DNA of 51,471 nucleotides, from the IMG/VR virus record IMGVR_UViG_3300031857_000279, positions 1-51,471 of that record; one strand, 5' to 3'. This document shows positions 1-51,471 of the stretch, piece after piece. This stretch comes from a virus. Position 1 is the first letter of the stretch. The number at the start of each line of letters is the position of its first letter. The translations under genes and the position numbers were made by a program. Under the pieces are notes generated by a model. That model had not been told where the DNA came from, ran no database searches, and worked only from the letters and a program-made list of their open reading frames with translations.

Positions 1-1
1 T

Positions 2-571
2 GGTAAAGCAATCAAAGATGCAGGATATCCATATGAGTATGTAGCAGTAGATACAATAACAGCATTGGAAACAATGTGTGTCAAAGAAGCTGAAAAGCTT
101 TACATGAATACTCCAATGGGTAAGTCCACATGGTTGAAGAAATTACCAGATAAAACATGGGATCCTGAATCTGCAAAGTTTAAGTATGGTACAGTTCTTA
201 ATCTACCTAATGGTCAAGGTTATGGATATTTGCGTGATGCAATTGTAAAAATCATAGAAGAAATAAAAAAGTTTGCACCAAAGGTAATCCTGTTGGGTCA
301 CGTTAAAGATGCTATGATTGAAAAAGCAGGAGCAGAAGTAAATTCTATGGACCTAGATCTAACAGGTAAAATAAAAAGAATTATATCTTCGCAATCTGAT
401 GCTATTGGATATCTATACAGAAAAGGAAATCAAAACATTTTGACTTTCAAAACTAAGGATGACGTAGCATGTGGAGCACGACCAGTTCATTTAAGAAATC
501 AGGAGATTGTTGTCTCTGAGATGGAAGAAGGTGAGTTTAAAACTCACTGGGATAGAGTATATATTGATTAA
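2..571 (+). CDS. Sak4-like recombination ATPase (RecA-fold), 5' truncated
   Basis: The frame is open from the left edge, so the N-terminus with the Walker A loop lies outside the window. The TTG at 65 is internal, because coding sequence continues upstream of it. The visible part begins with a Walker B-like strand (YEYVAVDTIT) just after the edge. It continues with a strand ending in LLGHVKD and a later segment containing AIGYLYRKG, in the order seen in phage Sak4/AAA_24 nucleotide-binding proteins. Those proteins are RecA-like ATPases that promote single-strand annealing or strand exchange with a phage SSB. The next gene downstream, 17 bases away, is SSB-like, which fits that pairing. A generic RecA-fold ATPase is the main alternative. 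The family is inferred from motif order only. Confidence 0.72.
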   Translation, partial: GKAIKDAGYPYEYVAVDTITALETMCVKEAEKLYMNTPMGKSTWLKKLPDKTWDPESAKFKYGTVLNLPNGQGYGYLRDAIVKIIEEIKKFAPKVILLGHVKDAMIEKAGAEVNSMDLDLTGKIKRIISSQSDAIGYLYRKGNQNILTFKTKDDVACGARPVHLRNQEIVVSEMEEGEFKTHWDRVYID

Positions 572-588
572 TTTAAACAGTTTAAAAA

Positions 589-1347
589 ATGGGATTAGGT
601 ATTGATATTCCTAGTGGAAACGGTGGAGTTTATAAAGGTATAAACCCTGGAAATTATAAAGCTAAAATTAATAAGCTTGAATTATGGGCTCGTGATTTTT
701 GGAAGCCTGAAGAAAATGCTCTCTTCTTTATACTAAAGATGGAGACAACTAAACCAAGTCCAGATTTTGTAGGTTACCCAATTGATGAGAATGATCCTGA
801 CGGGCCCAAACATGAGGGTCTTGTAGGTAATGTAAAGTATAGTACATATGCTTATAAAGATGGGTTCAATACAAGAACCAACAAACAAGAGACAAGAGAC
901 TCTAAGATTCTAAAAGACTTGCTAAGTCTTTGCATGGAACTAGGTATTGTAGATTGGTTTAAGAAATACAATAACAAGCTAGTTACAATCGAAGAATGGA
1001 TTGAGAAATTCAATGAAGAGAAGCCAGCTGAAGGTAAATATCTCGAAGTATGCATCGCTGCAGAAGAGTATGTTGCTAAAGATGGTAAGACAAAGAAGAC
1101 ACTCTATTTACCAAAAAGTGTATTCGTAGATGATGAAGGTATATGGTATAACCCATACAAAGGTTTGCTTAATACTAAGAAGCATGTTATTCAGTATGAC
1201 GAAGATAAACATTGGAAGAAAGTAAATCCTGAACCAGTAGAAGGATTCAAACCTGAAGATGTTGACATTGACAATATTCCTACGAGCGATGTTGATGTTG
1301 ATATAGACTTTACCCAAAGTGAAGATCTAAAAGACTTCGATATTTAA
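589..1347 (+). CDS. Probable single-stranded DNA-binding protein (SSB-like)
   Basis: This 252-residue protein has an N-terminal beta-rich part and a strongly acidic tail (about residues 222-252, alternating Asp/Val then DFDI at the very end). Such a tail resembles the protein-docking tail of phage and bacterial SSBs. It sits between a Sak4-like ATPase and a primase, where crAss-like and other phages often keep their SSB or DUF669-like ssDNA-binding gene. No diagnostic OB-fold motif can be proved by eye. The ATG at 589 is preceded by an A/T-rich stretch without Shine-Dalgarno. A strong hairpin terminator follows the stop codon. Role inferred: coating single-stranded DNA during replication and recombination. 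Confidence 0.6.
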   Translation: MGLGIDIPSGNGGVYKGINPGNYKAKINKLELWARDFWKPEENALFFILKMETTKPSPDFVGYPIDENDPDGPKHEGLVGNVKYSTYAYKDGFNTRTNKQETRDSKILKDLLSLCMELGIVDWFKKYNNKLVTIEEWIEKFNEEKPAEGKYLEVCIAAEEYVAKDGKTKKTLYLPKSVFVDDEGIWYNPYKGLLNTKKHVIQYDEDKHWKKVNPEPVEGFKPEDVDIDNIPTSDVDVDIDFTQSEDLKDFDI

Positions 1348-1365
1348 TTCTTGATTCATTAAGAG

Positions 1366-1390
1366 AGGGGAGCTAATACTCCCCTTTTTT
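1366..1390 (+). terminator. Rho-independent terminator after the SSB-like gene
   Basis: A perfect 7-bp stem, AGGGGAG (1366-1372) with CTCCCCT (1379-1385), encloses a 6-base loop and runs into six T residues. It lies between the SSB stop and the primase start at 1404. It should reduce read-through from the SSB gene into the primase operon. Confidence 0.85.
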
Positions 1391-1403
1391 ATTCTTTACA
1401 AAT

Positions 1404-2384
1404 ATGGTAGCAAGAAAGTATGTATTTTTTGTAGAGGATGTTCCTTCTCAATGGATATTTGAACACTATCTTGGACTAAAAGAAAGACTTACAGGACAAT
1501 CAGTTAAGATGAATTCTGTATTTAAGTCAGAGAAAACCCCATCGATGTGCTTATATGTAAACGACAAGGGCGAGTACATGTTTAAGGATTTCTCAAGTTC
1601 AAAGGGTGGCAATGGCGTTGCGTTAGTATCAGAGCTATTTTCCATAGCATACAAAGACGCAGCAATGAAAATCAAATCAGACTATGAGCATTATATAAAT
1701 GATGAGGAGATTCCTATAGAATTAATTAATACAGAAATCTCACCACATAGTAGATACAAACTATCAAGTCATAATAAGAGAGCATGGAATAAAGCTGATG
1801 CATTATTCTGGACGCAATTTGGAATAGGTTCTGATATACTTAATGAATATAATGTAGTACCATTAGATAGTTATACACTAAGTAGAACTGATAAACATGG
1901 TGCTATAGAAACTATTCAAATTAAGAAGCAAGGTATCTATGGGTATTTCACCAAAGACGGAGAGCTCTATAAGATCTATCAACCAGGACAGAAGTCTAAG
2001 AAGTTTATCAAGATCAAGGATTATATCCAAGGTACAGATCAACTTAAGCATAAGAAGTATCTTATGATATGCAGTTCACTTAAGGATGCAATGGCATTTG
2101 TATCGCTAGGATTTAGCAATATAGATGTCATTGCGCCTGACAGTGAGAACATAATGATCCCAAAAGATACCATTGAAGAACTCAAATCAAAGTATGTAAA
2201 AGTATTTACCATTATGGACGATGATTCTGCGGGTTTAAAGTCAATGATAAGATATCAGGATGAGTATGGAATACCGTATTTACACCTGCAGATGTCTAAG
2301 GACTTATCAGATTCTGTCAAAGATTATGGAAGAAAGAGTGTAAAAGTTGTATTGTATAATATGTTAAAAGATTTAGTTAAATGA
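1404..2384 (+). CDS. DnaG-type DNA primase with variant Toprim domain
   Basis: The protein has 326 residues. The N-terminal part has a KTPSM...Y...D-KGEY-F-D pattern like the CHC2 zinc-binding region of DnaG primases, but without the cysteine cluster. A Toprim domain follows: the strand ICSSLKDAMAF at about residues 221-231 and the metal-binding FTIMDDDSAG segment with Asp272, Asp273 and Asp274. The usual catalytic Glu of the first Toprim motif is replaced by the SSLKD sequence. The role is primer synthesis for the family B polymerase downstream. Its stop overlaps the next start (ATGA at 2381-2384). No helicase domain is fused to it, and none was seen elsewhere in the window, so the replicative helicase is probably encoded outside. 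Confidence 0.75.
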   Translation: MVARKYVFFVEDVPSQWIFEHYLGLKERLTGQSVKMNSVFKSEKTPSMCLYVNDKGEYMFKDFSSSKGGNGVALVSELFSIAYKDAAMKIKSDYEHYINDEEIPIELINTEISPHSRYKLSSHNKRAWNKADALFWTQFGIGSDILNEYNVVPLDSYTLSRTDKHGAIETIQIKKQGIYGYFTKDGELYKIYQPGQKSKKFIKIKDYIQGTDQLKHKKYLMICSSLKDAMAFVSLGFSNIDVIAPDSENIMIPKDTIEELKSKYVKVFTIMDDDSAGLKSMIRYQDEYGIPYLHLQMSKDLSDSVKDYGRKSVKVVLYNMLKDLVK

Positions 2385-2800
2385 TTTGGGTATATAATGA
2401 TGAGGAATTCACCGACGAATTAATTCCTGAAGGTGCCGTAGGATTCGTGTATCGTATGACTACAGCTATTGATGGTGATGTAGTAATGTATATAGGTAAG
2501 AAAAACTTTTACGCCAATCGTAAAGTAAAACTTGGAAAGAAAGCTGCACCAACAGATAAACGTAAGAAAGACTATAAGCGAGTATCTAAATTAGATTATC
2601 ATAAATATTACAGCAGTAATGAAGTGCTAAAGAAGGCCCATAAAGATGGGATACCAATTAGAAGAGAGATGCTTAAGATATGCTATAGTCAAATGGAGCT
2701 TACGTATGAAGAGGCTAAGTTTCTATTCTGTAATGAGGTTCTGGAAAAAGAGCACTACCTGAATAATAATATATTAGGTAAATTCTATAAAACAAAGTAA
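2381..2800 (+). CDS. GIY-YIG family nuclease
   Basis: The 139-residue protein has the two halves of the GIY-YIG motif: GFVY at residues 21-24 and YIG at 37-39. A basic region then leads to DYHKYYSSNEVLKK, which matches the W/Y-x-x-Y-x-(G/S)-S pattern of phage GIY-YIG nucleases, and a C-terminal Glu-containing helix precedes a final HYLNNN segment. The order resembles the small endonucleases of T4-like and other phages. It is coupled to its neighbours (ATGA with the primase, TAATG with the next gene), so it is part of the operon and not an obviously inserted free-standing element. It may process recombination intermediates, cut host DNA, or be a homing endonuclease; the sequence does not decide. 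Confidence 0.68.
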   Translation: MIWVYNDEEFTDELIPEGAVGFVYRMTTAIDGDVVMYIGKKNFYANRKVKLGKKAAPTDKRKKDYKRVSKLDYHKYYSSNEVLKKAHKDGIPIRREMLKICYSQMELTYEEAKFLFCNEVLEKEHYLNNNILGKFYKTK

Positions 2801-3987
2801 TGAATTTAAGAGACGAGTCTTTAGCTAAAATTACTAAAGATCTCATGTTCACAGAACCTTTCTATGGTCTCTTGTTAGTTGCCATGAATAAAACATGGAC
2901 TACTCAATTAGAAACTGCAGGTGTAACAGTCACAGGTATCAATTTCAGTCTTGCAATTAATCCTGATTATTGGGATAGCTTGAATGATGCACAGAAGAAA
3001 GGTTTATTAAAACATGAGTTAATGCACATAGCATTCTTTCATCTAACAGATTTTAGTCATCTGGCGGATAGAATGATTGCAAACTGGGCAATGGATATCG
3101 AGATCAATCAGTATATTGATCCTACATGGCTACCTAAAGGTGGCCTACTACCAAGTACATTTCCACATCTAAATCTCAAAGAGAAAGAAGGTACTCTGTA
3201 TTACTATGAGAAACTTAAGGAACTACAGGATGAAGTAATTCAAACAATCAAAGATGCTATAGCAAACGGAGAGTTAGATGTTACATTACCTGATGATACC
3301 AATGTTAAATTGACAGAACATGATTGGTCTGATATAGAAAACCTAGATGAAGGTACTCAGAAAGTAATAAGAGAACAAAGCTCTGCTATAATACAAGATG
3401 TAGCTGAGCAAGTAGAAAAGTCTAGAGGTACTTTGCCTGGTGAAATCAAACAGATCATAGAAGCACTCAAGAATATACCGCCACCTAAGTTTGACTGGCG
3501 TGGTTATATGAGAAGATTTGTAGGTAAGTCTGTTAAGATATATACTAAGAAGAGTAGAAGGAAGCTTAGCAAAAGATATGAGGATAATCCTGGTCTTAAG
3601 ATTAAGCAACGCAAACACATCTTAGTAGCAATTGATACATCAGGATCTGTATCTAAGTCAGAGTTAGTCGAGTTCCTACAGGAGATACATCATATACATA
3701 AAACAGGTAATGATGTTACTATAATACAATGTGATACTGCGATATCTCATGTAGGTAAATACAAACCTGGGGAAGACTACAAGATCCATGGACGCGGGGG
3801 AACTAGCTTTCAACCCGTAATAGATTACTATAATGAACGTATTAATAAGATCAGTTGTCTTATCTATTTTACAGATGGAGAGGCACCTGCACCTATTGAT
3901 GCAAGAGGTAATATATTATGGGTCTTAAGTAGTTCAAGTGAAATAAATGAATCCTTACCTGGATTTCAAATTAAGTTAGATCTATGA
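2800..3987 (+). CDS. DUF2201-like metallopeptidase-type domain plus VWA domain
   Basis: The 395-residue protein has two parts. Near the N-terminus a KHELMH motif (His72, Glu73, His76) followed by an N-x-A-x-D-x-x-IN pattern matches the putative metallopeptidase domain of the DUF2201 family. The C-terminal part is a von Willebrand A-like domain with the MIDAS start AIDTSGSVS (Asp279, Ser281, Ser283), a later GGTSF threonine, and the FTDG strand. Proteins of this kind usually work with a MoxR/CobS-type AAA+ ATPase, and one is encoded two genes downstream. The likely role is a metal-dependent adaptor in an AAA+ remodelling complex; whether the HExxH domain cleaves peptides is unknown. The start uses a TAATG overlap, and the stop overlaps the zinc-ribbon gene. 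Confidence 0.75.
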   Translation: MNLRDESLAKITKDLMFTEPFYGLLLVAMNKTWTTQLETAGVTVTGINFSLAINPDYWDSLNDAQKKGLLKHELMHIAFFHLTDFSHLADRMIANWAMDIEINQYIDPTWLPKGGLLPSTFPHLNLKEKEGTLYYYEKLKELQDEVIQTIKDAIANGELDVTLPDDTNVKLTEHDWSDIENLDEGTQKVIREQSSAIIQDVAEQVEKSRGTLPGEIKQIIEALKNIPPPKFDWRGYMRRFVGKSVKIYTKKSRRKLSKRYEDNPGLKIKQRKHILVAIDTSGSVSKSELVEFLQEIHHIHKTGNDVTIIQCDTAISHVGKYKPGEDYKIHGRGGTSFQPVIDYYNERINKISCLIYFTDGEAPAPIDARGNILWVLSSSSEINESLPGFQIKLDL

Positions 3988-4187
3988 TATGTTGTATTTG
4001 TAATGAAGAGTTTGATGAGATTGAAGAATTAGTAATAGAAGGTCAATCATTTCAAACACAAGGCGGGCATAATCCTGCACCAGTAAAAGATGAAGGTAGG
4101 TGCTGTACAAAGTGTAATTTCTCTGTAGTAGTACCAGCAAGAGTTAAAGAATTTATTAAAGAAAGAACACCAAATGGGAAAGGTTAG
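3984..4187 (+). CDS. Small zinc-ribbon protein
   Basis: The 67-residue protein has two CxxC knuckles (Cys3-Cys6 and Cys41-Cys44, with extra Cys4 and Cys40) and a GGHNPAPV segment between them, followed by RCCTKCN and a VVVPARV strand. I recognise this layout from many small phage zinc-ribbon proteins of unknown function. It starts in an ATGA overlap with the VWA gene and overlaps the AAA+ gene by 14 bases, so it is locked between the two partners of that cassette. It could be a structural zinc adaptor for the complex, but that is inference from position. Confidence 0.7.
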   Translation: MICCICNEEFDEIEELVIEGQSFQTQGGHNPAPVKDEGRCCTKCNFSVVVPARVKEFIKERTPNGKG

Positions 4188-5364
4188 ACTAGAAAGTAAA
4201 GAGTTAAAAGAATTCTTAAGATACATCATTAAGAATAATCAGAACATCCAAGAGAAGGGCAAGAGTCCTATTGCTGTAGAAATTGTTGGTGAATCAGGTA
4301 TGGGTAAAACCAGTGCCGTAATCCAACTTGCCCAAGAAGAAGGGCTACATTTTGTAAAGCTTAATCTTGCACAGATTGAGGAACTAGGGGATCTAGTAGG
4401 ATTCCCGATTAGACAATTCAAGTTAGTTAAAGCAGATGCCGCATCAGGTATTAAGCTAGCAAAATGGGTAGACGAGAATGCTGTTGATGAATATATTAAG
4501 CAAGGATACCAATTCACAAGTGAAAAGAGAATGAGCTACTGTCCACCTGAGTGGATTGCAGATAAGAACAGTGGTGGTATATTACTACTAGATGACTGGA
4601 ACAGAGCAGATGTTAGATTTATTCAGGCAGTAATGGAGCTTGTAGATAGGCAAGAGTATATCTCATGGAAGCTACCAAAGAACTGGCATATAATTCTGAC
4701 TGCTAACCCAGATGATGGGAAGTATCTCGTTAACTCAATTGACTCAGCTCAAAGAACTAGATTCATTAGTACTGAGATTAAGTATAGTGTAGAGCGCTGG
4801 GCTGAGTGGGCAGAAGCAAATGAGATTGATGGTAGATGTATCAACTTTTTATTAATGCACCCTGAAGTAGTTAACGAAAATGTTAATGCAAGATCTGTAA
4901 CTAAATTCTTTGACTGTCTTGATTCAATTGAGAACTACGAGTCTAAACTGGGCCTAATCCAACAAATAGGTGAGGGCTCTGTAGGTGTAGAAGTAGGTAC
5001 TTTATTTACTCAGTTTATAGCAAATCGATTAGACAAGATTATTAATCCTAAGCGCATGCTTCTTGAAGGCGCACATGAAACTGTTATCGAGGAGATAAGA
5101 GAAAGCGTGTATGATCATTCAGGATACAGAGCTGATATTGCAAGTATGTTAACCAGTCGTTTAGTTAACTATGCTTTGTTCCATGCTGAGAAGAATCCAA
5201 TTGATCAAAAGACATTGGATAGAATCACTGAGCTGATAAAAGCAGATGGTGTATTTAACAATGATTTGAAATATATCATTGCAAAAAGATTGTTTAACGG
5301 TAATAAGGCTAAGTTTCAGAAACTAACATTCATTCCTGAAGTAGCTGAATTAATTATGAAGTAA
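4174..5364 (+). CDS. MoxR/CobS-type AAA+ ATPase
   Basis: This 396-residue AAA+ protein has Walker A GESGMGKT (residues 39-46, Lys45), Walker B LLLDDWNRA (Asp140-Asp141), and sensor-1 TANPDD, followed by an arginine-containing SAQRTRF segment. The DDWNRA form is typical of MoxR-like ATPases, where E/D-x-NRA is common. Such ATPases remodel protein complexes together with VWA-domain partners, and the VWA protein is encoded just upstream. It overlaps the zinc-ribbon gene by 14 bases. T4-like cyanophages carry comparable CobS/CobT-like pairs. Substrate unknown. The C-terminal roughly 150 residues are helical with no motif I recognise. Confidence 0.85.
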   Translation: MGKVRLESKELKEFLRYIIKNNQNIQEKGKSPIAVEIVGESGMGKTSAVIQLAQEEGLHFVKLNLAQIEELGDLVGFPIRQFKLVKADAASGIKLAKWVDENAVDEYIKQGYQFTSEKRMSYCPPEWIADKNSGGILLLDDWNRADVRFIQAVMELVDRQEYISWKLPKNWHIILTANPDDGKYLVNSIDSAQRTRFISTEIKYSVERWAEWAEANEIDGRCINFLLMHPEVVNENVNARSVTKFFDCLDSIENYESKLGLIQQIGEGSVGVEVGTLFTQFIANRLDKIINPKRMLLEGAHETVIEEIRESVYDHSGYRADIASMLTSRLVNYALFHAEKNPIDQKTLDRITELIKADGVFNNDLKYIIAKRLFNGNKAKFQKLTFIPEVAELIMK

Positions 5365-5365
5365 C

Positions 5366-6409
5366 ATGTATAAGTTAGCATTAGTATTAAAGTATGATGA
5401 TACACATCGTTTTCCATTAACATTTAAAATGGAATACTTAGTGGAGCATGAAGATCTAGTAAAGTATTCTAAAACACGTGAATGCGAATTGAAAGAAGGA
5501 GATATTATATATCCATTACCAGATGTAGGAATACCCAGATTTAAACTGAAGATGGGATGTGAAAAGAAAGGAGTAAGTGTTACTAGATCAAGTGAAAAAG
5601 CAGATTACATTATCATTAATAAAATTAATAGACGTAAATCTTATACAAGCTTATCAAATCAAGAAGTAACATACCATAGTTTTGCCAAACTTAATGAGTA
5701 TTTAGACATATTCTTGACATCTTATGCTGCAAACGTATATAGTAAAAAAGACAGCGAATTAACAAATCAATATGCAGATCTAGCAGCAGTGTTAAAGGAA
5801 CGTAAAGATTCTATGGATATTCTTATTTCATCAAATGATTTAGAAAAGTATATAAAATTTGCAAGTAATAATTTTGGTAAATGGATTTGGACAGGGTATT
5901 TTAATAAAATAAATTTCTTATCTTTGAAAAAACCAAGTCTAACATCCAAGTTAAGGTATCAAGAGACTTTAGTATCTCAAATCAACGAAGACTCTATAAT
6001 CATTACTGATAAGAAAATGAACGAGCTGCAAGCTATGTTCGACAGTAAAGATCAAGGAAACATTGTTCTTGCCATGGAGATGATGGCAAACTCAAACTAC
6101 GAAGAAAGTATTCTCAATCTGTATCTACTCCTCGTTAAGAATCTAAGACTCATTTCAGAACAAAAAGAAAGTACGCATAAGAATTTCCAAGGTATGATGG
6201 ATTTCTTTGGTAAGAATTTAAAGTATATGAATACTCATATACAAAATTCAGAGGTAGATTATATCGCTGGACTACTAAAGAAGTACAACAAGTTGACTAA
6301 AGAATCAATGGAAAGACTATTGGTATATTACGCAGACACCCATACACAGTTTGTAGGTAAATTTTGCAATTCAATATTAGTATCAAATCCTGATGTAAAC
6401 TTTGATTAA
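5366..6409 (+). CDS. Conserved-type phage protein of unknown function (347 aa)
   Basis: I do not recognise this gene. The first 120 residues look mixed alpha/beta, with an ECELKEGDIIYPLPDVGIP stretch; the remainder is predicted mostly helical and rich in Lys, Asn and Leu. There is no signal peptide, membrane segment or catalytic motif visible. It starts one base after the AAA+ stop codon and ends one base before the next gene's ATG, so it belongs to the same transcript. Position next to the AAA+/VWA cassette allows a role with that complex, but nothing in the sequence shows it. Confidence 0.6.
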   Translation: MYKLALVLKYDDTHRFPLTFKMEYLVEHEDLVKYSKTRECELKEGDIIYPLPDVGIPRFKLKMGCEKKGVSVTRSSEKADYIIINKINRRKSYTSLSNQEVTYHSFAKLNEYLDIFLTSYAANVYSKKDSELTNQYADLAAVLKERKDSMDILISSNDLEKYIKFASNNFGKWIWTGYFNKINFLSLKKPSLTSKLRYQETLVSQINEDSIIITDKKMNELQAMFDSKDQGNIVLAMEMMANSNYEESILNLYLLLVKNLRLISEQKESTHKNFQGMMDFFGKNLKYMNTHIQNSEVDYIAGLLKKYNKLTKESMERLLVYYADTHTQFVGKFCNSILVSNPDVNFD

Positions 6410-6410
6410 T

Positions 6411-7448
6411 ATGGATTTAAATGAAAGGTTAATTAAGGAGGGAGAGTTTTATAGTTCTCCCTTCTATTTCAGTTATAGTAGTTTAAATAGACTACTATAC
6501 GCACCATCAATATTCTATAAAGAGTATGTACTTAAAGAGAAAGAGATCAGGTTAGATCAACATCTCATAGAAGGTAAGCTTACTCATTATCTAGTATTAG
6601 ATAATGCACAGTTCGATGATAAGTTTATTATTGCTGCAGAGAATCTTCCTACAGCAAACGTAAAAGATATCGTTGACATTGTATATGCTGTTACGGGAAA
6701 CAGCGAGTATGGTCTAGAAGATCATAAAGAAGTTATATTAGAAGCAATGCGAGAAACCAATTTTTATCAGAACCTAGTAGATGATAAGAAAGCAGACAAA
6801 GACGGAGTACAAAAAACAGGTGATGAAAAAAGACTCGACAAAATTCTAACAGATCAATCAATTCAATACTATGAGTTCCTGAAGAAGAAAGCTGGCAGGG
6901 ATATTATAGATGCATCAACTCTAGATAAGTGTACAAAAGCATCAGAAGCAATTAAAGCAAATCCAAAAATTGTAACACTACTTGGGTTAGACAGAGTTCA
7001 TGATACATCAAGCTTTGGAATCTATAACGAGCTTGAGATAATTTGTAAACTAGAGGGATATAACTTTGGGTTAAAAGGTATCATTGATAATATGGTTGTA
7101 GATGTAGAAACAAAGACCGTAAGAATCAATGACTTAAAAACACTAAGTAAATCCATCAGTGACTTTCCTGAGTCTATTGAGTACTGGCGCTATTGGCTTC
7201 AAGCATCAGTATATAAAATGCTAGCTAAGGAATTTCTAAAGGATGTAATTGATGAGTCGTGGGTAATAGAGTTTAATTTTATAGTAATCGATAAGTATAA
7301 TCAAGTATGTCCATTTAGAGTTACCAACGTTACAATGGATAAATGGACTGAAGAAACTATCGGATGCTTAAATGAAGCAGCTTACCATTATGATAATCAA
7401 GATTTTACACTACCTTTTAAATTCGTAGCAGGAGAAGTTTTATTATAA
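6411..7448 (+). CDS. PD-(D/E)XK exonuclease (RecB/Cas4-like fold)
   Basis: I start it at ATG 6411, not the TTG at 6402, because ATG follows the preceding stop by one base. The 345-residue protein shows the family's order: an N-terminal SYSSLN helix, EGKLTH (the conserved Glu/His region), then GLKGIIDNM with Asp226 and NDLKT with Asp241 and Lys243, followed by a helix with W-R-Y-W-x-x-Q-A. The Q-A/Q-x-x-x-Y helix is typical of RecB-, AddB- and Cas4-like nucleases. In phages such proteins resect DNA ends for recombination, which fits the Sak4-like ATPase and SSB in the same block. A terminator-like hairpin lies inside the first codons (6440-6461). Confidence 0.75.
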   Translation: MDLNERLIKEGEFYSSPFYFSYSSLNRLLYAPSIFYKEYVLKEKEIRLDQHLIEGKLTHYLVLDNAQFDDKFIIAAENLPTANVKDIVDIVYAVTGNSEYGLEDHKEVILEAMRETNFYQNLVDDKKADKDGVQKTGDEKRLDKILTDQSIQYYEFLKKKAGRDIIDASTLDKCTKASEAIKANPKIVTLLGLDRVHDTSSFGIYNELEIICKLEGYNFGLKGIIDNMVVDVETKTVRINDLKTLSKSISDFPESIEYWRYWLQASVYKMLAKEFLKDVIDESWVIEFNFIVIDKYNQVCPFRVTNVTMDKWTEETIGCLNEAAYHYDNQDFTLPFKFVAGEVLL

Positions 7449-7459
7449 ACACTTTATTT

Positions 7460-8041
7460 ATGAATATAACTGATGTATATAAAAGCTATTATCAAAAGAG
7501 TAAACTCTTTTTATATCCACTATTAAAGATAAGACAGGGGTCAAGTATTGTCCCAATTGAAACTTATCTAAGATGGCAAGACAAGTATGAGCTTGGGGAT
7601 AACAAGCTCATATGTGTCTACCATAATAGGCGTGATCAAGAATTTAAAAAGTTCGAGGAGAAGTTCTTGTTATCTAATCCAATGTTTTATGATTACTTTA
7701 TGCTACCAGATAATATGGTTGCGTATGTATTTGATTTTACAGAGTATAGTAGAGACTTCTACAAGGTAGCAAACGGAGTATACTCCCAACTATCTAGCGA
7801 GTTTAAATTTAAAGTCATTAATTTTTATTCAGGTAACCCGCATAATGCTGCGTATATAGATAGTTATCTGTATCCTGAAAAACATTTCCACCAATATTCA
7901 GAAATTCTAAATTGCGATGTAGAGCTGTTAGTAGAGGTAGGAGAGTTATGTACTCCTCCTCAGATGGAAAGCGAAACATTAATAAGCAAACCAATTTTAT
8001 TAGAATTATCAGATAATTGTATACATTTGTTAAAACAATAA
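7460..8041 (+). CDS. Phage protein of unknown function (193 aa)
   Basis: Function unknown. The sequence has a mixed alpha/beta look, with an N-terminal KLFLYPLL segment, a KLICVYHNRRD strand-loop, a VAYVFDF strand, an AYIDSYLYPE segment and a VEVGELCTPP stretch near the C-terminus. From memory, similar proteins occur in many gut phages next to replication genes, but I know of no assigned role. No catalytic, membrane or DNA-binding motif is evident. It lies 11 bases after the nuclease and 9 bases before the next gene. Confidence 0.6.
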   Translation: MNITDVYKSYYQKSKLFLYPLLKIRQGSSIVPIETYLRWQDKYELGDNKLICVYHNRRDQEFKKFEEKFLLSNPMFYDYFMLPDNMVAYVFDFTEYSRDFYKVANGVYSQLSSEFKFKVINFYSGNPHNAAYIDSYLYPEKHFHQYSEILNCDVELLVEVGELCTPPQMESETLISKPILLELSDNCIHLLKQ

Positions 8042-8050
8042 TCATTCAAT

Positions 8051-8476
8051 ATGAAAGTAGAGAATTACGGCAAGAACATGCTTGCATTAAGTAACTATTG
8101 GGGTGAATCAAAAAGTTTCAAACTCATCCCAATCACAGAAGATTGTCCTTACGCAGAAGTGATGTATGACACAAGTACAGGACTATTAGCAGTAATCAGT
8201 AAGATTAAAAAACAAGTATTTCATAATGTACCAAAGATAGATGACAATGGTGACATGATGTACGTGAAGTCTGGTAAACGTGAAAATGGCAAACCTTATA
8301 AGGAAGAGCGTCGTACCATTGATACGTTTCAAGAGTACTACATTATTGAAGAATCAGAAATCATTGACTTCATTAAAAGCTTTGCAGTCAATGCAGATAG
8401 TTTCAATTTCATGCAGTATATTGATGCAGTAAGAATGAGAAGTGAACCTGCTGTTGCAGAGGTAGAAGCTCAATAA
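8051..8476 (+). CDS. Phage protein of unknown function (141 aa)
   Basis: Function unknown. It is a compact 141-residue protein with a hydrophobic beta-rich N-terminal half and an acidic C-terminal end. There is no cysteine pair, P-loop or membrane segment. The ATG at 8051 follows an A/T-rich sequence. It is the last gene before a strong hairpin terminator, so it closes the transcript that begins near 1404. A role in DNA metabolism is inferred from position only. Confidence 0.6.
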   Translation: MKVENYGKNMLALSNYWGESKSFKLIPITEDCPYAEVMYDTSTGLLAVISKIKKQVFHNVPKIDDNGDMMYVKSGKRENGKPYKEERRTIDTFQEYYIIEESEIIDFIKSFAVNADSFNFMQYIDAVRMRSEPAVAEVEAQ

Positions 8477-8494
8477 TAAATAGATAATTGGTAG

Positions 8495-8525
8495 TAGAGG
8501 GGGATGAAAGTCTCCCTCTATTTTT
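8495..8525 (+). terminator. Rho-independent terminator before the DNA polymerase gene
   Basis: A 10-bp stem (8495-8504 with 8511-8520, one G-T wobble) with a 6-base loop is followed by five T. It separates the 141-residue gene from the polymerase gene at 8566. The T tract also forms TATTTTTG (8519-8526), which fits the Bacteroidota -7 box TAnnTTTG, so the same bases may serve a promoter for the polymerase. That second reading is weak. Confidence 0.85.
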
Positions 8526-8565
8526 GTCTAATCAAATGGGGGAACAGCTTAACTGAACACAGCCT

Positions 8566-10560
8566 ATGAGAACACATTGGGTAATGGACTATGAGACAAT
8601 GAAGTCATGTTTCGTAGGAGTGTTTGAAGACTATAAGGGTAATGAGACTAAAGTATTTGTAATAAGTAGATTTCGTAATGATATAGTTCCTTTACTGCAG
8701 TTTCTTAAGAGCAATGTAGAAAAAGGAGAGTATCACATTAGTTATAACGGGATTAACTTCGATAGTCAAATAACTCAGTATCTTCTTCTTAATGCCAGGG
8801 ACGTTGTAAAGATGAGTGCAGAACAACTTGTGAATAACATATACATTGAAGCACAGGAAGCAATTGCACTTAAAGACGCGGGAGAGTTTCTAAAGTATGG
8901 TCAGAGAAATCTATTAATACGTCAGATAGATGTATTCAGATTAAACCATTGGGATAACAAAGCAAAGAGATCAAGTCTAAAGTGGATTCAGTATAGTATG
9001 GATTGGCATAATATTGTAGATATGCCGCTTCATCATACGCACGTGATTACTTCTGTAGAAGAACAAGAAATGATCATAGAGTACTGTATCAATGATGTAA
9101 GGAGTACTAAAGAGATAATGAATAGATCAACAGAGTTAATAAGACTACGTAGGTCTCTATCTCATGAGTACGACATAGATTTATATAGTGCATCAGAAAC
9201 AAAGATCAGTAAGGAGTTATTCATGCTATTCTTGAGTCAGAAGACAGGTATCAGAAAGTATGATTTAAAACAACTGCGCACACATCGTGACAGAATTGTA
9301 GTCAAGGATATCTTACTATCATACATATCCTTCAAGCGTCCTGAGTTTCAACAGCTTTATGAAGCCTTCAAACGTCTAATTGTGTATCCTCCTAATACTA
9401 AAGGTGCATTCAAGCACACAGTAAAGTATCGTGGAGCAGTAACTGATTATGCATTAGGTGGGTTACATGGTACTCGTAAGTCTGGTATCTATGAGGCTAA
9501 GGATGGTATGATCATAATGACTTCAGACGTTACTAGTTTCTATCCTAACTTAGCTATTAGGAATAAGTGGGCACCTGCGCACATTCCTAAACAAGCCTTT
9601 TGTAATCAGTATGAGTGGTTCTTCAACGAGAGAAAGAAGATTCCTAAGAAAGATCCAAAGAACTATGTGTATAAGATTATTCTTAATGCAACTTATGGTT
9701 TATCTAACGAGGAGGATAGCTTTCTGTATGATCCTGAGCTAACCATGCGTATTACTATAAATGGTCAGCTAAGTCTTACTATGCTGTATGAGATGATCAC
9801 TGAAGGTATACCTGGAGCAATTCCTCTTATGCAGAACACAGATGGTCTAGAGACAATGATTCCTGAGCAGTATAAACAGAAGTATCTTGATATTTGTGAA
9901 GAATGGGAAAAGATAACTCAATTACAACTTGAGCATGACGAGTATCAGAAGCTTATACTAGCTGACGTAAATAACTATATTGCTCTTCATAAGTATAAAG
10001 AAGTATCTAAAGAGGAGTATGATAACTTAAGTACTAATCCTCATAGAATACTGAATATAGAAGACGGTAAATATTATCATGCTCCTGTGAAGTGTAAAGG
10101 TAGATTTGAGTTTGAAGATCTAGCCCTACATAAAAACAAGAGTCATCTAGTTGTTCGTAAGGCACTCTATCACTATTTCTTAAATAATGTAGAACCCGAA
10201 GAATATCTCAAATCAAATAAGAATATCTATGATTATTGTGCAGGTGTAAAGATCAAAGGTAACTGGGAGTTTATTGAACACAAGGTAAAAGAAGGAATAG
10301 CTTCAAAAGAAGCACTACAAAAAACCCTGAGATATTATATCTCAACAAATGGATCTAAGATAATAAAGACAAATAAATCTGATGGTAGAGAGATTCAACT
10401 TGAATCAGGAAAGTGGATGCAAACAGTATTTAATAAACTGGAAGAGAAGCCATGGGACGAATATCAGATTGATTATCGATATTATCTAGATGCAATAAAG
10501 AGGGAACTAATGAACATAGTTCCTCATATGTTTGAATCACAATTAAGTTTATTTAATTAA
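8566..10560 (+). CDS. DNA polymerase family B
   Basis: The 664-residue protein has a 3'-5' exonuclease domain: Exo I with Asp8 and Glu10 in MDYET, Exo II NGINFD (Asp66), Exo III YCINDV (Tyr173, Asp177). Its polymerase domain has motif A DVTSFYPNL (Asp321), motif B KIILNATYG (Lys370, Asn374, Tyr377), and motif C QNTDGLE (Asp426). Two oddities: motif C has Asn424 where family B enzymes usually have the first Asp of DTD, and motifs A and B are only about 49 residues apart, leaving no room for the TPR1 insertion of protein-primed enzymes such as phi29. It is the replicative polymerase. It follows a terminator, so it probably has its own promoter in 8521-8565. Confidence 0.92.
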   Translation: MRTHWVMDYETMKSCFVGVFEDYKGNETKVFVISRFRNDIVPLLQFLKSNVEKGEYHISYNGINFDSQITQYLLLNARDVVKMSAEQLVNNIYIEAQEAIALKDAGEFLKYGQRNLLIRQIDVFRLNHWDNKAKRSSLKWIQYSMDWHNIVDMPLHHTHVITSVEEQEMIIEYCINDVRSTKEIMNRSTELIRLRRSLSHEYDIDLYSASETKISKELFMLFLSQKTGIRKYDLKQLRTHRDRIVVKDILLSYISFKRPEFQQLYEAFKRLIVYPPNTKGAFKHTVKYRGAVTDYALGGLHGTRKSGIYEAKDGMIIMTSDVTSFYPNLAIRNKWAPAHIPKQAFCNQYEWFFNERKKIPKKDPKNYVYKIILNATYGLSNEEDSFLYDPELTMRITINGQLSLTMLYEMITEGIPGAIPLMQNTDGLETMIPEQYKQKYLDICEEWEKITQLQLEHDEYQKLILADVNNYIALHKYKEVSKEEYDNLSTNPHRILNIEDGKYYHAPVKCKGRFEFEDLALHKNKSHLVVRKALYHYFLNNVEPEEYLKSNKNIYDYCAGVKIKGNWEFIEHKVKEGIASKEALQKTLRYYISTNGSKIIKTNKSDGREIQLESGKWMQTVFNKLEEKPWDEYQIDYRYYLDAIKRELMNIVPHMFESQLSLFN

Positions 10561-10566
10561 GTAGTT

Positions 10567-11736
10567 ATGTCAAAAACAACAAAAGAGGTTAGCGCTGCTG
10601 ACCTAGTAGGCGTTACTTTGCCTGTAAAAACAGAAACTTACACTGTAATTTCTCATGGATTCATTATTGATGAAGTGAGAAACGCTCTACGAAGAGCAGG
10701 ATTTGAAGTTGTTCTAGAACAGTACAGAGCAAATAATAATCTAGAAGTAGCACGCGGTAGTTATATTATCAAGAGAGCTGAAGATCCATCGTTCATGATG
10801 TCATTTAGCTGGGTAAATTCTTATGATAAGTCAACTAAGTTCCAATGTGCAATAGGCGGCTATGTATGGGAGAACAATAGCTTTGTTATTGATAAAGAAG
10901 ACAATGCTTTTATCCGTAAACATACTGGTGATGCAGATACTCTTGCACGTGAAACCATAAAAGAGAAGATAGAGAATGCTGAAAAGTATTATTTATCTGT
11001 TCTTAATGCTAAGCGTAAGATGGAAAGTATCAAGCTAACAAGATCTCAGGTAGCAAAAGTACTTGGAGAACTTTACTTTAGTTATGATATGTTGTCTATT
11101 GAGCAACTAAGTGGTATCAAGAAAGAATATACAAAACCTAGTTATGTGTATTCATCTGATGCAGATAGTCTATGGACAACTTATTGTCATATCTTGACAA
11201 TCATTAAAGTAAGTCATCCTAAGCTTTGGCTTCAGCAACAAACGTTTATTCATAACTATTTCAAAGTCAATTACTTAATGGATCACATGATTGAGCCTGT
11301 AGTAGCTGAAATGTCAACTGAAGTTAAAGAGATTGCTGAACCTCTTGAGACTCCTGTACCAGTGATGGTTGAAGAAACAATAGAAGAAGAGATTTTTGAG
11401 ATAAGTTCTGTACATGCTGACCTTGAAGCTCAGGATATAATGACTGAAGAAATTATGCATGAACGTGAAGAAGAAGACGAGAGATTTGAGTATCTTATCG
11501 ACAATGATCTAGATGATACAGATGTTATTGAAGAAGTAATACCTGAACCTGAAGATCTAGATCCTATGATTGTTAAAGATCAAAAGATCATTGATGCTTT
11601 ACAGAAAGAGATTAATAATATCTTTGGTGAAGAAATGTCAATTAAGATATATCTAGAAGGTGAAAATTATAACGTCATTACAAATGACGGGCAAGAAGTA
11701 ACTGTACCAATTGATTATGTAAAGAATCTAGTATGA
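10567..11736 (+). CDS. DUF932-like phage protein with acidic C-terminal region
   Basis: The 389-residue protein has an N-terminal half with a pattern like the DUF932/DUF945 phage-plasmid family: a HGFIIDEVRNALRRAGF helix, the WVNSYDKSTKF strand, and AIGGYVWENNSF followed by RKHTGD. The C-terminal third (about residues 265-355) is strongly acidic (many Glu and Asp) and probably disordered, with a small folded end (IKIYLEGENY). DUF932 proteins are common in phages and plasmids and their role is unclear. It lies 6 bases after the polymerase and overlaps the next gene by ATGA. The assignment rests on pattern memory. Confidence 0.5.
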   Translation: MSKTTKEVSAADLVGVTLPVKTETYTVISHGFIIDEVRNALRRAGFEVVLEQYRANNNLEVARGSYIIKRAEDPSFMMSFSWVNSYDKSTKFQCAIGGYVWENNSFVIDKEDNAFIRKHTGDADTLARETIKEKIENAEKYYLSVLNAKRKMESIKLTRSQVAKVLGELYFSYDMLSIEQLSGIKKEYTKPSYVYSSDADSLWTTYCHILTIIKVSHPKLWLQQQTFIHNYFKVNYLMDHMIEPVVAEMSTEVKEIAEPLETPVPVMVEETIEEEIFEISSVHADLEAQDIMTEEIMHEREEEDERFEYLIDNDLDDTDVIEEVIPEPEDLDPMIVKDQKIIDALQKEINNIFGEEMSIKIYLEGENYNVITNDGQEVTVPIDYVKNLV

Positions 11737-12110
11737 AAAAGCAACTTGATGCAGTAGCTAAGTTCCATGAGGCGTTCAATCAAAAGAACGCTACATGGCC
11801 TCAGCATCTTCGTAAAGAAGAATATGAACTACGCCATAGATTAATGGCAGAAGAAAATGATGAATATAAAGAAGCATGTGAAGCCAATGATATTGTTGGT
11901 GTAGCAGATGCTCTAGGAGATCAGATGTACATCCTATGCGGTACTATACTTAAACATGGTTTACAACATATTATAGAAGATATCTTTGATGAGATACAAT
12001 CAAGTAATATGAGTAAACTAGGAGAAGATGGACATCCTGTGTTACGTGAAGATGGTAAGATCCTAAAAGGACCTAACTATTTCAAGCCAGATATTCATAA
12101 ATTTCTGTAA
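11733..12110 (+). CDS. MazG/HisE-like all-alpha NTP pyrophosphohydrolase
   Basis: The 125-residue protein has the metal-binding pattern of the all-alpha NTP pyrophosphohydrolase superfamily: AEENDEYKEA (Glu40, Glu41, Glu44) and then VADALGD (Asp59, Asp63), followed by a conserved SNMSKLGED segment and GKILKGPNYFKPDI at the end. The last parts resemble phosphoribosyl-ATP pyrophosphohydrolase-like phage proteins. Such enzymes clean or adjust nucleotide pools; a MazG-like phage enzyme may also act on (p)ppGpp, but that is not decided here. It is the last gene of the + strand operon and ends at a terminator, coupled to the upstream gene by ATGA. Confidence 0.78.
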   Translation: MKKQLDAVAKFHEAFNQKNATWPQHLRKEEYELRHRLMAEENDEYKEACEANDIVGVADALGDQMYILCGTILKHGLQHIIEDIFDEIQSSNMSKLGEDGHPVLREDGKILKGPNYFKPDIHKFL

Positions 12111-12115
12111 GAAAG

Positions 12116-12150
12116 AAGGGGGGATATTATTCCCCCTTTTTCTTTTTTTT
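12116..12150 (+). terminator. Terminator between the two converging operons
   Basis: A stem of G-rich bases (about 12116-12122) pairs with the C run (12132-12138) and is followed by a T-rich tract on the + strand. It lies between the converging + and - strand operons. On the - strand the same hairpin is followed by CTTCTTTCTT, a weaker T tract, so it can act in both directions but best on the + strand transcript. Confidence 0.85.
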
Positions 12151-12163
12151 TCTAGAGTTGCCG

Positions 12164-15100
12164 TTATCTTCTAGCCATTGCCATAGCCTGGTAGAATTTC
12201 TGAATTGCATTTGCAGGATCCATAGTACTTCCTGTAAATCCAAGCATTCTTGCAATTTTAGCTTCAATCTTTGCAGCACCTTTCTTTTGGAAATCATAAG
12301 GCCCTACATCACGTGAGTAGTAAGCTCCTTCTTCCCCACGCAAAATTGCAATAGCATCATCAAACATTTGTTGCCATGAGTCTGTAGTAGGGCCAGCAAC
12401 AATTGACTTAAGATCGACCATCTCAAAGTAATTATCAATACCACCAAATCCTAGAATCTTTTCAGGTATAGGTAAGAACTGCTCATTTTCTGCACGTATT
12501 TGAATCATCAAGTTTAGTGCATGTAGCTCTAACCATCCTGCTACATTGAACTGTCTAGATGAATCATCTTCAATTCCAAACCATGGAAGAGCTCCTGATT
12601 TTTTTCTTAGTTTCTTGTATCTTTCTTCATCGTCATCATCTGGGTCCCAACCAAATGCTAAAGCAATAATTGCACTTACAAGTAATAGTAGAGCAAATTC
12701 ACTGAATGTTTTCATCATTGCTCTGGATTCTTCCTTGGTTAAGTATGGAATGTTTTTTCCAAATTGAGTTACTGTATCTTTTAATACTTGGAATGTACGA
12801 ATGTAGTAACCCATATGAGGAGCTCCTAAACCTGGATTAAGTCTAGGCTTTGCATTTGATAAAGGACCTGCAAAACCAAATCTGTTCATAACCATAGGAG
12901 TGAAGTATCTTCTCAAATAAGATATAAATCTAAATGCAATATATCTTTGAGCTTCAGGTTGATCAAACTCAGAGTATGCTCCTTGAAGGTTATTGATTAC
13001 CTGATGGACTCTATTCTTCATCATTGAGAACTCAGCTCCCATTTTAAGATTTCCTTCATCATCATAGGTAATACCCCATTTAGGATCAACACCTTTCTTA
13101 AGAACAATTTGTTTATTCTCATTTAGTTCCCATGCATCGATGTAGTTAATTTTTTTAACTGTGCCATCTTCTTGAGTCTGTTCTACCTTTTGATGATACA
13201 TCATTCCTCCAAATACTTGAAGAGTAGCCTGAAGTTCTAACCATTTACGTGGACTATATAACCATGAACCTTCAACAATATCTTTACTTATAGTACGTGA
13301 CATAGAAGATAATCTAAAGTCATTTTCAAGTCTACCTTGTGCAGGATCAAATATTTGTACTATCTGCTGCGTCAAAGACTTAGGTCCTTTAGTGTAAAGG
13401 TTACCCCCAAAACTTAGATCCATCATTGCCATTCCTGACCAAGCTTCACCTTTAGCAGCACTAAGAAGATTTAAATATTCTCCTGATGATGCTTGAATCA
13501 TTGTTTGAAACTTAGCTCCAAAACCATTCTTTAATGCTGATGGAATGTTTAATGCAAAGAACTGGAATGATGCATTCTTAAATAAGAAGTTTGCAGTATT
13601 ATTTAGTAATCGAGATTCAGAACCAAATCCTTTCATGGTAATTCCTTGAAACTCTCGCTCAATAAAGCTATTTATAGCTCTAGCTCTTATCGTTTGGTCT
13701 TTCTTTTTACGAGGAGGCAATAAGAATCTAGATATCATATTTTTCTTAACCTGTTCTACTACACCACCTCCATTTGCTGGGTCATTAACAACGTCTTGTA
13801 TTGCTTGAGCTAATGGATGTATCTCAATAAGTTTCTTTTGTTTTTCAGCACTAAACATATATCTGTTTAGTCCACTAAGAAGATCTGTTGAAACATTATC
13901 TACTTCAATATCATATAAACCTGCAATAGGAACATCAGATACTTCATCATCAAATGCATCTAGATAAACAAGATTCTTTTCGTTGTCATGGTTAAAGCCT
14001 GACTCAGCATCATCTTTAGCACTTCCAAAGAACTCCTTTAAACGCTTAGTCATTTGTGTGATACCATTATATGCTTTTTCGCCTTTCTCAGATACACTTG
14101 TACTTAATACTGATTCATATCTACCCATGGTGAATCTTGGAAAATCTAAGTATAGTTTATCTCTACTACTTAAACCTACCTGGTTATTCAAATGGTATCT
14201 TGTAGCTTTCTCAAGAACTTTAAATGCTTTAGGATTAGTATCCTTAAACTCAAAATACTTATAGTTAATATATTTATCCCATTCAGGTTGTGTTCTATCT
14301 AGATCTTCTAATCCTTTTGGTAAAAAGTTCCCTCTGTTATCTACTGTCTTACCAACTATCTTTTCATTCTGATACTCAGCTTTTACTTCTTGACGATAGA
14401 ATTTTTGAGCAGGAAGTCCTTGTATGATATCTGTAACTTTACCTGTTCTATCTTTAATCTTAGTAGATTCATAATGATTAGGATCCGTAGGTCTTGTAAC
14501 TGACCAAATACTAATTCGTTTAAATACATCTCCTTCACGTGTTGGATAAGACATATGATTATTATCATACCATTTAGCAAATTCTGGACTTTGTGCTTTA
14601 AGGTTATTTACAATGTTAGGATTTAACATATAATAAGCAGATGATTCATCAATAATCTTAGAGCCTGTTTGTTTCTCAAACTCTGTAGTATCCATAGTAG
14701 ATAAATAATTATTGATTATATCTACATAATATGTAGTTGCATCATTTGAAGAAAGATTACTAAGTTCATTGTACCTTGCATCTAATTCTCTTCTTTGAAG
14801 ATCAGATAACTGACCTATACTTTTCATTTGCCATAAACCTGTAAGTTCTGCTCCTTCTAAGTCTGTAATTACTCCTTCAGACTTTCTAGTTAGTAACTCA
14901 TTAAATCTTTGAGATTGTTCTTTATTTAAACCACTGATACCTCTATAAAGACCTTTACGTCTTTCTATTTCCTCTTCTAAAAATTTAATTTTTGCACGAG
15001 CTTCAATGGTCATTTCTTCAGGATTAGGTTGACCATTTTCATCTCTATATCGATTCTTAATATCAAGAATAGCTTGATGATAAGGTGCCAGATCTAATGC

Positions 15101-17812
15101 TTTTAATCCAGAATCAGGTAGTGAAGATAAAATTTGACTTATTCTATCCAATATTTTTTCTCTCTGTGTATAGAACTCTGGTTTAATTACTACTCGTGTA
15201 TTTTTACGAATCCACTCATCTCTTAATGTCTCATACTCATCACTACCAACTCCATATTTTGAAGCAAGCTCATCTTCATATATATGTAAAAGATTTTGAA
15301 ATACCCCTGGTCTTTGTTTCAATTCAAAAAACTCACGAGACTTATCTCTATACTCTCGTAATCTTTCTGCAATTAATAATTCATCTCCTTGCTTTGTATT
15401 CCCAAATTCGTCATAGAGCGAGTGAATTTGACGATACTCTCTCCATAAAAGATCTATCTCTTTTAATGCTTCTACTTCTTCAGATTGAGTACTGGTTGTA
15501 GCAGAAGCCATTCTTATCCTATCAAGAACTTGATTTCTTCTTTGTTGCGCAATAGCACCAATAGTATCATTAGGAAACTTTTCAAATACTTTCTCTCTCT
15601 CATAGAATTCAGGTACAAATTCTTGATGAAAGTATTTACGCATAAATGTTTTGCGTTCAATAATTGCATTATATAATTTATCAAGAGCTTCAACAGAACC
15701 TGTTTCTGCATACTGTTCTTCAGCATCTGATACTTTTCTATTAAGAACTCGCATGTCATATCTATAATCCTTAAATGGATTTAAGAGAGTCCATATTTTT
15801 TTAGGAACGAGTTGACCATTTTCTTCTTTAGCAATTGTATCTTGGAACATTAATAGTTTACCTAATGCACCAATGTTATGAGCATTATAACCTAATTCTT
15901 TCAAGTCATCACGAATGTCCATATTAAAGGCATTCATTTTAGCTTGAGCATTAACCATCACCTCATTCATTCTATTCTTTACGTATAACGCTAATCCACC
16001 AATTACAGGGTCATTGTTATACATATAACCTTCCATAAAAGAATTAAGCCAATTTGCATCCTTTACATTGTTCTTGAGAAGGTCTTCCATTTTTTCTTTA
16101 GTAAGTTCAAGACCATTGGTTGCTAATAATCTAAGAGATGCATAATCAGCTTTCTCAGATTTATTCATAAACTCACCTTTATTATACTTTTCATTAAGTA
16201 CTTTATATCTATCATGCTCCGCTTGAGATAATCCATAGTATTCTCTATACCACTTATCTATAGTTTTTTGAGGAGCTCCCTTCTTTTTTAATTCAGATAT
16301 AATATGCTCATATCTTTCTTTAACATCTCTAGTAATAGGTTCAAACTCAGCATACAATGTATCTCTAGCCCCATTAGCCATCATTGTATTTGTAAGCTCA
16401 TTAATAGAGTTAAAATGTCCACGTGTCTTGTTAATAACATCGTAGATCTTAGCATTACTAGGTACTCCAGCTTCTGGATCTCTTAGAGCTTTATCTAGAT
16501 CTGTAATGAATGCTTCCCAATACTTAACAATCTTTTGATAATATACAGCCTTCTGAAGATTCTCTTGAGAGTCATGATTCTTATAGATGTCTCTCATGTG
16601 AGCTTCAATCTTAGCTATAATATTCTGAAGATTATAGACAGTATTTACAAGTGCTGTTGACTGATCTTGTAATAACTCCATTTCTTCAACAACACTATTG
16701 ACAATGTTATCAATATCCTTCTGATACTTACTTAGGTCTCCCATAATGGTTTCCATGTCAGGTCTCTTATACTGATCTCTTAGTACAAGAGCAAGTTGAC
16801 GATAGTTTTTATCTTCTTGCAATTGACGTAGCTGACGTGATGCTATTTTATACCCATCACGTATAACATCTTGAATTTTTCTTTTATCAAGATTCTTAAG
16901 CTCATTGATCTCTTGCTGGAATGATTGAGCATAGGCAACTACATCTTCTTCTGTGATTAACTCTGTATTTATTTGAAATTTGTCATTACGCAACATATAT
17001 GCAAGTTGATCAAGTGTAGTATTCTCATCCAACTTACTTACATCAATTTGACCCAATGCATTTCTAAGTATCTTTTTTATTGCAAATAAGATATCCTTAA
17101 TTGCATTAAGAAATGCGGAGCTTTTTTCTTGCTTCATTGCTGCTGTTTCCAAAGCTCTTACGACAACTTCTTCAGCATACATCATATCTCCTGGAGTCAA
17201 CTTAGGATGTGTCGTCGCGAGATCTTCAATTATCTTACGCCCTTCAGGAGTGTTAGCTACTTTATTATATAGATTATTAAATAGAGTAGGATTGTCAACT
17301 TGAATTTGTCTGATTAATGGGTGAGCAAACTCATGTAGTACGTTGTTTAATGATAAGCTTTCACCTACGAAATAAGCTTTACCTCCATGATAAAATGCTG
17401 CTTGGCCTGACCATGGATTTACTGTACCTGATGTTAGCTCTCTTGCACGTTCAGCACTAATAATATCAAATGGTACACCTAAATTATCAGATAACTTTCT
17501 TACAATTTCCATTGCTCGTGTAGTCTGAGCATCTTGTACCATTTGTTTAACAGCAGATTCAGTATCAATTTCTGAAGAGTTAAATACAATCATATTTACT
17601 TCTTCAACACTACCTGACATTATACCTCTTGTGTGAGGAAGTCTAGGAGTGTTTTTCATTGCATTAGTTTCTTGATCTAGTTTAGCTTGAATTTCTTCTA
17701 CAGTTCTAATCTTATAACCAGACTGTACAAAATCTCTATATGCTTGGTATCTACCAAATCTTGCTTCATTTGCTTTCCACTCAGGTAAATTGATATTAGG
17801 ACATACACTCAT
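12164..17812 (-). CDS. Large virion protein with N-terminal zincin domain and C-terminal membrane helix
   Basis: The start is the ATG at 17812, which overlaps the upstream stop as ATGA; an in-frame GTG at 17824 is possible but less likely. The protein has 1882 residues. A zincin domain lies near the N-terminus: VLHEFAHPL (His160-His164) and Glu214 in YAEEVV. The middle (about residues 290-900) is mostly helical, Lys/Glu rich and coiled-coil-like. The C-terminal part has hydrophobic stretches, including FALLLLVSAIIALAFGW (about residues 1700-1716) followed by a run of aspartates. crAss-like phages encode a large protein at this place beside the virion RNA polymerase. Proposed role: virion cargo, with a protease that may process itself or its neighbours. 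The zincin reading is good; the virion location is inference from context. Confidence 0.75.
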   Translation of the reverse strand: MSVCPNINLPEWKANEARFGRYQAYRDFVQSGYKIRTVEEIQAKLDQETNAMKNTPRLPHTRGIMSGSVEEVNMIVFNSSEIDTESAVKQMVQDAQTTRAMEIVRKLSDNLGVPFDIISAERARELTSGTVNPWSGQAAFYHGGKAYFVGESLSLNNVLHEFAHPLIRQIQVDNPTLFNNLYNKVANTPEGRKIIEDLATTHPKLTPGDMMYAEEVVVRALETAAMKQEKSSAFLNAIKDILFAIKKILRNALGQIDVSKLDENTTLDQLAYMLRNDKFQINTELITEEDVVAYAQSFQQEINELKNLDKRKIQDVIRDGYKIASRQLRQLQEDKNYRQLALVLRDQYKRPDMETIMGDLSKYQKDIDNIVNSVVEEMELLQDQSTALVNTVYNLQNIIAKIEAHMRDIYKNHDSQENLQKAVYYQKIVKYWEAFITDLDKALRDPEAGVPSNAKIYDVINKTRGHFNSINELTNTMMANGARDTLYAEFEPITRDVKERYEHIISELKKKGAPQKTIDKWYREYYGLSQAEHDRYKVLNEKYNKGEFMNKSEKADYASLRLLATNGLELTKEKMEDLLKNNVKDANWLNSFMEGYMYNNDPVIGGLALYVKNRMNEVMVNAQAKMNAFNMDIRDDLKELGYNAHNIGALGKLLMFQDTIAKEENGQLVPKKIWTLLNPFKDYRYDMRVLNRKVSDAEEQYAETGSVEALDKLYNAIIERKTFMRKYFHQEFVPEFYEREKVFEKFPNDTIGAIAQQRRNQVLDRIRMASATTSTQSEEVEALKEIDLLWREYRQIHSLYDEFGNTKQGDELLIAERLREYRDKSREFFELKQRPGVFQNLLHIYEDELASKYGVGSDEYETLRDEWIRKNTRVVIKPEFYTQREKILDRISQILSSLPDSGLKALDLAPYHQAILDIKNRYRDENGQPNPEEMTIEARAKIKFLEEEIERRKGLYRGISGLNKEQSQRFNELLTRKSEGVITDLEGAELTGLWQMKSIGQLSDLQRRELDARYNELSNLSSNDATTYYVDIINNYLSTMDTTEFEKQTGSKIIDESSAYYMLNPNIVNNLKAQSPEFAKWYDNNHMSYPTREGDVFKRISIWSVTRPTDPNHYESTKIKDRTGKVTDIIQGLPAQKFYRQEVKAEYQNEKIVGKTVDNRGNFLPKGLEDLDRTQPEWDKYINYKYFEFKDTNPKAFKVLEKATRYHLNNQVGLSSRDKLYLDFPRFTMGRYESVLSTSVSEKGEKAYNGITQMTKRLKEFFGSAKDDAESGFNHDNEKNLVYLDAFDDEVSDVPIAGLYDIEVDNVSTDLLSGLNRYMFSAEKQKKLIEIHPLAQAIQDVVNDPANGGGVVEQVKKNMISRFLLPPRKKKDQTIRARAINSFIEREFQGITMKGFGSESRLLNNTANFLFKNASFQFFALNIPSALKNGFGAKFQTMIQASSGEYLNLLSAAKGEAWSGMAMMDLSFGGNLYTKGPKSLTQQIVQIFDPAQGRLENDFRLSSMSRTISKDIVEGSWLYSPRKWLELQATLQVFGGMMYHQKVEQTQEDGTVKKINYIDAWELNENKQIVLKKGVDPKWGITYDDEGNLKMGAEFSMMKNRVHQVINNLQGAYSEFDQPEAQRYIAFRFISYLRRYFTPMVMNRFGFAGPLSNAKPRLNPGLGAPHMGYYIRTFQVLKDTVTQFGKNIPYLTKEESRAMMKTFSEFALLLLVSAIIALAFGWDPDDDDEERYKKLRKKSGALPWFGIEDDSSRQFNVAGWLELHALNLMIQIRAENEQFLPIPEKILGFGGIDNYFEMVDLKSIVAGPTTDSWQQMFDDAIAILRGEEGAYYSRDVGPYDFQKKGAAKIEAKIARMLGFTGSTMDPANAIQKFYQAMAMARR

Positions 17813-20800
17813 AGTAAGAAACACTTTTTCATTAATTCAACAATATCTTCTTCAGTTGCAGGTTGTTTAGTAGCTGCAACAATAGCTGGCACACCTTCTG
17901 CTTCTTTAACAAAGTTAGGGTTTACAAAACCTACTTCCAATAATCTATTGGATAAATATTTGAATGTCTCATAAGCTACAACCTTACCTACTTTTTCTTG
18001 AGTTACAAAACCTCCCATATACACCTTACCTGTATCATCACTAGCTCCAATCATATATTGTCCATATCCTGAGTTATTGAAAATAGGTGTGTACCCTTGA
18101 TCTATCATAAGCTTAATTGAATCAATCATTTTATCAATTGCTTCTACAGCTTCAGCATTAGGTTTTCTTACATTATTAATATAATCATAATCATCTTCAA
18201 AATATTCTTTCAAAGTACCGCCTGAATATCTTTTACGTGTAGGAATACCTATCTTGAGATTAAATTGACCATACTTTATAAATCTATCTTTAATTAATAC
18301 TTTCTGACCTGTTGAGCTTGTTCCTGGACTACTGTCTTGTTCTATAGTGTCCATACCTGTTAAAACGTCATTGAATACAATAAATCTTTTTTTACTTTCT
18401 AATAATTCTTCAATGTCTTCTTCCATACTTAAGAAATCATTATATAAATTATCTGTAAGAGGAACTATATCTCCTGTATTACTATCTAATACATACAATT
18501 CTGATATAGGAAGACCGTTTGCATCTTTTGAATAACTCAAAACTTCCATAATTAATCCTGGAGGAATTTTGTTATCAACTTTTGCTTGTTGCATTTCTGC
18601 AAATGTTTTAAACACTAATGAAGGATCAGATGCTCTTTTTTTATCTGAAGGTAATATCATTGTTGACAGAGAACTTTGTCCATCAGAAACATTATATCTT
18701 CCTTTAAAAACATCACCTAAGATAGTACCATTGGCATCTACAACAAATATTTTATTTTCTCGATTTTTTCTACTTATAATTGTAGCATTTACGAGATACC
18801 TATTTGTACCAACTGGATTTTTTCTTTGGTCATACATATAACCAATGTCCTTAATGTTATTTATTGAAACTGTTATAAGTTCTGTAATTGATTTCCCACC
18901 TGAAGTATAAGAATATATACCATCTACATTATCTCCAGCTGTAGTATAAACTCTATCTTCACCAATAAGTTCCTTTATGAAATATTTAGATAATTGAAGA
19001 TCTGTTGTAACACTACGAGTTCTTGTAAAATTATCTGGTGTATTCTTATCAGCTTTATATGCTATACGTAGTTCTCCTTTTAGATCATACAAAAGTTTTA
19101 TTTTATCACCTGTTGTAGCATCAAAAGTTATATTAATAAATCCATTCTCATATGATATATTAGATACAGTAGTTTTATAAGCATATGGTGTTTTATTATT
19201 AGGATATTGTATCGATATAGATAGATCATCTCCTAAAGATACATATCCATTAGAAGGTAATCCATTTGATTGAACATATGCTGGATCGAATAATGCTTCT
19301 TTAGGATTAATACTACTATTTATAATTCTTATATCTTCTAAATTTAAAGCTGGTTCACCATCTTTAGTTCTATCAATAATATAATTTTTACCACGAGAAT
19401 CATATCGCTTATTAGCTGCTACAAACGCATTGAATGTTTCATTTAATGTTTTATATCTTCCAGTTGTTAATAATGATTCTTTTTGAATTTTTTCAATAAA
19501 AGACTCTACCCATGTCTGAGACATAATTCTTATAGTATTTTCATCTACAATTCTATTAAGTGCAAATCTACCGTGAGGCTCCATTCCTGATTGTAAAAAT
19601 GCTACAATAGGTAATTTTTTAAATGTACTTTCAATCTCTCTAATCTGACTTGGTGTAAGCCCTAAACTTCTTGTAGCATTTAAACGTGTCAAGTATGCAC
19701 TATTACTTAAATGTGCAACTTGTTCATAGTAGGAGTTAATAGTTTGTGTATCATTAACAGATTCAACAAATGCTAAATTAATTCTATTTTGACCTTCCCT
19801 TGCTGTCTCAGCATCAGCAGTAAGATTTTGAAATATACTAAACTCTTTTACTAATTTACTATATATAGGATCATCTATATACTTTGTAACTTCAAAAGCA
19901 TATGCCGTATCTGTTCCATTAAATAAAGCTCGCATATTATAAATTTCAATCAGAGCTTTATTTGTAATATAACGTTCAAATGCAATGCGTTTTCTAATCT
20001 TATTTATATCTTTTTTATCTACTCCTTCTACAGCCTTAGCTCTTGATAAACTTTCTTTGTACAAAGAGTTTGCTTTAGGATCAGTAACAAAAAGATCATC
20101 AATAACTTTTTTACCGCCTAATTCAGCAAAAGTTGCTCTAATATATTCTCTTTCAAATACATACTTAACATACTCACCAAAAGTACGAAACTGATCTTCA
20201 GGAAGAGTTTCAAATTTTAATTCTCCACCATAGTTTTCTTTAGCATATTCTTTATTAACGAATTGATTATATAATGTATTATAATCAAAGTAAATTGTCA
20301 TTTCTCCATTTTCCATTTTAGCAACTGCTCCTCCTGAAGGTAAAGCAATAACAGATTCTAATTTAACTTCTGCATCTCTATACGTTACTGGTTCAGTTTC
20401 TAAATCAATTGACATAAGTTTTCTTACATCAAATGTTAAAAATTCATTCTGAAAAATAATAGGAATAAGTGCGTTTTTAAATCCTGTTGTTACCTCTTCA
20501 TCATCACTCATCCATGTATTATTGCGAGCCTTATCTTTTTCAATAAATCCTAGACTATCAATAAAATTATTTATAACAGGGTTGCTCTTAAGTGGGAATA
20601 AAGGACTCCACATATAATTTTGAATAGGCTGTACGTAAAAAGATCCAATAGGAGATTGAATAGCAGTTTCGTCAAGATTACCCGTATCTCTAACAGTTCC
20701 TTTAGAATCTTTTGTTTTAATAGTAGGTACGATCTTCTCAATAATTTGAGAAGGCACTCTCCAATATTTATTTTGTGAAGATATATCACCATCTTCTTTT

Positions 20801-23800
20801 GTTTTTGTTCTCTTTAATTCTTTAAGTTGAGATATTTTTGTTTGAGCATTATTAAGAGTTTTAGAAGGTGTTGTATCAAAGTTTGTTTTCATCTTAACAT
20901 CCCTGATACTATCCTGCATTTCAGATATTTGTAAAAAATGAATAAGCAATTGTTTTTGCATATTATTAATTTTTTCATCTGAATAATCAATATTTCTATC
21001 TGACATTTTTACTTTACCATTTTTTTCATATGGCTGATATTTATCAAATATGTAATTTATTTGTCCCTTTAATTCATCAAGATTAAATGTTTCATTTTCA
21101 GGTTGTATAAAGAAATTTTCTTCAGCTAAAAGCTTATTTAATTTTTCACTATCGCTTTTTCCTTTATACTTATCTAAACTATATCCTAATTTTTGTAGCA
21201 TTATTTTCTTAGCCATAAGCTTAGCTTGATTTCTAGTAACTCCTGTTACTCCTTCAAACTTCATTAGCTGACCAAATTGACTTTGTAGTTTAGATAGTGT
21301 TTCCATATATTCTACTATTATTGGTTGCCCAATAAATGATACTACATATTCAATAGGTACACCTGCTTGTACTAAAAACAAAAGATGTGGAGCTAATTGC
21401 GCATTACCTCTTAAGTAATATATCCATGGTTCTTTTGCAGCATCTAACCAACCATTTTCTAGCTGTGATAATACATCCGCAATTTGATTTTGACCAAACA
21501 CATCTGTTGTATGAGATAAACTGATTGCTAAATCTTTATAATTATTACCCGCTGAGTCCTTAACTTTCATTTTGTTATGAGGAACATATAAGGTTTGTCT
21601 TTGGAATGTTTGTAATAATTGTATTGGATCTATGTTATATTTAGTTTTATAATCTTTTAAATCGTCTTTTACTTTTTTATATTCTACTTCTTCTTCAGGA
21701 GTTAAGAAATATTGTTTTCTGTCTTCTTCAGATTTAAATAGTTTTTTATCAACCTGGACATATTGTAATTTATTATTTGCAGCATAAGTCTCACGTCTTA
21801 ATTTTTTCTCAGAATATATATTTTCAATTGCACGATTTCTTTTTGCAAGAGCAATTGCTTCTTGTACTTCTGGACTATTAAATTCTAATCCATTTGCAAA
21901 TTCTCTGTTATTTGGAGTCATGTACATACCTACTCTGTTAAAGATTTCATTATAGGTAATATCAATTGCACCAATTCCTACTCCTTCTTTTGAACTGTTG
22001 TTAGTATAATGTTTAAACAAGTTATAAATTGGTTCATAAATTCTAGACACCTGAATCTCTTTATCTATACTTTCATCATTAGTAGATATTTTAGGTGTAT
22101 ATCCTTTAAATTTAGTTTTTGCCTCATCTGCTAAAGGTTCTAAAATATCAATAGAGTTAGGACGTACAAGGTTAATGTATGCAGAAGGAGATTTAAGTAT
22201 ATCAATCATTGCGAACATGACATCATTTTGTGCAGATTTTTCAAGATCAGTTAAGGCAAACTCCTCATATGTAAGAGCTTCTCCTTCTGTTATCATATCG
22301 TTTATTGTACTTTCAATAATGTCACCTTTAGTTATGAGCTGCATTAATTCTAACGCTCTCTTTTTATCAGAACTATTTTTGTATTCATTTCCAAGTAAAG
22401 CATATTCTGCCTGAGCTTTTTTATATTTCTCATATTTAGCACGTAACTCTTTATCATCTATTTCTTTGTATAAACCAACTTTAGTAGTTTTAATACCTTG
22501 ATCATCTATGGTAACTTGCTTTTTAATATTTGGAAACTGTAATGTTAATTTATCAATATCAAAGTCACCTCCTGACTGAGCAACTATTTCTGCAGGAAGA
22601 ATAATAATATTACCTGCTTCTTTTGGTAAGAACTGATATACTTCTGCAAATACAGTAGCATTTTCAGATTGAGTAGGAATACGTACACCAAACGCAGAAA
22701 TAAGACTACGATTTTCTCCTTTATTTAACCATTCCTCATTTCTAATGAGTTCGTTTAATTTTTTTAATGATGCATTGTAATCTAATACTTTTACAATTTT
22801 TCCAGGTATACTCCCTTCTTTTGCTTTTATTTTTACTTTACTTAAGTCAGGTATAAATTCGTCTTTGTAAACAGCAACCTCATCTAAATACAACAATTTT
22901 TCATAGTCACCCTGCATGGCAATTTTAATTTTCATTGCCTCAATATTTTGACCACCTTGTCTTAATCTAAAGAAAGTTAAACCATTAGTGCCTCCATATT
23001 CTTTTAGTTGTTCCTCTGTTGGATTAGTAAACTGAGGTTCTTCTTCGAGCATGGCTCCTGATACCTGAATTAAAGGTTCACCAGTTACTTTCTGTTTCAC
23101 AAGTGATTTAGTAACTAATGCATTTAATACAGATTCAATCAACTCTGAAGACAGGGAGTACGATAAATCAGCTGCTATCTTATCTCCATCAAGTTTTATA
23201 AAATCCAATTCATGATCAGCAAGATCTTCTTTGGATAATTGTGTTTTAATAAATTCAACAAGATTCTCAAGATTACCATCTATTTGTCCTGTTTTTGGAT
23301 CATACTTAAGTTTTGCTTTACTAAATAACTGTTGACGTTTAATAAAGCTTAATCTATGTACTGCAGTTTCATATGCAATAAGTTTTCTAAAGTTTTCTGA
23401 TTCTTTAATTTTATCAGATTGTTTTAGTTTATTCCAAGATTCTAGTCGTGATTCAAATTCATCATTAGGTTTGTAATCTGTTGGAATACCGTTTTCCATT
23501 AAACCTGTTTCAATAATCTTACGTATCTGAGTAGGGAAGGTATTTTTTCCTTTGAATTTAGGAGCTATTTTAAGCTGGTTCTTAAGATATTTTACAAAGA
23601 TTGTATTTACTGTAAATGGTACATCTTCATTAATATTACGAGTATCATTATCATATATATTATCAGCTTCACCAACAAGTTCATCATTCTCATTTAGTTT
23701 AGCAGATTGCATATTACCCATCTTAGATCCTGACTGAAATACAGAATAATCAATACCTTCTTTCATCATCTTTTCAGATAATGCTTTAAGTTTAGGTGTT

Positions 23801-26800
23801 GATTCAAGTAGGGTAGGCACCATCGGTGTTAATTGAAACTTATGAAAAGCATCTATTCTAAATGCATCTGTCATAAGAGGTCCCCAATATTGAGCTTTAA
23901 TAGGAGGAAAAAATAAACTAACTTTTCCTTGATCTATTTCTTTACCAGCAAGCATATCATCATAAAGTTTTTGATGTACTGGTGTCCACTCACCTTGAGA
24001 AAATGCAAGAGCTCTATATGCATCCATAGTTATCCAACCTTGAGCATCTGCTTCAGTCATTTTAAAATAGTTAAACATTACACTCTTTTTATCAGGAGTA
24101 ACATCCTTTAAAGAGTTAATGTCTTTTATCTTTAAATTTTTATGAGACTTACCAAAAAGTTTTATTTTAATTTCTTCATCAATTTCTTTTTCAGATCTTT
24201 TAAATGTATCAGATAATCTATTATTTGCACGCATTGCTTTTTCTTTATCTTGTACATAAAGATTATATCCTATCTCATCCCAATAAATACTTTTTGTAAT
24301 CTTATCTTTTATAACAGCAGTAGCCAGTGTACCATCATATGCTCGTCCAGGTTTTAATCCTGCTGCTAATCTATATTGATTTTCAAATTGCCTGCCACCT
24401 AATGTGTTATTAATAGTATATAACATATCTTCATCTACACGATAACCAGAACCTGTAGAGGCAAGACCAGCATTACGTTTATGGAAATCTTCTTTTGCGT
24501 GGTCATAAGATGCAGGATCACCATACAAGATATTCATTGATTCAATGTTATGTATCCAACTATTAATCGTATAAGATCTTAGAATAGCATCTTCCCATAA
24601 ATCACGGTTGCCTAGTTCGTTTTTATATCGACCTTTGTCTTTCTTTACTGCTTGATCATAAAGATTTTTTATAAGGTTATCAGCTAGTACGCTACCGCTA
24701 TCTTCATATGTAATCTTTGTTTGATTAAACAAAGTATTATGAAAATATACATTTGTTTCTTGAGTAATTTTTAAATCTAATGCAGGATCAGTTTTTAAGA
24801 AATCTTGCAAAGTTATTTTTATAGGTTCTACTCCTGCTGCTAGTTGCTCTTCTGTATACTTTTCAAATGCGTCTAGTAATTCTTGTTTTGTTTTACTATT
24901 TAATATACCTTGAAAAGACAAAAATTTCTGTCCTTGTTTTAAATAAGAGATATCAAATACTGGTGTTGGTTCAACTTTACCACCTTTCTTTTTTTGTTCT
25001 CTGATTCTTTTAAGTGTATCTACAATTTCTTTTTCTTTCTTTTTAAGACCAACAATTCTAGATAATTCTATATTTAAATTAGGAATAATAAAGTTATTAT
25101 AGAGCACACTATGATATGATGCTTTATCATTAAGAAATGCAATTGTCGGCATATACAACGCACCTCTACTCCAATCTGTAAATTCGTCCCCTAGAGGTTC
25201 CTTAATATTTAATGTAACACTATATGATGTGCTTTTATCAGAGTGTCTCATTAGTTCAGGTAATCCTACTTGAGTCATTAAGTGTACATCTAAAATAAAC
25301 TTGGTGAATTGATCAGCTTTAGCTGAAGCAACTCCATCTCTTCCATCTACTTTAACACCACTAATATTATGAAGTACTAAAGCTACTTTAACCCCATTTA
25401 CAATTTTTCTTTTACCATAGTTTTCATTATCCTTGTCTAGATAATACATATTTTTCAACCATGCATAATTTTTTGCTGCAGGATTAAACTCATAATGTAA
25501 ATGTCTTAAGTGTGGTAACTTTAAAAAATCATCATAAAATTCAACATTATTAATGTCAGTAACCATTACTGACATTGTACTATTTAATGAATGCTCAAAC
25601 TGTGTATTACCATCAGCTGTTGTAGCCATAAATGTTGGAACACCTGATCCAAACTGACCTTCAACTAACTGCAAAGTACTCCAGTTACTCATTTCTCCTT
25701 TCAGCATAGGCATAATATATACTTCAGTACCTATTTTAACAGAAAGATTCTTTCTATCTGGAAATAAATCTGAAGGACGCTGAATTATAATATTAGGATC
25801 ATTAGCTAAAATTTCTAAGTAAGAAGGAAACTCACTATTTTTTAATGATCCTAATGTTGGATCTAAATCTCTTAAATCAAGAAATCTATTTGAAAAAAAT
25901 GTTTTTAATATATTAAAGTCTGACGGTACTTCAAAATCAGGATTTCCATTCTGTAATGCATCGATCACCTCTTTATTACCTGTAAGATTAATACCTAGTG
26001 CACTTAAAAAATCTAATGCTTCTTGCGGATCTATTTTTCTACTTTTTTGAACTTTATTTTTTAATGATGCAAAATCTTTTACTATTTGTTTTAAATCAAG
26101 TTGAGGAACTCCATCTATAACGATTTTATACTTATTAGTTGATTTTGGGAAATCACTATTCCACTTTTTACCAACTCGTGCATTAGCATTAATACCACTA
26201 CCAATTCTAGATTCAAAAGTCATAACACCTTTATCTTCTACAATTGTAGCAGTCATTGCCTTAAGTGCAATACGTCTATTAGAAAAGATACTCCAAAAGC
26301 TTGTCCATAAATTTTCCGCATCTATATCTTGTAAATGTTTATGCTTTGATCTATCTAGACCTTTAGGACCTAACTTATTCATAAGCTGAGCAACAGCATA
26401 TGTCATTTCAGTTTTTTCTTCAGAAGCGGCAAATTTTGCAAGCTTGGCATACATCTCTGCAGGGTCTAAAGTATTCTCTAAAATTAGTGCTACTTTACTC
26501 CATAGGTCTCTAAAATCCATTATTTCAGGAGCACCCAATGAGTTCATATAGGGAATGCCTGTTTCTGGATTTATCCTGAATACACTTCTAAATAAAAATT
26601 TAACCTCTGCTCTTTCTTTTGCTAAATCAACAAGACTTTGCTCATTACCTGATCTATCCGCATACGGACTCCTAGAGTTAGATTCTTCTTGATCTATTGC
26701 GTCAAGACCTTCTATGGCAGCACCACCAAATGCTGGAGAATTAGCAATATGATATGCAATAACTCCTTTGAACGTACCATCTTCTGATTGAACATTTGCA

Positions 26801-29800
26801 TCTAAATTATTGATATCCCCAAAGTTAGTATATGACCAATAAAGAATTTTAGCTTGTTCTTCTAAAGCTGCTAATTGATTTTGCTCAGCTGGAGTTCTAT
26901 CTGTTTTATTTTTTAGTTCTTCACGTTTATTATATACCTCATTATATGATCTACCTAATATGTTATATACTTGTTTATATAAATTATGACGACCAGCTTT
27001 ACTTCTTAATTTACGCGCTAGCTTTCCATAATTAAGTTCTTTTGCAAGCATTAATCGTCTAGCTTCTATTTGAGATGTAGTCTTTTCTCCAGATACATAT
27101 GCTTGAATAGATTCATTAAAGAATTCCAAAGCTTTTGATTCCGATAATTGTGTAGCTTCAACAGATAATACTTGTGCCATCCAACTATCAATAGACGACA
27201 TAAGTAAATCAGCTTGCATATTATTTAAATAAGGCATCTTCTTATTAATAGGAAGATCTTCATTTACTGCTTGAGGACCTTTGTATAGTACATCAAATCC
27301 TTGGTTCATATTATCTACGCTAAATCTATATGTACTTAAATCACCTTTAGGATCACTTAATTTATTATAGATATCTTCAATGAACTCATTAGCTCTATCG
27401 TTAGCTGTCATATCACTAATCTGATACTTGCCAAATAAAGCTTTAAGTTTATTATATAACCATTCAAAGAAGCTAGCAATTTTAGGAGATGATTTATCTA
27501 ATGAGCCTTTCTTAGCTCCAGCAAGCATCCACTTTCTAAATCCTTCAGCTAAATATTCTTCAGCTTCTTTATTTGTAGCATCTGCAAAGTTTTTAGTCTG
27601 ACCTTTATACGTAATAAATGTTCCTGATTTTTGTTTAACATTATCATATAGTTCTTTACGCTGAGCAGGAGTCATGAACGCTTGAGTGAATCCATGGAAT
27701 GCTTCATGATAAAGATCTGTAAGATTTGAACCTTTAAATAGAATAATTCCATTACGTGTCCATTGTGCAATAGAATCTGGATTACGCTCATTTACTAGAT
27801 TATACGCTTCTTCAAATGTAAAGACTTTACTAATTGGACTACTTTCATACCACTCTTTAGCTTCTTTAAGTTGTTGAGCAGTAATTTTTTCAGAGTTATC
27901 AATTTGTATCTGACGTTTATAATGAATGTCGTCATCTTCTTCCTCTTCTTCTGTAGGTTTAATTTCACCTCCTGTAGCTTCTATACCACTAATTAAACTA
28001 TCAGTCTCAGCAATCTCATCATCTGTTAAGGTAACTTCTGCTGTAGACACTTCAATTACTTCTTCAGGTACAGGTATATATTCTTCATCAGTAGTTTCAG
28101 GAAGGACATCTATTTGTTCTCCTGAAAAAGTAATTGAATCCATTAACTTTTGTATAGAAGTAATATGTGTTTTCTTTAGAGCAGCAATTTTAATTAACTC
28201 ATCAAGAATTTCTTGTACTTCTTCTTTTGTACGCGCATTATAGTTACCTTTCTTTAAGTTATTGATAAAGATATCTGCAGCTGTTTTTGCAAGAGATTGA
28301 GTAGGAGTTTTAATCCTTCCTGCAAACTCCGTTATTTTAAATGCTGCCTTTTGAGCATAAGACATTCCCTTCCATTCTTCAGCTGCTTTAGGATTACTTT
28401 GATCTAAAACTTTATCAACAGCATCTTTTACAGGTTCTTTTTTAACTGCAATAGATCTATAATTAAGAGGAGTAAAAGTGAGATAAGGATTTAACGTCAC
28501 AAGTTCGTTATTCCCATTAAGATACTTATCTATTAAAAAGTTTTCAAATACGTAGTCACTAATATAACCATCAGCAATAGTAGATAAAACAAATTTACCT
28601 GTATCATCTTTATTTAATTCTATAAATGGTACAGTGCCTGTTTCATTTTCTTTTAAGTCCCATACCTTTTTGGCAATATATAATCCAGGATAATTTAATA
28701 ATTGATATATACCATCTGTTTCTAATATATCTCCTTGTTTAATTGCAGGATCATTTTTATCCTTATATATTTTTGCACCCTTTTCTTGTCTTTCATTTAC
28801 TTGTTCAGATGATAATGTTTCTGAAGCAAATACACTATTAAATATTTTTAAAATTTTTTCTTTAGCCGCAGCTTTAGCTTGATCAGTACTTAAATCTGTT
28901 GCTTCATTATATATTAATAAAGAACCTCCTTTAACATCTAAACTTGCTTTAAATAATGGACTGAAGTATAAAAAGTTTTCTAAAAGAGTTTTTTTAGAAC
29001 TTAAAGGCATTGGGCTTCCTGAACGAAAAAATACATCATTTACTAATAAATCCGCAAAAAGCTCCATCAATTTAGGATTAGATCGAACTTCAGGATTAAA
29101 TAATGTAATTGGAGTATCCGATATACTTGGAATAGTTATTTGATAGATGTTACCTTCTCCTTTTGAGATAGTAAAGGGTGCATTATTTAAATTTAGTTTA
29201 GATAAAGTATATTTTTCTTTTTGAGAAGGTAAATATCCTAAAGATCCTCCTGTTATATCTAACATAACAGTATTAGTTTTAGGAGACAGCATTACATGAT
29301 TTATAATGTTATTAACTGTTTTTTTCTCATCTAACAATCTTTCGATTGCTTCTTCTTCAGACACTCCAGAAATTGCTACTATCGCTTTTACTCGTTTTCT
29401 TTCATACTCTGCAGTAATATCAAATGGCACATTGATATTAAAGAATGCAATATTACCATTAGGACTTACATTTCCTGCATCATCAAACCTAACAGGATTT
29501 CCAGCTGCATCTACTACAACTGCAACTACATCTGATGTATTTCTAGAACTTTTAGGATTTTTATCTGTTAATAATCTTTCATCAGGTATTGTACCCTTAC
29601 TTTGAGCACGTAGATAAATTTTACCAACACCTGGATAATTAATTTCAGATCCTGCTTTACCTCCATTTAATAGTCTTAAGATATTTCTTTTAACTGCAAA
29701 ATGTATTGTTCTTTTGGGGTCAGTATCTTTTATATTATAATTGGGGTCTTTAGGATCATCTGAAATAGCTTCTTGAGCTGTATCTTTTAATGCTGTATCA

Positions 29801-30606
29801 GCTAATGCTTCAAATCTTTTACCTTTATAAGGAGTTACTGTTTCTCCCTCAGTATCAAGTTGTTCTTCTAAAGCAGCTAGTTCTGCATTATAATCTTCTT
29901 TTAATTTTAATAACTCTTTATCTCTAGCTTCTGCAAGATTATTTTTATATCTAGCTTTACCAGCTTTATTTATTTTTTTATTATAATCAGCTGTTATTTC
30001 TGCTACTTTTTTATTGTAATTATTAAGCAATTCAGCTTTCTTATCAGTAGTAGGTTCTACATCATCTGTTACATCTACTACTTCAGGAGCTCCTGTTTTA
30101 GGATCTACACCTACATCAATTACACCTGATGTTGTGGTACCTGGATCTAATTTTTTACCCTTGTTAGCTTTTTTACTTTTCTCATCAATTATAGACTGTG
30201 TGCTATTAACTGTTTCTTGTGCATCTTTAATTTCTCCTTTAAGATCTTTTACTAATCCTAATCTATTTTCAATAAATTCAATACCACTATCAGGATTCAT
30301 AGCTGAACTTGCAAGCAATGCAGTTACTGTAGGATCAAATCCTTTAGCCATCATAGCACCAATATTCTGCATATCCTTACCAGCAATATTATATATTGCA
30401 GTAGGAACCATACGAGCAAAGCGAATAGCTAATTCATGATCACCTTTTTTAGCAAGTACATCATTATACATGTTTCTCATGATATCGTCAATTTTAATTG
30501 ACGAATCAGGATTAGACATGAGTGTACTGATTTCTGATGCTAGGTATTTGTATAGCTTAATGTATACTGAATAGTTTTTGTCATCTTTACTTAAAGAACA
30601 AATCAT
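17809..30606 (-). CDS. Giant crAss-like virion RNA polymerase polyprotein (DFDID motif) with zincin domain
   Basis: The protein has 4265 residues, far above ordinary phage polymerases. The catalytic region contains GVRIPTQ (Arg near 2642), a FLPKEAGNIIILPAE segment and GGDFDIDKL with Asp2681, Asp2683 and Asp2685. Those match the metal-binding motif of the single-chain, double-psi beta-barrel polymerase of crAss-like phages (phi14:2 gp66 type), a distant relative of cellular beta/beta' polymerases. Other blocks include LYGDPASYDHAKEDFHKR (near 2029) and FQSGSKMG (near 2292). An N-terminal coiled coil (about 190-260) and a zincin domain with LYHEAFH (His967-His971) and Glu1021 precede it. The virion enzyme is injected and transcribes early genes. 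This is 22 bases downstream of the 1593-residue gene and overlaps the next by ATGA. The polymerase reading is strong; domain borders are not. Confidence 0.88.
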   Translation of the reverse strand: MICSLSKDDKNYSVYIKLYKYLASEISTLMSNPDSSIKIDDIMRNMYNDVLAKKGDHELAIRFARMVPTAIYNIAGKDMQNIGAMMAKGFDPTVTALLASSAMNPDSGIEFIENRLGLVKDLKGEIKDAQETVNSTQSIIDEKSKKANKGKKLDPGTTTSGVIDVGVDPKTGAPEVVDVTDDVEPTTDKKAELLNNYNKKVAEITADYNKKINKAGKARYKNNLAEARDKELLKLKEDYNAELAALEEQLDTEGETVTPYKGKRFEALADTALKDTAQEAISDDPKDPNYNIKDTDPKRTIHFAVKRNILRLLNGGKAGSEINYPGVGKIYLRAQSKGTIPDERLLTDKNPKSSRNTSDVVAVVVDAAGNPVRFDDAGNVSPNGNIAFFNINVPFDITAEYERKRVKAIVAISGVSEEEAIERLLDEKKTVNNIINHVMLSPKTNTVMLDITGGSLGYLPSQKEKYTLSKLNLNNAPFTISKGEGNIYQITIPSISDTPITLFNPEVRSNPKLMELFADLLVNDVFFRSGSPMPLSSKKTLLENFLYFSPLFKASLDVKGGSLLIYNEATDLSTDQAKAAAKEKILKIFNSVFASETLSSEQVNERQEKGAKIYKDKNDPAIKQGDILETDGIYQLLNYPGLYIAKKVWDLKENETGTVPFIELNKDDTGKFVLSTIADGYISDYVFENFLIDKYLNGNNELVTLNPYLTFTPLNYRSIAVKKEPVKDAVDKVLDQSNPKAAEEWKGMSYAQKAAFKITEFAGRIKTPTQSLAKTAADIFINNLKKGNYNARTKEEVQEILDELIKIAALKKTHITSIQKLMDSITFSGEQIDVLPETTDEEYIPVPEEVIEVSTAEVTLTDDEIAETDSLISGIEATGGEIKPTEEEEEDDDIHYKRQIQIDNSEKITAQQLKEAKEWYESSPISKVFTFEEAYNLVNERNPDSIAQWTRNGIILFKGSNLTDLYHEAFHGFTQAFMTPAQRKELYDNVKQKSGTFITYKGQTKNFADATNKEAEEYLAEGFRKWMLAGAKKGSLDKSSPKIASFFEWLYNKLKALFGKYQISDMTANDRANEFIEDIYNKLSDPKGDLSTYRFSVDNMNQGFDVLYKGPQAVNEDLPINKKMPYLNNMQADLLMSSIDSWMAQVLSVEATQLSESKALEFFNESIQAYVSGEKTTSQIEARRLMLAKELNYGKLARKLRSKAGRHNLYKQVYNILGRSYNEVYNKREELKNKTDRTPAEQNQLAALEEQAKILYWSYTNFGDINNLDANVQSEDGTFKGVIAYHIANSPAFGGAAIEGLDAIDQEESNSRSPYADRSGNEQSLVDLAKERAEVKFLFRSVFRINPETGIPYMNSLGAPEIMDFRDLWSKVALILENTLDPAEMYAKLAKFAASEEKTEMTYAVAQLMNKLGPKGLDRSKHKHLQDIDAENLWTSFWSIFSNRRIALKAMTATIVEDKGVMTFESRIGSGINANARVGKKWNSDFPKSTNKYKIVIDGVPQLDLKQIVKDFASLKNKVQKSRKIDPQEALDFLSALGINLTGNKEVIDALQNGNPDFEVPSDFNILKTFFSNRFLDLRDLDPTLGSLKNSEFPSYLEILANDPNIIIQRPSDLFPDRKNLSVKIGTEVYIMPMLKGEMSNWSTLQLVEGQFGSGVPTFMATTADGNTQFEHSLNSTMSVMVTDINNVEFYDDFLKLPHLRHLHYEFNPAAKNYAWLKNMYYLDKDNENYGKRKIVNGVKVALVLHNISGVKVDGRDGVASAKADQFTKFILDVHLMTQVGLPELMRHSDKSTSYSVTLNIKEPLGDEFTDWSRGALYMPTIAFLNDKASYHSVLYNNFIIPNLNIELSRIVGLKKKEKEIVDTLKRIREQKKKGGKVEPTPVFDISYLKQGQKFLSFQGILNSKTKQELLDAFEKYTEEQLAAGVEPIKITLQDFLKTDPALDLKITQETNVYFHNTLFNQTKITYEDSGSVLADNLIKNLYDQAVKKDKGRYKNELGNRDLWEDAILRSYTINSWIHNIESMNILYGDPASYDHAKEDFHKRNAGLASTGSGYRVDEDMLYTINNTLGGRQFENQYRLAAGLKPGRAYDGTLATAVIKDKITKSIYWDEIGYNLYVQDKEKAMRANNRLSDTFKRSEKEIDEEIKIKLFGKSHKNLKIKDINSLKDVTPDKKSVMFNYFKMTEADAQGWITMDAYRALAFSQGEWTPVHQKLYDDMLAGKEIDQGKVSLFFPPIKAQYWGPLMTDAFRIDAFHKFQLTPMVPTLLESTPKLKALSEKMMKEGIDYSVFQSGSKMGNMQSAKLNENDELVGEADNIYDNDTRNINEDVPFTVNTIFVKYLKNQLKIAPKFKGKNTFPTQIRKIIETGLMENGIPTDYKPNDEFESRLESWNKLKQSDKIKESENFRKLIAYETAVHRLSFIKRQQLFSKAKLKYDPKTGQIDGNLENLVEFIKTQLSKEDLADHELDFIKLDGDKIAADLSYSLSSELIESVLNALVTKSLVKQKVTGEPLIQVSGAMLEEEPQFTNPTEEQLKEYGGTNGLTFFRLRQGGQNIEAMKIKIAMQGDYEKLLYLDEVAVYKDEFIPDLSKVKIKAKEGSIPGKIVKVLDYNASLKKLNELIRNEEWLNKGENRSLISAFGVRIPTQSENATVFAEVYQFLPKEAGNIIILPAEIVAQSGGDFDIDKLTLQFPNIKKQVTIDDQGIKTTKVGLYKEIDDKELRAKYEKYKKAQAEYALLGNEYKNSSDKKRALELMQLITKGDIIESTINDMITEGEALTYEEFALTDLEKSAQNDVMFAMIDILKSPSAYINLVRPNSIDILEPLADEAKTKFKGYTPKISTNDESIDKEIQVSRIYEPIYNLFKHYTNNSSKEGVGIGAIDITYNEIFNRVGMYMTPNNREFANGLEFNSPEVQEAIALAKRNRAIENIYSEKKLRRETYAANNKLQYVQVDKKLFKSEEDRKQYFLTPEEEVEYKKVKDDLKDYKTKYNIDPIQLLQTFQRQTLYVPHNKMKVKDSAGNNYKDLAISLSHTTDVFGQNQIADVLSQLENGWLDAAKEPWIYYLRGNAQLAPHLLFLVQAGVPIEYVVSFIGQPIIVEYMETLSKLQSQFGQLMKFEGVTGVTRNQAKLMAKKIMLQKLGYSLDKYKGKSDSEKLNKLLAEENFFIQPENETFNLDELKGQINYIFDKYQPYEKNGKVKMSDRNIDYSDEKINNMQKQLLIHFLQISEMQDSIRDVKMKTNFDTTPSKTLNNAQTKISQLKELKRTKTKEDGDISSQNKYWRVPSQIIEKIVPTIKTKDSKGTVRDTGNLDETAIQSPIGSFYVQPIQNYMWSPLFPLKSNPVINNFIDSLGFIEKDKARNNTWMSDDEEVTTGFKNALIPIIFQNEFLTFDVRKLMSIDLETEPVTYRDAEVKLESVIALPSGGAVAKMENGEMTIYFDYNTLYNQFVNKEYAKENYGGELKFETLPEDQFRTFGEYVKYVFEREYIRATFAELGGKKVIDDLFVTDPKANSLYKESLSRAKAVEGVDKKDINKIRKRIAFERYITNKALIEIYNMRALFNGTDTAYAFEVTKYIDDPIYSKLVKEFSIFQNLTADAETAREGQNRINLAFVESVNDTQTINSYYEQVAHLSNSAYLTRLNATRSLGLTPSQIREIESTFKKLPIVAFLQSGMEPHGRFALNRIVDENTIRIMSQTWVESFIEKIQKESLLTTGRYKTLNETFNAFVAANKRYDSRGKNYIIDRTKDGEPALNLEDIRIINSSINPKEALFDPAYVQSNGLPSNGYVSLGDDLSISIQYPNNKTPYAYKTTVSNISYENGFINITFDATTGDKIKLLYDLKGELRIAYKADKNTPDNFTRTRSVTTDLQLSKYFIKELIGEDRVYTTAGDNVDGIYSYTSGGKSITELITVSINNIKDIGYMYDQRKNPVGTNRYLVNATIISRKNRENKIFVVDANGTILGDVFKGRYNVSDGQSSLSTMILPSDKKRASDPSLVFKTFAEMQQAKVDNKIPPGLIMEVLSYSKDANGLPISELYVLDSNTGDIVPLTDNLYNDFLSMEEDIEELLESKKRFIVFNDVLTGMDTIEQDSSPGTSSTGQKVLIKDRFIKYGQFNLKIGIPTRKRYSGGTLKEYFEDDYDYINNVRKPNAEAVEAIDKMIDSIKLMIDQGYTPIFNNSGYGQYMIGASDDTGKVYMGGFVTQEKVGKVVAYETFKYLSNRLLEVGFVNPNFVKEAEGVPAIVAATKQPATEEDIVELMKKCFLL

Positions 30607-30628
30607 CTTTTAAAATATTTTATATTTA

Positions 30629-33600
30629 TCAACAAATATCATCTAATGAATTAAGGAAATCTTGTTTCGCGTCATCTCTGTTCATTTTATTTCCTTCAGT
30701 AATTGCATTAGCAATATCCTCATCTGGCATACGTTCAATGCTTGTAACATCGTCATTAGAAACAGATTGCTCTTCATTACTAATTACTGGATTAACTAAA
30801 TCTTCCATATTCATTTCTTTACTATATTTAAATATAAATCTTTTTTTAGATCCAGCTTCTATTTCTGCTCTATTCATTGTAGTAGGTTTTGCAAAAGGAT
30901 CGTTTACTTTCTGCAAAGTTAATCGATTTGCGGTCTTTTTAGTTATAATATATAATCCTTGTTTATTAGAACTTGGATCATTTATTACAACTGTATCGTC
31001 AACTTCAAAATCAGAGAACTTAATTTCTTCAGATATATTGGTTAATTTTTCTTTAATAAGAGCATCTAATTCTGCTGCAGTAAATCCTGTTGCTCCCCAG
31101 AAATTCTCTTCACCATTTATCATTGCATCTAGATCTTTTTTGAAATCTATAAATTGACCGTAAGTTTTAATAGCTTTTAGAGCATCTATTACATTTTGAC
31201 GCAAACTAGTTCCATAATCAATTTGCTCAGCCATCTCTGCAAGTCTTGCCTGAGTGTCTCCTTTCTTTTCATTAAATGCAATAATATTAAGAGCTTCAAG
31301 AATATTAAATTCATTTATTTCATTTTCTGTATAATCTAGTGCACGCAAGGCTCTTTTATATTCTTCAGTAATAATTAACTCTGTGGTATTTTCAATAGAC
31401 ATAGGTATACCAGGTAGGATCTCCTGAGTACCAGGAGTTCTTGGTATGATGCGTACATTGTCTGATGGTTTAGCAAAGTACTTATTAAATAGTGTAATGA
31501 CTCTTGGATTAAAGTTATTTCTTATAAACTTATCAAACATTGGATGTGCTTCAATTTCTTCATCTTTAAGTTCTGCTATATTAGGAAGAACGTCTTGAGG
31601 TAAATTGTTAGGATCCATGTCAATAAATACTTGACTATACTCTCTGTATGATTTAACAAGTTCATTAATAAGACCTGGAGCTTGTTGTCTGATCTCATCA
31701 ATTGAAAGATCTTGAGGTCTAACTGTACTAGGACCTGTTGCAGTAGCTGTTGTTTTTGTTTGACGCGCCTCATTAACTCTAGCATCTATCTTAGAAGTAA
31801 TAGCACTAATTGCTGCATTAAGAGCTGTATTAGTATATGCATCACCAAATATATTTTTAATGAAATCTACTACAGAATTTAAGAAGTTTTGCCATGTGCT
31901 TTGTTGAGTTTCTGGATATTCTACTTCAGCTAATAATACTCTAAAATTTTCATTAGTCATCACTTCAGTAATGAAGATTTCATTACTTGCTAATCCAATA
32001 GGTAATGCACCTTGTCCTTGTTCTTCCCAATAAGCTAATACAGTTGATCTAATTTCATCTATATTATTATAAAAATCTTGATCAAATTGTTCACTTTCTT
32101 TATTTACTGCACCATTAATTCTTCTATTTACTTCTTCTCTTAATATAGCTACTTCAAGTGGATATGATTGAGCATTTTGCTTAAACTCTGATGATGAGTA
32201 TCTTGCATCAATTACTGTTTGTTCATCACTAGTAAATATACCTGGTCCTGCTAAATCATTTACAAATGTAATAGTATCAGAATCTTTAGCAAGTGTTTTT
32301 AAACGAGTTGCTAATTCCATTTCTTGTTCAGTAGCAAATTCACTATCTACAATTGCTTGTAATACTTCTTTTGCAGGTAAAACAGATTTATCAGACTTAG
32401 GATCAAATCCAAATTGCTCAGCTAGATCCTCATATGTACGTTGATCATCTAAGAATTTATCTCTAGGTGAAGTATCATAACTATCTAATGACTTATTATA
32501 AATCAAAGGAATATCAAACAAGTTTTTTACATAATACTTAAATATGTCAATTGCATCATTATACTGAGATGATGTAGTTAAAATCTGATCCTTACCAGTT
32601 TTGTCATAAAGTCTTTTAGGCATTCTACCTTCTTTCTCTAACGCATCTAGTTCACCAATATCAAAGAAAATTCCTTTATCCCATAATGCTTGAAGAAGAT
32701 CATTACGATGTGTTTTAGCATCAAAAGCCGCCATTGCTTTTTCAATTCTTTCTTTACGATCCTCATGCGATACTCTGATAACTTCTTCTAAACGAGCAGT
32801 ATGCTCAACAAAGTTTTTAGGATTCATCATCATATTAATTGCCTTAGTGAAATTTTTATTTTCACCTTCAAGCAAATAATAATCAATCATTTTATCAAAA
32901 GCAGTTTGTACATTCTTATCAAATACAGGTTTGCCTTGGGCACGACCTTTTACATAGTTAGTATACGCCTCAAGAGCTTCATTATATATTTCTCCTTCAA
33001 GAACATTCTCTTTTGTCCAGACTATTTTTCCTTCTCCTGTTCCAATCTCTTTATTTATTTCAGATAAATTAGGTTTAGTAGCTATTATTATTTTTTCCAT
33101 TGCTGTACGATAAGCAATAAGATCTTTAAGCTTTTTTTCTTTTTGATCTTTTAATTCTATTGCTTCTTTAGTAACGGGCTTCTCATCTCCAAATGATTGA
33201 AGTTCTGATTTAAGTAAACTAATTTCTTTTATAGTTTCATCTACAGAAAATAACACATTCATATCAGAAGCGTTCATATCTGCTACACCAACATCTTTTA
33301 CAGCTTCACCCATAATAGAAGCCATACGCTTTAATGAATTATTAAATGATCCTTTCATGAAGACAACATCTTTCTGAGCTTCAGTCCAAGATTTCCATCT
33401 ATAATGTTCGTCCATGTATTCAGGTGTTCCTTGTTTAAATCTAGATGGATCATTTGGATTTCTTAATTCACTTTTTACAAAGTCGTAAGTCTTTTTGAAC
33501 TCACCCATTTTAGATGTTACACCTTGTAAGTCTTCACGAACTTTTTGAGCTGATTCAGCTGTAGGAAATTGTTCCATAAGCTCTTCATCTGTCAACTGTA

Positions 33601-35410
33601 AAAGGCTATCAAATCTATCTTTGAATGTATCTTCAAGTCCTGTTTCAAACACAGTCCATAATCTACTTTCCATAGATTTATTCTTAAGTGTTTGAAAAGC
33701 TTTTTGATCACCTCTCTTTTCTGCTTCATCCATTTCACCAGCAATTTCATTTTGCTCAACCATGTCATTAACATTAGGGTTGGTATAATTAGCTGGATCT
33801 TTATAAAAGTCATTTAGTATTTTAACATTAGCTTCTGTAGCCTGTCTTGCAGCGTCTTTCTTTTCTTGATACTTAGGGTCAGTAAACTTAAGTACTTGTT
33901 CATATCCTTTAGATATAGAACCTGACACAGTACCTACAAGACCACCCATAAAGAAACCTGAAGCAAAGGTTTCTAAACCTTGACCTGAAAACTGCTTACC
34001 TACATTATTTAAAAGTGTTTGATAATATCCACCTCTAGTTGCATTACTATATAAAGAACCGTAGTAATCTTTATTTGTACCTGATATTACTTCTTGTACA
34101 GATTCTTGTAAACCTTCAGCTAAGTTAGCACTGAAATAATCTAATGCAAACTTACCATATGTTCGTGGTTGTATTAATCCTTTAGCTGCAGACTTAAATC
34201 CTTTCTCAACTACTTCAATACCTTGCTTAGTAAGCATAGTTTTATAGAATCTGTTTTCAGTAAGAGCACCTAGCCTACGCATAGGACTAAATGTTCTCAT
34301 CATAGATCCCATTACAATATTATTACTAAGATATATTGCTGGTAAGTTTTGCCAAAAAGTTGCTGATGCACCAGTTGATGAAGCTGTTCGCATTTCATCA
34401 ATCTCTTTTTCATTAGGTTCTCTTTTATAAGTATCAACAAACTTCTTATAGTTTTCTTCAAGAAGTTCATTTTCAACCATACCCGCTTCAAGAGCAGATT
34501 CACCATATGCTAAACGTACATTACGTACATCTCTATAAAATGAACCAAAACCCTTAGCAGTTTTTGCAAGTCCACCTAAGTTATCTAACTTATTAAAATT
34601 AGATAGAAAGCCGTATGTTTCAGGTACTAATTGTTTGCCAATCCATTTACCAGTACCTATAGCTCCTGTTTGCAATCCTTTAAAAACATTACGTGCAGTA
34701 TTTACATCAGATAAAGAATCAAGAGCATTAGCAACTTTGTTAGCTTTTTTTGCCCATTCTTCAGCTTTAAATAAACCTTTAAACAACCTACCCACGTTAG
34801 CTCCAGTACGAGCTATAGCAAGTTCTCCTAATGCACCACCTGTAGCGAGTGTACCTAATGCTAATCCTATTTCTTCAACAACAATTTCGCCCATGATACC
34901 AAAAGTATATCCAGAGTTTAAGAATAAGTTGTTAACAAAACCACCTACGCCACCTCTATTAGACATACCTAGCTTCATAGCTCTATCATAATCTTTAGCA
35001 AATTGTCTGTCAGATTGTGCACCAAAACTAAAAGCATCTGCAAATCCTAGTTTAGTTAATGCCCACCATTGACCAGTAGTACGACTTAAATCATCGCTGA
35101 ATGTAGAATTCTTATTGTAACGAGCTTCATTATCTATATATGGGTTAAATCCTAACTCTTTAAACTTAGGATGCAATGCATATCTTTCAAACTGATGATT
35201 ATCTAAATCAGCACCAAACATTTCAGGTTTGTGCTTCATAAATGGATCTGTAGAATTTTCTGCAACAATAGGTAATTGTTGATTTAAATATGTACGTATT
35301 GAGTCACTTGTCTGTACTTTAGCAGGATTGTTTTTTACAGCAGGACTATTTGATTGTACACCTTGAAAATACTCATTAAGATCAATTCTGTCGTTATTGT
35401 TTGCTGCCAT
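30629..35410 (-). CDS. Large internal virion protein (1593 aa), probably ejected
   Basis: This 1593-residue protein is mostly helical, with two hydrophobic Gly/Ala-rich segments: about residues 160-203 (containing IVVEEIGLALGTLATGGALG) and about 477-503 (SGFFMGGLVGTVSGS). They could insert into a host membrane during DNA and protein ejection. Near the C-terminus (about 1463-1533) there is a small beta-rich part with FEVDDTVVIND and YIITKK, SH3/KOW-like by appearance. The ATG at 35410 overlaps the upstream stop by 17 bases. In crAss-like phages a protein of this size lies just before the RNA polymerase gene and is a cargo or internal virion protein. No catalytic motif seen. Confidence 0.65.
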   Translation of the reverse strand: MAANNNDRIDLNEYFQGVQSNSPAVKNNPAKVQTSDSIRTYLNQQLPIVAENSTDPFMKHKPEMFGADLDNHQFERYALHPKFKELGFNPYIDNEARYNKNSTFSDDLSRTTGQWWALTKLGFADAFSFGAQSDRQFAKDYDRAMKLGMSNRGGVGGFVNNLFLNSGYTFGIMGEIVVEEIGLALGTLATGGALGELAIARTGANVGRLFKGLFKAEEWAKKANKVANALDSLSDVNTARNVFKGLQTGAIGTGKWIGKQLVPETYGFLSNFNKLDNLGGLAKTAKGFGSFYRDVRNVRLAYGESALEAGMVENELLEENYKKFVDTYKREPNEKEIDEMRTASSTGASATFWQNLPAIYLSNNIVMGSMMRTFSPMRRLGALTENRFYKTMLTKQGIEVVEKGFKSAAKGLIQPRTYGKFALDYFSANLAEGLQESVQEVISGTNKDYYGSLYSNATRGGYYQTLLNNVGKQFSGQGLETFASGFFMGGLVGTVSGSISKGYEQVLKFTDPKYQEKKDAARQATEANVKILNDFYKDPANYTNPNVNDMVEQNEIAGEMDEAEKRGDQKAFQTLKNKSMESRLWTVFETGLEDTFKDRFDSLLQLTDEELMEQFPTAESAQKVREDLQGVTSKMGEFKKTYDFVKSELRNPNDPSRFKQGTPEYMDEHYRWKSWTEAQKDVVFMKGSFNNSLKRMASIMGEAVKDVGVADMNASDMNVLFSVDETIKEISLLKSELQSFGDEKPVTKEAIELKDQKEKKLKDLIAYRTAMEKIIIATKPNLSEINKEIGTGEGKIVWTKENVLEGEIYNEALEAYTNYVKGRAQGKPVFDKNVQTAFDKMIDYYLLEGENKNFTKAINMMMNPKNFVEHTARLEEVIRVSHEDRKERIEKAMAAFDAKTHRNDLLQALWDKGIFFDIGELDALEKEGRMPKRLYDKTGKDQILTTSSQYNDAIDIFKYYVKNLFDIPLIYNKSLDSYDTSPRDKFLDDQRTYEDLAEQFGFDPKSDKSVLPAKEVLQAIVDSEFATEQEMELATRLKTLAKDSDTITFVNDLAGPGIFTSDEQTVIDARYSSSEFKQNAQSYPLEVAILREEVNRRINGAVNKESEQFDQDFYNNIDEIRSTVLAYWEEQGQGALPIGLASNEIFITEVMTNENFRVLLAEVEYPETQQSTWQNFLNSVVDFIKNIFGDAYTNTALNAAISAITSKIDARVNEARQTKTTATATGPSTVRPQDLSIDEIRQQAPGLINELVKSYREYSQVFIDMDPNNLPQDVLPNIAELKDEEIEAHPMFDKFIRNNFNPRVITLFNKYFAKPSDNVRIIPRTPGTQEILPGIPMSIENTTELIITEEYKRALRALDYTENEINEFNILEALNIIAFNEKKGDTQARLAEMAEQIDYGTSLRQNVIDALKAIKTYGQFIDFKKDLDAMINGEENFWGATGFTAAELDALIKEKLTNISEEIKFSDFEVDDTVVINDPSSNKQGLYIITKKTANRLTLQKVNDPFAKPTTMNRAEIEAGSKKRFIFKYSKEMNMEDLVNPVISNEEQSVSNDDVTSIERMPDEDIANAITEGNKMNRDDAKQDFLNSLDDIC

Positions 35411-38400
35411 AACTAGGATATGCTATATTAGGTCTTAGACCTAATCGATTATTAATATTACCTAATATATCTACGAAATTATTATTAATCCGTGTAGGAT
35501 TTTGTGATCCACCAAAATAGTCTTGATTTATATAATCATACATAAACCCACCATTTTCATCACGTCCTACAGCAATATTTCCTGATACATTATAGCCACT
35601 AGGTAGTGCAGTTAACTTAAGATTATGTAAACCTTCATCATACTGACCATATGCAATAGGAACAGTTCCTTCATAATCTAATCTTCTTTCTAATGCAGAC
35701 TTCTTAGTCATATTATGAAGAGTGTTATTAGCGGCATTATCTTTTAAATAGATACTAACCTTACCCCCATTTCTTGCAATTTCCTCATATAAAGAAACGG
35801 CATCTTCATTTTCTGTTGAGAAATTTCCAGCAAGTTGTTTAAGCATAGCAACATCTTTTAAAGTAATAGTGTATTGCTGCCATCCTTCATTACCACCACC
35901 TACAGGATTATAATCTCCAACCCAAGTAGGTCTTGATTCTTTTTTACCCATTAATGCTTCACTCATTAATGTTCTAAAATATTCATATGCTTTTTGATTA
36001 TGTTCATCTGGTAGTTTACCATTACCAAAAGCAAATCTTACTTCAGAACCAAAAGTAGAACCCATTGCATTTTGTAAGAAATCTCTTTCAAGTAAAGCAG
36101 ACTGTGAGTTATGATACTTGTAATCAACAAACATACTTAGTCCAGTAGCTACAGTAGAACCACCTCCTTTAAGACCTACATAACTTTGTTTTCCTTTATA
36201 TATAGGCGCTGTATTATAAGCTTCCCTATATAACCTAACCATTTCTGAATTATCTAATGCAGCTTTAGAATCAGAATGATATAAGTCTTGAATAGTTTTT
36301 TCTTTTCTAGCTTTATTAGCTCTCCACTGTTCATTATAGTATTTATCAGTAAAAGGCATTGAAACATCTTCATCTGTCATAGCAGCAATCCAATAACCAG
36401 GACTAAGTAAGTTAAATACACCTTCTACATTTGCATTTGTTTTACTATCTCTTTTTTCTACATAGTCTTCTCTAGTCATATTAGAATATGACAATAAAGC
36501 ATCTTCGTAAGTATCCCAAAATTTAGACTTAGCAGCAGGTTTCCATTTTTTCTCTGCCCATGCATATTGTGATCGCACTTCTCCATTTTGAGTAAAGAAC
36601 TTTTCAACAGAAATATCTTTATATTTACCATTACCAAGAGGAACTCTAACTTTATTGTCTTCAAAATTCATCCATTCAACATCATCCTTCTTATATGATA
36701 ATTTATCTTTAGCATATGTAAAGGCATATGAATTTTTAGTTTTCCATCCTCCAGTCTCTTTGTTAACAAGCATATCCCATTTACCTCTAAACTCTTCAGG
36801 ACCTGTAGCATCTAATTGTTTTACTACAGTAGCATGATTGTTCTTCTTAACATCATTCCATGCTTTAGCTTCTAGGTAAGCGTTTTCATATTCATACAAT
36901 GCTCCTTCTCCTGTTTCTGGATTACCAAGTTGAGCTAATGCGCTTTTAAGATACTGACGATTCGCTTTATTATAAGTATTAGCTTCTAAGAAGTTTCCTC
37001 CTTTTGCACCAATCGATGTCTCAATAATATTATGAATAGACATATAAGGCATCTTACCAATTATTGTATTTAAGTCAGCTTGTTTAGCCCATCCTATTTG
37101 TTCTGCTTTACTTTTCTTATTCCATTCAGTCATCCATTTGTCTGCTTGCTTTTTTTGTGCAGCAGTACCATTATAATCTGCATTTCCTTTATACTGCTTT
37201 AATGCTCTCTCCATAATTAGTCTAGCATCTTCTGCGGCTTGTGTTTGATTTAAACCACCTTTAGCATTTGCAAAACCTTGTGCTTGCTGAAATATTTTAT
37301 CTAATACTTGTCCATTAGTTGTTTTAGCTTGATCGCTAGATTCCCTAGAAAATCTCTGCATCTGTTTATATGCAGCTTGTGGATCTACATTAGGATCAGC
37401 TTCTACAATAGATTGATACAACTCATTAAGTTCAGGTGGACCCATTGCTTCTTCATCTGCTGCCTCTTGTTCTTTCTTAGCTTTAACAGAAGCCAACTCC
37501 ATATTCATTTGATGCTGTCTTTCCATCTTCCACACTTCGTTGACTTTAATGTCAACCTCATAATCTGTATAAGCAAGAATACTTGCAGCTTTATTAAGAT
37601 CTTGATTAAGCATTAAGGCAGCCATATTCTGATCAATAATATCACCACTAGCTGATAAATCAGCTTTTGCAGTTCCTGCAGTAGAAGTTAATATTGTAGA
37701 AGTTTCTTCATCAAATTTATCAAACTTGTCTGCTGTACCAAATAGTGTATCCATTTGTGCTTGAATCTCAGCAGACTTATCAATGAATCCTTCTTCTTGA
37801 CCACGCTTAATATCTTCAGCCTTAGCTCTAGCAGTTACGCTTTCTTGCTTAGCTTCTCGATTCATTTGACTAAATGTCTCATTAATACTCTTTTGAGCTT
37901 CAGATATGTATGCAGCTTCAGCAGCTTCTGCAGAACCATACTGTTGTGCATTAGCTGCACCAAAGTTTTTTCTATCTAGATATGACTTTGTTCTATAATA
38001 GTCTTTAATCTGAGGATCTTGTCCTAGAACAGCAGATAGGTGTGCATATAAAGGACCTACAATTGGCTCACCATTTTTAGTTTGAATAATCCAGGCGCCA
38101 TCCATAGTAGGCATGGGTTTATAGTTCCAACCCATTTCTTTAAAGATCTTAGCAGCTTTCTCTTGAACATTTACATAAGGAGTATACTTAACATCACCAT
38201 ATCCCATTGCTTGTTCATCAGAAGCATTACGAAACTCTTGACGCTTATACTCAAGTGCTTGAACACCACCATCCCAATATTGTCCTCCACATTTTGCTGG
38301 ATCTACACAATTTCTAAAACTTTCAGCAGCTTCCATTTCTGATTGAAAGTTTTTAGTCCACATCATATCTTTAACAATATTCTTATTATCATAGATAGAT

Positions 38401-38690
38401 GTAAATAATTTAGCTGCAGTGTCTACATTTTCTTGAAGTGAAAGATCTACACCTGCAAGTTTTTGAATTTCATAATCAATTGTTTTAAAAAATTCATCTC
38501 TTGCCTGAGCATTAGTTTCACGAGTAAGAGGAGCATTTAACAATGACCCATATAGATTACTAATTTTTTTACGATTAGCATCGTACTGAGTTTGCTTCAT
38601 TTGAAGTGCTCCAGCATACAATTGAAAGTTAGGCTGATAAGGTTGAACACTTGGCAAAAAAAGAGGTTGTCCTGTTAAATACGTTGCCAT
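35394..38690 (-). CDS. Large helical virion cargo protein (1098 aa)
   Basis: The 1098-residue protein begins with a short extended segment and then a long helical, Gln/Lys/Ala-rich region (QMKQTQYDANRKKISNLYG) that looks coiled-coil, followed by more helical segments and a mixed C-terminal half. This layout resembles internal virion proteins of podoviruses. No enzyme motif is visible. It has its own 55-base A/T-rich upstream gap with a candidate promoter and overlaps the 1593-residue gene by 17 bases. Its position between the tail-side proteins and the polymerase fits a cargo or ejection role, which is inferred. Confidence 0.65.
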   Translation of the reverse strand: MATYLTGQPLFLPSVQPYQPNFQLYAGALQMKQTQYDANRKKISNLYGSLLNAPLTRETNAQARDEFFKTIDYEIQKLAGVDLSLQENVDTAAKLFTSIYDNKNIVKDMMWTKNFQSEMEAAESFRNCVDPAKCGGQYWDGGVQALEYKRQEFRNASDEQAMGYGDVKYTPYVNVQEKAAKIFKEMGWNYKPMPTMDGAWIIQTKNGEPIVGPLYAHLSAVLGQDPQIKDYYRTKSYLDRKNFGAANAQQYGSAEAAEAAYISEAQKSINETFSQMNREAKQESVTARAKAEDIKRGQEEGFIDKSAEIQAQMDTLFGTADKFDKFDEETSTILTSTAGTAKADLSASGDIIDQNMAALMLNQDLNKAASILAYTDYEVDIKVNEVWKMERQHQMNMELASVKAKKEQEAADEEAMGPPELNELYQSIVEADPNVDPQAAYKQMQRFSRESSDQAKTTNGQVLDKIFQQAQGFANAKGGLNQTQAAEDARLIMERALKQYKGNADYNGTAAQKKQADKWMTEWNKKSKAEQIGWAKQADLNTIIGKMPYMSIHNIIETSIGAKGGNFLEANTYNKANRQYLKSALAQLGNPETGEGALYEYENAYLEAKAWNDVKKNNHATVVKQLDATGPEEFRGKWDMLVNKETGGWKTKNSYAFTYAKDKLSYKKDDVEWMNFEDNKVRVPLGNGKYKDISVEKFFTQNGEVRSQYAWAEKKWKPAAKSKFWDTYEDALLSYSNMTREDYVEKRDSKTNANVEGVFNLLSPGYWIAAMTDEDVSMPFTDKYYNEQWRANKARKEKTIQDLYHSDSKAALDNSEMVRLYREAYNTAPIYKGKQSYVGLKGGGSTVATGLSMFVDYKYHNSQSALLERDFLQNAMGSTFGSEVRFAFGNGKLPDEHNQKAYEYFRTLMSEALMGKKESRPTWVGDYNPVGGGNEGWQQYTITLKDVAMLKQLAGNFSTENEDAVSLYEEIARNGGKVSIYLKDNAANNTLHNMTKKSALERRLDYEGTVPIAYGQYDEGLHNLKLTALPSGYNVSGNIAVGRDENGGFMYDYINQDYFGGSQNPTRINNNFVDILGNINNRLGLRPNIAYPSYGSKQ

Positions 38691-38745
38691 AATTTTTTTT
38701 ATTTATATCAAAAATAATATAAGTTTAATAAACATGATAAATTTA
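38691..38745 (-). promoter_or_regulatory. Candidate promoter in the gap before the 1098-residue gene
   Basis: This 55-base gap is very A/T-rich. On the - strand it contains TATTTTTG (38716 down to 38709), which matches the Bacteroidota -7 consensus TAnnTTTG and would put a start site about a dozen bases before the ATG at 38690. No convincing -33 TTTG lies at the usual distance. The match is short and easy to get by chance in such DNA. Confidence 0.3.
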
Positions 38746-41337
38746 TTAACCTGGTACATCTGCTTGGTAACTTAAATAATCTGGAATTTGAGGAGTATCA
38801 TCTTGTATTCCTGCATCAGCTTTAGCAATAGACCATACAACATTATCAGAAACTCCTTTTAATTTATTTCTATAATCAGAGAATAAATCATAAGCAGTAC
38901 TTTGATTAGATGAACCTGGAGTAATTGGACCTGATGGAATAAATCCTTCATAATCTTGAGTAAATGGATTCCATTGAAAATTAGGAGTTCTAAGATTCAT
39001 TGCTTGATAACCAGCTTCGTTTGTTTCTCCTATACCAAAGGCTTTAGAAACTTCTGCAAGAGCAGCTGAATTCCTAGCTTGTATTGCTTCTTTCCTATTA
39101 CTCCATTTATCATATAGATTAGTAGTTAAGTTAGCATAATTATTAGCAAAGTTGTTAATAGTATTTGCTGCATTTGCGGAGAAGTTATTAATGATTTGCT
39201 GATTAGCATTATGAATAGCTGCAGTTTGTTGAGTAATAGCATCAGCATTTACTTGAGTTGCTGCAGATAATCCCGCAGTACTTGGAGCATATGCTCTAAT
39301 GTTTTCTAAACCAAGAGCTTGCTGACCTCTAATTTGCGATTGCATATCTTCTGGAGAAAGTAAGAATGCATTAGGCAAATACATACTAGGAAATGCTTGA
39401 AAAGGAACTGGAGGTTGAGGAGCAAATCTTTCACGTGTAGCTCTTGCAAACTCAAATATATCTGGCGCAGTCCATCCTTTTCTAATAGCACCTGATTTAT
39501 ATTTTAATGCTTCTCTCTTTTTCTCAGGTGTCATGATTGCTTCTTCAGGATTAAATCCTGCTTCAACAAACTTTTTAGGGTCATCTAAATAAGCAATCTG
39601 TCCAGTTGTAGTATTAGTATAGATACCATCAATTGCAGATATCATACCTGCACCTGCTTTACCCTTAACTACATCATCACCTTTACCTACTTGACCAATA
39701 TCAAATCCCTTAAGTTCTTTTTTTAAATCTTCACTTAAATTCTTATCATCAATCAAATTTTGATATCCAATATATAAAGCTTGTTCAGTAGCGGCATCAA
39801 TTTTATCTGGAGTAGTAAGTCCAATTCTTTTCCACTCAGCATCAAATTGAGAGTTAGTAGAACCTAATTGATCAGGATCATTTTCAAAATCTGCAATTGG
39901 TTTACCTGTTGCAGCACTATGCGCGTATGTAGCAAGGTTTCTTTTTTGCATATCTAAGAACATCTGATATGCAACTTCTGGATCCTGAAGTTTCTTTTTA
40001 ATTTCTGCAATTTGAGTAGGAGAAAGTCCTCTTACTTTACTAGTATCATCCATAGCATCAAGAGCTCGTTTTCTAAGCTCTTCTTTAACTTTAGGATTAT
40101 TAAATTTCTCCTTAATATAATTATATTGGAAAGCTTGTGCTTTTTGTCCAGCAAATAGAGTATTAAGATCTTCTGATTCATAATCAGACCAAGCAGATTT
40201 TTGCTGTACTATTTTATAGCTACCATCTGAATTCTTAACAACTACAGGTTTACCATTCGACTCTGTATAAGCAGCTGCTCTTGCAGTTTCATACTCATCT
40301 TGTGACTTATACTTTGAACGATCTATAATAATAGCATCTGCAGGTATCTGACTACGAGTAATCTTAATACCCGTATTTGTTCCTTCATTAGGTCTTACAT
40401 ATCCAACTAATTCATTATTTGCATTAACAAGTTCATACTGTCCTGTTTGAGGATTGTATCTAACTCGTTCACCTGATTGAATAGTTCCTGCTTTTTGATA
40501 TTTTTTTACTCCTCCACCATTCTTATATTTAACCAAACCACCTCTACGCATAGGCATACCTTGAGGCATTTGCATTTCAGGTTGAGGCATAGGAGTACCA
40601 GGCATACCTTGCATAGGAGGCATACCATTATCCATTTGTTGAGCAAAAGCTTGTTCTTGTGCTGGTGCCTTAATTGCTTCTAAGAAAGGATCAATTGCTT
40701 TTTCAATATCTAATCCTATTTTTTCTGCATAAGGAACACCTACCGCAGGAACATCTGTTTCACCTTCATCATTAGTAAAGCCTTTAGTAGCTTCTTGAAG
40801 TAATGATATCAAACCAAGCTTATCAATCTTGTTTTGAATATTCATTTGTGCAGTATCTTTTGTTATTTGATCTGAATCAGGATCTAATAAAAGTTTAATA
40901 TCGTCATTAAGCATATATGGCTTTGACAACTCTGCATACGTGTATCCAGATTTCTTAGCAGCTTTACCAAGCATCTTAAGAATATCTGCATCTCTCTCCT
41001 TAAGATAATCTGAGAATATAAAACTTCCTTCAGGTACACTAAGCGGTGTTCCACCTTTAGAATGTTTCTTACCTCCGATAATATATGTTTTAGGAAGAGC
41101 TTTTGTCCAAGCATCATCCCCCATAGGAGTAATGATTGTTTCACCTTTTTCAGCTTCAATATTTGCTTTTTCTCTAGAAGTAGGACCCAGATTTTTTTTA
41201 ACTTCAAGACCAGGTTCCATGCCTTCTTTAAAGCTAATAGGAAATTGAAAAGCATTATTATTAAGCTTTCCTTTTGTAGACGTCCCTAGCTCTGCTTTAG
41301 GAAGCGGCTCTTTCTTAATACGAACTCTGTACTTCAT
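38746..41337 (-). CDS. Virion-type protein (863 aa) with glycine-pair motifs
   Basis: Order of parts: an N-terminal basic stretch; a segment with IEAEKGETIITP and then IIGGKKHSKGGTPLSVPEGS (about residues 57-112), a pattern I recall from several Bacteroidota phage virion proteins; a helical region; a Met/Pro/Gln-rich linker (about 232-262) ending in RRGGLVKYKNGGGVKKYQKAG (given in part here as RRGGLV and KNGGG); a mixed region; and a C-terminal Asn/Ala-rich heptad-like stretch (about 702-752) that may form a coiled coil. Function unknown; structural or cargo protein inferred from position. It is separated from the upstream gene by only 2 bases, so the two are probably translated from one transcript. 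Confidence 0.65.
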   Translation of the reverse strand: MKYRVRIKKEPLPKAELGTSTKGKLNNNAFQFPISFKEGMEPGLEVKKNLGPTSREKANIEAEKGETIITPMGDDAWTKALPKTYIIGGKKHSKGGTPLSVPEGSFIFSDYLKERDADILKMLGKAAKKSGYTYAELSKPYMLNDDIKLLLDPDSDQITKDTAQMNIQNKIDKLGLISLLQEATKGFTNDEGETDVPAVGVPYAEKIGLDIEKAIDPFLEAIKAPAQEQAFAQQMDNGMPPMQGMPGTPMPQPEMQMPQGMPMRRGGLVKYKNGGGVKKYQKAGTIQSGERVRYNPQTGQYELVNANNELVGYVRPNEGTNTGIKITRSQIPADAIIIDRSKYKSQDEYETARAAAYTESNGKPVVVKNSDGSYKIVQQKSAWSDYESEDLNTLFAGQKAQAFQYNYIKEKFNNPKVKEELRKRALDAMDDTSKVRGLSPTQIAEIKKKLQDPEVAYQMFLDMQKRNLATYAHSAATGKPIADFENDPDQLGSTNSQFDAEWKRIGLTTPDKIDAATEQALYIGYQNLIDDKNLSEDLKKELKGFDIGQVGKGDDVVKGKAGAGMISAIDGIYTNTTTGQIAYLDDPKKFVEAGFNPEEAIMTPEKKREALKYKSGAIRKGWTAPDIFEFARATRERFAPQPPVPFQAFPSMYLPNAFLLSPEDMQSQIRGQQALGLENIRAYAPSTAGLSAATQVNADAITQQTAAIHNANQQIINNFSANAANTINNFANNYANLTTNLYDKWSNRKEAIQARNSAALAEVSKAFGIGETNEAGYQAMNLRTPNFQWNPFTQDYEGFIPSGPITPGSSNQSTAYDLFSDYRNKLKGVSDNVVWSIAKADAGIQDDTPQIPDYLSYQADVPG

Positions 41338-41339
41338 AG

Positions 41340-43508
41340 TTATAGGTATTCAATTTGACCACCTCGTTTCATAATGTCTTGAATCTCATCTTCGTCAAGA
41401 TAATAAACACTTTCATCTTCATCATCATAACCATCCATATAAGATCCACCTGCTTGGTAAGTTCCACCATATGCACCAAGGTTAGGTTGCATTGTATTTA
41501 ATTCACCTGGATTTTGTGGAAACCTGTAAGCTTGAGAATAGTCAGGTTGAAGGTATGGTATTTCTTGTCCTATTAAACCTGGTCCCATACCATGACTTCC
41601 TTTACCCATAAGCATATCACCTCTTAATGTAGCATGCCAACTTGTTGGAGTATATGCAGCTTCATTTTCAGGAGTTTGTGCTGCTTCTAACATTGTAGAA
41701 GCAAAATCCATTCCAGGACTTGCAAATCTACCAATACCTCCAAGAGAAGGTGAGTATTTATTTCTCATTACAAGTTTACCTGCTCTACCACCTACTGCCA
41801 TAGGTTGTGTCTTTTCCTCAAACAAGTTCATTTCTTGATCAATTGCTTCTTGAGGTATTTCTCCTTTGAACATATTCGTAGGAAGATTATTAGATAATGT
41901 TTCTCCAGTTTTTCTTCTATATTTACGAGCATTTCTATCCATTGCTCTTTCACCTCTTCTGATATCTCTTTCAGTTTCTTTTTCAGAATCAGGTTGTCCA
42001 AATCCTCTAACTAACTTACCAAAACGATTAGCAAATCCTTTTTCTTTATTTCTAGTTACATCATCTTCTGATAAACCATCTTCAGGAGTTCTACCACTTT
42101 GTCGAAGATATTCAGGATCTTGATAAGATTTCATTGCCTTACGTTCTGTAGTAAGATTACCATAAGCATCACGTACATTTTTTTCTGTATCATCATACAT
42201 ACTAAAATCTCCTACTCTTTCAACTGAACCATCAGGTTTATATTTCCATTTAGCAACAAGTCTAGGACCCATTATTCCTGAGCTTACTTTAAACTTATTC
42301 ATGAAAACATCTTCTGGAGTCATTGCTTGAAATGCTTGACCTATTGCACCTGCTCCATATGTACCTAATAGATTTTCCATACTAGAAGCAGCAGGGAATC
42401 CTCCAGTAAATCCTCCAGGATAACCTTGCCCTCCTTGAGTCCCAGGTTGACCAAATTTAAGTTGACCATTTTCAAAATAGAATCCACCCATAGGTCCTGT
42501 ATAATATTTTGAACCTTGTCCTTGATTTTGAGTTGTTGTTTCATTTCCAACATCTCGTTGTCTACGTAATGCTTCAATATATGTATTGACACGATTTACT
42601 GCATCAGAATCTTGTCTACCTTCTTTTACTGCTTGATGATATTCTTCGTCAGTAACTCCTAAATCATCAAGTGCCATGTTAATTTCATCAGTAGTATATG
42701 TTCCTCCAGGTTGAAATCTTTTAGCACCACCAAACCTAGACATACTCATTTCATCCTGTTTTCTCATTTCCCTAAACATAGGACCTACAGCTCTTGTTTT
42801 AATACTTGTAGCTTCTGTGTCTTCTGCAAGATCACCTAATGCACCCATAAAATTTTGTCCTGCATTTTGAAGTTTATTCTGCATAGAGTAAAAATTCTGA
42901 ATCATTGGATTACCTGCAGGATCATCATACCCGCCATAGAAAGGTCCAAAGTTGTAGTTATAGCTACCCCCAAGATCATACATATCATTAGGAGCTCCAG
43001 CATTATTCATCTGGTTCATCTTCATTTCATATGCTTTGTCAACTATGTTAAGCATCATTTTTTTTCCTAAACTATTCATAATAAGTTTAGCATTATTCTC
43101 AACAACATTATCAGAAGTTACATTTTGATTTGTAGCTCCACCAGCAATTTTCTTATATAAAGATTTTTTAACCTTATTCATATCTCCACCAAATCTTGCC
43201 ATTGGTGCAGTCTCAGAAGGCATTGCTGCTACTGAAGGACCTCCTTGAGAACTTTGCTGAGACATAAGCTGTTCTGCTATTTGTGATAACATAGCTTGCT
43301 GTTGATCAGGTTGCATTTGCATAAATGATTGCATAAACTGTTGAGCCTCTTGCTCAGTCATTTGTTGTGACTGCATATAAGCTTTAAGAATCATCTCTGC
43401 TTGCCCACCTTGATCAGCTCCAGGTATTTGACCTCCTGGTTGATATATTGCCATTGATGGTCCTGATTGTCCTGATGGTCTAAACACTCTTACTTTTTTT
43501 CTTTCCAT
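41340..43508 (-). CDS. Virion-type protein (722 aa), Gln/Met-rich, glycine-pair motifs
   Basis: The protein opens with a basic segment and IYQPGGQI, followed by a Gln/Met-rich helical stretch (about residues 40-95). ARFGGD (about 106), SRFGGAKRFQPGG (about 255-268) and a C-terminal module (683-722) with YQAGG, YYLDEDEIQDI and KRGGQIEYL follow. The final module matches the ends of the upstream 1022-residue protein. Much of the middle is low-complexity and Gly-rich. No enzyme motif is visible. It is inferred to be a virion component from its place in the late block. Its 61-base upstream gap is A/T-rich and may hold a promoter. Confidence 0.65.
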   Translation of the reverse strand: MERKKVRVFRPSGQSGPSMAIYQPGGQIPGADQGGQAEMILKAYMQSQQMTEQEAQQFMQSFMQMQPDQQQAMLSQIAEQLMSQQSSQGGPSVAAMPSETAPMARFGGDMNKVKKSLYKKIAGGATNQNVTSDNVVENNAKLIMNSLGKKMMLNIVDKAYEMKMNQMNNAGAPNDMYDLGGSYNYNFGPFYGGYDDPAGNPMIQNFYSMQNKLQNAGQNFMGALGDLAEDTEATSIKTRAVGPMFREMRKQDEMSMSRFGGAKRFQPGGTYTTDEINMALDDLGVTDEEYHQAVKEGRQDSDAVNRVNTYIEALRRQRDVGNETTTQNQGQGSKYYTGPMGGFYFENGQLKFGQPGTQGGQGYPGGFTGGFPAASSMENLLGTYGAGAIGQAFQAMTPEDVFMNKFKVSSGIMGPRLVAKWKYKPDGSVERVGDFSMYDDTEKNVRDAYGNLTTERKAMKSYQDPEYLRQSGRTPEDGLSEDDVTRNKEKGFANRFGKLVRGFGQPDSEKETERDIRRGERAMDRNARKYRRKTGETLSNNLPTNMFKGEIPQEAIDQEMNLFEEKTQPMAVGGRAGKLVMRNKYSPSLGGIGRFASPGMDFASTMLEAAQTPENEAAYTPTSWHATLRGDMLMGKGSHGMGPGLIGQEIPYLQPDYSQAYRFPQNPGELNTMQPNLGAYGGTYQAGGSYMDGYDDEDESVYYLDEDEIQDIMKRGGQIEYL

Positions 43509-43569
43509 AATGTATGGTATATAAGTATAATATAGTAAAAATAAAATTTATTTGCTAAACATAGGATAT
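43509..43569 (-). other. A/T-rich gap before the 722-residue gene
   Basis: A 61-base gap composed almost wholly of A and T on both sides of a short mixed part. It is the longest gap in the right block and could contain a late promoter or leader. I see no clear -7/-33 pair and no hairpin with a T tract. Confidence 0.3.
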
Positions 43570-46500
43570 TTATTCTTCTATGACAGTTATCCCGCCTGCT
43601 CTTAGTTGATTTATTTCGTCTTGAGTAAGATATTCAACAGTACCTCCTGTAGCAAAGTTATTCTTATCATAGAACATATGTAGTTCTAATGCGTTGTTAC
43701 CAGGATCCATGTTACCACCTTTTTTAAAAGTTTCAATTTGACTATTTTGAGTATTAACTGTAGGTACATTACTTGTTTCTAAAATTGGAGATTTTGGTTG
43801 TTGAAACGTTTTATTAAATGCAATAACATCCTCCGCATTTTTTAAAAGTTTTCTTTTCTTTTTGTTACTAATATCCATATTATTAATACGGTCAATCATT
43901 TGTTGATTGTAATCAACTTGTATTATATCTTCTTGAGGTCTTTCAGTATTAAAATAACTTCTATCTAAAGCTACTGTAGCAAGAGTTGGTCTAGGTCCTC
44001 TATCAGCTTTGTTTTCTGCAGCTTTCCAAGCAGCTTGTTTTTTTATAAGCTCATCTTGCATTTTTTTAGTCTGACCTATATAGCGATAATAGTCCATTCT
44101 ATCAAGAGGCTCTATATTTGTTTCATAGTTAGTTAAACCATAAGCTAAACGAACACCATTGTCAGCATTGTAATAATTACCTGCTTCAGGATTATTAGGT
44201 TCATCAGCATCAGGACTAGCATAAATAGTTGTATGGTGAGGTCTTCTTATATAACCTTTAGAAGCATCTGTATAATCTGCAGGAGAGTTTTCAACCCAAA
44301 GAGCCATATCTCCAGGTTGTCTTTGATTAGCAGGAATTTTTTCAAAAGGTAAAGATCCACTATTTACTTTTTGTACAAAATCAAGATTACCTCCAATAAT
44401 TGGTACGTCATTAGCTCCTGCTTTTTGATATGTAAAACATCCATAAGGAGTACAATATAATTCACGACTAGGTGTTGCTCGTGGATTCCATTGATTTTCA
44501 TTTGCATCCCATCTAGCTACATTATACTTTCCTTGATTAGGAAGTAATGCTTTTACAGTTGGGGTTAACGTTTGTCGTGCAGCTTCTAATTGTTTTGGGT
44601 TTTCTGCTGAAATATAGTTTGAATATGCTTGTCCTTCAGGACTATTAAACCAATCATCAGTAAGCATATAATTATCTGCACTATCTAACGTTTTAGCAGT
44701 AGGGATTATATTTTTTCTTACATTAGCAACACGTTGTTTTTCTTTCTCTAATGCAATAATGTAATCATCATATGCTTTCTTAGCAGCATCTGCAGTTTGC
44801 GCATAATATTCTCCATACGTTAATTCAGAATCTGTAGGCGCATTACTAGCTTGTGATTGAATACCATTTTGAGCTTGTGTAAGGCCTCCTTTTTGATATC
44901 TTTCTGTAGTCTCTTCTCCTGTAGTTGGGTTATAATACATTACTCTAGGAGCATTCATTTCTTCCCAACCTTCTCCAGGAAAATATGCAGAATAAGGAAC
45001 TTGTCTTAATTCTTTTACTCTAAACTTACCTTTTCTGTTAGGATCAGGTTCCATAATAGTTTGAGATCTATTAGCAACTTGTATAGGTTCGTATTTTTGA
45101 GGAATATAATTATAATTATTAGGAATGATTTCTGTTTGTATTTGTGGTAATTTTTTAGTAGGTAGGTATAGTGTCTCTAACTTAGGATTAGTTTTAACTG
45201 GTTTTATATATACAAACTCATTACCAGCTTCTGTATATGTGCCTATTCTTGGATCATCAGGATCAGATACATATATTGGTGGATATTTCTTATTATAATT
45301 TTGTGATTTGGACGTATTTGACTTAGATGCAGTACTACTTGGATTTACAAATTTTACAGGCTGTACTGGTTTTTTATATTTCCATACTCTCCATGGTTGT
45401 TGACCTGTATAATAGGTATATTCTTTAATTGGATTAATCCTACTATAAGGATTGCCTGGTAACATAAGTTCTCCCCATCCTTGATTTTTACCTTGAAGAT
45501 CGCCTAATGTATGCATCTGTTTATCACTGCCGTTATAGTTTGATTTTTTTAAAGCATTCTGAAATTCATTATAGGCATAATATAAAGATAAACTATCCTT
45601 ATAGGCAGCTTGTCTTGATCTAAAGTCATCTATGTCTGAAGTAAGATAAGGTTTAACCGTTTTTCCTTTCTGAGCTTGAGTTAATTGAGGTCCTGTTGTA
45701 CCAGCAGTTTGGAAATGAGTAATTTGATTATTTACATAACCACCTTTACGTTGTGTAATAACAGGTTGTTCTACAGCATTTTCTGCAGCATCTTCAGCTC
45801 TCCACTGTTGAAGAGTTTCATTATATGGTATAGTAGAATAAATAGGCCAATACTGATTTCCTCTAGTATAATGTTTATAGTTGTCTTTATTGAACTTATT
45901 ATCCATAGAATATTCTACATCTATATTATCGCGATTTTTAAATCTAGCTACAAATACTCCAGGGGACACTTCTACCTTCTGATATTGATCAGGTTTATAT
46001 GTACCTTCTTGTGTAGTAAAATCACCTGTTCGTTCATTATAGTATGGTATTACAGCATCTTCCTGTTGTTTTAATTTTTCTAATCTTAATGATTCACCTG
46101 ATCTATCAGTATAAGGTTTCTGAGTATCAAAGTATGTCATTGGGTTAGGTGGTGTTTCTGTTGTACCAGCAGTTTGAGCCATAGGTAGTTCTTCTACAAC
46201 GTATCCACCTTTTCTATACTGTTCAATTTCTTCATCTGTTAAATCAAGATATTCACCACCATCTTGGTAAATATCTTTATCATAGAACATATGTAGTTCA
46301 AGAGCATTATTACCAGGATCATTTTTATCTACAAATCTACCACCATCTCTAGCCATTTGTTTTTCAACAATACTATTAGCTCCAGGAAAGTATGTAGTAG
46401 TAGTGTCCCATGCTGGTTTAAATACAGGTGCCATTCCATTATCAGGATAAAGCATTAGATCTTTATCCGTAGGATTATAAATTGAATCTGTATAAAGCTT

Positions 46501-46638
46501 AAGCGCAGGTTTATTAGAATTTTTTGGATTCTTATATCCATTGCCTTTTATATCAACATTAATGTCTGCAGTTTTCTTCTGAGACTTAGCAGCCTTTGCT
46601 TCCTTAAGAGCTTTTGAGAGTTCTGATCTATTATACAT
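43570..46638 (-). CDS. Virion-type protein (1022 aa) with probable cysteine peptidase domain and duplicated ends
   Basis: Residues 107-150 and 978-1022 form a duplicated module: DPGNNALELHMFYDK, then a glycine pair, an YL-x-x-D/E-E-I helix and GGYVVEE or GGITVIEE. Further glycine-pair motifs lie near 295 and 577, each followed by a Gln/Ala/Gly stretch. Between them (about residues 725-805) is a probable NlpC/P60- or CHAP-like cysteine peptidase: ELYCTPYGCF (Cys near 729 and 733), QPGDMALW (near 776) and HHTTIYAS (His near 801). That domain could cut peptidoglycan during entry. The stop of the upstream gene shares its last base with this ATG (TAATG). The duplications are plain in the sequence; the enzyme reading is moderate. 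Confidence 0.68.
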   Translation of the reverse strand: MYNRSELSKALKEAKAAKSQKKTADINVDIKGNGYKNPKNSNKPALKLYTDSIYNPTDKDLMLYPDNGMAPVFKPAWDTTTTYFPGANSIVEKQMARDGGRFVDKNDPGNNALELHMFYDKDIYQDGGEYLDLTDEEIEQYRKGGYVVEELPMAQTAGTTETPPNPMTYFDTQKPYTDRSGESLRLEKLKQQEDAVIPYYNERTGDFTTQEGTYKPDQYQKVEVSPGVFVARFKNRDNIDVEYSMDNKFNKDNYKHYTRGNQYWPIYSTIPYNETLQQWRAEDAAENAVEQPVITQRKGGYVNNQITHFQTAGTTGPQLTQAQKGKTVKPYLTSDIDDFRSRQAAYKDSLSLYYAYNEFQNALKKSNYNGSDKQMHTLGDLQGKNQGWGELMLPGNPYSRINPIKEYTYYTGQQPWRVWKYKKPVQPVKFVNPSSTASKSNTSKSQNYNKKYPPIYVSDPDDPRIGTYTEAGNEFVYIKPVKTNPKLETLYLPTKKLPQIQTEIIPNNYNYIPQKYEPIQVANRSQTIMEPDPNRKGKFRVKELRQVPYSAYFPGEGWEEMNAPRVMYYNPTTGEETTERYQKGGLTQAQNGIQSQASNAPTDSELTYGEYYAQTADAAKKAYDDYIIALEKEKQRVANVRKNIIPTAKTLDSADNYMLTDDWFNSPEGQAYSNYISAENPKQLEAARQTLTPTVKALLPNQGKYNVARWDANENQWNPRATPSRELYCTPYGCFTYQKAGANDVPIIGGNLDFVQKVNSGSLPFEKIPANQRQPGDMALWVENSPADYTDASKGYIRRPHHTTIYASPDADEPNNPEAGNYYNADNGVRLAYGLTNYETNIEPLDRMDYYRYIGQTKKMQDELIKKQAAWKAAENKADRGPRPTLATVALDRSYFNTERPQEDIIQVDYNQQMIDRINNMDISNKKKRKLLKNAEDVIAFNKTFQQPKSPILETSNVPTVNTQNSQIETFKKGGNMDPGNNALELHMFYDKNNFATGGTVEYLTQDEINQLRAGGITVIEE

Positions 46639-49600
46639 TATCTAGGTGAATAAAGATTTTTAACATTAGCAATATTAAACAACATTTTAACATTACCTGA
46701 TACAGTTCGTCTAAAAAGTATTACATGTCTATAGTGCCTAAACTTTTTACGCTCAGTTTGAAACTTATTGTAATTAAGATTGGCAGGATTAAGATTTCTA
46801 ATGTATCCATTAGGTTCTGTTAAGAATGGAGTTTCTTGAGCTCCAGTAAATTCACCTCGATCATTAGTAATATCCCAGAACTGATTAACTCTAAATTTAT
46901 TCTCTTCTTTAGAGAAAAGAATATCAATAAAGTTAGGATTGATAATAGGATACTGAATCATCAATGTAGGATCATTTTTAGGTACAATATTCAATCTTAA
47001 TAATCCTGAGCACTGCTCGGAGTTGTAAATAGTAAGCTCATCAAAGTTGAAATCTAAGACATGAAATCTATCATGACAATTATCTGAATAAATAAAAGAT
47101 TCTAACTGATACTCAAGACTACGCATAGTAACTATTTGTTGAACAGTATCTGTTTGAAATTCTATCTCAAAAGGATAATCAATATCATAGTAATTACAAT
47201 ATGAATCACATACATCATTATGTACCCATACAGAATTATTCAATACTGATAAGAAAGTATTTTTACCTGGTATGAGAAGTGTTGGATGCCAGTCATGATA
47301 AGATACCCACTGTCCTACTTTAGGATCATAACTCATAGTCCATGATGCATCTTGAAAATATGCAGGGTCACCAAGTTCAACTAGTGTATTTAATTGGTCT
47401 ACTCTAAATAAGTTACGACGCTCGTAAGTAAGTGTGTATGGAATATCAGTTCTTACAACATAATCTTTCTTGCAGAAGTACATTAACATATCTTCATTAT
47501 TGTATACTGCATGACATCCAATACCAATTACAGGATTATCGAGTAATTCAAAATCAGGGAACTGTTCAGTTAATTGATAAGGAAGATAAGTAGCAAACCA
47601 CCACTTAAGTCCTCCAGGTAAAGATATCTCTTGAATGCCTTGACCTGCTACTGCAAATATCTTACCTTGATTCTGTGATACATAGAAAACACCAACTGGT
47701 GTAGAAACAACAGATCTCAAACTTTGACATGATCCATATTCATATGGTCTATCAGAGTTATCTAGATATTGTAATGGTTGACTAAATAGTGCACCGTCTC
47801 CAATGGTAACCTTTGTACCTGATTCAAGTGTTAATTGTTCTACTCCTAAAAACTGAGTTGGTGAATCAGTTTCAAATAATATTAATGCACCATTAAGATT
47901 AATAGGTTTAATAGCAGTTACTTTACTCCTGAAGTCTTTATAATTAAGAGGTAAGAATATTCTCCAGTAATCCTGACGACTTTCTAATGACTGAGGAAGT
48001 GAATATAAAACTCTGTTAGGTCGATATACATAACAAGACTCAGCAATAAGAGGATCATAATTTCTAGTATGAGTAGTTCCCCAACTAATTAAGTTATTAT
48101 ACAGTTTGTTAATGCTAAGAGAGAAGTCATACTTAAAGAAGTTACCTGACTTAATTATCTCAGTACTAAATAATCTTTGCAAATCTGTATATTCAAAAGG
48201 ATCATAATGTTTTTCAAATAACAGTTCTCCCCAATCACGAAGATCAACGTTAATATTAGATTCAACATAGAAGTCTCTTACTCCTGAATTAAATAGATAC
48301 ATGAAAGCATTCTTTACAACAAAGAATCCTTGTAAACTTGCATTACTACTTCTATCAAAACAGTTCTTATCTGATGGAGTAACTATATCTTGTAAAAAGT
48401 TACCTCCTGTAATAGCAGGTAATATACTATTAATAAAATCTGACCAATCAAACTCTTCTGAATCCATCCAGAAAGCAGTATGTGGTATCATTTTATTTAT
48501 TCTATAGTTATACTCTGCACCGTCAGGTTGATTAAACAACCAATTATAGAAGTAGAACATTGTGTTCTTTTCTGTGTATCTTCCTACATAGGTATCACCA
48601 TTAAATAGCGGAGTAGTTTTAGTATTTGCAATTGGAGTCCAACAAGTAGATACTGGAACTTGTATGATAGATTCTATTTGTCCATATTGATTACGAGCTC
48701 TTTGTTTTAGACCAACGTAATGTGAAGATGCTGTTCTATTAAATGGTGTCTTAGGATTTTTAAACTTATCATCAGTAGATAAGGCATTACCATTTTCATC
48801 TGCCATATTAGCTTGTCCAACTGTTACTCTAGAGTTATCTACAGTTAATGGATCTAGTAAATCTCGTTTAGTTTCAAGAGTAACACATCTTGATCTAAAT
48901 AAATTATTAATTCTATATTCATCTGTAAAATCTTGAATATAAGGTTCTAGATATCTAGACTCTTCAATAACAGTTCTTTTATTTGTTGCTTGCGGTGCTC
49001 TAAAATTATTGTAAAAACAATGTGAGTTATATTGCAATGCATACTGTTGATATTTATTAGCAGCCTTTAATAGTCTTAATGTTGAGTTTACTCCATCAAC
49101 CATGTAGTTGTAGAATAAGATAGGTTTATTAAGGTTTGCTAAGAAGTTTGGAATAGCAGAAGTAGGAGTTGCAACAGACTCAGTAGCAGTAAATCCACTA
49201 ATACCTCCAGGTACTTGATATATAACATCTCCTAATCCTGATAATGCACCTGATGAAGCATCAACTATTGCTTGAGCTCCAGGTACTCCTGCAGCAGCAA
49301 GTGAAGAAAATAAATTATAAACAGTATTGTCTAATGCACCTGCAGCATTATATCCTTGGAAGAAACCTTGCGCAATAACACCACTGTCAAATACAGCAGC
49401 ACCAGAAGAGGCGCCAGCAAGGATTAATCCAATATTTTGATAATGTGGAGAATAGTCAACAGTACTTCTCTTTTCTTGTATAGCTAATGTTGCAATACCA
49501 ATACCAATTAAAATTGATGAGATAAATGCAGCATCAGTTACAAACTTATGTTTAGGATGTTTTTCAGGATAATCAAATGCTCCTTCAGTAACTCCATTTA

Positions 49601-51471
49601 ATTCACCATATATTTTTAGTTCAGTAGCTGATAGATAAGGATCTATGAACTGAGTATCGGGAGAATGAAATGTAAAGACACTTCTCGAAAAATTATTATT
49701 AGGATCAAATCCTGAGTATGCATTATCATTATAAGAAGGCCCTGTTGAACCAGTCAATGGTTCATAAGAAGTTTTGTCTTTAGAAATAAAGTAATCTTCT
49801 TGTAAACAATTATATGGATAGTTAGGATATAAACCTTGACGAGATGTAATTAAGTTAGTACTAGAATCATTATCCCCATCAATATCAAACTCACACATGT
49901 TATTAATCATTCCTTTAGCAATGATTGTTTCTTGTCCAACACGTGATCCTCTTAAGATTTCATATCCTACAATATTGTTAATAGGCAATCCATCATTATC
50001 TACAGGTGGCTTTACATTTTCAAATACAACACCCATTACTCGTATAAACTTATTGCCGTTAGCATCTACGAAGAAATGATTAGTAAGTTGGTTACCACCC
50101 AAATCACTCATGTTGTCAGGAAATCTATGGTGCCTAATATAATCATTACATAAATCATACTGAGGTATAGTAGTTCCTAAATAAGGAGGAAGTGTAACTT
50201 GAGACCAAGGATGTGCAGAAGCATTCCATATCTGAGGTTTGTCATCAGGATATAATTCTGTTGATTCCCAATAACCCATATAACCTTCTGCAACAATAGT
50301 ACCTCCATCATCTGTAGTTGTTCCTGTATATGATCCTGGAGTTACTACAGCAGTATTATTTACTTGCCAGTTAGATATACTTGCAAGAGGAATACCTGCA
50401 GTTAACTCAGGTTCTGCATTTATAATACTTGACCCTGATATAATAGCAGTGTCAGTTCCAAAAGGAGGACGTCCTGGAATATGATATGACACAGACTTAT
50501 CACCTGTATTATAAATCCATCTAATAAAGAATGAGTATACTTCGTCGCGTAGATATCCTGTTTTATTACCACCATCTCTGTAGTATGTTTCAGGATACTG
50601 TACATTAATCCATTTAGCTCTAATTTGATTTGCTAGTGGCTGATAGTTAAAGTCAAACTTATCAGTAGGGCCCACTCTTAGCATGTAAGGTCCTGTTTCA
50701 AATATAGCATCTGACTTATCTGCTATAGGTGTTCTTATAGCAAGTACATTCTTTGACAACTGTACCCAAGCAGGGTCAACATAATCGAGTGTTATCTTTT
50801 TCTGTCGAGTACTATAGATACCTACTTTAGATGCTACAGTTTGGTTATTAAAGAACTGTACAAGTACTAATTCAAATTCATCAAATCTTCTTTCTTCAAT
50901 TAAATCAATATAGATATCTAAAGAAGAAGCGGTATTTGCATGAATGAATAATGGTTGTATATTAGATGGAATAAAGTAATCAGTTACTTTTTGTTCTTGT
51001 ACTGTATACGCAACAACTACAAAATAAGTACCATTAGGCATTAATCCACCAGAAGCACCTCTTTCTAATCTGATACAAGGTTGTTGGATTATAGGTTCTA
51101 ATCTTAATAGTTCGCAATCTAGCTGATTTGTGTTGATACAAGTTATACATCCTACAGGATAGAATGGGCTACTAGGCGTATTGCCTGATTCATCTGTGCA
51201 TATTTGTACCCATGGGATATCTGTAGTAGGACTAGAAGGATCATTATTAGAAGGGGTGTCTACATCGACAGAGATATACCTATCAGGATTGAAACCATCA
51301 GACCAATAGATATCATACTTACATTCAAAGTTCTGCTTAGATACACCCGTAATAAGATTAGTCCTGTCAAAGTTTAGACAGTTTGCATTTGCAACTTTAT
51401 AATACGTACAGCTTTCCTCCTTGAATATCCCAATTTCTGATTTACTATCATCCGTACTAAACAGTATCCAA
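46638..51471 (-). CDS. Tail-end protein, muzzle/stabilisation-like, 5' truncated at the window edge
   Basis: The frame stays open from 51041 to the right edge, so the ATG at 51041 is internal and the true start lies outside; 1610 residues are visible. The first visible part is Cys-rich (for example GCITCINTNQLDC) and has IYWSDGFNPDRY and PNGTYFVVVAYT segments, which look like beta-sandwich modules. A hydrophobic stretch (about residue 640 from the edge, SSILIGIGIATLAIQ, then GLILAGASSGAAVF) lies in the middle. The C-terminal part is beta-rich with propeller-like strands (GVFYVSQNQGKIFAVAGQG). P22 gp10-like stabilisation proteins and the crAss-like muzzle have this kind of place, first after the tail genes and before the cargo genes. 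Family assigned from context and look. Confidence 0.6.
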   Translation of the reverse strand, partial: WILFSTDDSKSEIGIFKEESCTYYKVANANCLNFDRTNLITGVSKQNFECKYDIYWSDGFNPDRYISVDVDTPSNNDPSSPTTDIPWVQICTDESGNTPSSPFYPVGCITCINTNQLDCELLRLEPIIQQPCIRLERGASGGLMPNGTYFVVVAYTVQEQKVTDYFIPSNIQPLFIHANTASSLDIYIDLIEERRFDEFELVLVQFFNNQTVASKVGIYSTRQKKITLDYVDPAWVQLSKNVLAIRTPIADKSDAIFETGPYMLRVGPTDKFDFNYQPLANQIRAKWINVQYPETYYRDGGNKTGYLRDEVYSFFIRWIYNTGDKSVSYHIPGRPPFGTDTAIISGSSIINAEPELTAGIPLASISNWQVNNTAVVTPGSYTGTTTDDGGTIVAEGYMGYWESTELYPDDKPQIWNASAHPWSQVTLPPYLGTTIPQYDLCNDYIRHHRFPDNMSDLGGNQLTNHFFVDANGNKFIRVMGVVFENVKPPVDNDGLPINNIVGYEILRGSRVGQETIIAKGMINNMCEFDIDGDNDSSTNLITSRQGLYPNYPYNCLQEDYFISKDKTSYEPLTGSTGPSYNDNAYSGFDPNNNFSRSVFTFHSPDTQFIDPYLSATELKIYGELNGVTEGAFDYPEKHPKHKFVTDAAFISSILIGIGIATLAIQEKRSTVDYSPHYQNIGLILAGASSGAAVFDSGVIAQGFFQGYNAAGALDNTVYNLFSSLAAAGVPGAQAIVDASSGALSGLGDVIYQVPGGISGFTATESVATPTSAIPNFLANLNKPILFYNYMVDGVNSTLRLLKAANKYQQYALQYNSHCFYNNFRAPQATNKRTVIEESRYLEPYIQDFTDEYRINNLFRSRCVTLETKRDLLDPLTVDNSRVTVGQANMADENGNALSTDDKFKNPKTPFNRTASSHYVGLKQRARNQYGQIESIIQVPVSTCWTPIANTKTTPLFNGDTYVGRYTEKNTMFYFYNWLFNQPDGAEYNYRINKMIPHTAFWMDSEEFDWSDFINSILPAITGGNFLQDIVTPSDKNCFDRSSNASLQGFFVVKNAFMYLFNSGVRDFYVESNINVDLRDWGELLFEKHYDPFEYTDLQRLFSTEIIKSGNFFKYDFSLSINKLYNNLISWGTTHTRNYDPLIAESCYVYRPNRVLYSLPQSLESRQDYWRIFLPLNYKDFRSKVTAIKPINLNGALILFETDSPTQFLGVEQLTLESGTKVTIGDGALFSQPLQYLDNSDRPYEYGSCQSLRSVVSTPVGVFYVSQNQGKIFAVAGQGIQEISLPGGLKWWFATYLPYQLTEQFPDFELLDNPVIGIGCHAVYNNEDMLMYFCKKDYVVRTDIPYTLTYERRNLFRVDQLNTLVELGDPAYFQDASWTMSYDPKVGQWVSYHDWHPTLLIPGKNTFLSVLNNSVWVHNDVCDSYCNYYDIDYPFEIEFQTDTVQQIVTMRSLEYQLESFIYSDNCHDRFHVLDFNFDELTIYNSEQCSGLLRLNIVPKNDPTLMIQYPIINPNFIDILFSKEENKFRVNQFWDITNDRGEFTGAQETPFLTEPNGYIRNLNPANLNYNKFQTERKKFRHYRHVILFRRTVSGNVKMLFNIANVKNLYSPR

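Follow-up and report, generated by a model that had tools for sequence, protein, structure and literature searches.

Two distantly related zincin domains flank the virion RNA polymerase among the giant cargo proteins of a crAss-like phage

How phage proteins several thousand residues long pass through a narrow tail, in order and functional beyond it, is a question raised by the cargo genes of crAss-like phages, a very abundant group with cultured members. The window analysed here (the whole stretch of 51,471 nt, IMG/VR record IMGVR_UViG_3300031857_000279) is from such a phage. A first-pass annotation had proposed that two adjacent giant proteins in it carry copies of one duplicated metalloprotease that may cut the chains during virion maturation or after injection. 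The cargo is encoded by three ORFs, listed here with the catalytic motif of the polymerase.

12164..17824, minus strand: 1882-aa chain, orthologue of gp49 / phi14:2 g065, with zincin-2 near its N-terminus (hhalign)
17809..30606, minus strand: 4265-aa chain, consisting of the gp47 C-terminal half, zincin-1 and the virion RNA polymerase (hhalign, GGDFDIDK motif)
22549..22572, minus strand: catalytic DxDxD motif (GGDFDIDK) of the virion RNA polymerase, within the 4265-aa chain
30629..35410, minus strand: 1593-aa chain, gp47 N-terminal half (hhalign)

The gp47 part of the 4265-aa chain spans residues 16-1145 and the polymerase part residues 1205-3725. With hhalign this chain matched crAss001 gp47 1292-2324 (P 95), crAss001 gp50 221-2204 (P 99.8) and phi14:2 gp66 (P 100, E 1.6e-45), the last also by tblastn, and its DxDxD motif within a phi14:2 gp66-homologous chain identifies it as a Crassvirales virion RNA polymerase. 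The 1882-aa ORF begins with an ATG at 17812, with an additional GTG 4 codons upstream, and its product matched crAss001 gp49 (P 98.7), phi14:2 g065 (P 97.5) and the C-terminal half of p-crAssphage gp44 (P 98.6). Residues 1-1209 of the 1593-aa chain matched gp47 3-1232 (P 96). The three window chains thus have direct orthologues in PhicrAss001 (gp47, gp50 and gp49) and phi14:2 (g067, g066 and g065), although the gene breaks lie elsewhere in those phages. In PhicrAss001, gp47, gp49 and gp50 belong to the virion (PMC10172136); for their phi14:2 counterparts, the database record annotates detection by virion proteomics. Judged from these orthologues (PMC10172136, PMC6235969, phi14:2 record annotation), the window polymerase is probably also packaged in virions and injected. 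Zincin-1 closes the gp47 part and zincin-2 opens the gp49 part, so that the polymerase lies between them.

The features of the two domains are as follows, all on the minus strand.

27277..27906: zincin-1 domain, residues 901-1110 (35-sequence alignment; AF2 core pLDDT 82-94)
27694..27708: HEAFH of zincin-1, residues 967-971 of the 4265-aa ORF (sequence)
27556..27561: Glu1016-Glu1017, invariant, probable third-ligand site of zincin-1 (family alignments)
27544..27546: Glu1021, the ligand first proposed for zincin-1, probably second shell (family alignments)
27007..27156: residues 1151-1200, a variable stretch linking zincin-1 to the polymerase; gp47/gp50 fusion joint and candidate cut region (column occupancy, joint position)
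17000..17572: zincin-2 domain (family alignment; AF2 mean pLDDT 90.5; viral structure library matches)
17321..17335: HEFAH of zincin-2, residues 160-164, ATG numbering (sequence)
17168..17170: Glu215, invariant, probable third ligand of zincin-2 (family alignments)
17171..17173: Glu214, the ligand first proposed for zincin-2, replaced among relatives

Both motifs were found where the first-pass annotation had placed them, and with an HExxH expected by composition only 0.02 times per ORF, both are real. Both domains are zincin-like and lie within giant phage proteins. In the AF2 model of zincin-1 (domain numbering) the first core helix, 64-77, carries H67-H71, two strands precede the motif with low confidence, and a later helix, 112-128, holds Glu116, Glu117 and Glu121, all of them conserved. 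In zincin-2 the first core helix, 75-93, carries H80-H84 and the invariant Glu135 lies within helix 130-145; a helix (4-31) precedes a three-stranded sheet (35-38, 59-62, 65-69), as expected of a zincin-like MPTase domain. Fold searches of BFVD with zincin-2 matched giant or polyvalent phage proteins, with a best E of 1.4e-5 and TMq values of 0.62-0.70 in the two highest matches, and in the PDB no solved zincin was matched. Zincin families gave no convincing match in Pfam and none in NCBIfam or PHROGs, leaving both domains outside the curated models, and a search of PDB sequences returned no usable family for either domain. Pfam gave lethal-factor family hits (E 0.09 and 0.7) and Foldseek gave matches to clostridial neurotoxin chains (E 3.6 and 5.4), all at noise level.

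The third ligands had been given as Glu1021 and Glu214, each 54 residues after the first His. Comparison with relatives did not confirm these assignments. In zincin-2 the invariant residue is Glu215, while relatives can have R, N, A, K, Q, D or S at the position of Glu214. Among zincin-1 relatives Glu1016 and Glu1017 are invariant and Glu1021 is Asp in one, and the profile alignment pairs Glu1016-Glu1017, rather than Glu1021, with Glu214-Glu215. The shared spacing of 54 arose because Glu1021 was chosen; the aligned residues give 50 and 55, and among zincin-1 relatives the interval between the first His and the leading Glu of the pair varies widely (38, 39, 44, 45, 49, 52, 54, 57, 61 or 66).

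A direct alignment of the two window domains scored 28 against a shuffle mean of 29, no better than shuffles, and their kinship became visible only with family profiles. By profile the strands preceding the motif do align, and hhalign gave zincin-1 versus zincin-2 a score of 45.0, the best of 26 decoy windows reaching 24.7 and 18.5. Crassvirus cargo proteins elsewhere carry a third class of zincin, which scored 57.6 against zincin-1 and 40.5 against zincin-2. As zincin-1 scores higher against this class than against zincin-2, the two do not form a pair of nearest relatives. Homology at the superfamily level therefore stands, but a specific, recent duplication is not supported by these profile comparisons; zincin-1 and zincin-2 are real but only distantly related zinc-protease domains.

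The two differ in how strictly they are kept. Zincin-1 is conserved across 35 aligned sequences, and outside the polymerase core no block is better conserved. It is bracketed by two variable linkers, with column occupancy in linker 1151-1200 falling to 0.38 from 0.85-0.94 on the zincin side. Because the search pattern itself accounted for some of the HEFAH conservation in the initial zincin-2 set, the survey was repeated with the polymerase as anchor, free of bias from an HExxH pattern. In all 63 polymerase-anchored loci whose upstream sequence exceeded 6.5 kb, zincin-1 was present, in the same ORF in 62, and HE[ASG][WFY]H was intact in 73 of 73 zincin-1 domains detected in polymerase-anchored loci. 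Since every candidate catalytic residue is kept in essentially all relatives, zincin-1 is very probably an active enzyme. Zincin-2 is conserved across 52 aligned sequences, but its first His is missing from crAss001, cr112_1 and cr128_1 (EEFAH), cr108_1 (SEECAH), cr118_1, L165 and L149, with the domain still recognisable; it is optional and, judged by its motif, dead in some lineages.

This loss could mean that the zincins are structural, folds needed for packaging or threading the cargo, with catalysis secondary or lost. In N4, the region of the virion RNA polymerase holding a zincin-like MPTase domain is needed for encapsidation, and the polymerase enters the particle uncut (PMC5512222). We consider this improbable, as the catalytic Glu and every candidate ligand of zincin-1 are present in all relatives recovered, a constancy that a purely structural domain would not require.

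Zincin-like MPTase domains occur in polyvalent proteins, including the N4 enzyme, and processing by such domains has been proposed (Iyer et al. 2017, PMC5512222). The window domains resemble them in having HExxH on one helix and a Glu, the candidate third ligand, on a later helix, within giant proteins delivered with phage DNA. The N4 polymerase, however, is T7-type with a C-terminal MPTase, whereas here an unrelated two-barrel crassvirus polymerase has a zincin directly on each side.

These systems bear on when cutting would occur. That one duplicated protease processes the giant chains as virions assemble would fit the superfamily-level homology of the domains and their place in giant chains, and P1 DdrB offers a precedent for cutting before packaging (PMC5512222). 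It is nevertheless very unlikely: the two zincins are not closest relatives, the N4 polymerase is packaged uncut (reviewed in PMC5512222), and reducing gels described for PhicrAss001 virions have bands near 150 and 270 kDa (PMC6235969), approximately the full-length sizes of gp49 and gp47/gp50 (PMC10172136), a match by size alone. Maturation cleavage is thus disfavoured by analogy, and cutting after injection is plausible for zincin-1.

Our best explanation, held tentatively at somewhat under an even chance, is that the zincins work after ejection. The partly unfolded cargo would be pushed through the tail and refold in the host, where the zincins would act, as proposed for injected polyvalent proteins. 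Zincin-1 would cut a flanking variable linker, the nearest being residues 1151-1200 at the gp47/polymerase joint, so that the polymerase would come free of the remaining string, with zincin-2 as a helper on its other side. Release of the polymerase remains our best guess at the purpose.

Comparison of gene breaks agrees with release only in part. Zincin-1 is intact in nearly all chains with a fused gp47/polymerase joint (the window clade, cr108_1, cr10_1, cr118_1, cr6_1, cr53_1 and cr4_1) and was not found in DAC15 or phi14:2, where the joint is already open. It is also intact with the joint open in crAss001 (gp47, E 2e-11), cr112_1, cr128_1 and probably p-crAssphage, so cutting this joint cannot be its sole job. 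In p-crAssphage, gp45 is annotated as 'putative RNAP associated protein fused to zincin protease' (BK010471) and has its zincin at the C-terminal end, just before the polymerase, which is the place of zincin-1; it differs in being its own gene, unfused to the polymerase, and gave a weak hhalign match at the expected place without a direct HMM match. Its neighbour gp44 has polymerase and gp49 fused, yet no HExxH, including at the zincin-2 place. PhicrAss001 gp49 has a zincin-2 without the first His, phi14:2 g065 carries a third-class zincin, and ProJPt-Bp1 and DAC15 have no HExxH anywhere in their cargo chains. An apparent natural split between zincin-1 and polymerase in locus L006 was set aside, as the closely similar L005 reads through there as a single open chain and assembly frameshifts are likelier.

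An intact zincin-1 with no joint to cut would suit injected effectors that cleave host proteins of defence, transcription or the membrane, the place beside the polymerase only ensuring delivery. Host-protein cutting has been offered as one role of such domains (PMC5512222), and zincin classes come and go between lineages, with zincin-2 missing or dead in many and the third class present in others. Even so, this seems rather unlikely for a zincin-1 that is near-universal and fixed beside the polymerase in more than 60 diverse loci, unlike a fast-changing effector. The zincins offer two conserved predicted catalytic sites beside the polymerase.

The cargo chains are nearly cysteine-free, with 11 Cys in 356,099 interior residues, but one Cys stands at each neighbour-facing end. 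In the window these are, on the minus strand and read from the sequence:

30598..30600: Cys3, 4265-aa chain; neighbour, the 1593-aa chain by its end
17821..17823: Cys4262, 4265-aa chain; neighbour, the 1882-aa chain by its start
17801..17803: Cys4 (ATG numbering), the sole cysteine of the 1882-aa chain
30632..30634: codon of the last residue of the 1593-aa chain, its only Cys

Cys3 and Cys4262 are the only cysteines of the 4265-aa chain, and 51 of 56 complete relatives have exactly two. Across relatives the Cys was present at the polymerase C-end in 108 of 108 chains, the gp49 N-end in 99 of 99, the polymerase N-end in 58 of 60 and the C-end of the upstream chain in 50 of 53. The pair tracks gene breaks between lineages and is missing at fused joints. 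In PhicrAss001 the paired residues would be gp47 Cys2339 with gp50 Cys5 and gp50 Cys2404 with gp49 Cys5; in phi14:2 they would be g067 Cys1797 with g066 Cys3 and g066 Cys2179 with g065 Cys3. As a pattern in predicted proteins, then, the terminal-cysteine rule holds.

We infer, with about even confidence, a split polyprotein, its pieces joined head to tail by disulfides from the gp47 C-end to the polymerase N-end and from the polymerase C-end to the gp49 N-end. The facing cysteines would hold a string of ~5,400-7,700 residues, nearly cysteine-free, while it is threaded through the tail in fixed order. Reduction in the cytoplasm would dissolve it, and the zincins would release the polymerase from the parts joined by peptide bonds. 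If the rule does reflect linkage, it would be a route to rebuild one polyprotein from several genes, of which we found no description in the part of the literature covered.

Other origins of the terminal cysteines were considered and rejected. A cysteine switch masking the zincin zinc does not suit DAC15, where the Cys is present in chains without HExxH, or phi14:2, which has it without zincins 1 and 2. As to a DNA-level cause, both TGT and TGC are used, and crAss001 gp47 is on the opposite strand to its partner. Self-cyclisation of the polymerase by its own two Cys would leave the neighbours' single Cys, and the losses at fused joints, unexplained. N4-like virion RNA polymerases are cysteine-free, which has been attributed to passage through the tail and periplasm (PMC3715699, PMC3915230, PMC2784036). 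Crassvirus cargo shares the cysteine depletion of a giant injected polymerase, but the N4 enzymes are one chain with no Cys anywhere, whereas crassvirus chains have one at exactly each neighbour-facing end, giving the window polymerase chain two.

This virus fragment of 51,471 bases encodes a 1467-residue protein (46638-51041) that matches structural proteins of the tail 'muzzle' type from phi17:2 and csAssE-Sib. Its 4265-residue ORF contains a GGDFDIDK motif and has matches in Cellulophaga phage phi14:2, to the catalytic RNA polymerase subunit, and in other Crassvirales, to RNAP proteins. Based on these muzzle-type and RNA polymerase matches, the window is identified as a crAss-like phage. 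Using the family profile of the 4265-residue chain, residues 16-1145 were mapped to residues 1292-2324 of ΦcrAss001 gp47 and residues 1205-3725 to residues 221-2204 of the polymerase gp50, and phi14:2 gp66 was mapped to 1079-3734 of the chain. Residues 1-1209 of the upstream 1593-residue ORF correspond to gp47 3-1232, and the 1882-residue chain corresponds to gp49, phi14:2 g065 and the C-terminal half of p-crAssphage gp44. From these profile mappings the gene order reads as the N-terminal half of gp47, then the C-terminal half of gp47 with the HExxH domain zincin-1 and the polymerase, then the HExxH domain zincin-2 with gp49. ΦcrAss001 gp47 ends in the same zincin-1 (HEAFH, E 2e-11), which also lies within the fused gp47-polymerase chains of Suoliviridae, three of these phages needing TAG as an amino acid; the giant polymerase ORFs of cr6_1, cr53_1 and cr4_1 (L186, L187 and L192) are open only with this reading, and zincin-1 is then intact. 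In all of these phages zincin-1 is the final domain ahead of the polymerase, and zincin-2, if present, is near the start of the chain that follows. The gp47 orthologue of DAC15, gp61 (L190 28288-34956), ends by eye in a putative PD-(D/E)XK nuclease motif, which occupies the place of zincin-1 in crAss001 gp47.

The cysteine-marked breaks of the polymerase cargo are a more surprising result than the zincins it contains. The 4265-residue chain has cysteines at residues 3 and 4262 only, the single cysteine of the 1593-residue chain is its last residue, and that of the 1882-residue chain is residue 4.

Terminal cysteine positions in the window
30598-30600, minus strand, terminal cysteine
17821-17823, minus strand, terminal cysteine
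17801-17803, minus strand, terminal cysteine
30632-30634, minus strand, terminal cysteine

A survey was carried out on 112 non-identical polymerase loci; the pattern is recorded for the window and for L107-L185, L100, L008, L190 and L007. Across the 112 loci, 11 cysteines were counted in 356,099 interior residues of the polymerase chain. The polymerase carried a cysteine among its final 10 residues in 108/108 cases and within its first 13 in 58/60. The gp49-like chain had one within its first 13 residues in 99/99, whereas its last 10 had one in only 4/69; the upstream chain had one in its last 10 in 50/53. Counted as 50% identity clusters, these became 22/22 (polymerase C-end), 7/8 (polymerase N-end), 19/19 (gp49-like N-end) and 5/7 (upstream C-end). 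Both cysteine codons are in use. In crAss001 the cysteines are at the gp47 C-end, both ends of gp50 and the gp49 N-end, a pattern repeated in phi14:2, cr112_1, cr128_1 and DAC15. In p-crAssphage there is one at the gp45 C-end, and the fused gp44 has one at its N-end only, while in cr118_1, cr6_1, cr53_1, cr4_1 and ProJPt-Bp1 the chain ahead of gp49 has a C-end cysteine only and the gp49-like chain an N-end cysteine. Three chains of one gene block in phi17:2 fit the rule, as do two in the Leptolyngbya phage. The C1/C2 cargo and muzzle proteins lack terminal cysteines, apart from one cr6_1 protein (Cys at residue 10) and one p-crAssphage protein (Cys near the C-end). The 857-residue cargo-region protein of p-crAssphage (L007 703-3276) is an outlier, ending in ...SCR next to a chain with no obvious partner cysteine.

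The strongest point for the rule is that the cysteine pair moves with the gene break. In the clade of the window, gp47 is split in the middle and the pair is at that break, with none at the fused gp47/polymerase joint; crAss001 is the reverse, with the pair at the gp47/polymerase break and none in mid-gp47. No cysteines are found where a break does not correspond to a true protein end. In cr108_1 a group I intron (L101 21790-22108; Rfam E 1.4e-20) cuts through the codons for the polymerase's active-site motif and separates GSD from YDIDK, the halves being annotated as separate genes, and neither flanking end has a cysteine. Among the upstream exceptions, the polymerase ORF of L140 is in two parts that overlap by 4 bases, with no cysteine, and L022 has its cysteine 18 residues from the end; at L023 the polymerase chain start and the upstream chain end both lack one. 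The simplest reading predicts one disulfide per break; possible alternatives are a zinc ion bound jointly by the two chains, or thiols that attach to some third partner. Disulfides occur elsewhere in ΦcrAss001 virions (PMC10172136). N4-like polymerases are cysteine-free, which has been put down to their having to cross the tail and periplasm (PMC3715699, PMC3915230, PMC2784036). No mention of terminal cysteines was found in the papers that were read, a set without that of Drobysheva et al. on the polymerase of phi14:2.

HEAFH at 967-971 and HEFAH at 160-164 are both where the first-pass annotation placed them, with 0.02 HExxH motifs expected per ORF from composition. Related loci were retrieved from IMG/VR by protein pattern, and 35 zincin-1 and 52 zincin-2 sequences were aligned. 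The invariant zincin-2 columns were H80, E81, F82, H84 and E135 (His160, Glu161, Phe162, His164 and Glu215), and those of zincin-1 were HE..H, Glu1016, Glu1017, Ala1020 and Glu1021, the last being Asp once in a wider set. The third ligands first proposed, Glu1021 and Glu214, are probably not right: Glu214 is R, N, A, K, Q, D or S in relatives, and Glu1021 is not its counterpart because the profile alignment sets EE against EE (E 1.4e-6, hhalign probability 90). That both spacings came to 54 residues was a coincidence of choosing Glu1021, as the distance to the EE pair is 38 to 66 among zincin-1 relatives. In the ExxxD/E of gluzincins the first acid is a zinc ligand and the second supports a His, and the ExxxE of zincin-1 (Glu1017 to Glu1021) appears to resemble this arrangement.

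The two family profiles scored 45.0 against each other, above the highest scores from 26 decoy windows of the same proteins (24.7 and 18.5), and their homology is on this basis judged real. The proposed duplication of one gene is not supported, since a third class of zincin (phi14:2 g065, L011, L022, cr53_1, cr4_1, cr10_1 twice and Fpv1) scored 57.6 with zincin-1 and 40.5 with zincin-2, which makes the pair two members of a wide superfamily rather than a demonstrated duplication. A confident AlphaFold2 model of zincin-2 (pLDDT 90.5) gave a helix, three strands, the HExxH helix and the Glu helix, the arrangement that PMC5512222 gives for polyvalent-protein MPTases; that of zincin-1 was confident around the motif helices only. 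Foldseek found no solved zincin matching either domain, and with zincin-2 it matched giant phage proteins, some weaker ones named polyvalent.

Because the first zincin-2 set was partly found by its own motif, a second survey was anchored on the polymerase catalytic region. Every one of the 63 loci extending more than 6.5 kb upstream had zincin-1, 62 of them in the polymerase's own ORF, and HE[ASG][WFY]H was intact in 73/73 detected copies. A zincin-2 match with E below 1e-6 was obtained in 58 loci, 57 of them with HExxH, and the domain was degenerate or not found in about a quarter of loci. The first His is lost in gp49 of gut Steigviridae (EEFAH in crAss001, cr112_1 and cr128_1; SEECAH in cr108_1), the zincin-2 place in cr118_1 gp49 has no HExxH, and none was found in these cargo chains of DAC15 and ProJPt-Bp1. 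Given this difference in motif retention, zincin-1 appears to be under strong selection as an enzyme, and zincin-2 much less so.

Zincin-like domains have been proposed to process their own multidomain protein, either ahead of packaging (P1 DdrB) or once it has been delivered, or to attack host proteins; the virion polymerase of N4 goes into the particle uncut (PMC5512222). Crassvirus cargo sits in the capsid and has to pass tail-barrel constrictions of under 50 Å partly unfolded (PMC10172136). On gels, ΦcrAss001 virions gave bands of about 150 and 270 kDa (PMC6235969), which is close to the complete gp49, gp47 and gp50 chains (154.5, 262.5 and 276.9 kDa). The likeliest role for zincin-1 is, tentatively and at somewhat under even confidence, freeing the polymerase after entry. 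The first candidate region for such a cut would be the linker at 1151-1200 of the 4265-residue chain, which has low occupancy and lies directly after zincin-1 at the fusion joint. A release role is limited, however, by the retention of zincin-1 where the gp47/polymerase joint is already open, and by the fused polymerase-gp49 chain of p-crAssphage, which lacks zincin-2.

The window also holds a third metallopeptidase, encoded in a gene pair:
2800-3987, plus strand, one gene of the pair
4174-5364, plus strand, the other gene of the pair
This peptidase is a vWA protein that starts with a DUF2201_N peptidase domain (HELMH at residue 72) and adjoins an AAA ATPase gene, resembling the MoxR-vWA-peptidase pair of some jumbo phages (PMC7824862). 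The cyanobacterial Leptolyngbya phage Lbo-JY46 (L009, L010) has, like the window, a muzzle-like protein, a zincin-2 relative and a second HExxH domain. Polymerase homology was looked for in its 2748-residue chain and not found; this chain has Cys4, facing a chain of about 1552 residues that ends in Cys. The tail proteins phi14:2 g070 (L008 7093-8871) and that of phi17:2 (L104 26197-28431) each have two HExxH motifs of other types.

Follow-up and report, generated by a model that had tools for sequence, protein, structure and literature searches.

A short C-terminal tag shared by unlike proteins encoded between the muzzle and C1-like genes of crAss-like phages

To our knowledge, how crAss-like phages select and load their protein cargo is not known. 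In phage T4, IPIII and other internal proteins carry a capsid targeting sequence, an N-terminal peptide of about 10 residues that is removed by the protease gp21 (PMC9026906). The packaging signal of DarB, a large ejected host-takeover protein of phage P1, is also N-terminal, and 30 residues are sufficient for a reporter (PMC9024508). Polyvalent proteins are large multidomain proteins with ADP-ribosyltransferase, peptidase and murein-hydrolase domains; they are encoded near virion genes, and processing by zincins has been proposed for them (PMC5512222). In crAss001, the muzzle gene is followed by genes for the cargo proteins C1 (gp45) and C2 (gp46) and for RNA-polymerase proteins; residues 425–552 of gp45 lie on the portal (PMC10172136), and the maps resolve little of the cargo.

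We analysed a 51,471-nucleotide stretch of viral DNA (the window), in which open reading frames of 1022, 722 and 863 residues lie on the minus strand exactly where the original prediction had placed them. Read in their own direction, the genes run from a muzzle-type gene (46638..51470, minus strand, 5′ end open in the window) to slot 1 (1022 residues, 43570..46638, minus strand), slot 2 (722 residues, 41340..43508, minus strand) and slot 3 (863 residues, 38746..41337, minus strand), beyond which follow products of 1098, 1593, 4265 and 1886 residues. The muzzle-type gene, our anchor, belongs to phrog_37948, a virion structural protein (E = 7e-50), and its product matched in tblastn the csAssE-Sib ‘Muzzle protein’ and proteins of Cellulophaga phi17:2, phi4:1 (gp42), Flavobacterium Fpv1 and Leptolyngbya Lbo-JY46. 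Phage phi4:1 gp42 is a virion protein by MS/MS, as are, by annotation, the products of the next genes, gp41, gp40 and gp39, of which gp41 is the syntenic counterpart of slot 1. Because the crAss001 cargo and these phi4:1 proteins likewise follow the muzzle, slots 1–3 are in the cargo position. Synteny and the MS/MS of a related phage suggest that the slot proteins of the window are themselves virion proteins. At 2800-5364 of the window, a putative DUF2201 metallopeptidase/VWA gene adjoins an AAA ATPase gene, resembling MoxR–VWA pairs.

Slot 3, which has homologues in 52 loci, is probably a remote homologue of C1. Its profile alignment takes in phi17:2 gp41, Fpv1, csAssE and crAss001 gp45, and a C1-like domain at residues 55–185 (EAEKGE..GGKKHSKGG..SFIFSD..LLQE; 40783..41175, minus strand) is supported by alignment and hhalign. 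Against the portal-bound domain of crAss C1, hhalign gave a probability of 96% over 68 columns with an E-value of 2e-9, a figure that refers to a single pairwise comparison. Since this holds for all the slot-3 hhalign E-values and since Pfam gave no hit for crAss_CARG1 (PF25725) at E = 0.1, the homology falls short of proof. The 863-residue protein had no tblastn match in annotated phages, and Foldseek with its low-confidence AlphaFold2 model (pLDDT 57) returned nothing meaningful. It also contains a RRGGLVKYKNGGGVKKYQKAGT repeat (residues 264–285; 40483..40548, minus strand), with counterparts carrying several glycine pairs in loci L003 and L008. In a bajarodcaudo virus (L105, 2300-5263), the C1-type protein itself carries the annotation tail lysozyme, which suggests a fusion of lytic cargo with C1.

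The original prediction held that the three slot proteins share a module of repeated short motifs, an aromatic or basic residue followed by x-GG, and that two of them end alike. All the quoted motifs are present: RKGGYV (residues 142 and 297) and QKGGLT (582) in the 1022-residue protein, RFGGAK (258) in the 722-residue protein and RRGGLV (264) in the 863-residue protein. So are the C-termini GGITVIEE and GGQIEYL, and their shared arrangement is far beyond chance in HMM and pattern tests. Relative to composition shuffles, glycine pairs were enriched in the 1022-residue protein (9 versus 3.7 expected, P = 0.015) and the 722-residue protein (18 versus 10.6, P = 0.010), whereas the 863-residue protein showed no enrichment (5 versus 5.2). 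We then turned to relatives, 89 muzzle-bearing loci, most of which came from a single scan of viral contigs anchored on the muzzle. Over these roughly 90 loci, [FYWKRH]xGG occurred in slots 1, 2 and 3 at 1.83, 2.27 and 1.98 times expectation (z = 11.9, 14.3 and 7.5), and was not enriched in upstream genes (0.84–1.09 times) or in the muzzle protein (0.91 times). The idea was to be given up if late proteins of related phages showed no enrichment or relatives no conservation; with about twofold enrichment in slots 1–3, the motif finding survived this test. What did not stand is the glycine pair as the conserved element of the ending, which is a single glycine. In the relatives, the small protein encoded two genes upstream of the muzzle is strongly depleted of glycine pairs (9 observed, 39 expected).

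Rather than GG, the signal that stands out most is a tag of about 20 residues at the C-terminus, L/M-T-x-E-E-I-xx-Y/F-xxx-G-x-x-I/V-E-x-L-stop. The tag runs from a hydrophobic-T/S/D start through acidic residues and a helix to the invariant glycine and a strand-like hydrophobic end, and its position is C-terminal or internal, not N-terminal. In the window, slot 1 carries an internal copy, GGEYLDLTDEEIEQYRKGGYVVEEL (residues 127–151; 46186..46260, minus strand; HMM score 60 bits), in which AlphaFold2 predicts a helix at residues 135–143 with a pLDDT of about 92, and a terminal copy, GGTVEYLTQDEINQLRAGGITVIEE (residues 998–1022; 43573..43647, minus strand; 38 bits), whose position is the same in L002, L003, L008, L018 and L020. 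Slot 2 ends in DESVYYLDEDEIQDIMKRGGQIEYL (residues 698–722; 41343..41417, minus strand). Slot 3 has no tag.

The tag is nearly exclusive to slots 1 and 2. An HMM built on odd-numbered loci and applied to even-numbered loci at a cut-off of at least 5 bits recognized 26 of 37 slot-1 and 20 of 29 slot-2 C-termini (46/66), versus 0 of about 356 other C-termini. A looser pattern matched 84/133 slot 1–2 proteins versus 1/758 others (Fisher P = 1.8e-81). Of the genes immediately preceding a C1-like gene, examined in 52 loci, 47 carried the terminal pattern, and three more were tagged by eye. Because the loci are related phages rather than independent samples, all of these counts are higher than the number of events that arose independently. 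As a separate test, scanning the whole viral collection for Y-x-x-G-G-Y-I-V-E-[ED], unanchored to the stop codon, gave 99 matches in 92 stretches. Full tags accounted for 94 of them: 74 lay in stretches with a muzzle homologue, 4 were accompanied by a C1-like gene, and the other 16 had neither, several of these 16 being on short pieces of known muzzle contigs. A second scan, of all viral contigs, sought the slot-2 version N-G-G-E-[hydrophobic]-E-Y-[hydrophobic]-stop and returned 38 matches; the C1-like gene was directly downstream in 36, and in the other 2 the stretch ended there. The tag also sits at the corresponding position in Lbo-JY46, a cultured cyanobacterial phage with a muzzle of only about 28% identity; the slot-2 protein of this phage (XAI97385.1) ends in DLSPEEVAKLIELGYDFEVV. 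We also considered a universal crAss cargo signal and rejected it, as the tag is absent from gut crAss C1 and from the window's giant RNA-polymerase-type proteins, which are presumed to be cargo too. Nor was the tag found in csAssE-Sib, phi17:2 or Fpv1 proteins, and a recognized terminal tag is missing from about 40% of the slot-1 proteins.

A conserved stretch next to a stop codon could act in the DNA or RNA, as a signal for ribosome binding or reinitiation at the next gene, and slot-2 tags do end a median of 6 nt ahead of that gene. Slot-1 tags, however, end about 58 nt from it, and internal copies lie far from gene starts. The synonymous codons of the tag vary freely, which led us to reject a DNA-level signal and, together with the existence of internal copies, indicates that selection acts on the protein; we regard a nucleic-acid role as very improbable.

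The tags fall into two subtypes, with slot-1 termini of the form ..QGYIVEELD and slot-2 termini of the form ..ANGGEIEYL. Which subtype a protein carries depends on its slot rather than on the phage (permutation P = 0.36; both subtypes present in 19 phages), the pattern expected for two fixed binding sites. The subtypes also differ in the glycine pair. Among the internal slot-1 copies, of which we counted 55 true tags, about 46 have a glycine ahead of the invariant one, versus 7 of 37 slot-1 termini (Fisher P = 5e-10). In slot 2 the pair is shifted by one, with the second glycine on the other side of the invariant residue, so that no invariant GG was found at every tag copy. Double-glycine leader peptides have an N-terminal amphipathic helix, L-S/T-xx-E-L/I, ending in glycine. 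The tag resembles them in this helix, but it is C-terminal, has other spacing and does not conserve the second glycine.

The retention of GG in internal copies, and its loss at termini where there would be nothing to release, is what one would expect if the pairs were protease sites at which slot-1 polyproteins are cut at internal tags into separate cargo. Where domains have been mapped, they do sit between tags: in L074, SET (478–556) lies between tags at 420 and 699, and in L018, GNAT (882–950) lies between tags at 586 and 1000. Zincin processing of polyvalent proteins and the DUF2201-type metallopeptidase of the window would fit the same idea. On the other hand, that metallopeptidase belongs to an early-type block on the opposite strand, and no protease is tied to the slot gene block; the GG register is not shared by slot-2 tags or by several of the internal copies (DAGY, KDGY and NQGF); and a cut at a terminal tag would take off only 5–7 residues. 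A general GG cleavage site is disfavoured because the invariant residue is one glycine and the pair is not conserved. We consider cleavage unlikely as an explanation of the motif, although the internal slot-1 copies may be protease sites.

On its domain content, slot 1 is a polymorphic platform of the polyvalent type. Its relatives span 360–2400 residues with exchangeable enzyme domains. Among 75 members, Pfam found lysozyme (10), Phage_lysozyme2 (6), SLT (9), LysM (5) and SET (10) domains, as well as PG_binding, Amidase_2, VanY, YkuD, GNAT, ART-PolyVal, PARP and DUF5872, and these multidomain proteins with diverse effector enzymes lie near virion genes, as polyvalent proteins do. What is added here is a conserved tag framework, and crAss phages are absent from the text of PMC5512222. 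The tag is kept where the rest of the protein has been replaced, with 86% identity over 50 residues between the 1022-residue protein and one of 2400 residues, and up to three internal copies occur.

Many slot-1 proteins begin with a conserved ‘ITM’ domain or, instead, a SET domain. The former, IPSNxITMxGV..PG..Y.FPG..V.E.P, is common to slot-1 proteins, Lbo-JY46 and phi17:2 gp41; in gp41 it is fused to a C1-like domain. Besides slot-1 N-termini, it was noted at L011 26505-29192 and L010 24236-25723. SET methyltransferase domains, unusual in a phage virion-type protein, were seen in slot 1 of L018, L021, L044, L051, L074, L095 and L098, sometimes replacing the ITM domain (about 10 of 75 by Pfam, others by eye).

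The 1022-residue protein of the window showed no convincing Pfam or PHROG domain and no tblastn match in annotated phages, and the viral-contig scan found no relatives of its residues 584–960; residues 700–830 have the look of a papain-like hydrolase, by eye only. A DPGNNALELHMFYDK element occurs twice in it, at residues 107–121 (46276..46320, minus strand; near-identical in L002, L003 and L008) and 978–992 (43663..43707, minus strand). Duplicated and nearly invariant, this element sits in proteins whose remaining sequence is difficult to align. A linker motif, RKGGYVNNQITHFQTAGT (residues 297–314; 45697..45750, minus strand), has counterparts GGYVNKQITHFQDGG in L003, GGSYVDAQITHFQDGG in L008 and GGSYVDNQMVHFQPGG in L002. 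The slot-2 protein has homologues in the same three loci; as a query in a viral-contig scan it found no relatives. Sequence searches of the PDB gave no match.

Given the strong size turnover in slot 1, the GG motifs might be flexible joints for cassette exchange and the tag itself functionless. The cassettes (the N-terminal ITM domain, DPGNNALELHMFYDK, HNPANSF, FDPNAKYYQDGG and the tag) do start or stop at GG. We find this improbable, as a functionless joint would not keep 20 residues at the stop codon across muzzles as diverged as that of Lbo-JY46.

We favour, with a probability of roughly 55%, a docking role in which the shared ending serves to load slot-1 and slot-2 proteins into the virion, because unlike genes share a near-exclusive ending and always lie between the muzzle and C1-like genes. 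Of the functions offered in the original prediction, docking tag or packing signal fits best, whereas a zincin site is unsupported as a general role. As with the T4 capsid targeting sequence, which is found on proteins ejected with the DNA, one short peptide is common to otherwise unlike proteins, but here it is C-terminal and internal and about twenty residues long. Like the P1 DarB signal, it is a terminal peptide; DarB’s is N-terminal and belongs to one protein, whereas the tag is C-terminal and occurs in two slots. The locus shares its post-muzzle place with crAss001 gp45 and gp46, but in crAss001 no tagged protein is encoded between the muzzle and C1 genes, and gp45 itself bears no tag. 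We found no description of the tag in the literature searched, whose coverage excluded most subscription journals and all preprints.

As a docking tag, the ending would bring proteins encoded between the muzzle and C1-like genes into the virion as it assembles. Its partner would most likely be a component of the portal/tail-barrel end, for example the C1-like protein or the rings. The slot-1 subtype would serve a polymorphic cargo platform for murein hydrolases and host-modifying enzymes, the second subtype would serve the slot-2 proteins, whose gene adjoins the C1-like gene, internal slot-1 tags would mark fused cargo units, and the loaded cargo would be ejected.

The same strand-like end and confident AlphaFold2 helix could instead form an oligomerization or assembly element that packs on the same or a neighbouring chain, for example in the lining of the tail barrel, with no loading. 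Slot-specific subtypes without phage-specific covariation are also expected of fixed structural contacts. However, the tag occurs on slot-1 proteins that share little else and carry unrelated enzymes, and its internal repeats fit an address better than a single structural contact; we hold this explanation to be possible but rather unlikely. An extension of the docking reading, similarly tentative, is a two-address loading code in which both subtypes lead to the tail/portal cargo zone. One would direct the effector platform with its rapid turnover (murein hydrolases, SET methyltransferase, GNAT and ADP-ribosyltransferase) and the other a partner adjacent to the portal-bound C1-like protein, with fused cargo units marked by internal copies and possibly cut at GG after loading.

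The tag marks cargo-type genes directly from sequence and thus provides a concrete candidate for a loading signal. It also draws attention to a large, uncharacterized pool of fast-evolving enzymes for host takeover that environmental crAss-like phages encode. Should the tag prove sufficient for loading, it would be a delivery handle as well.
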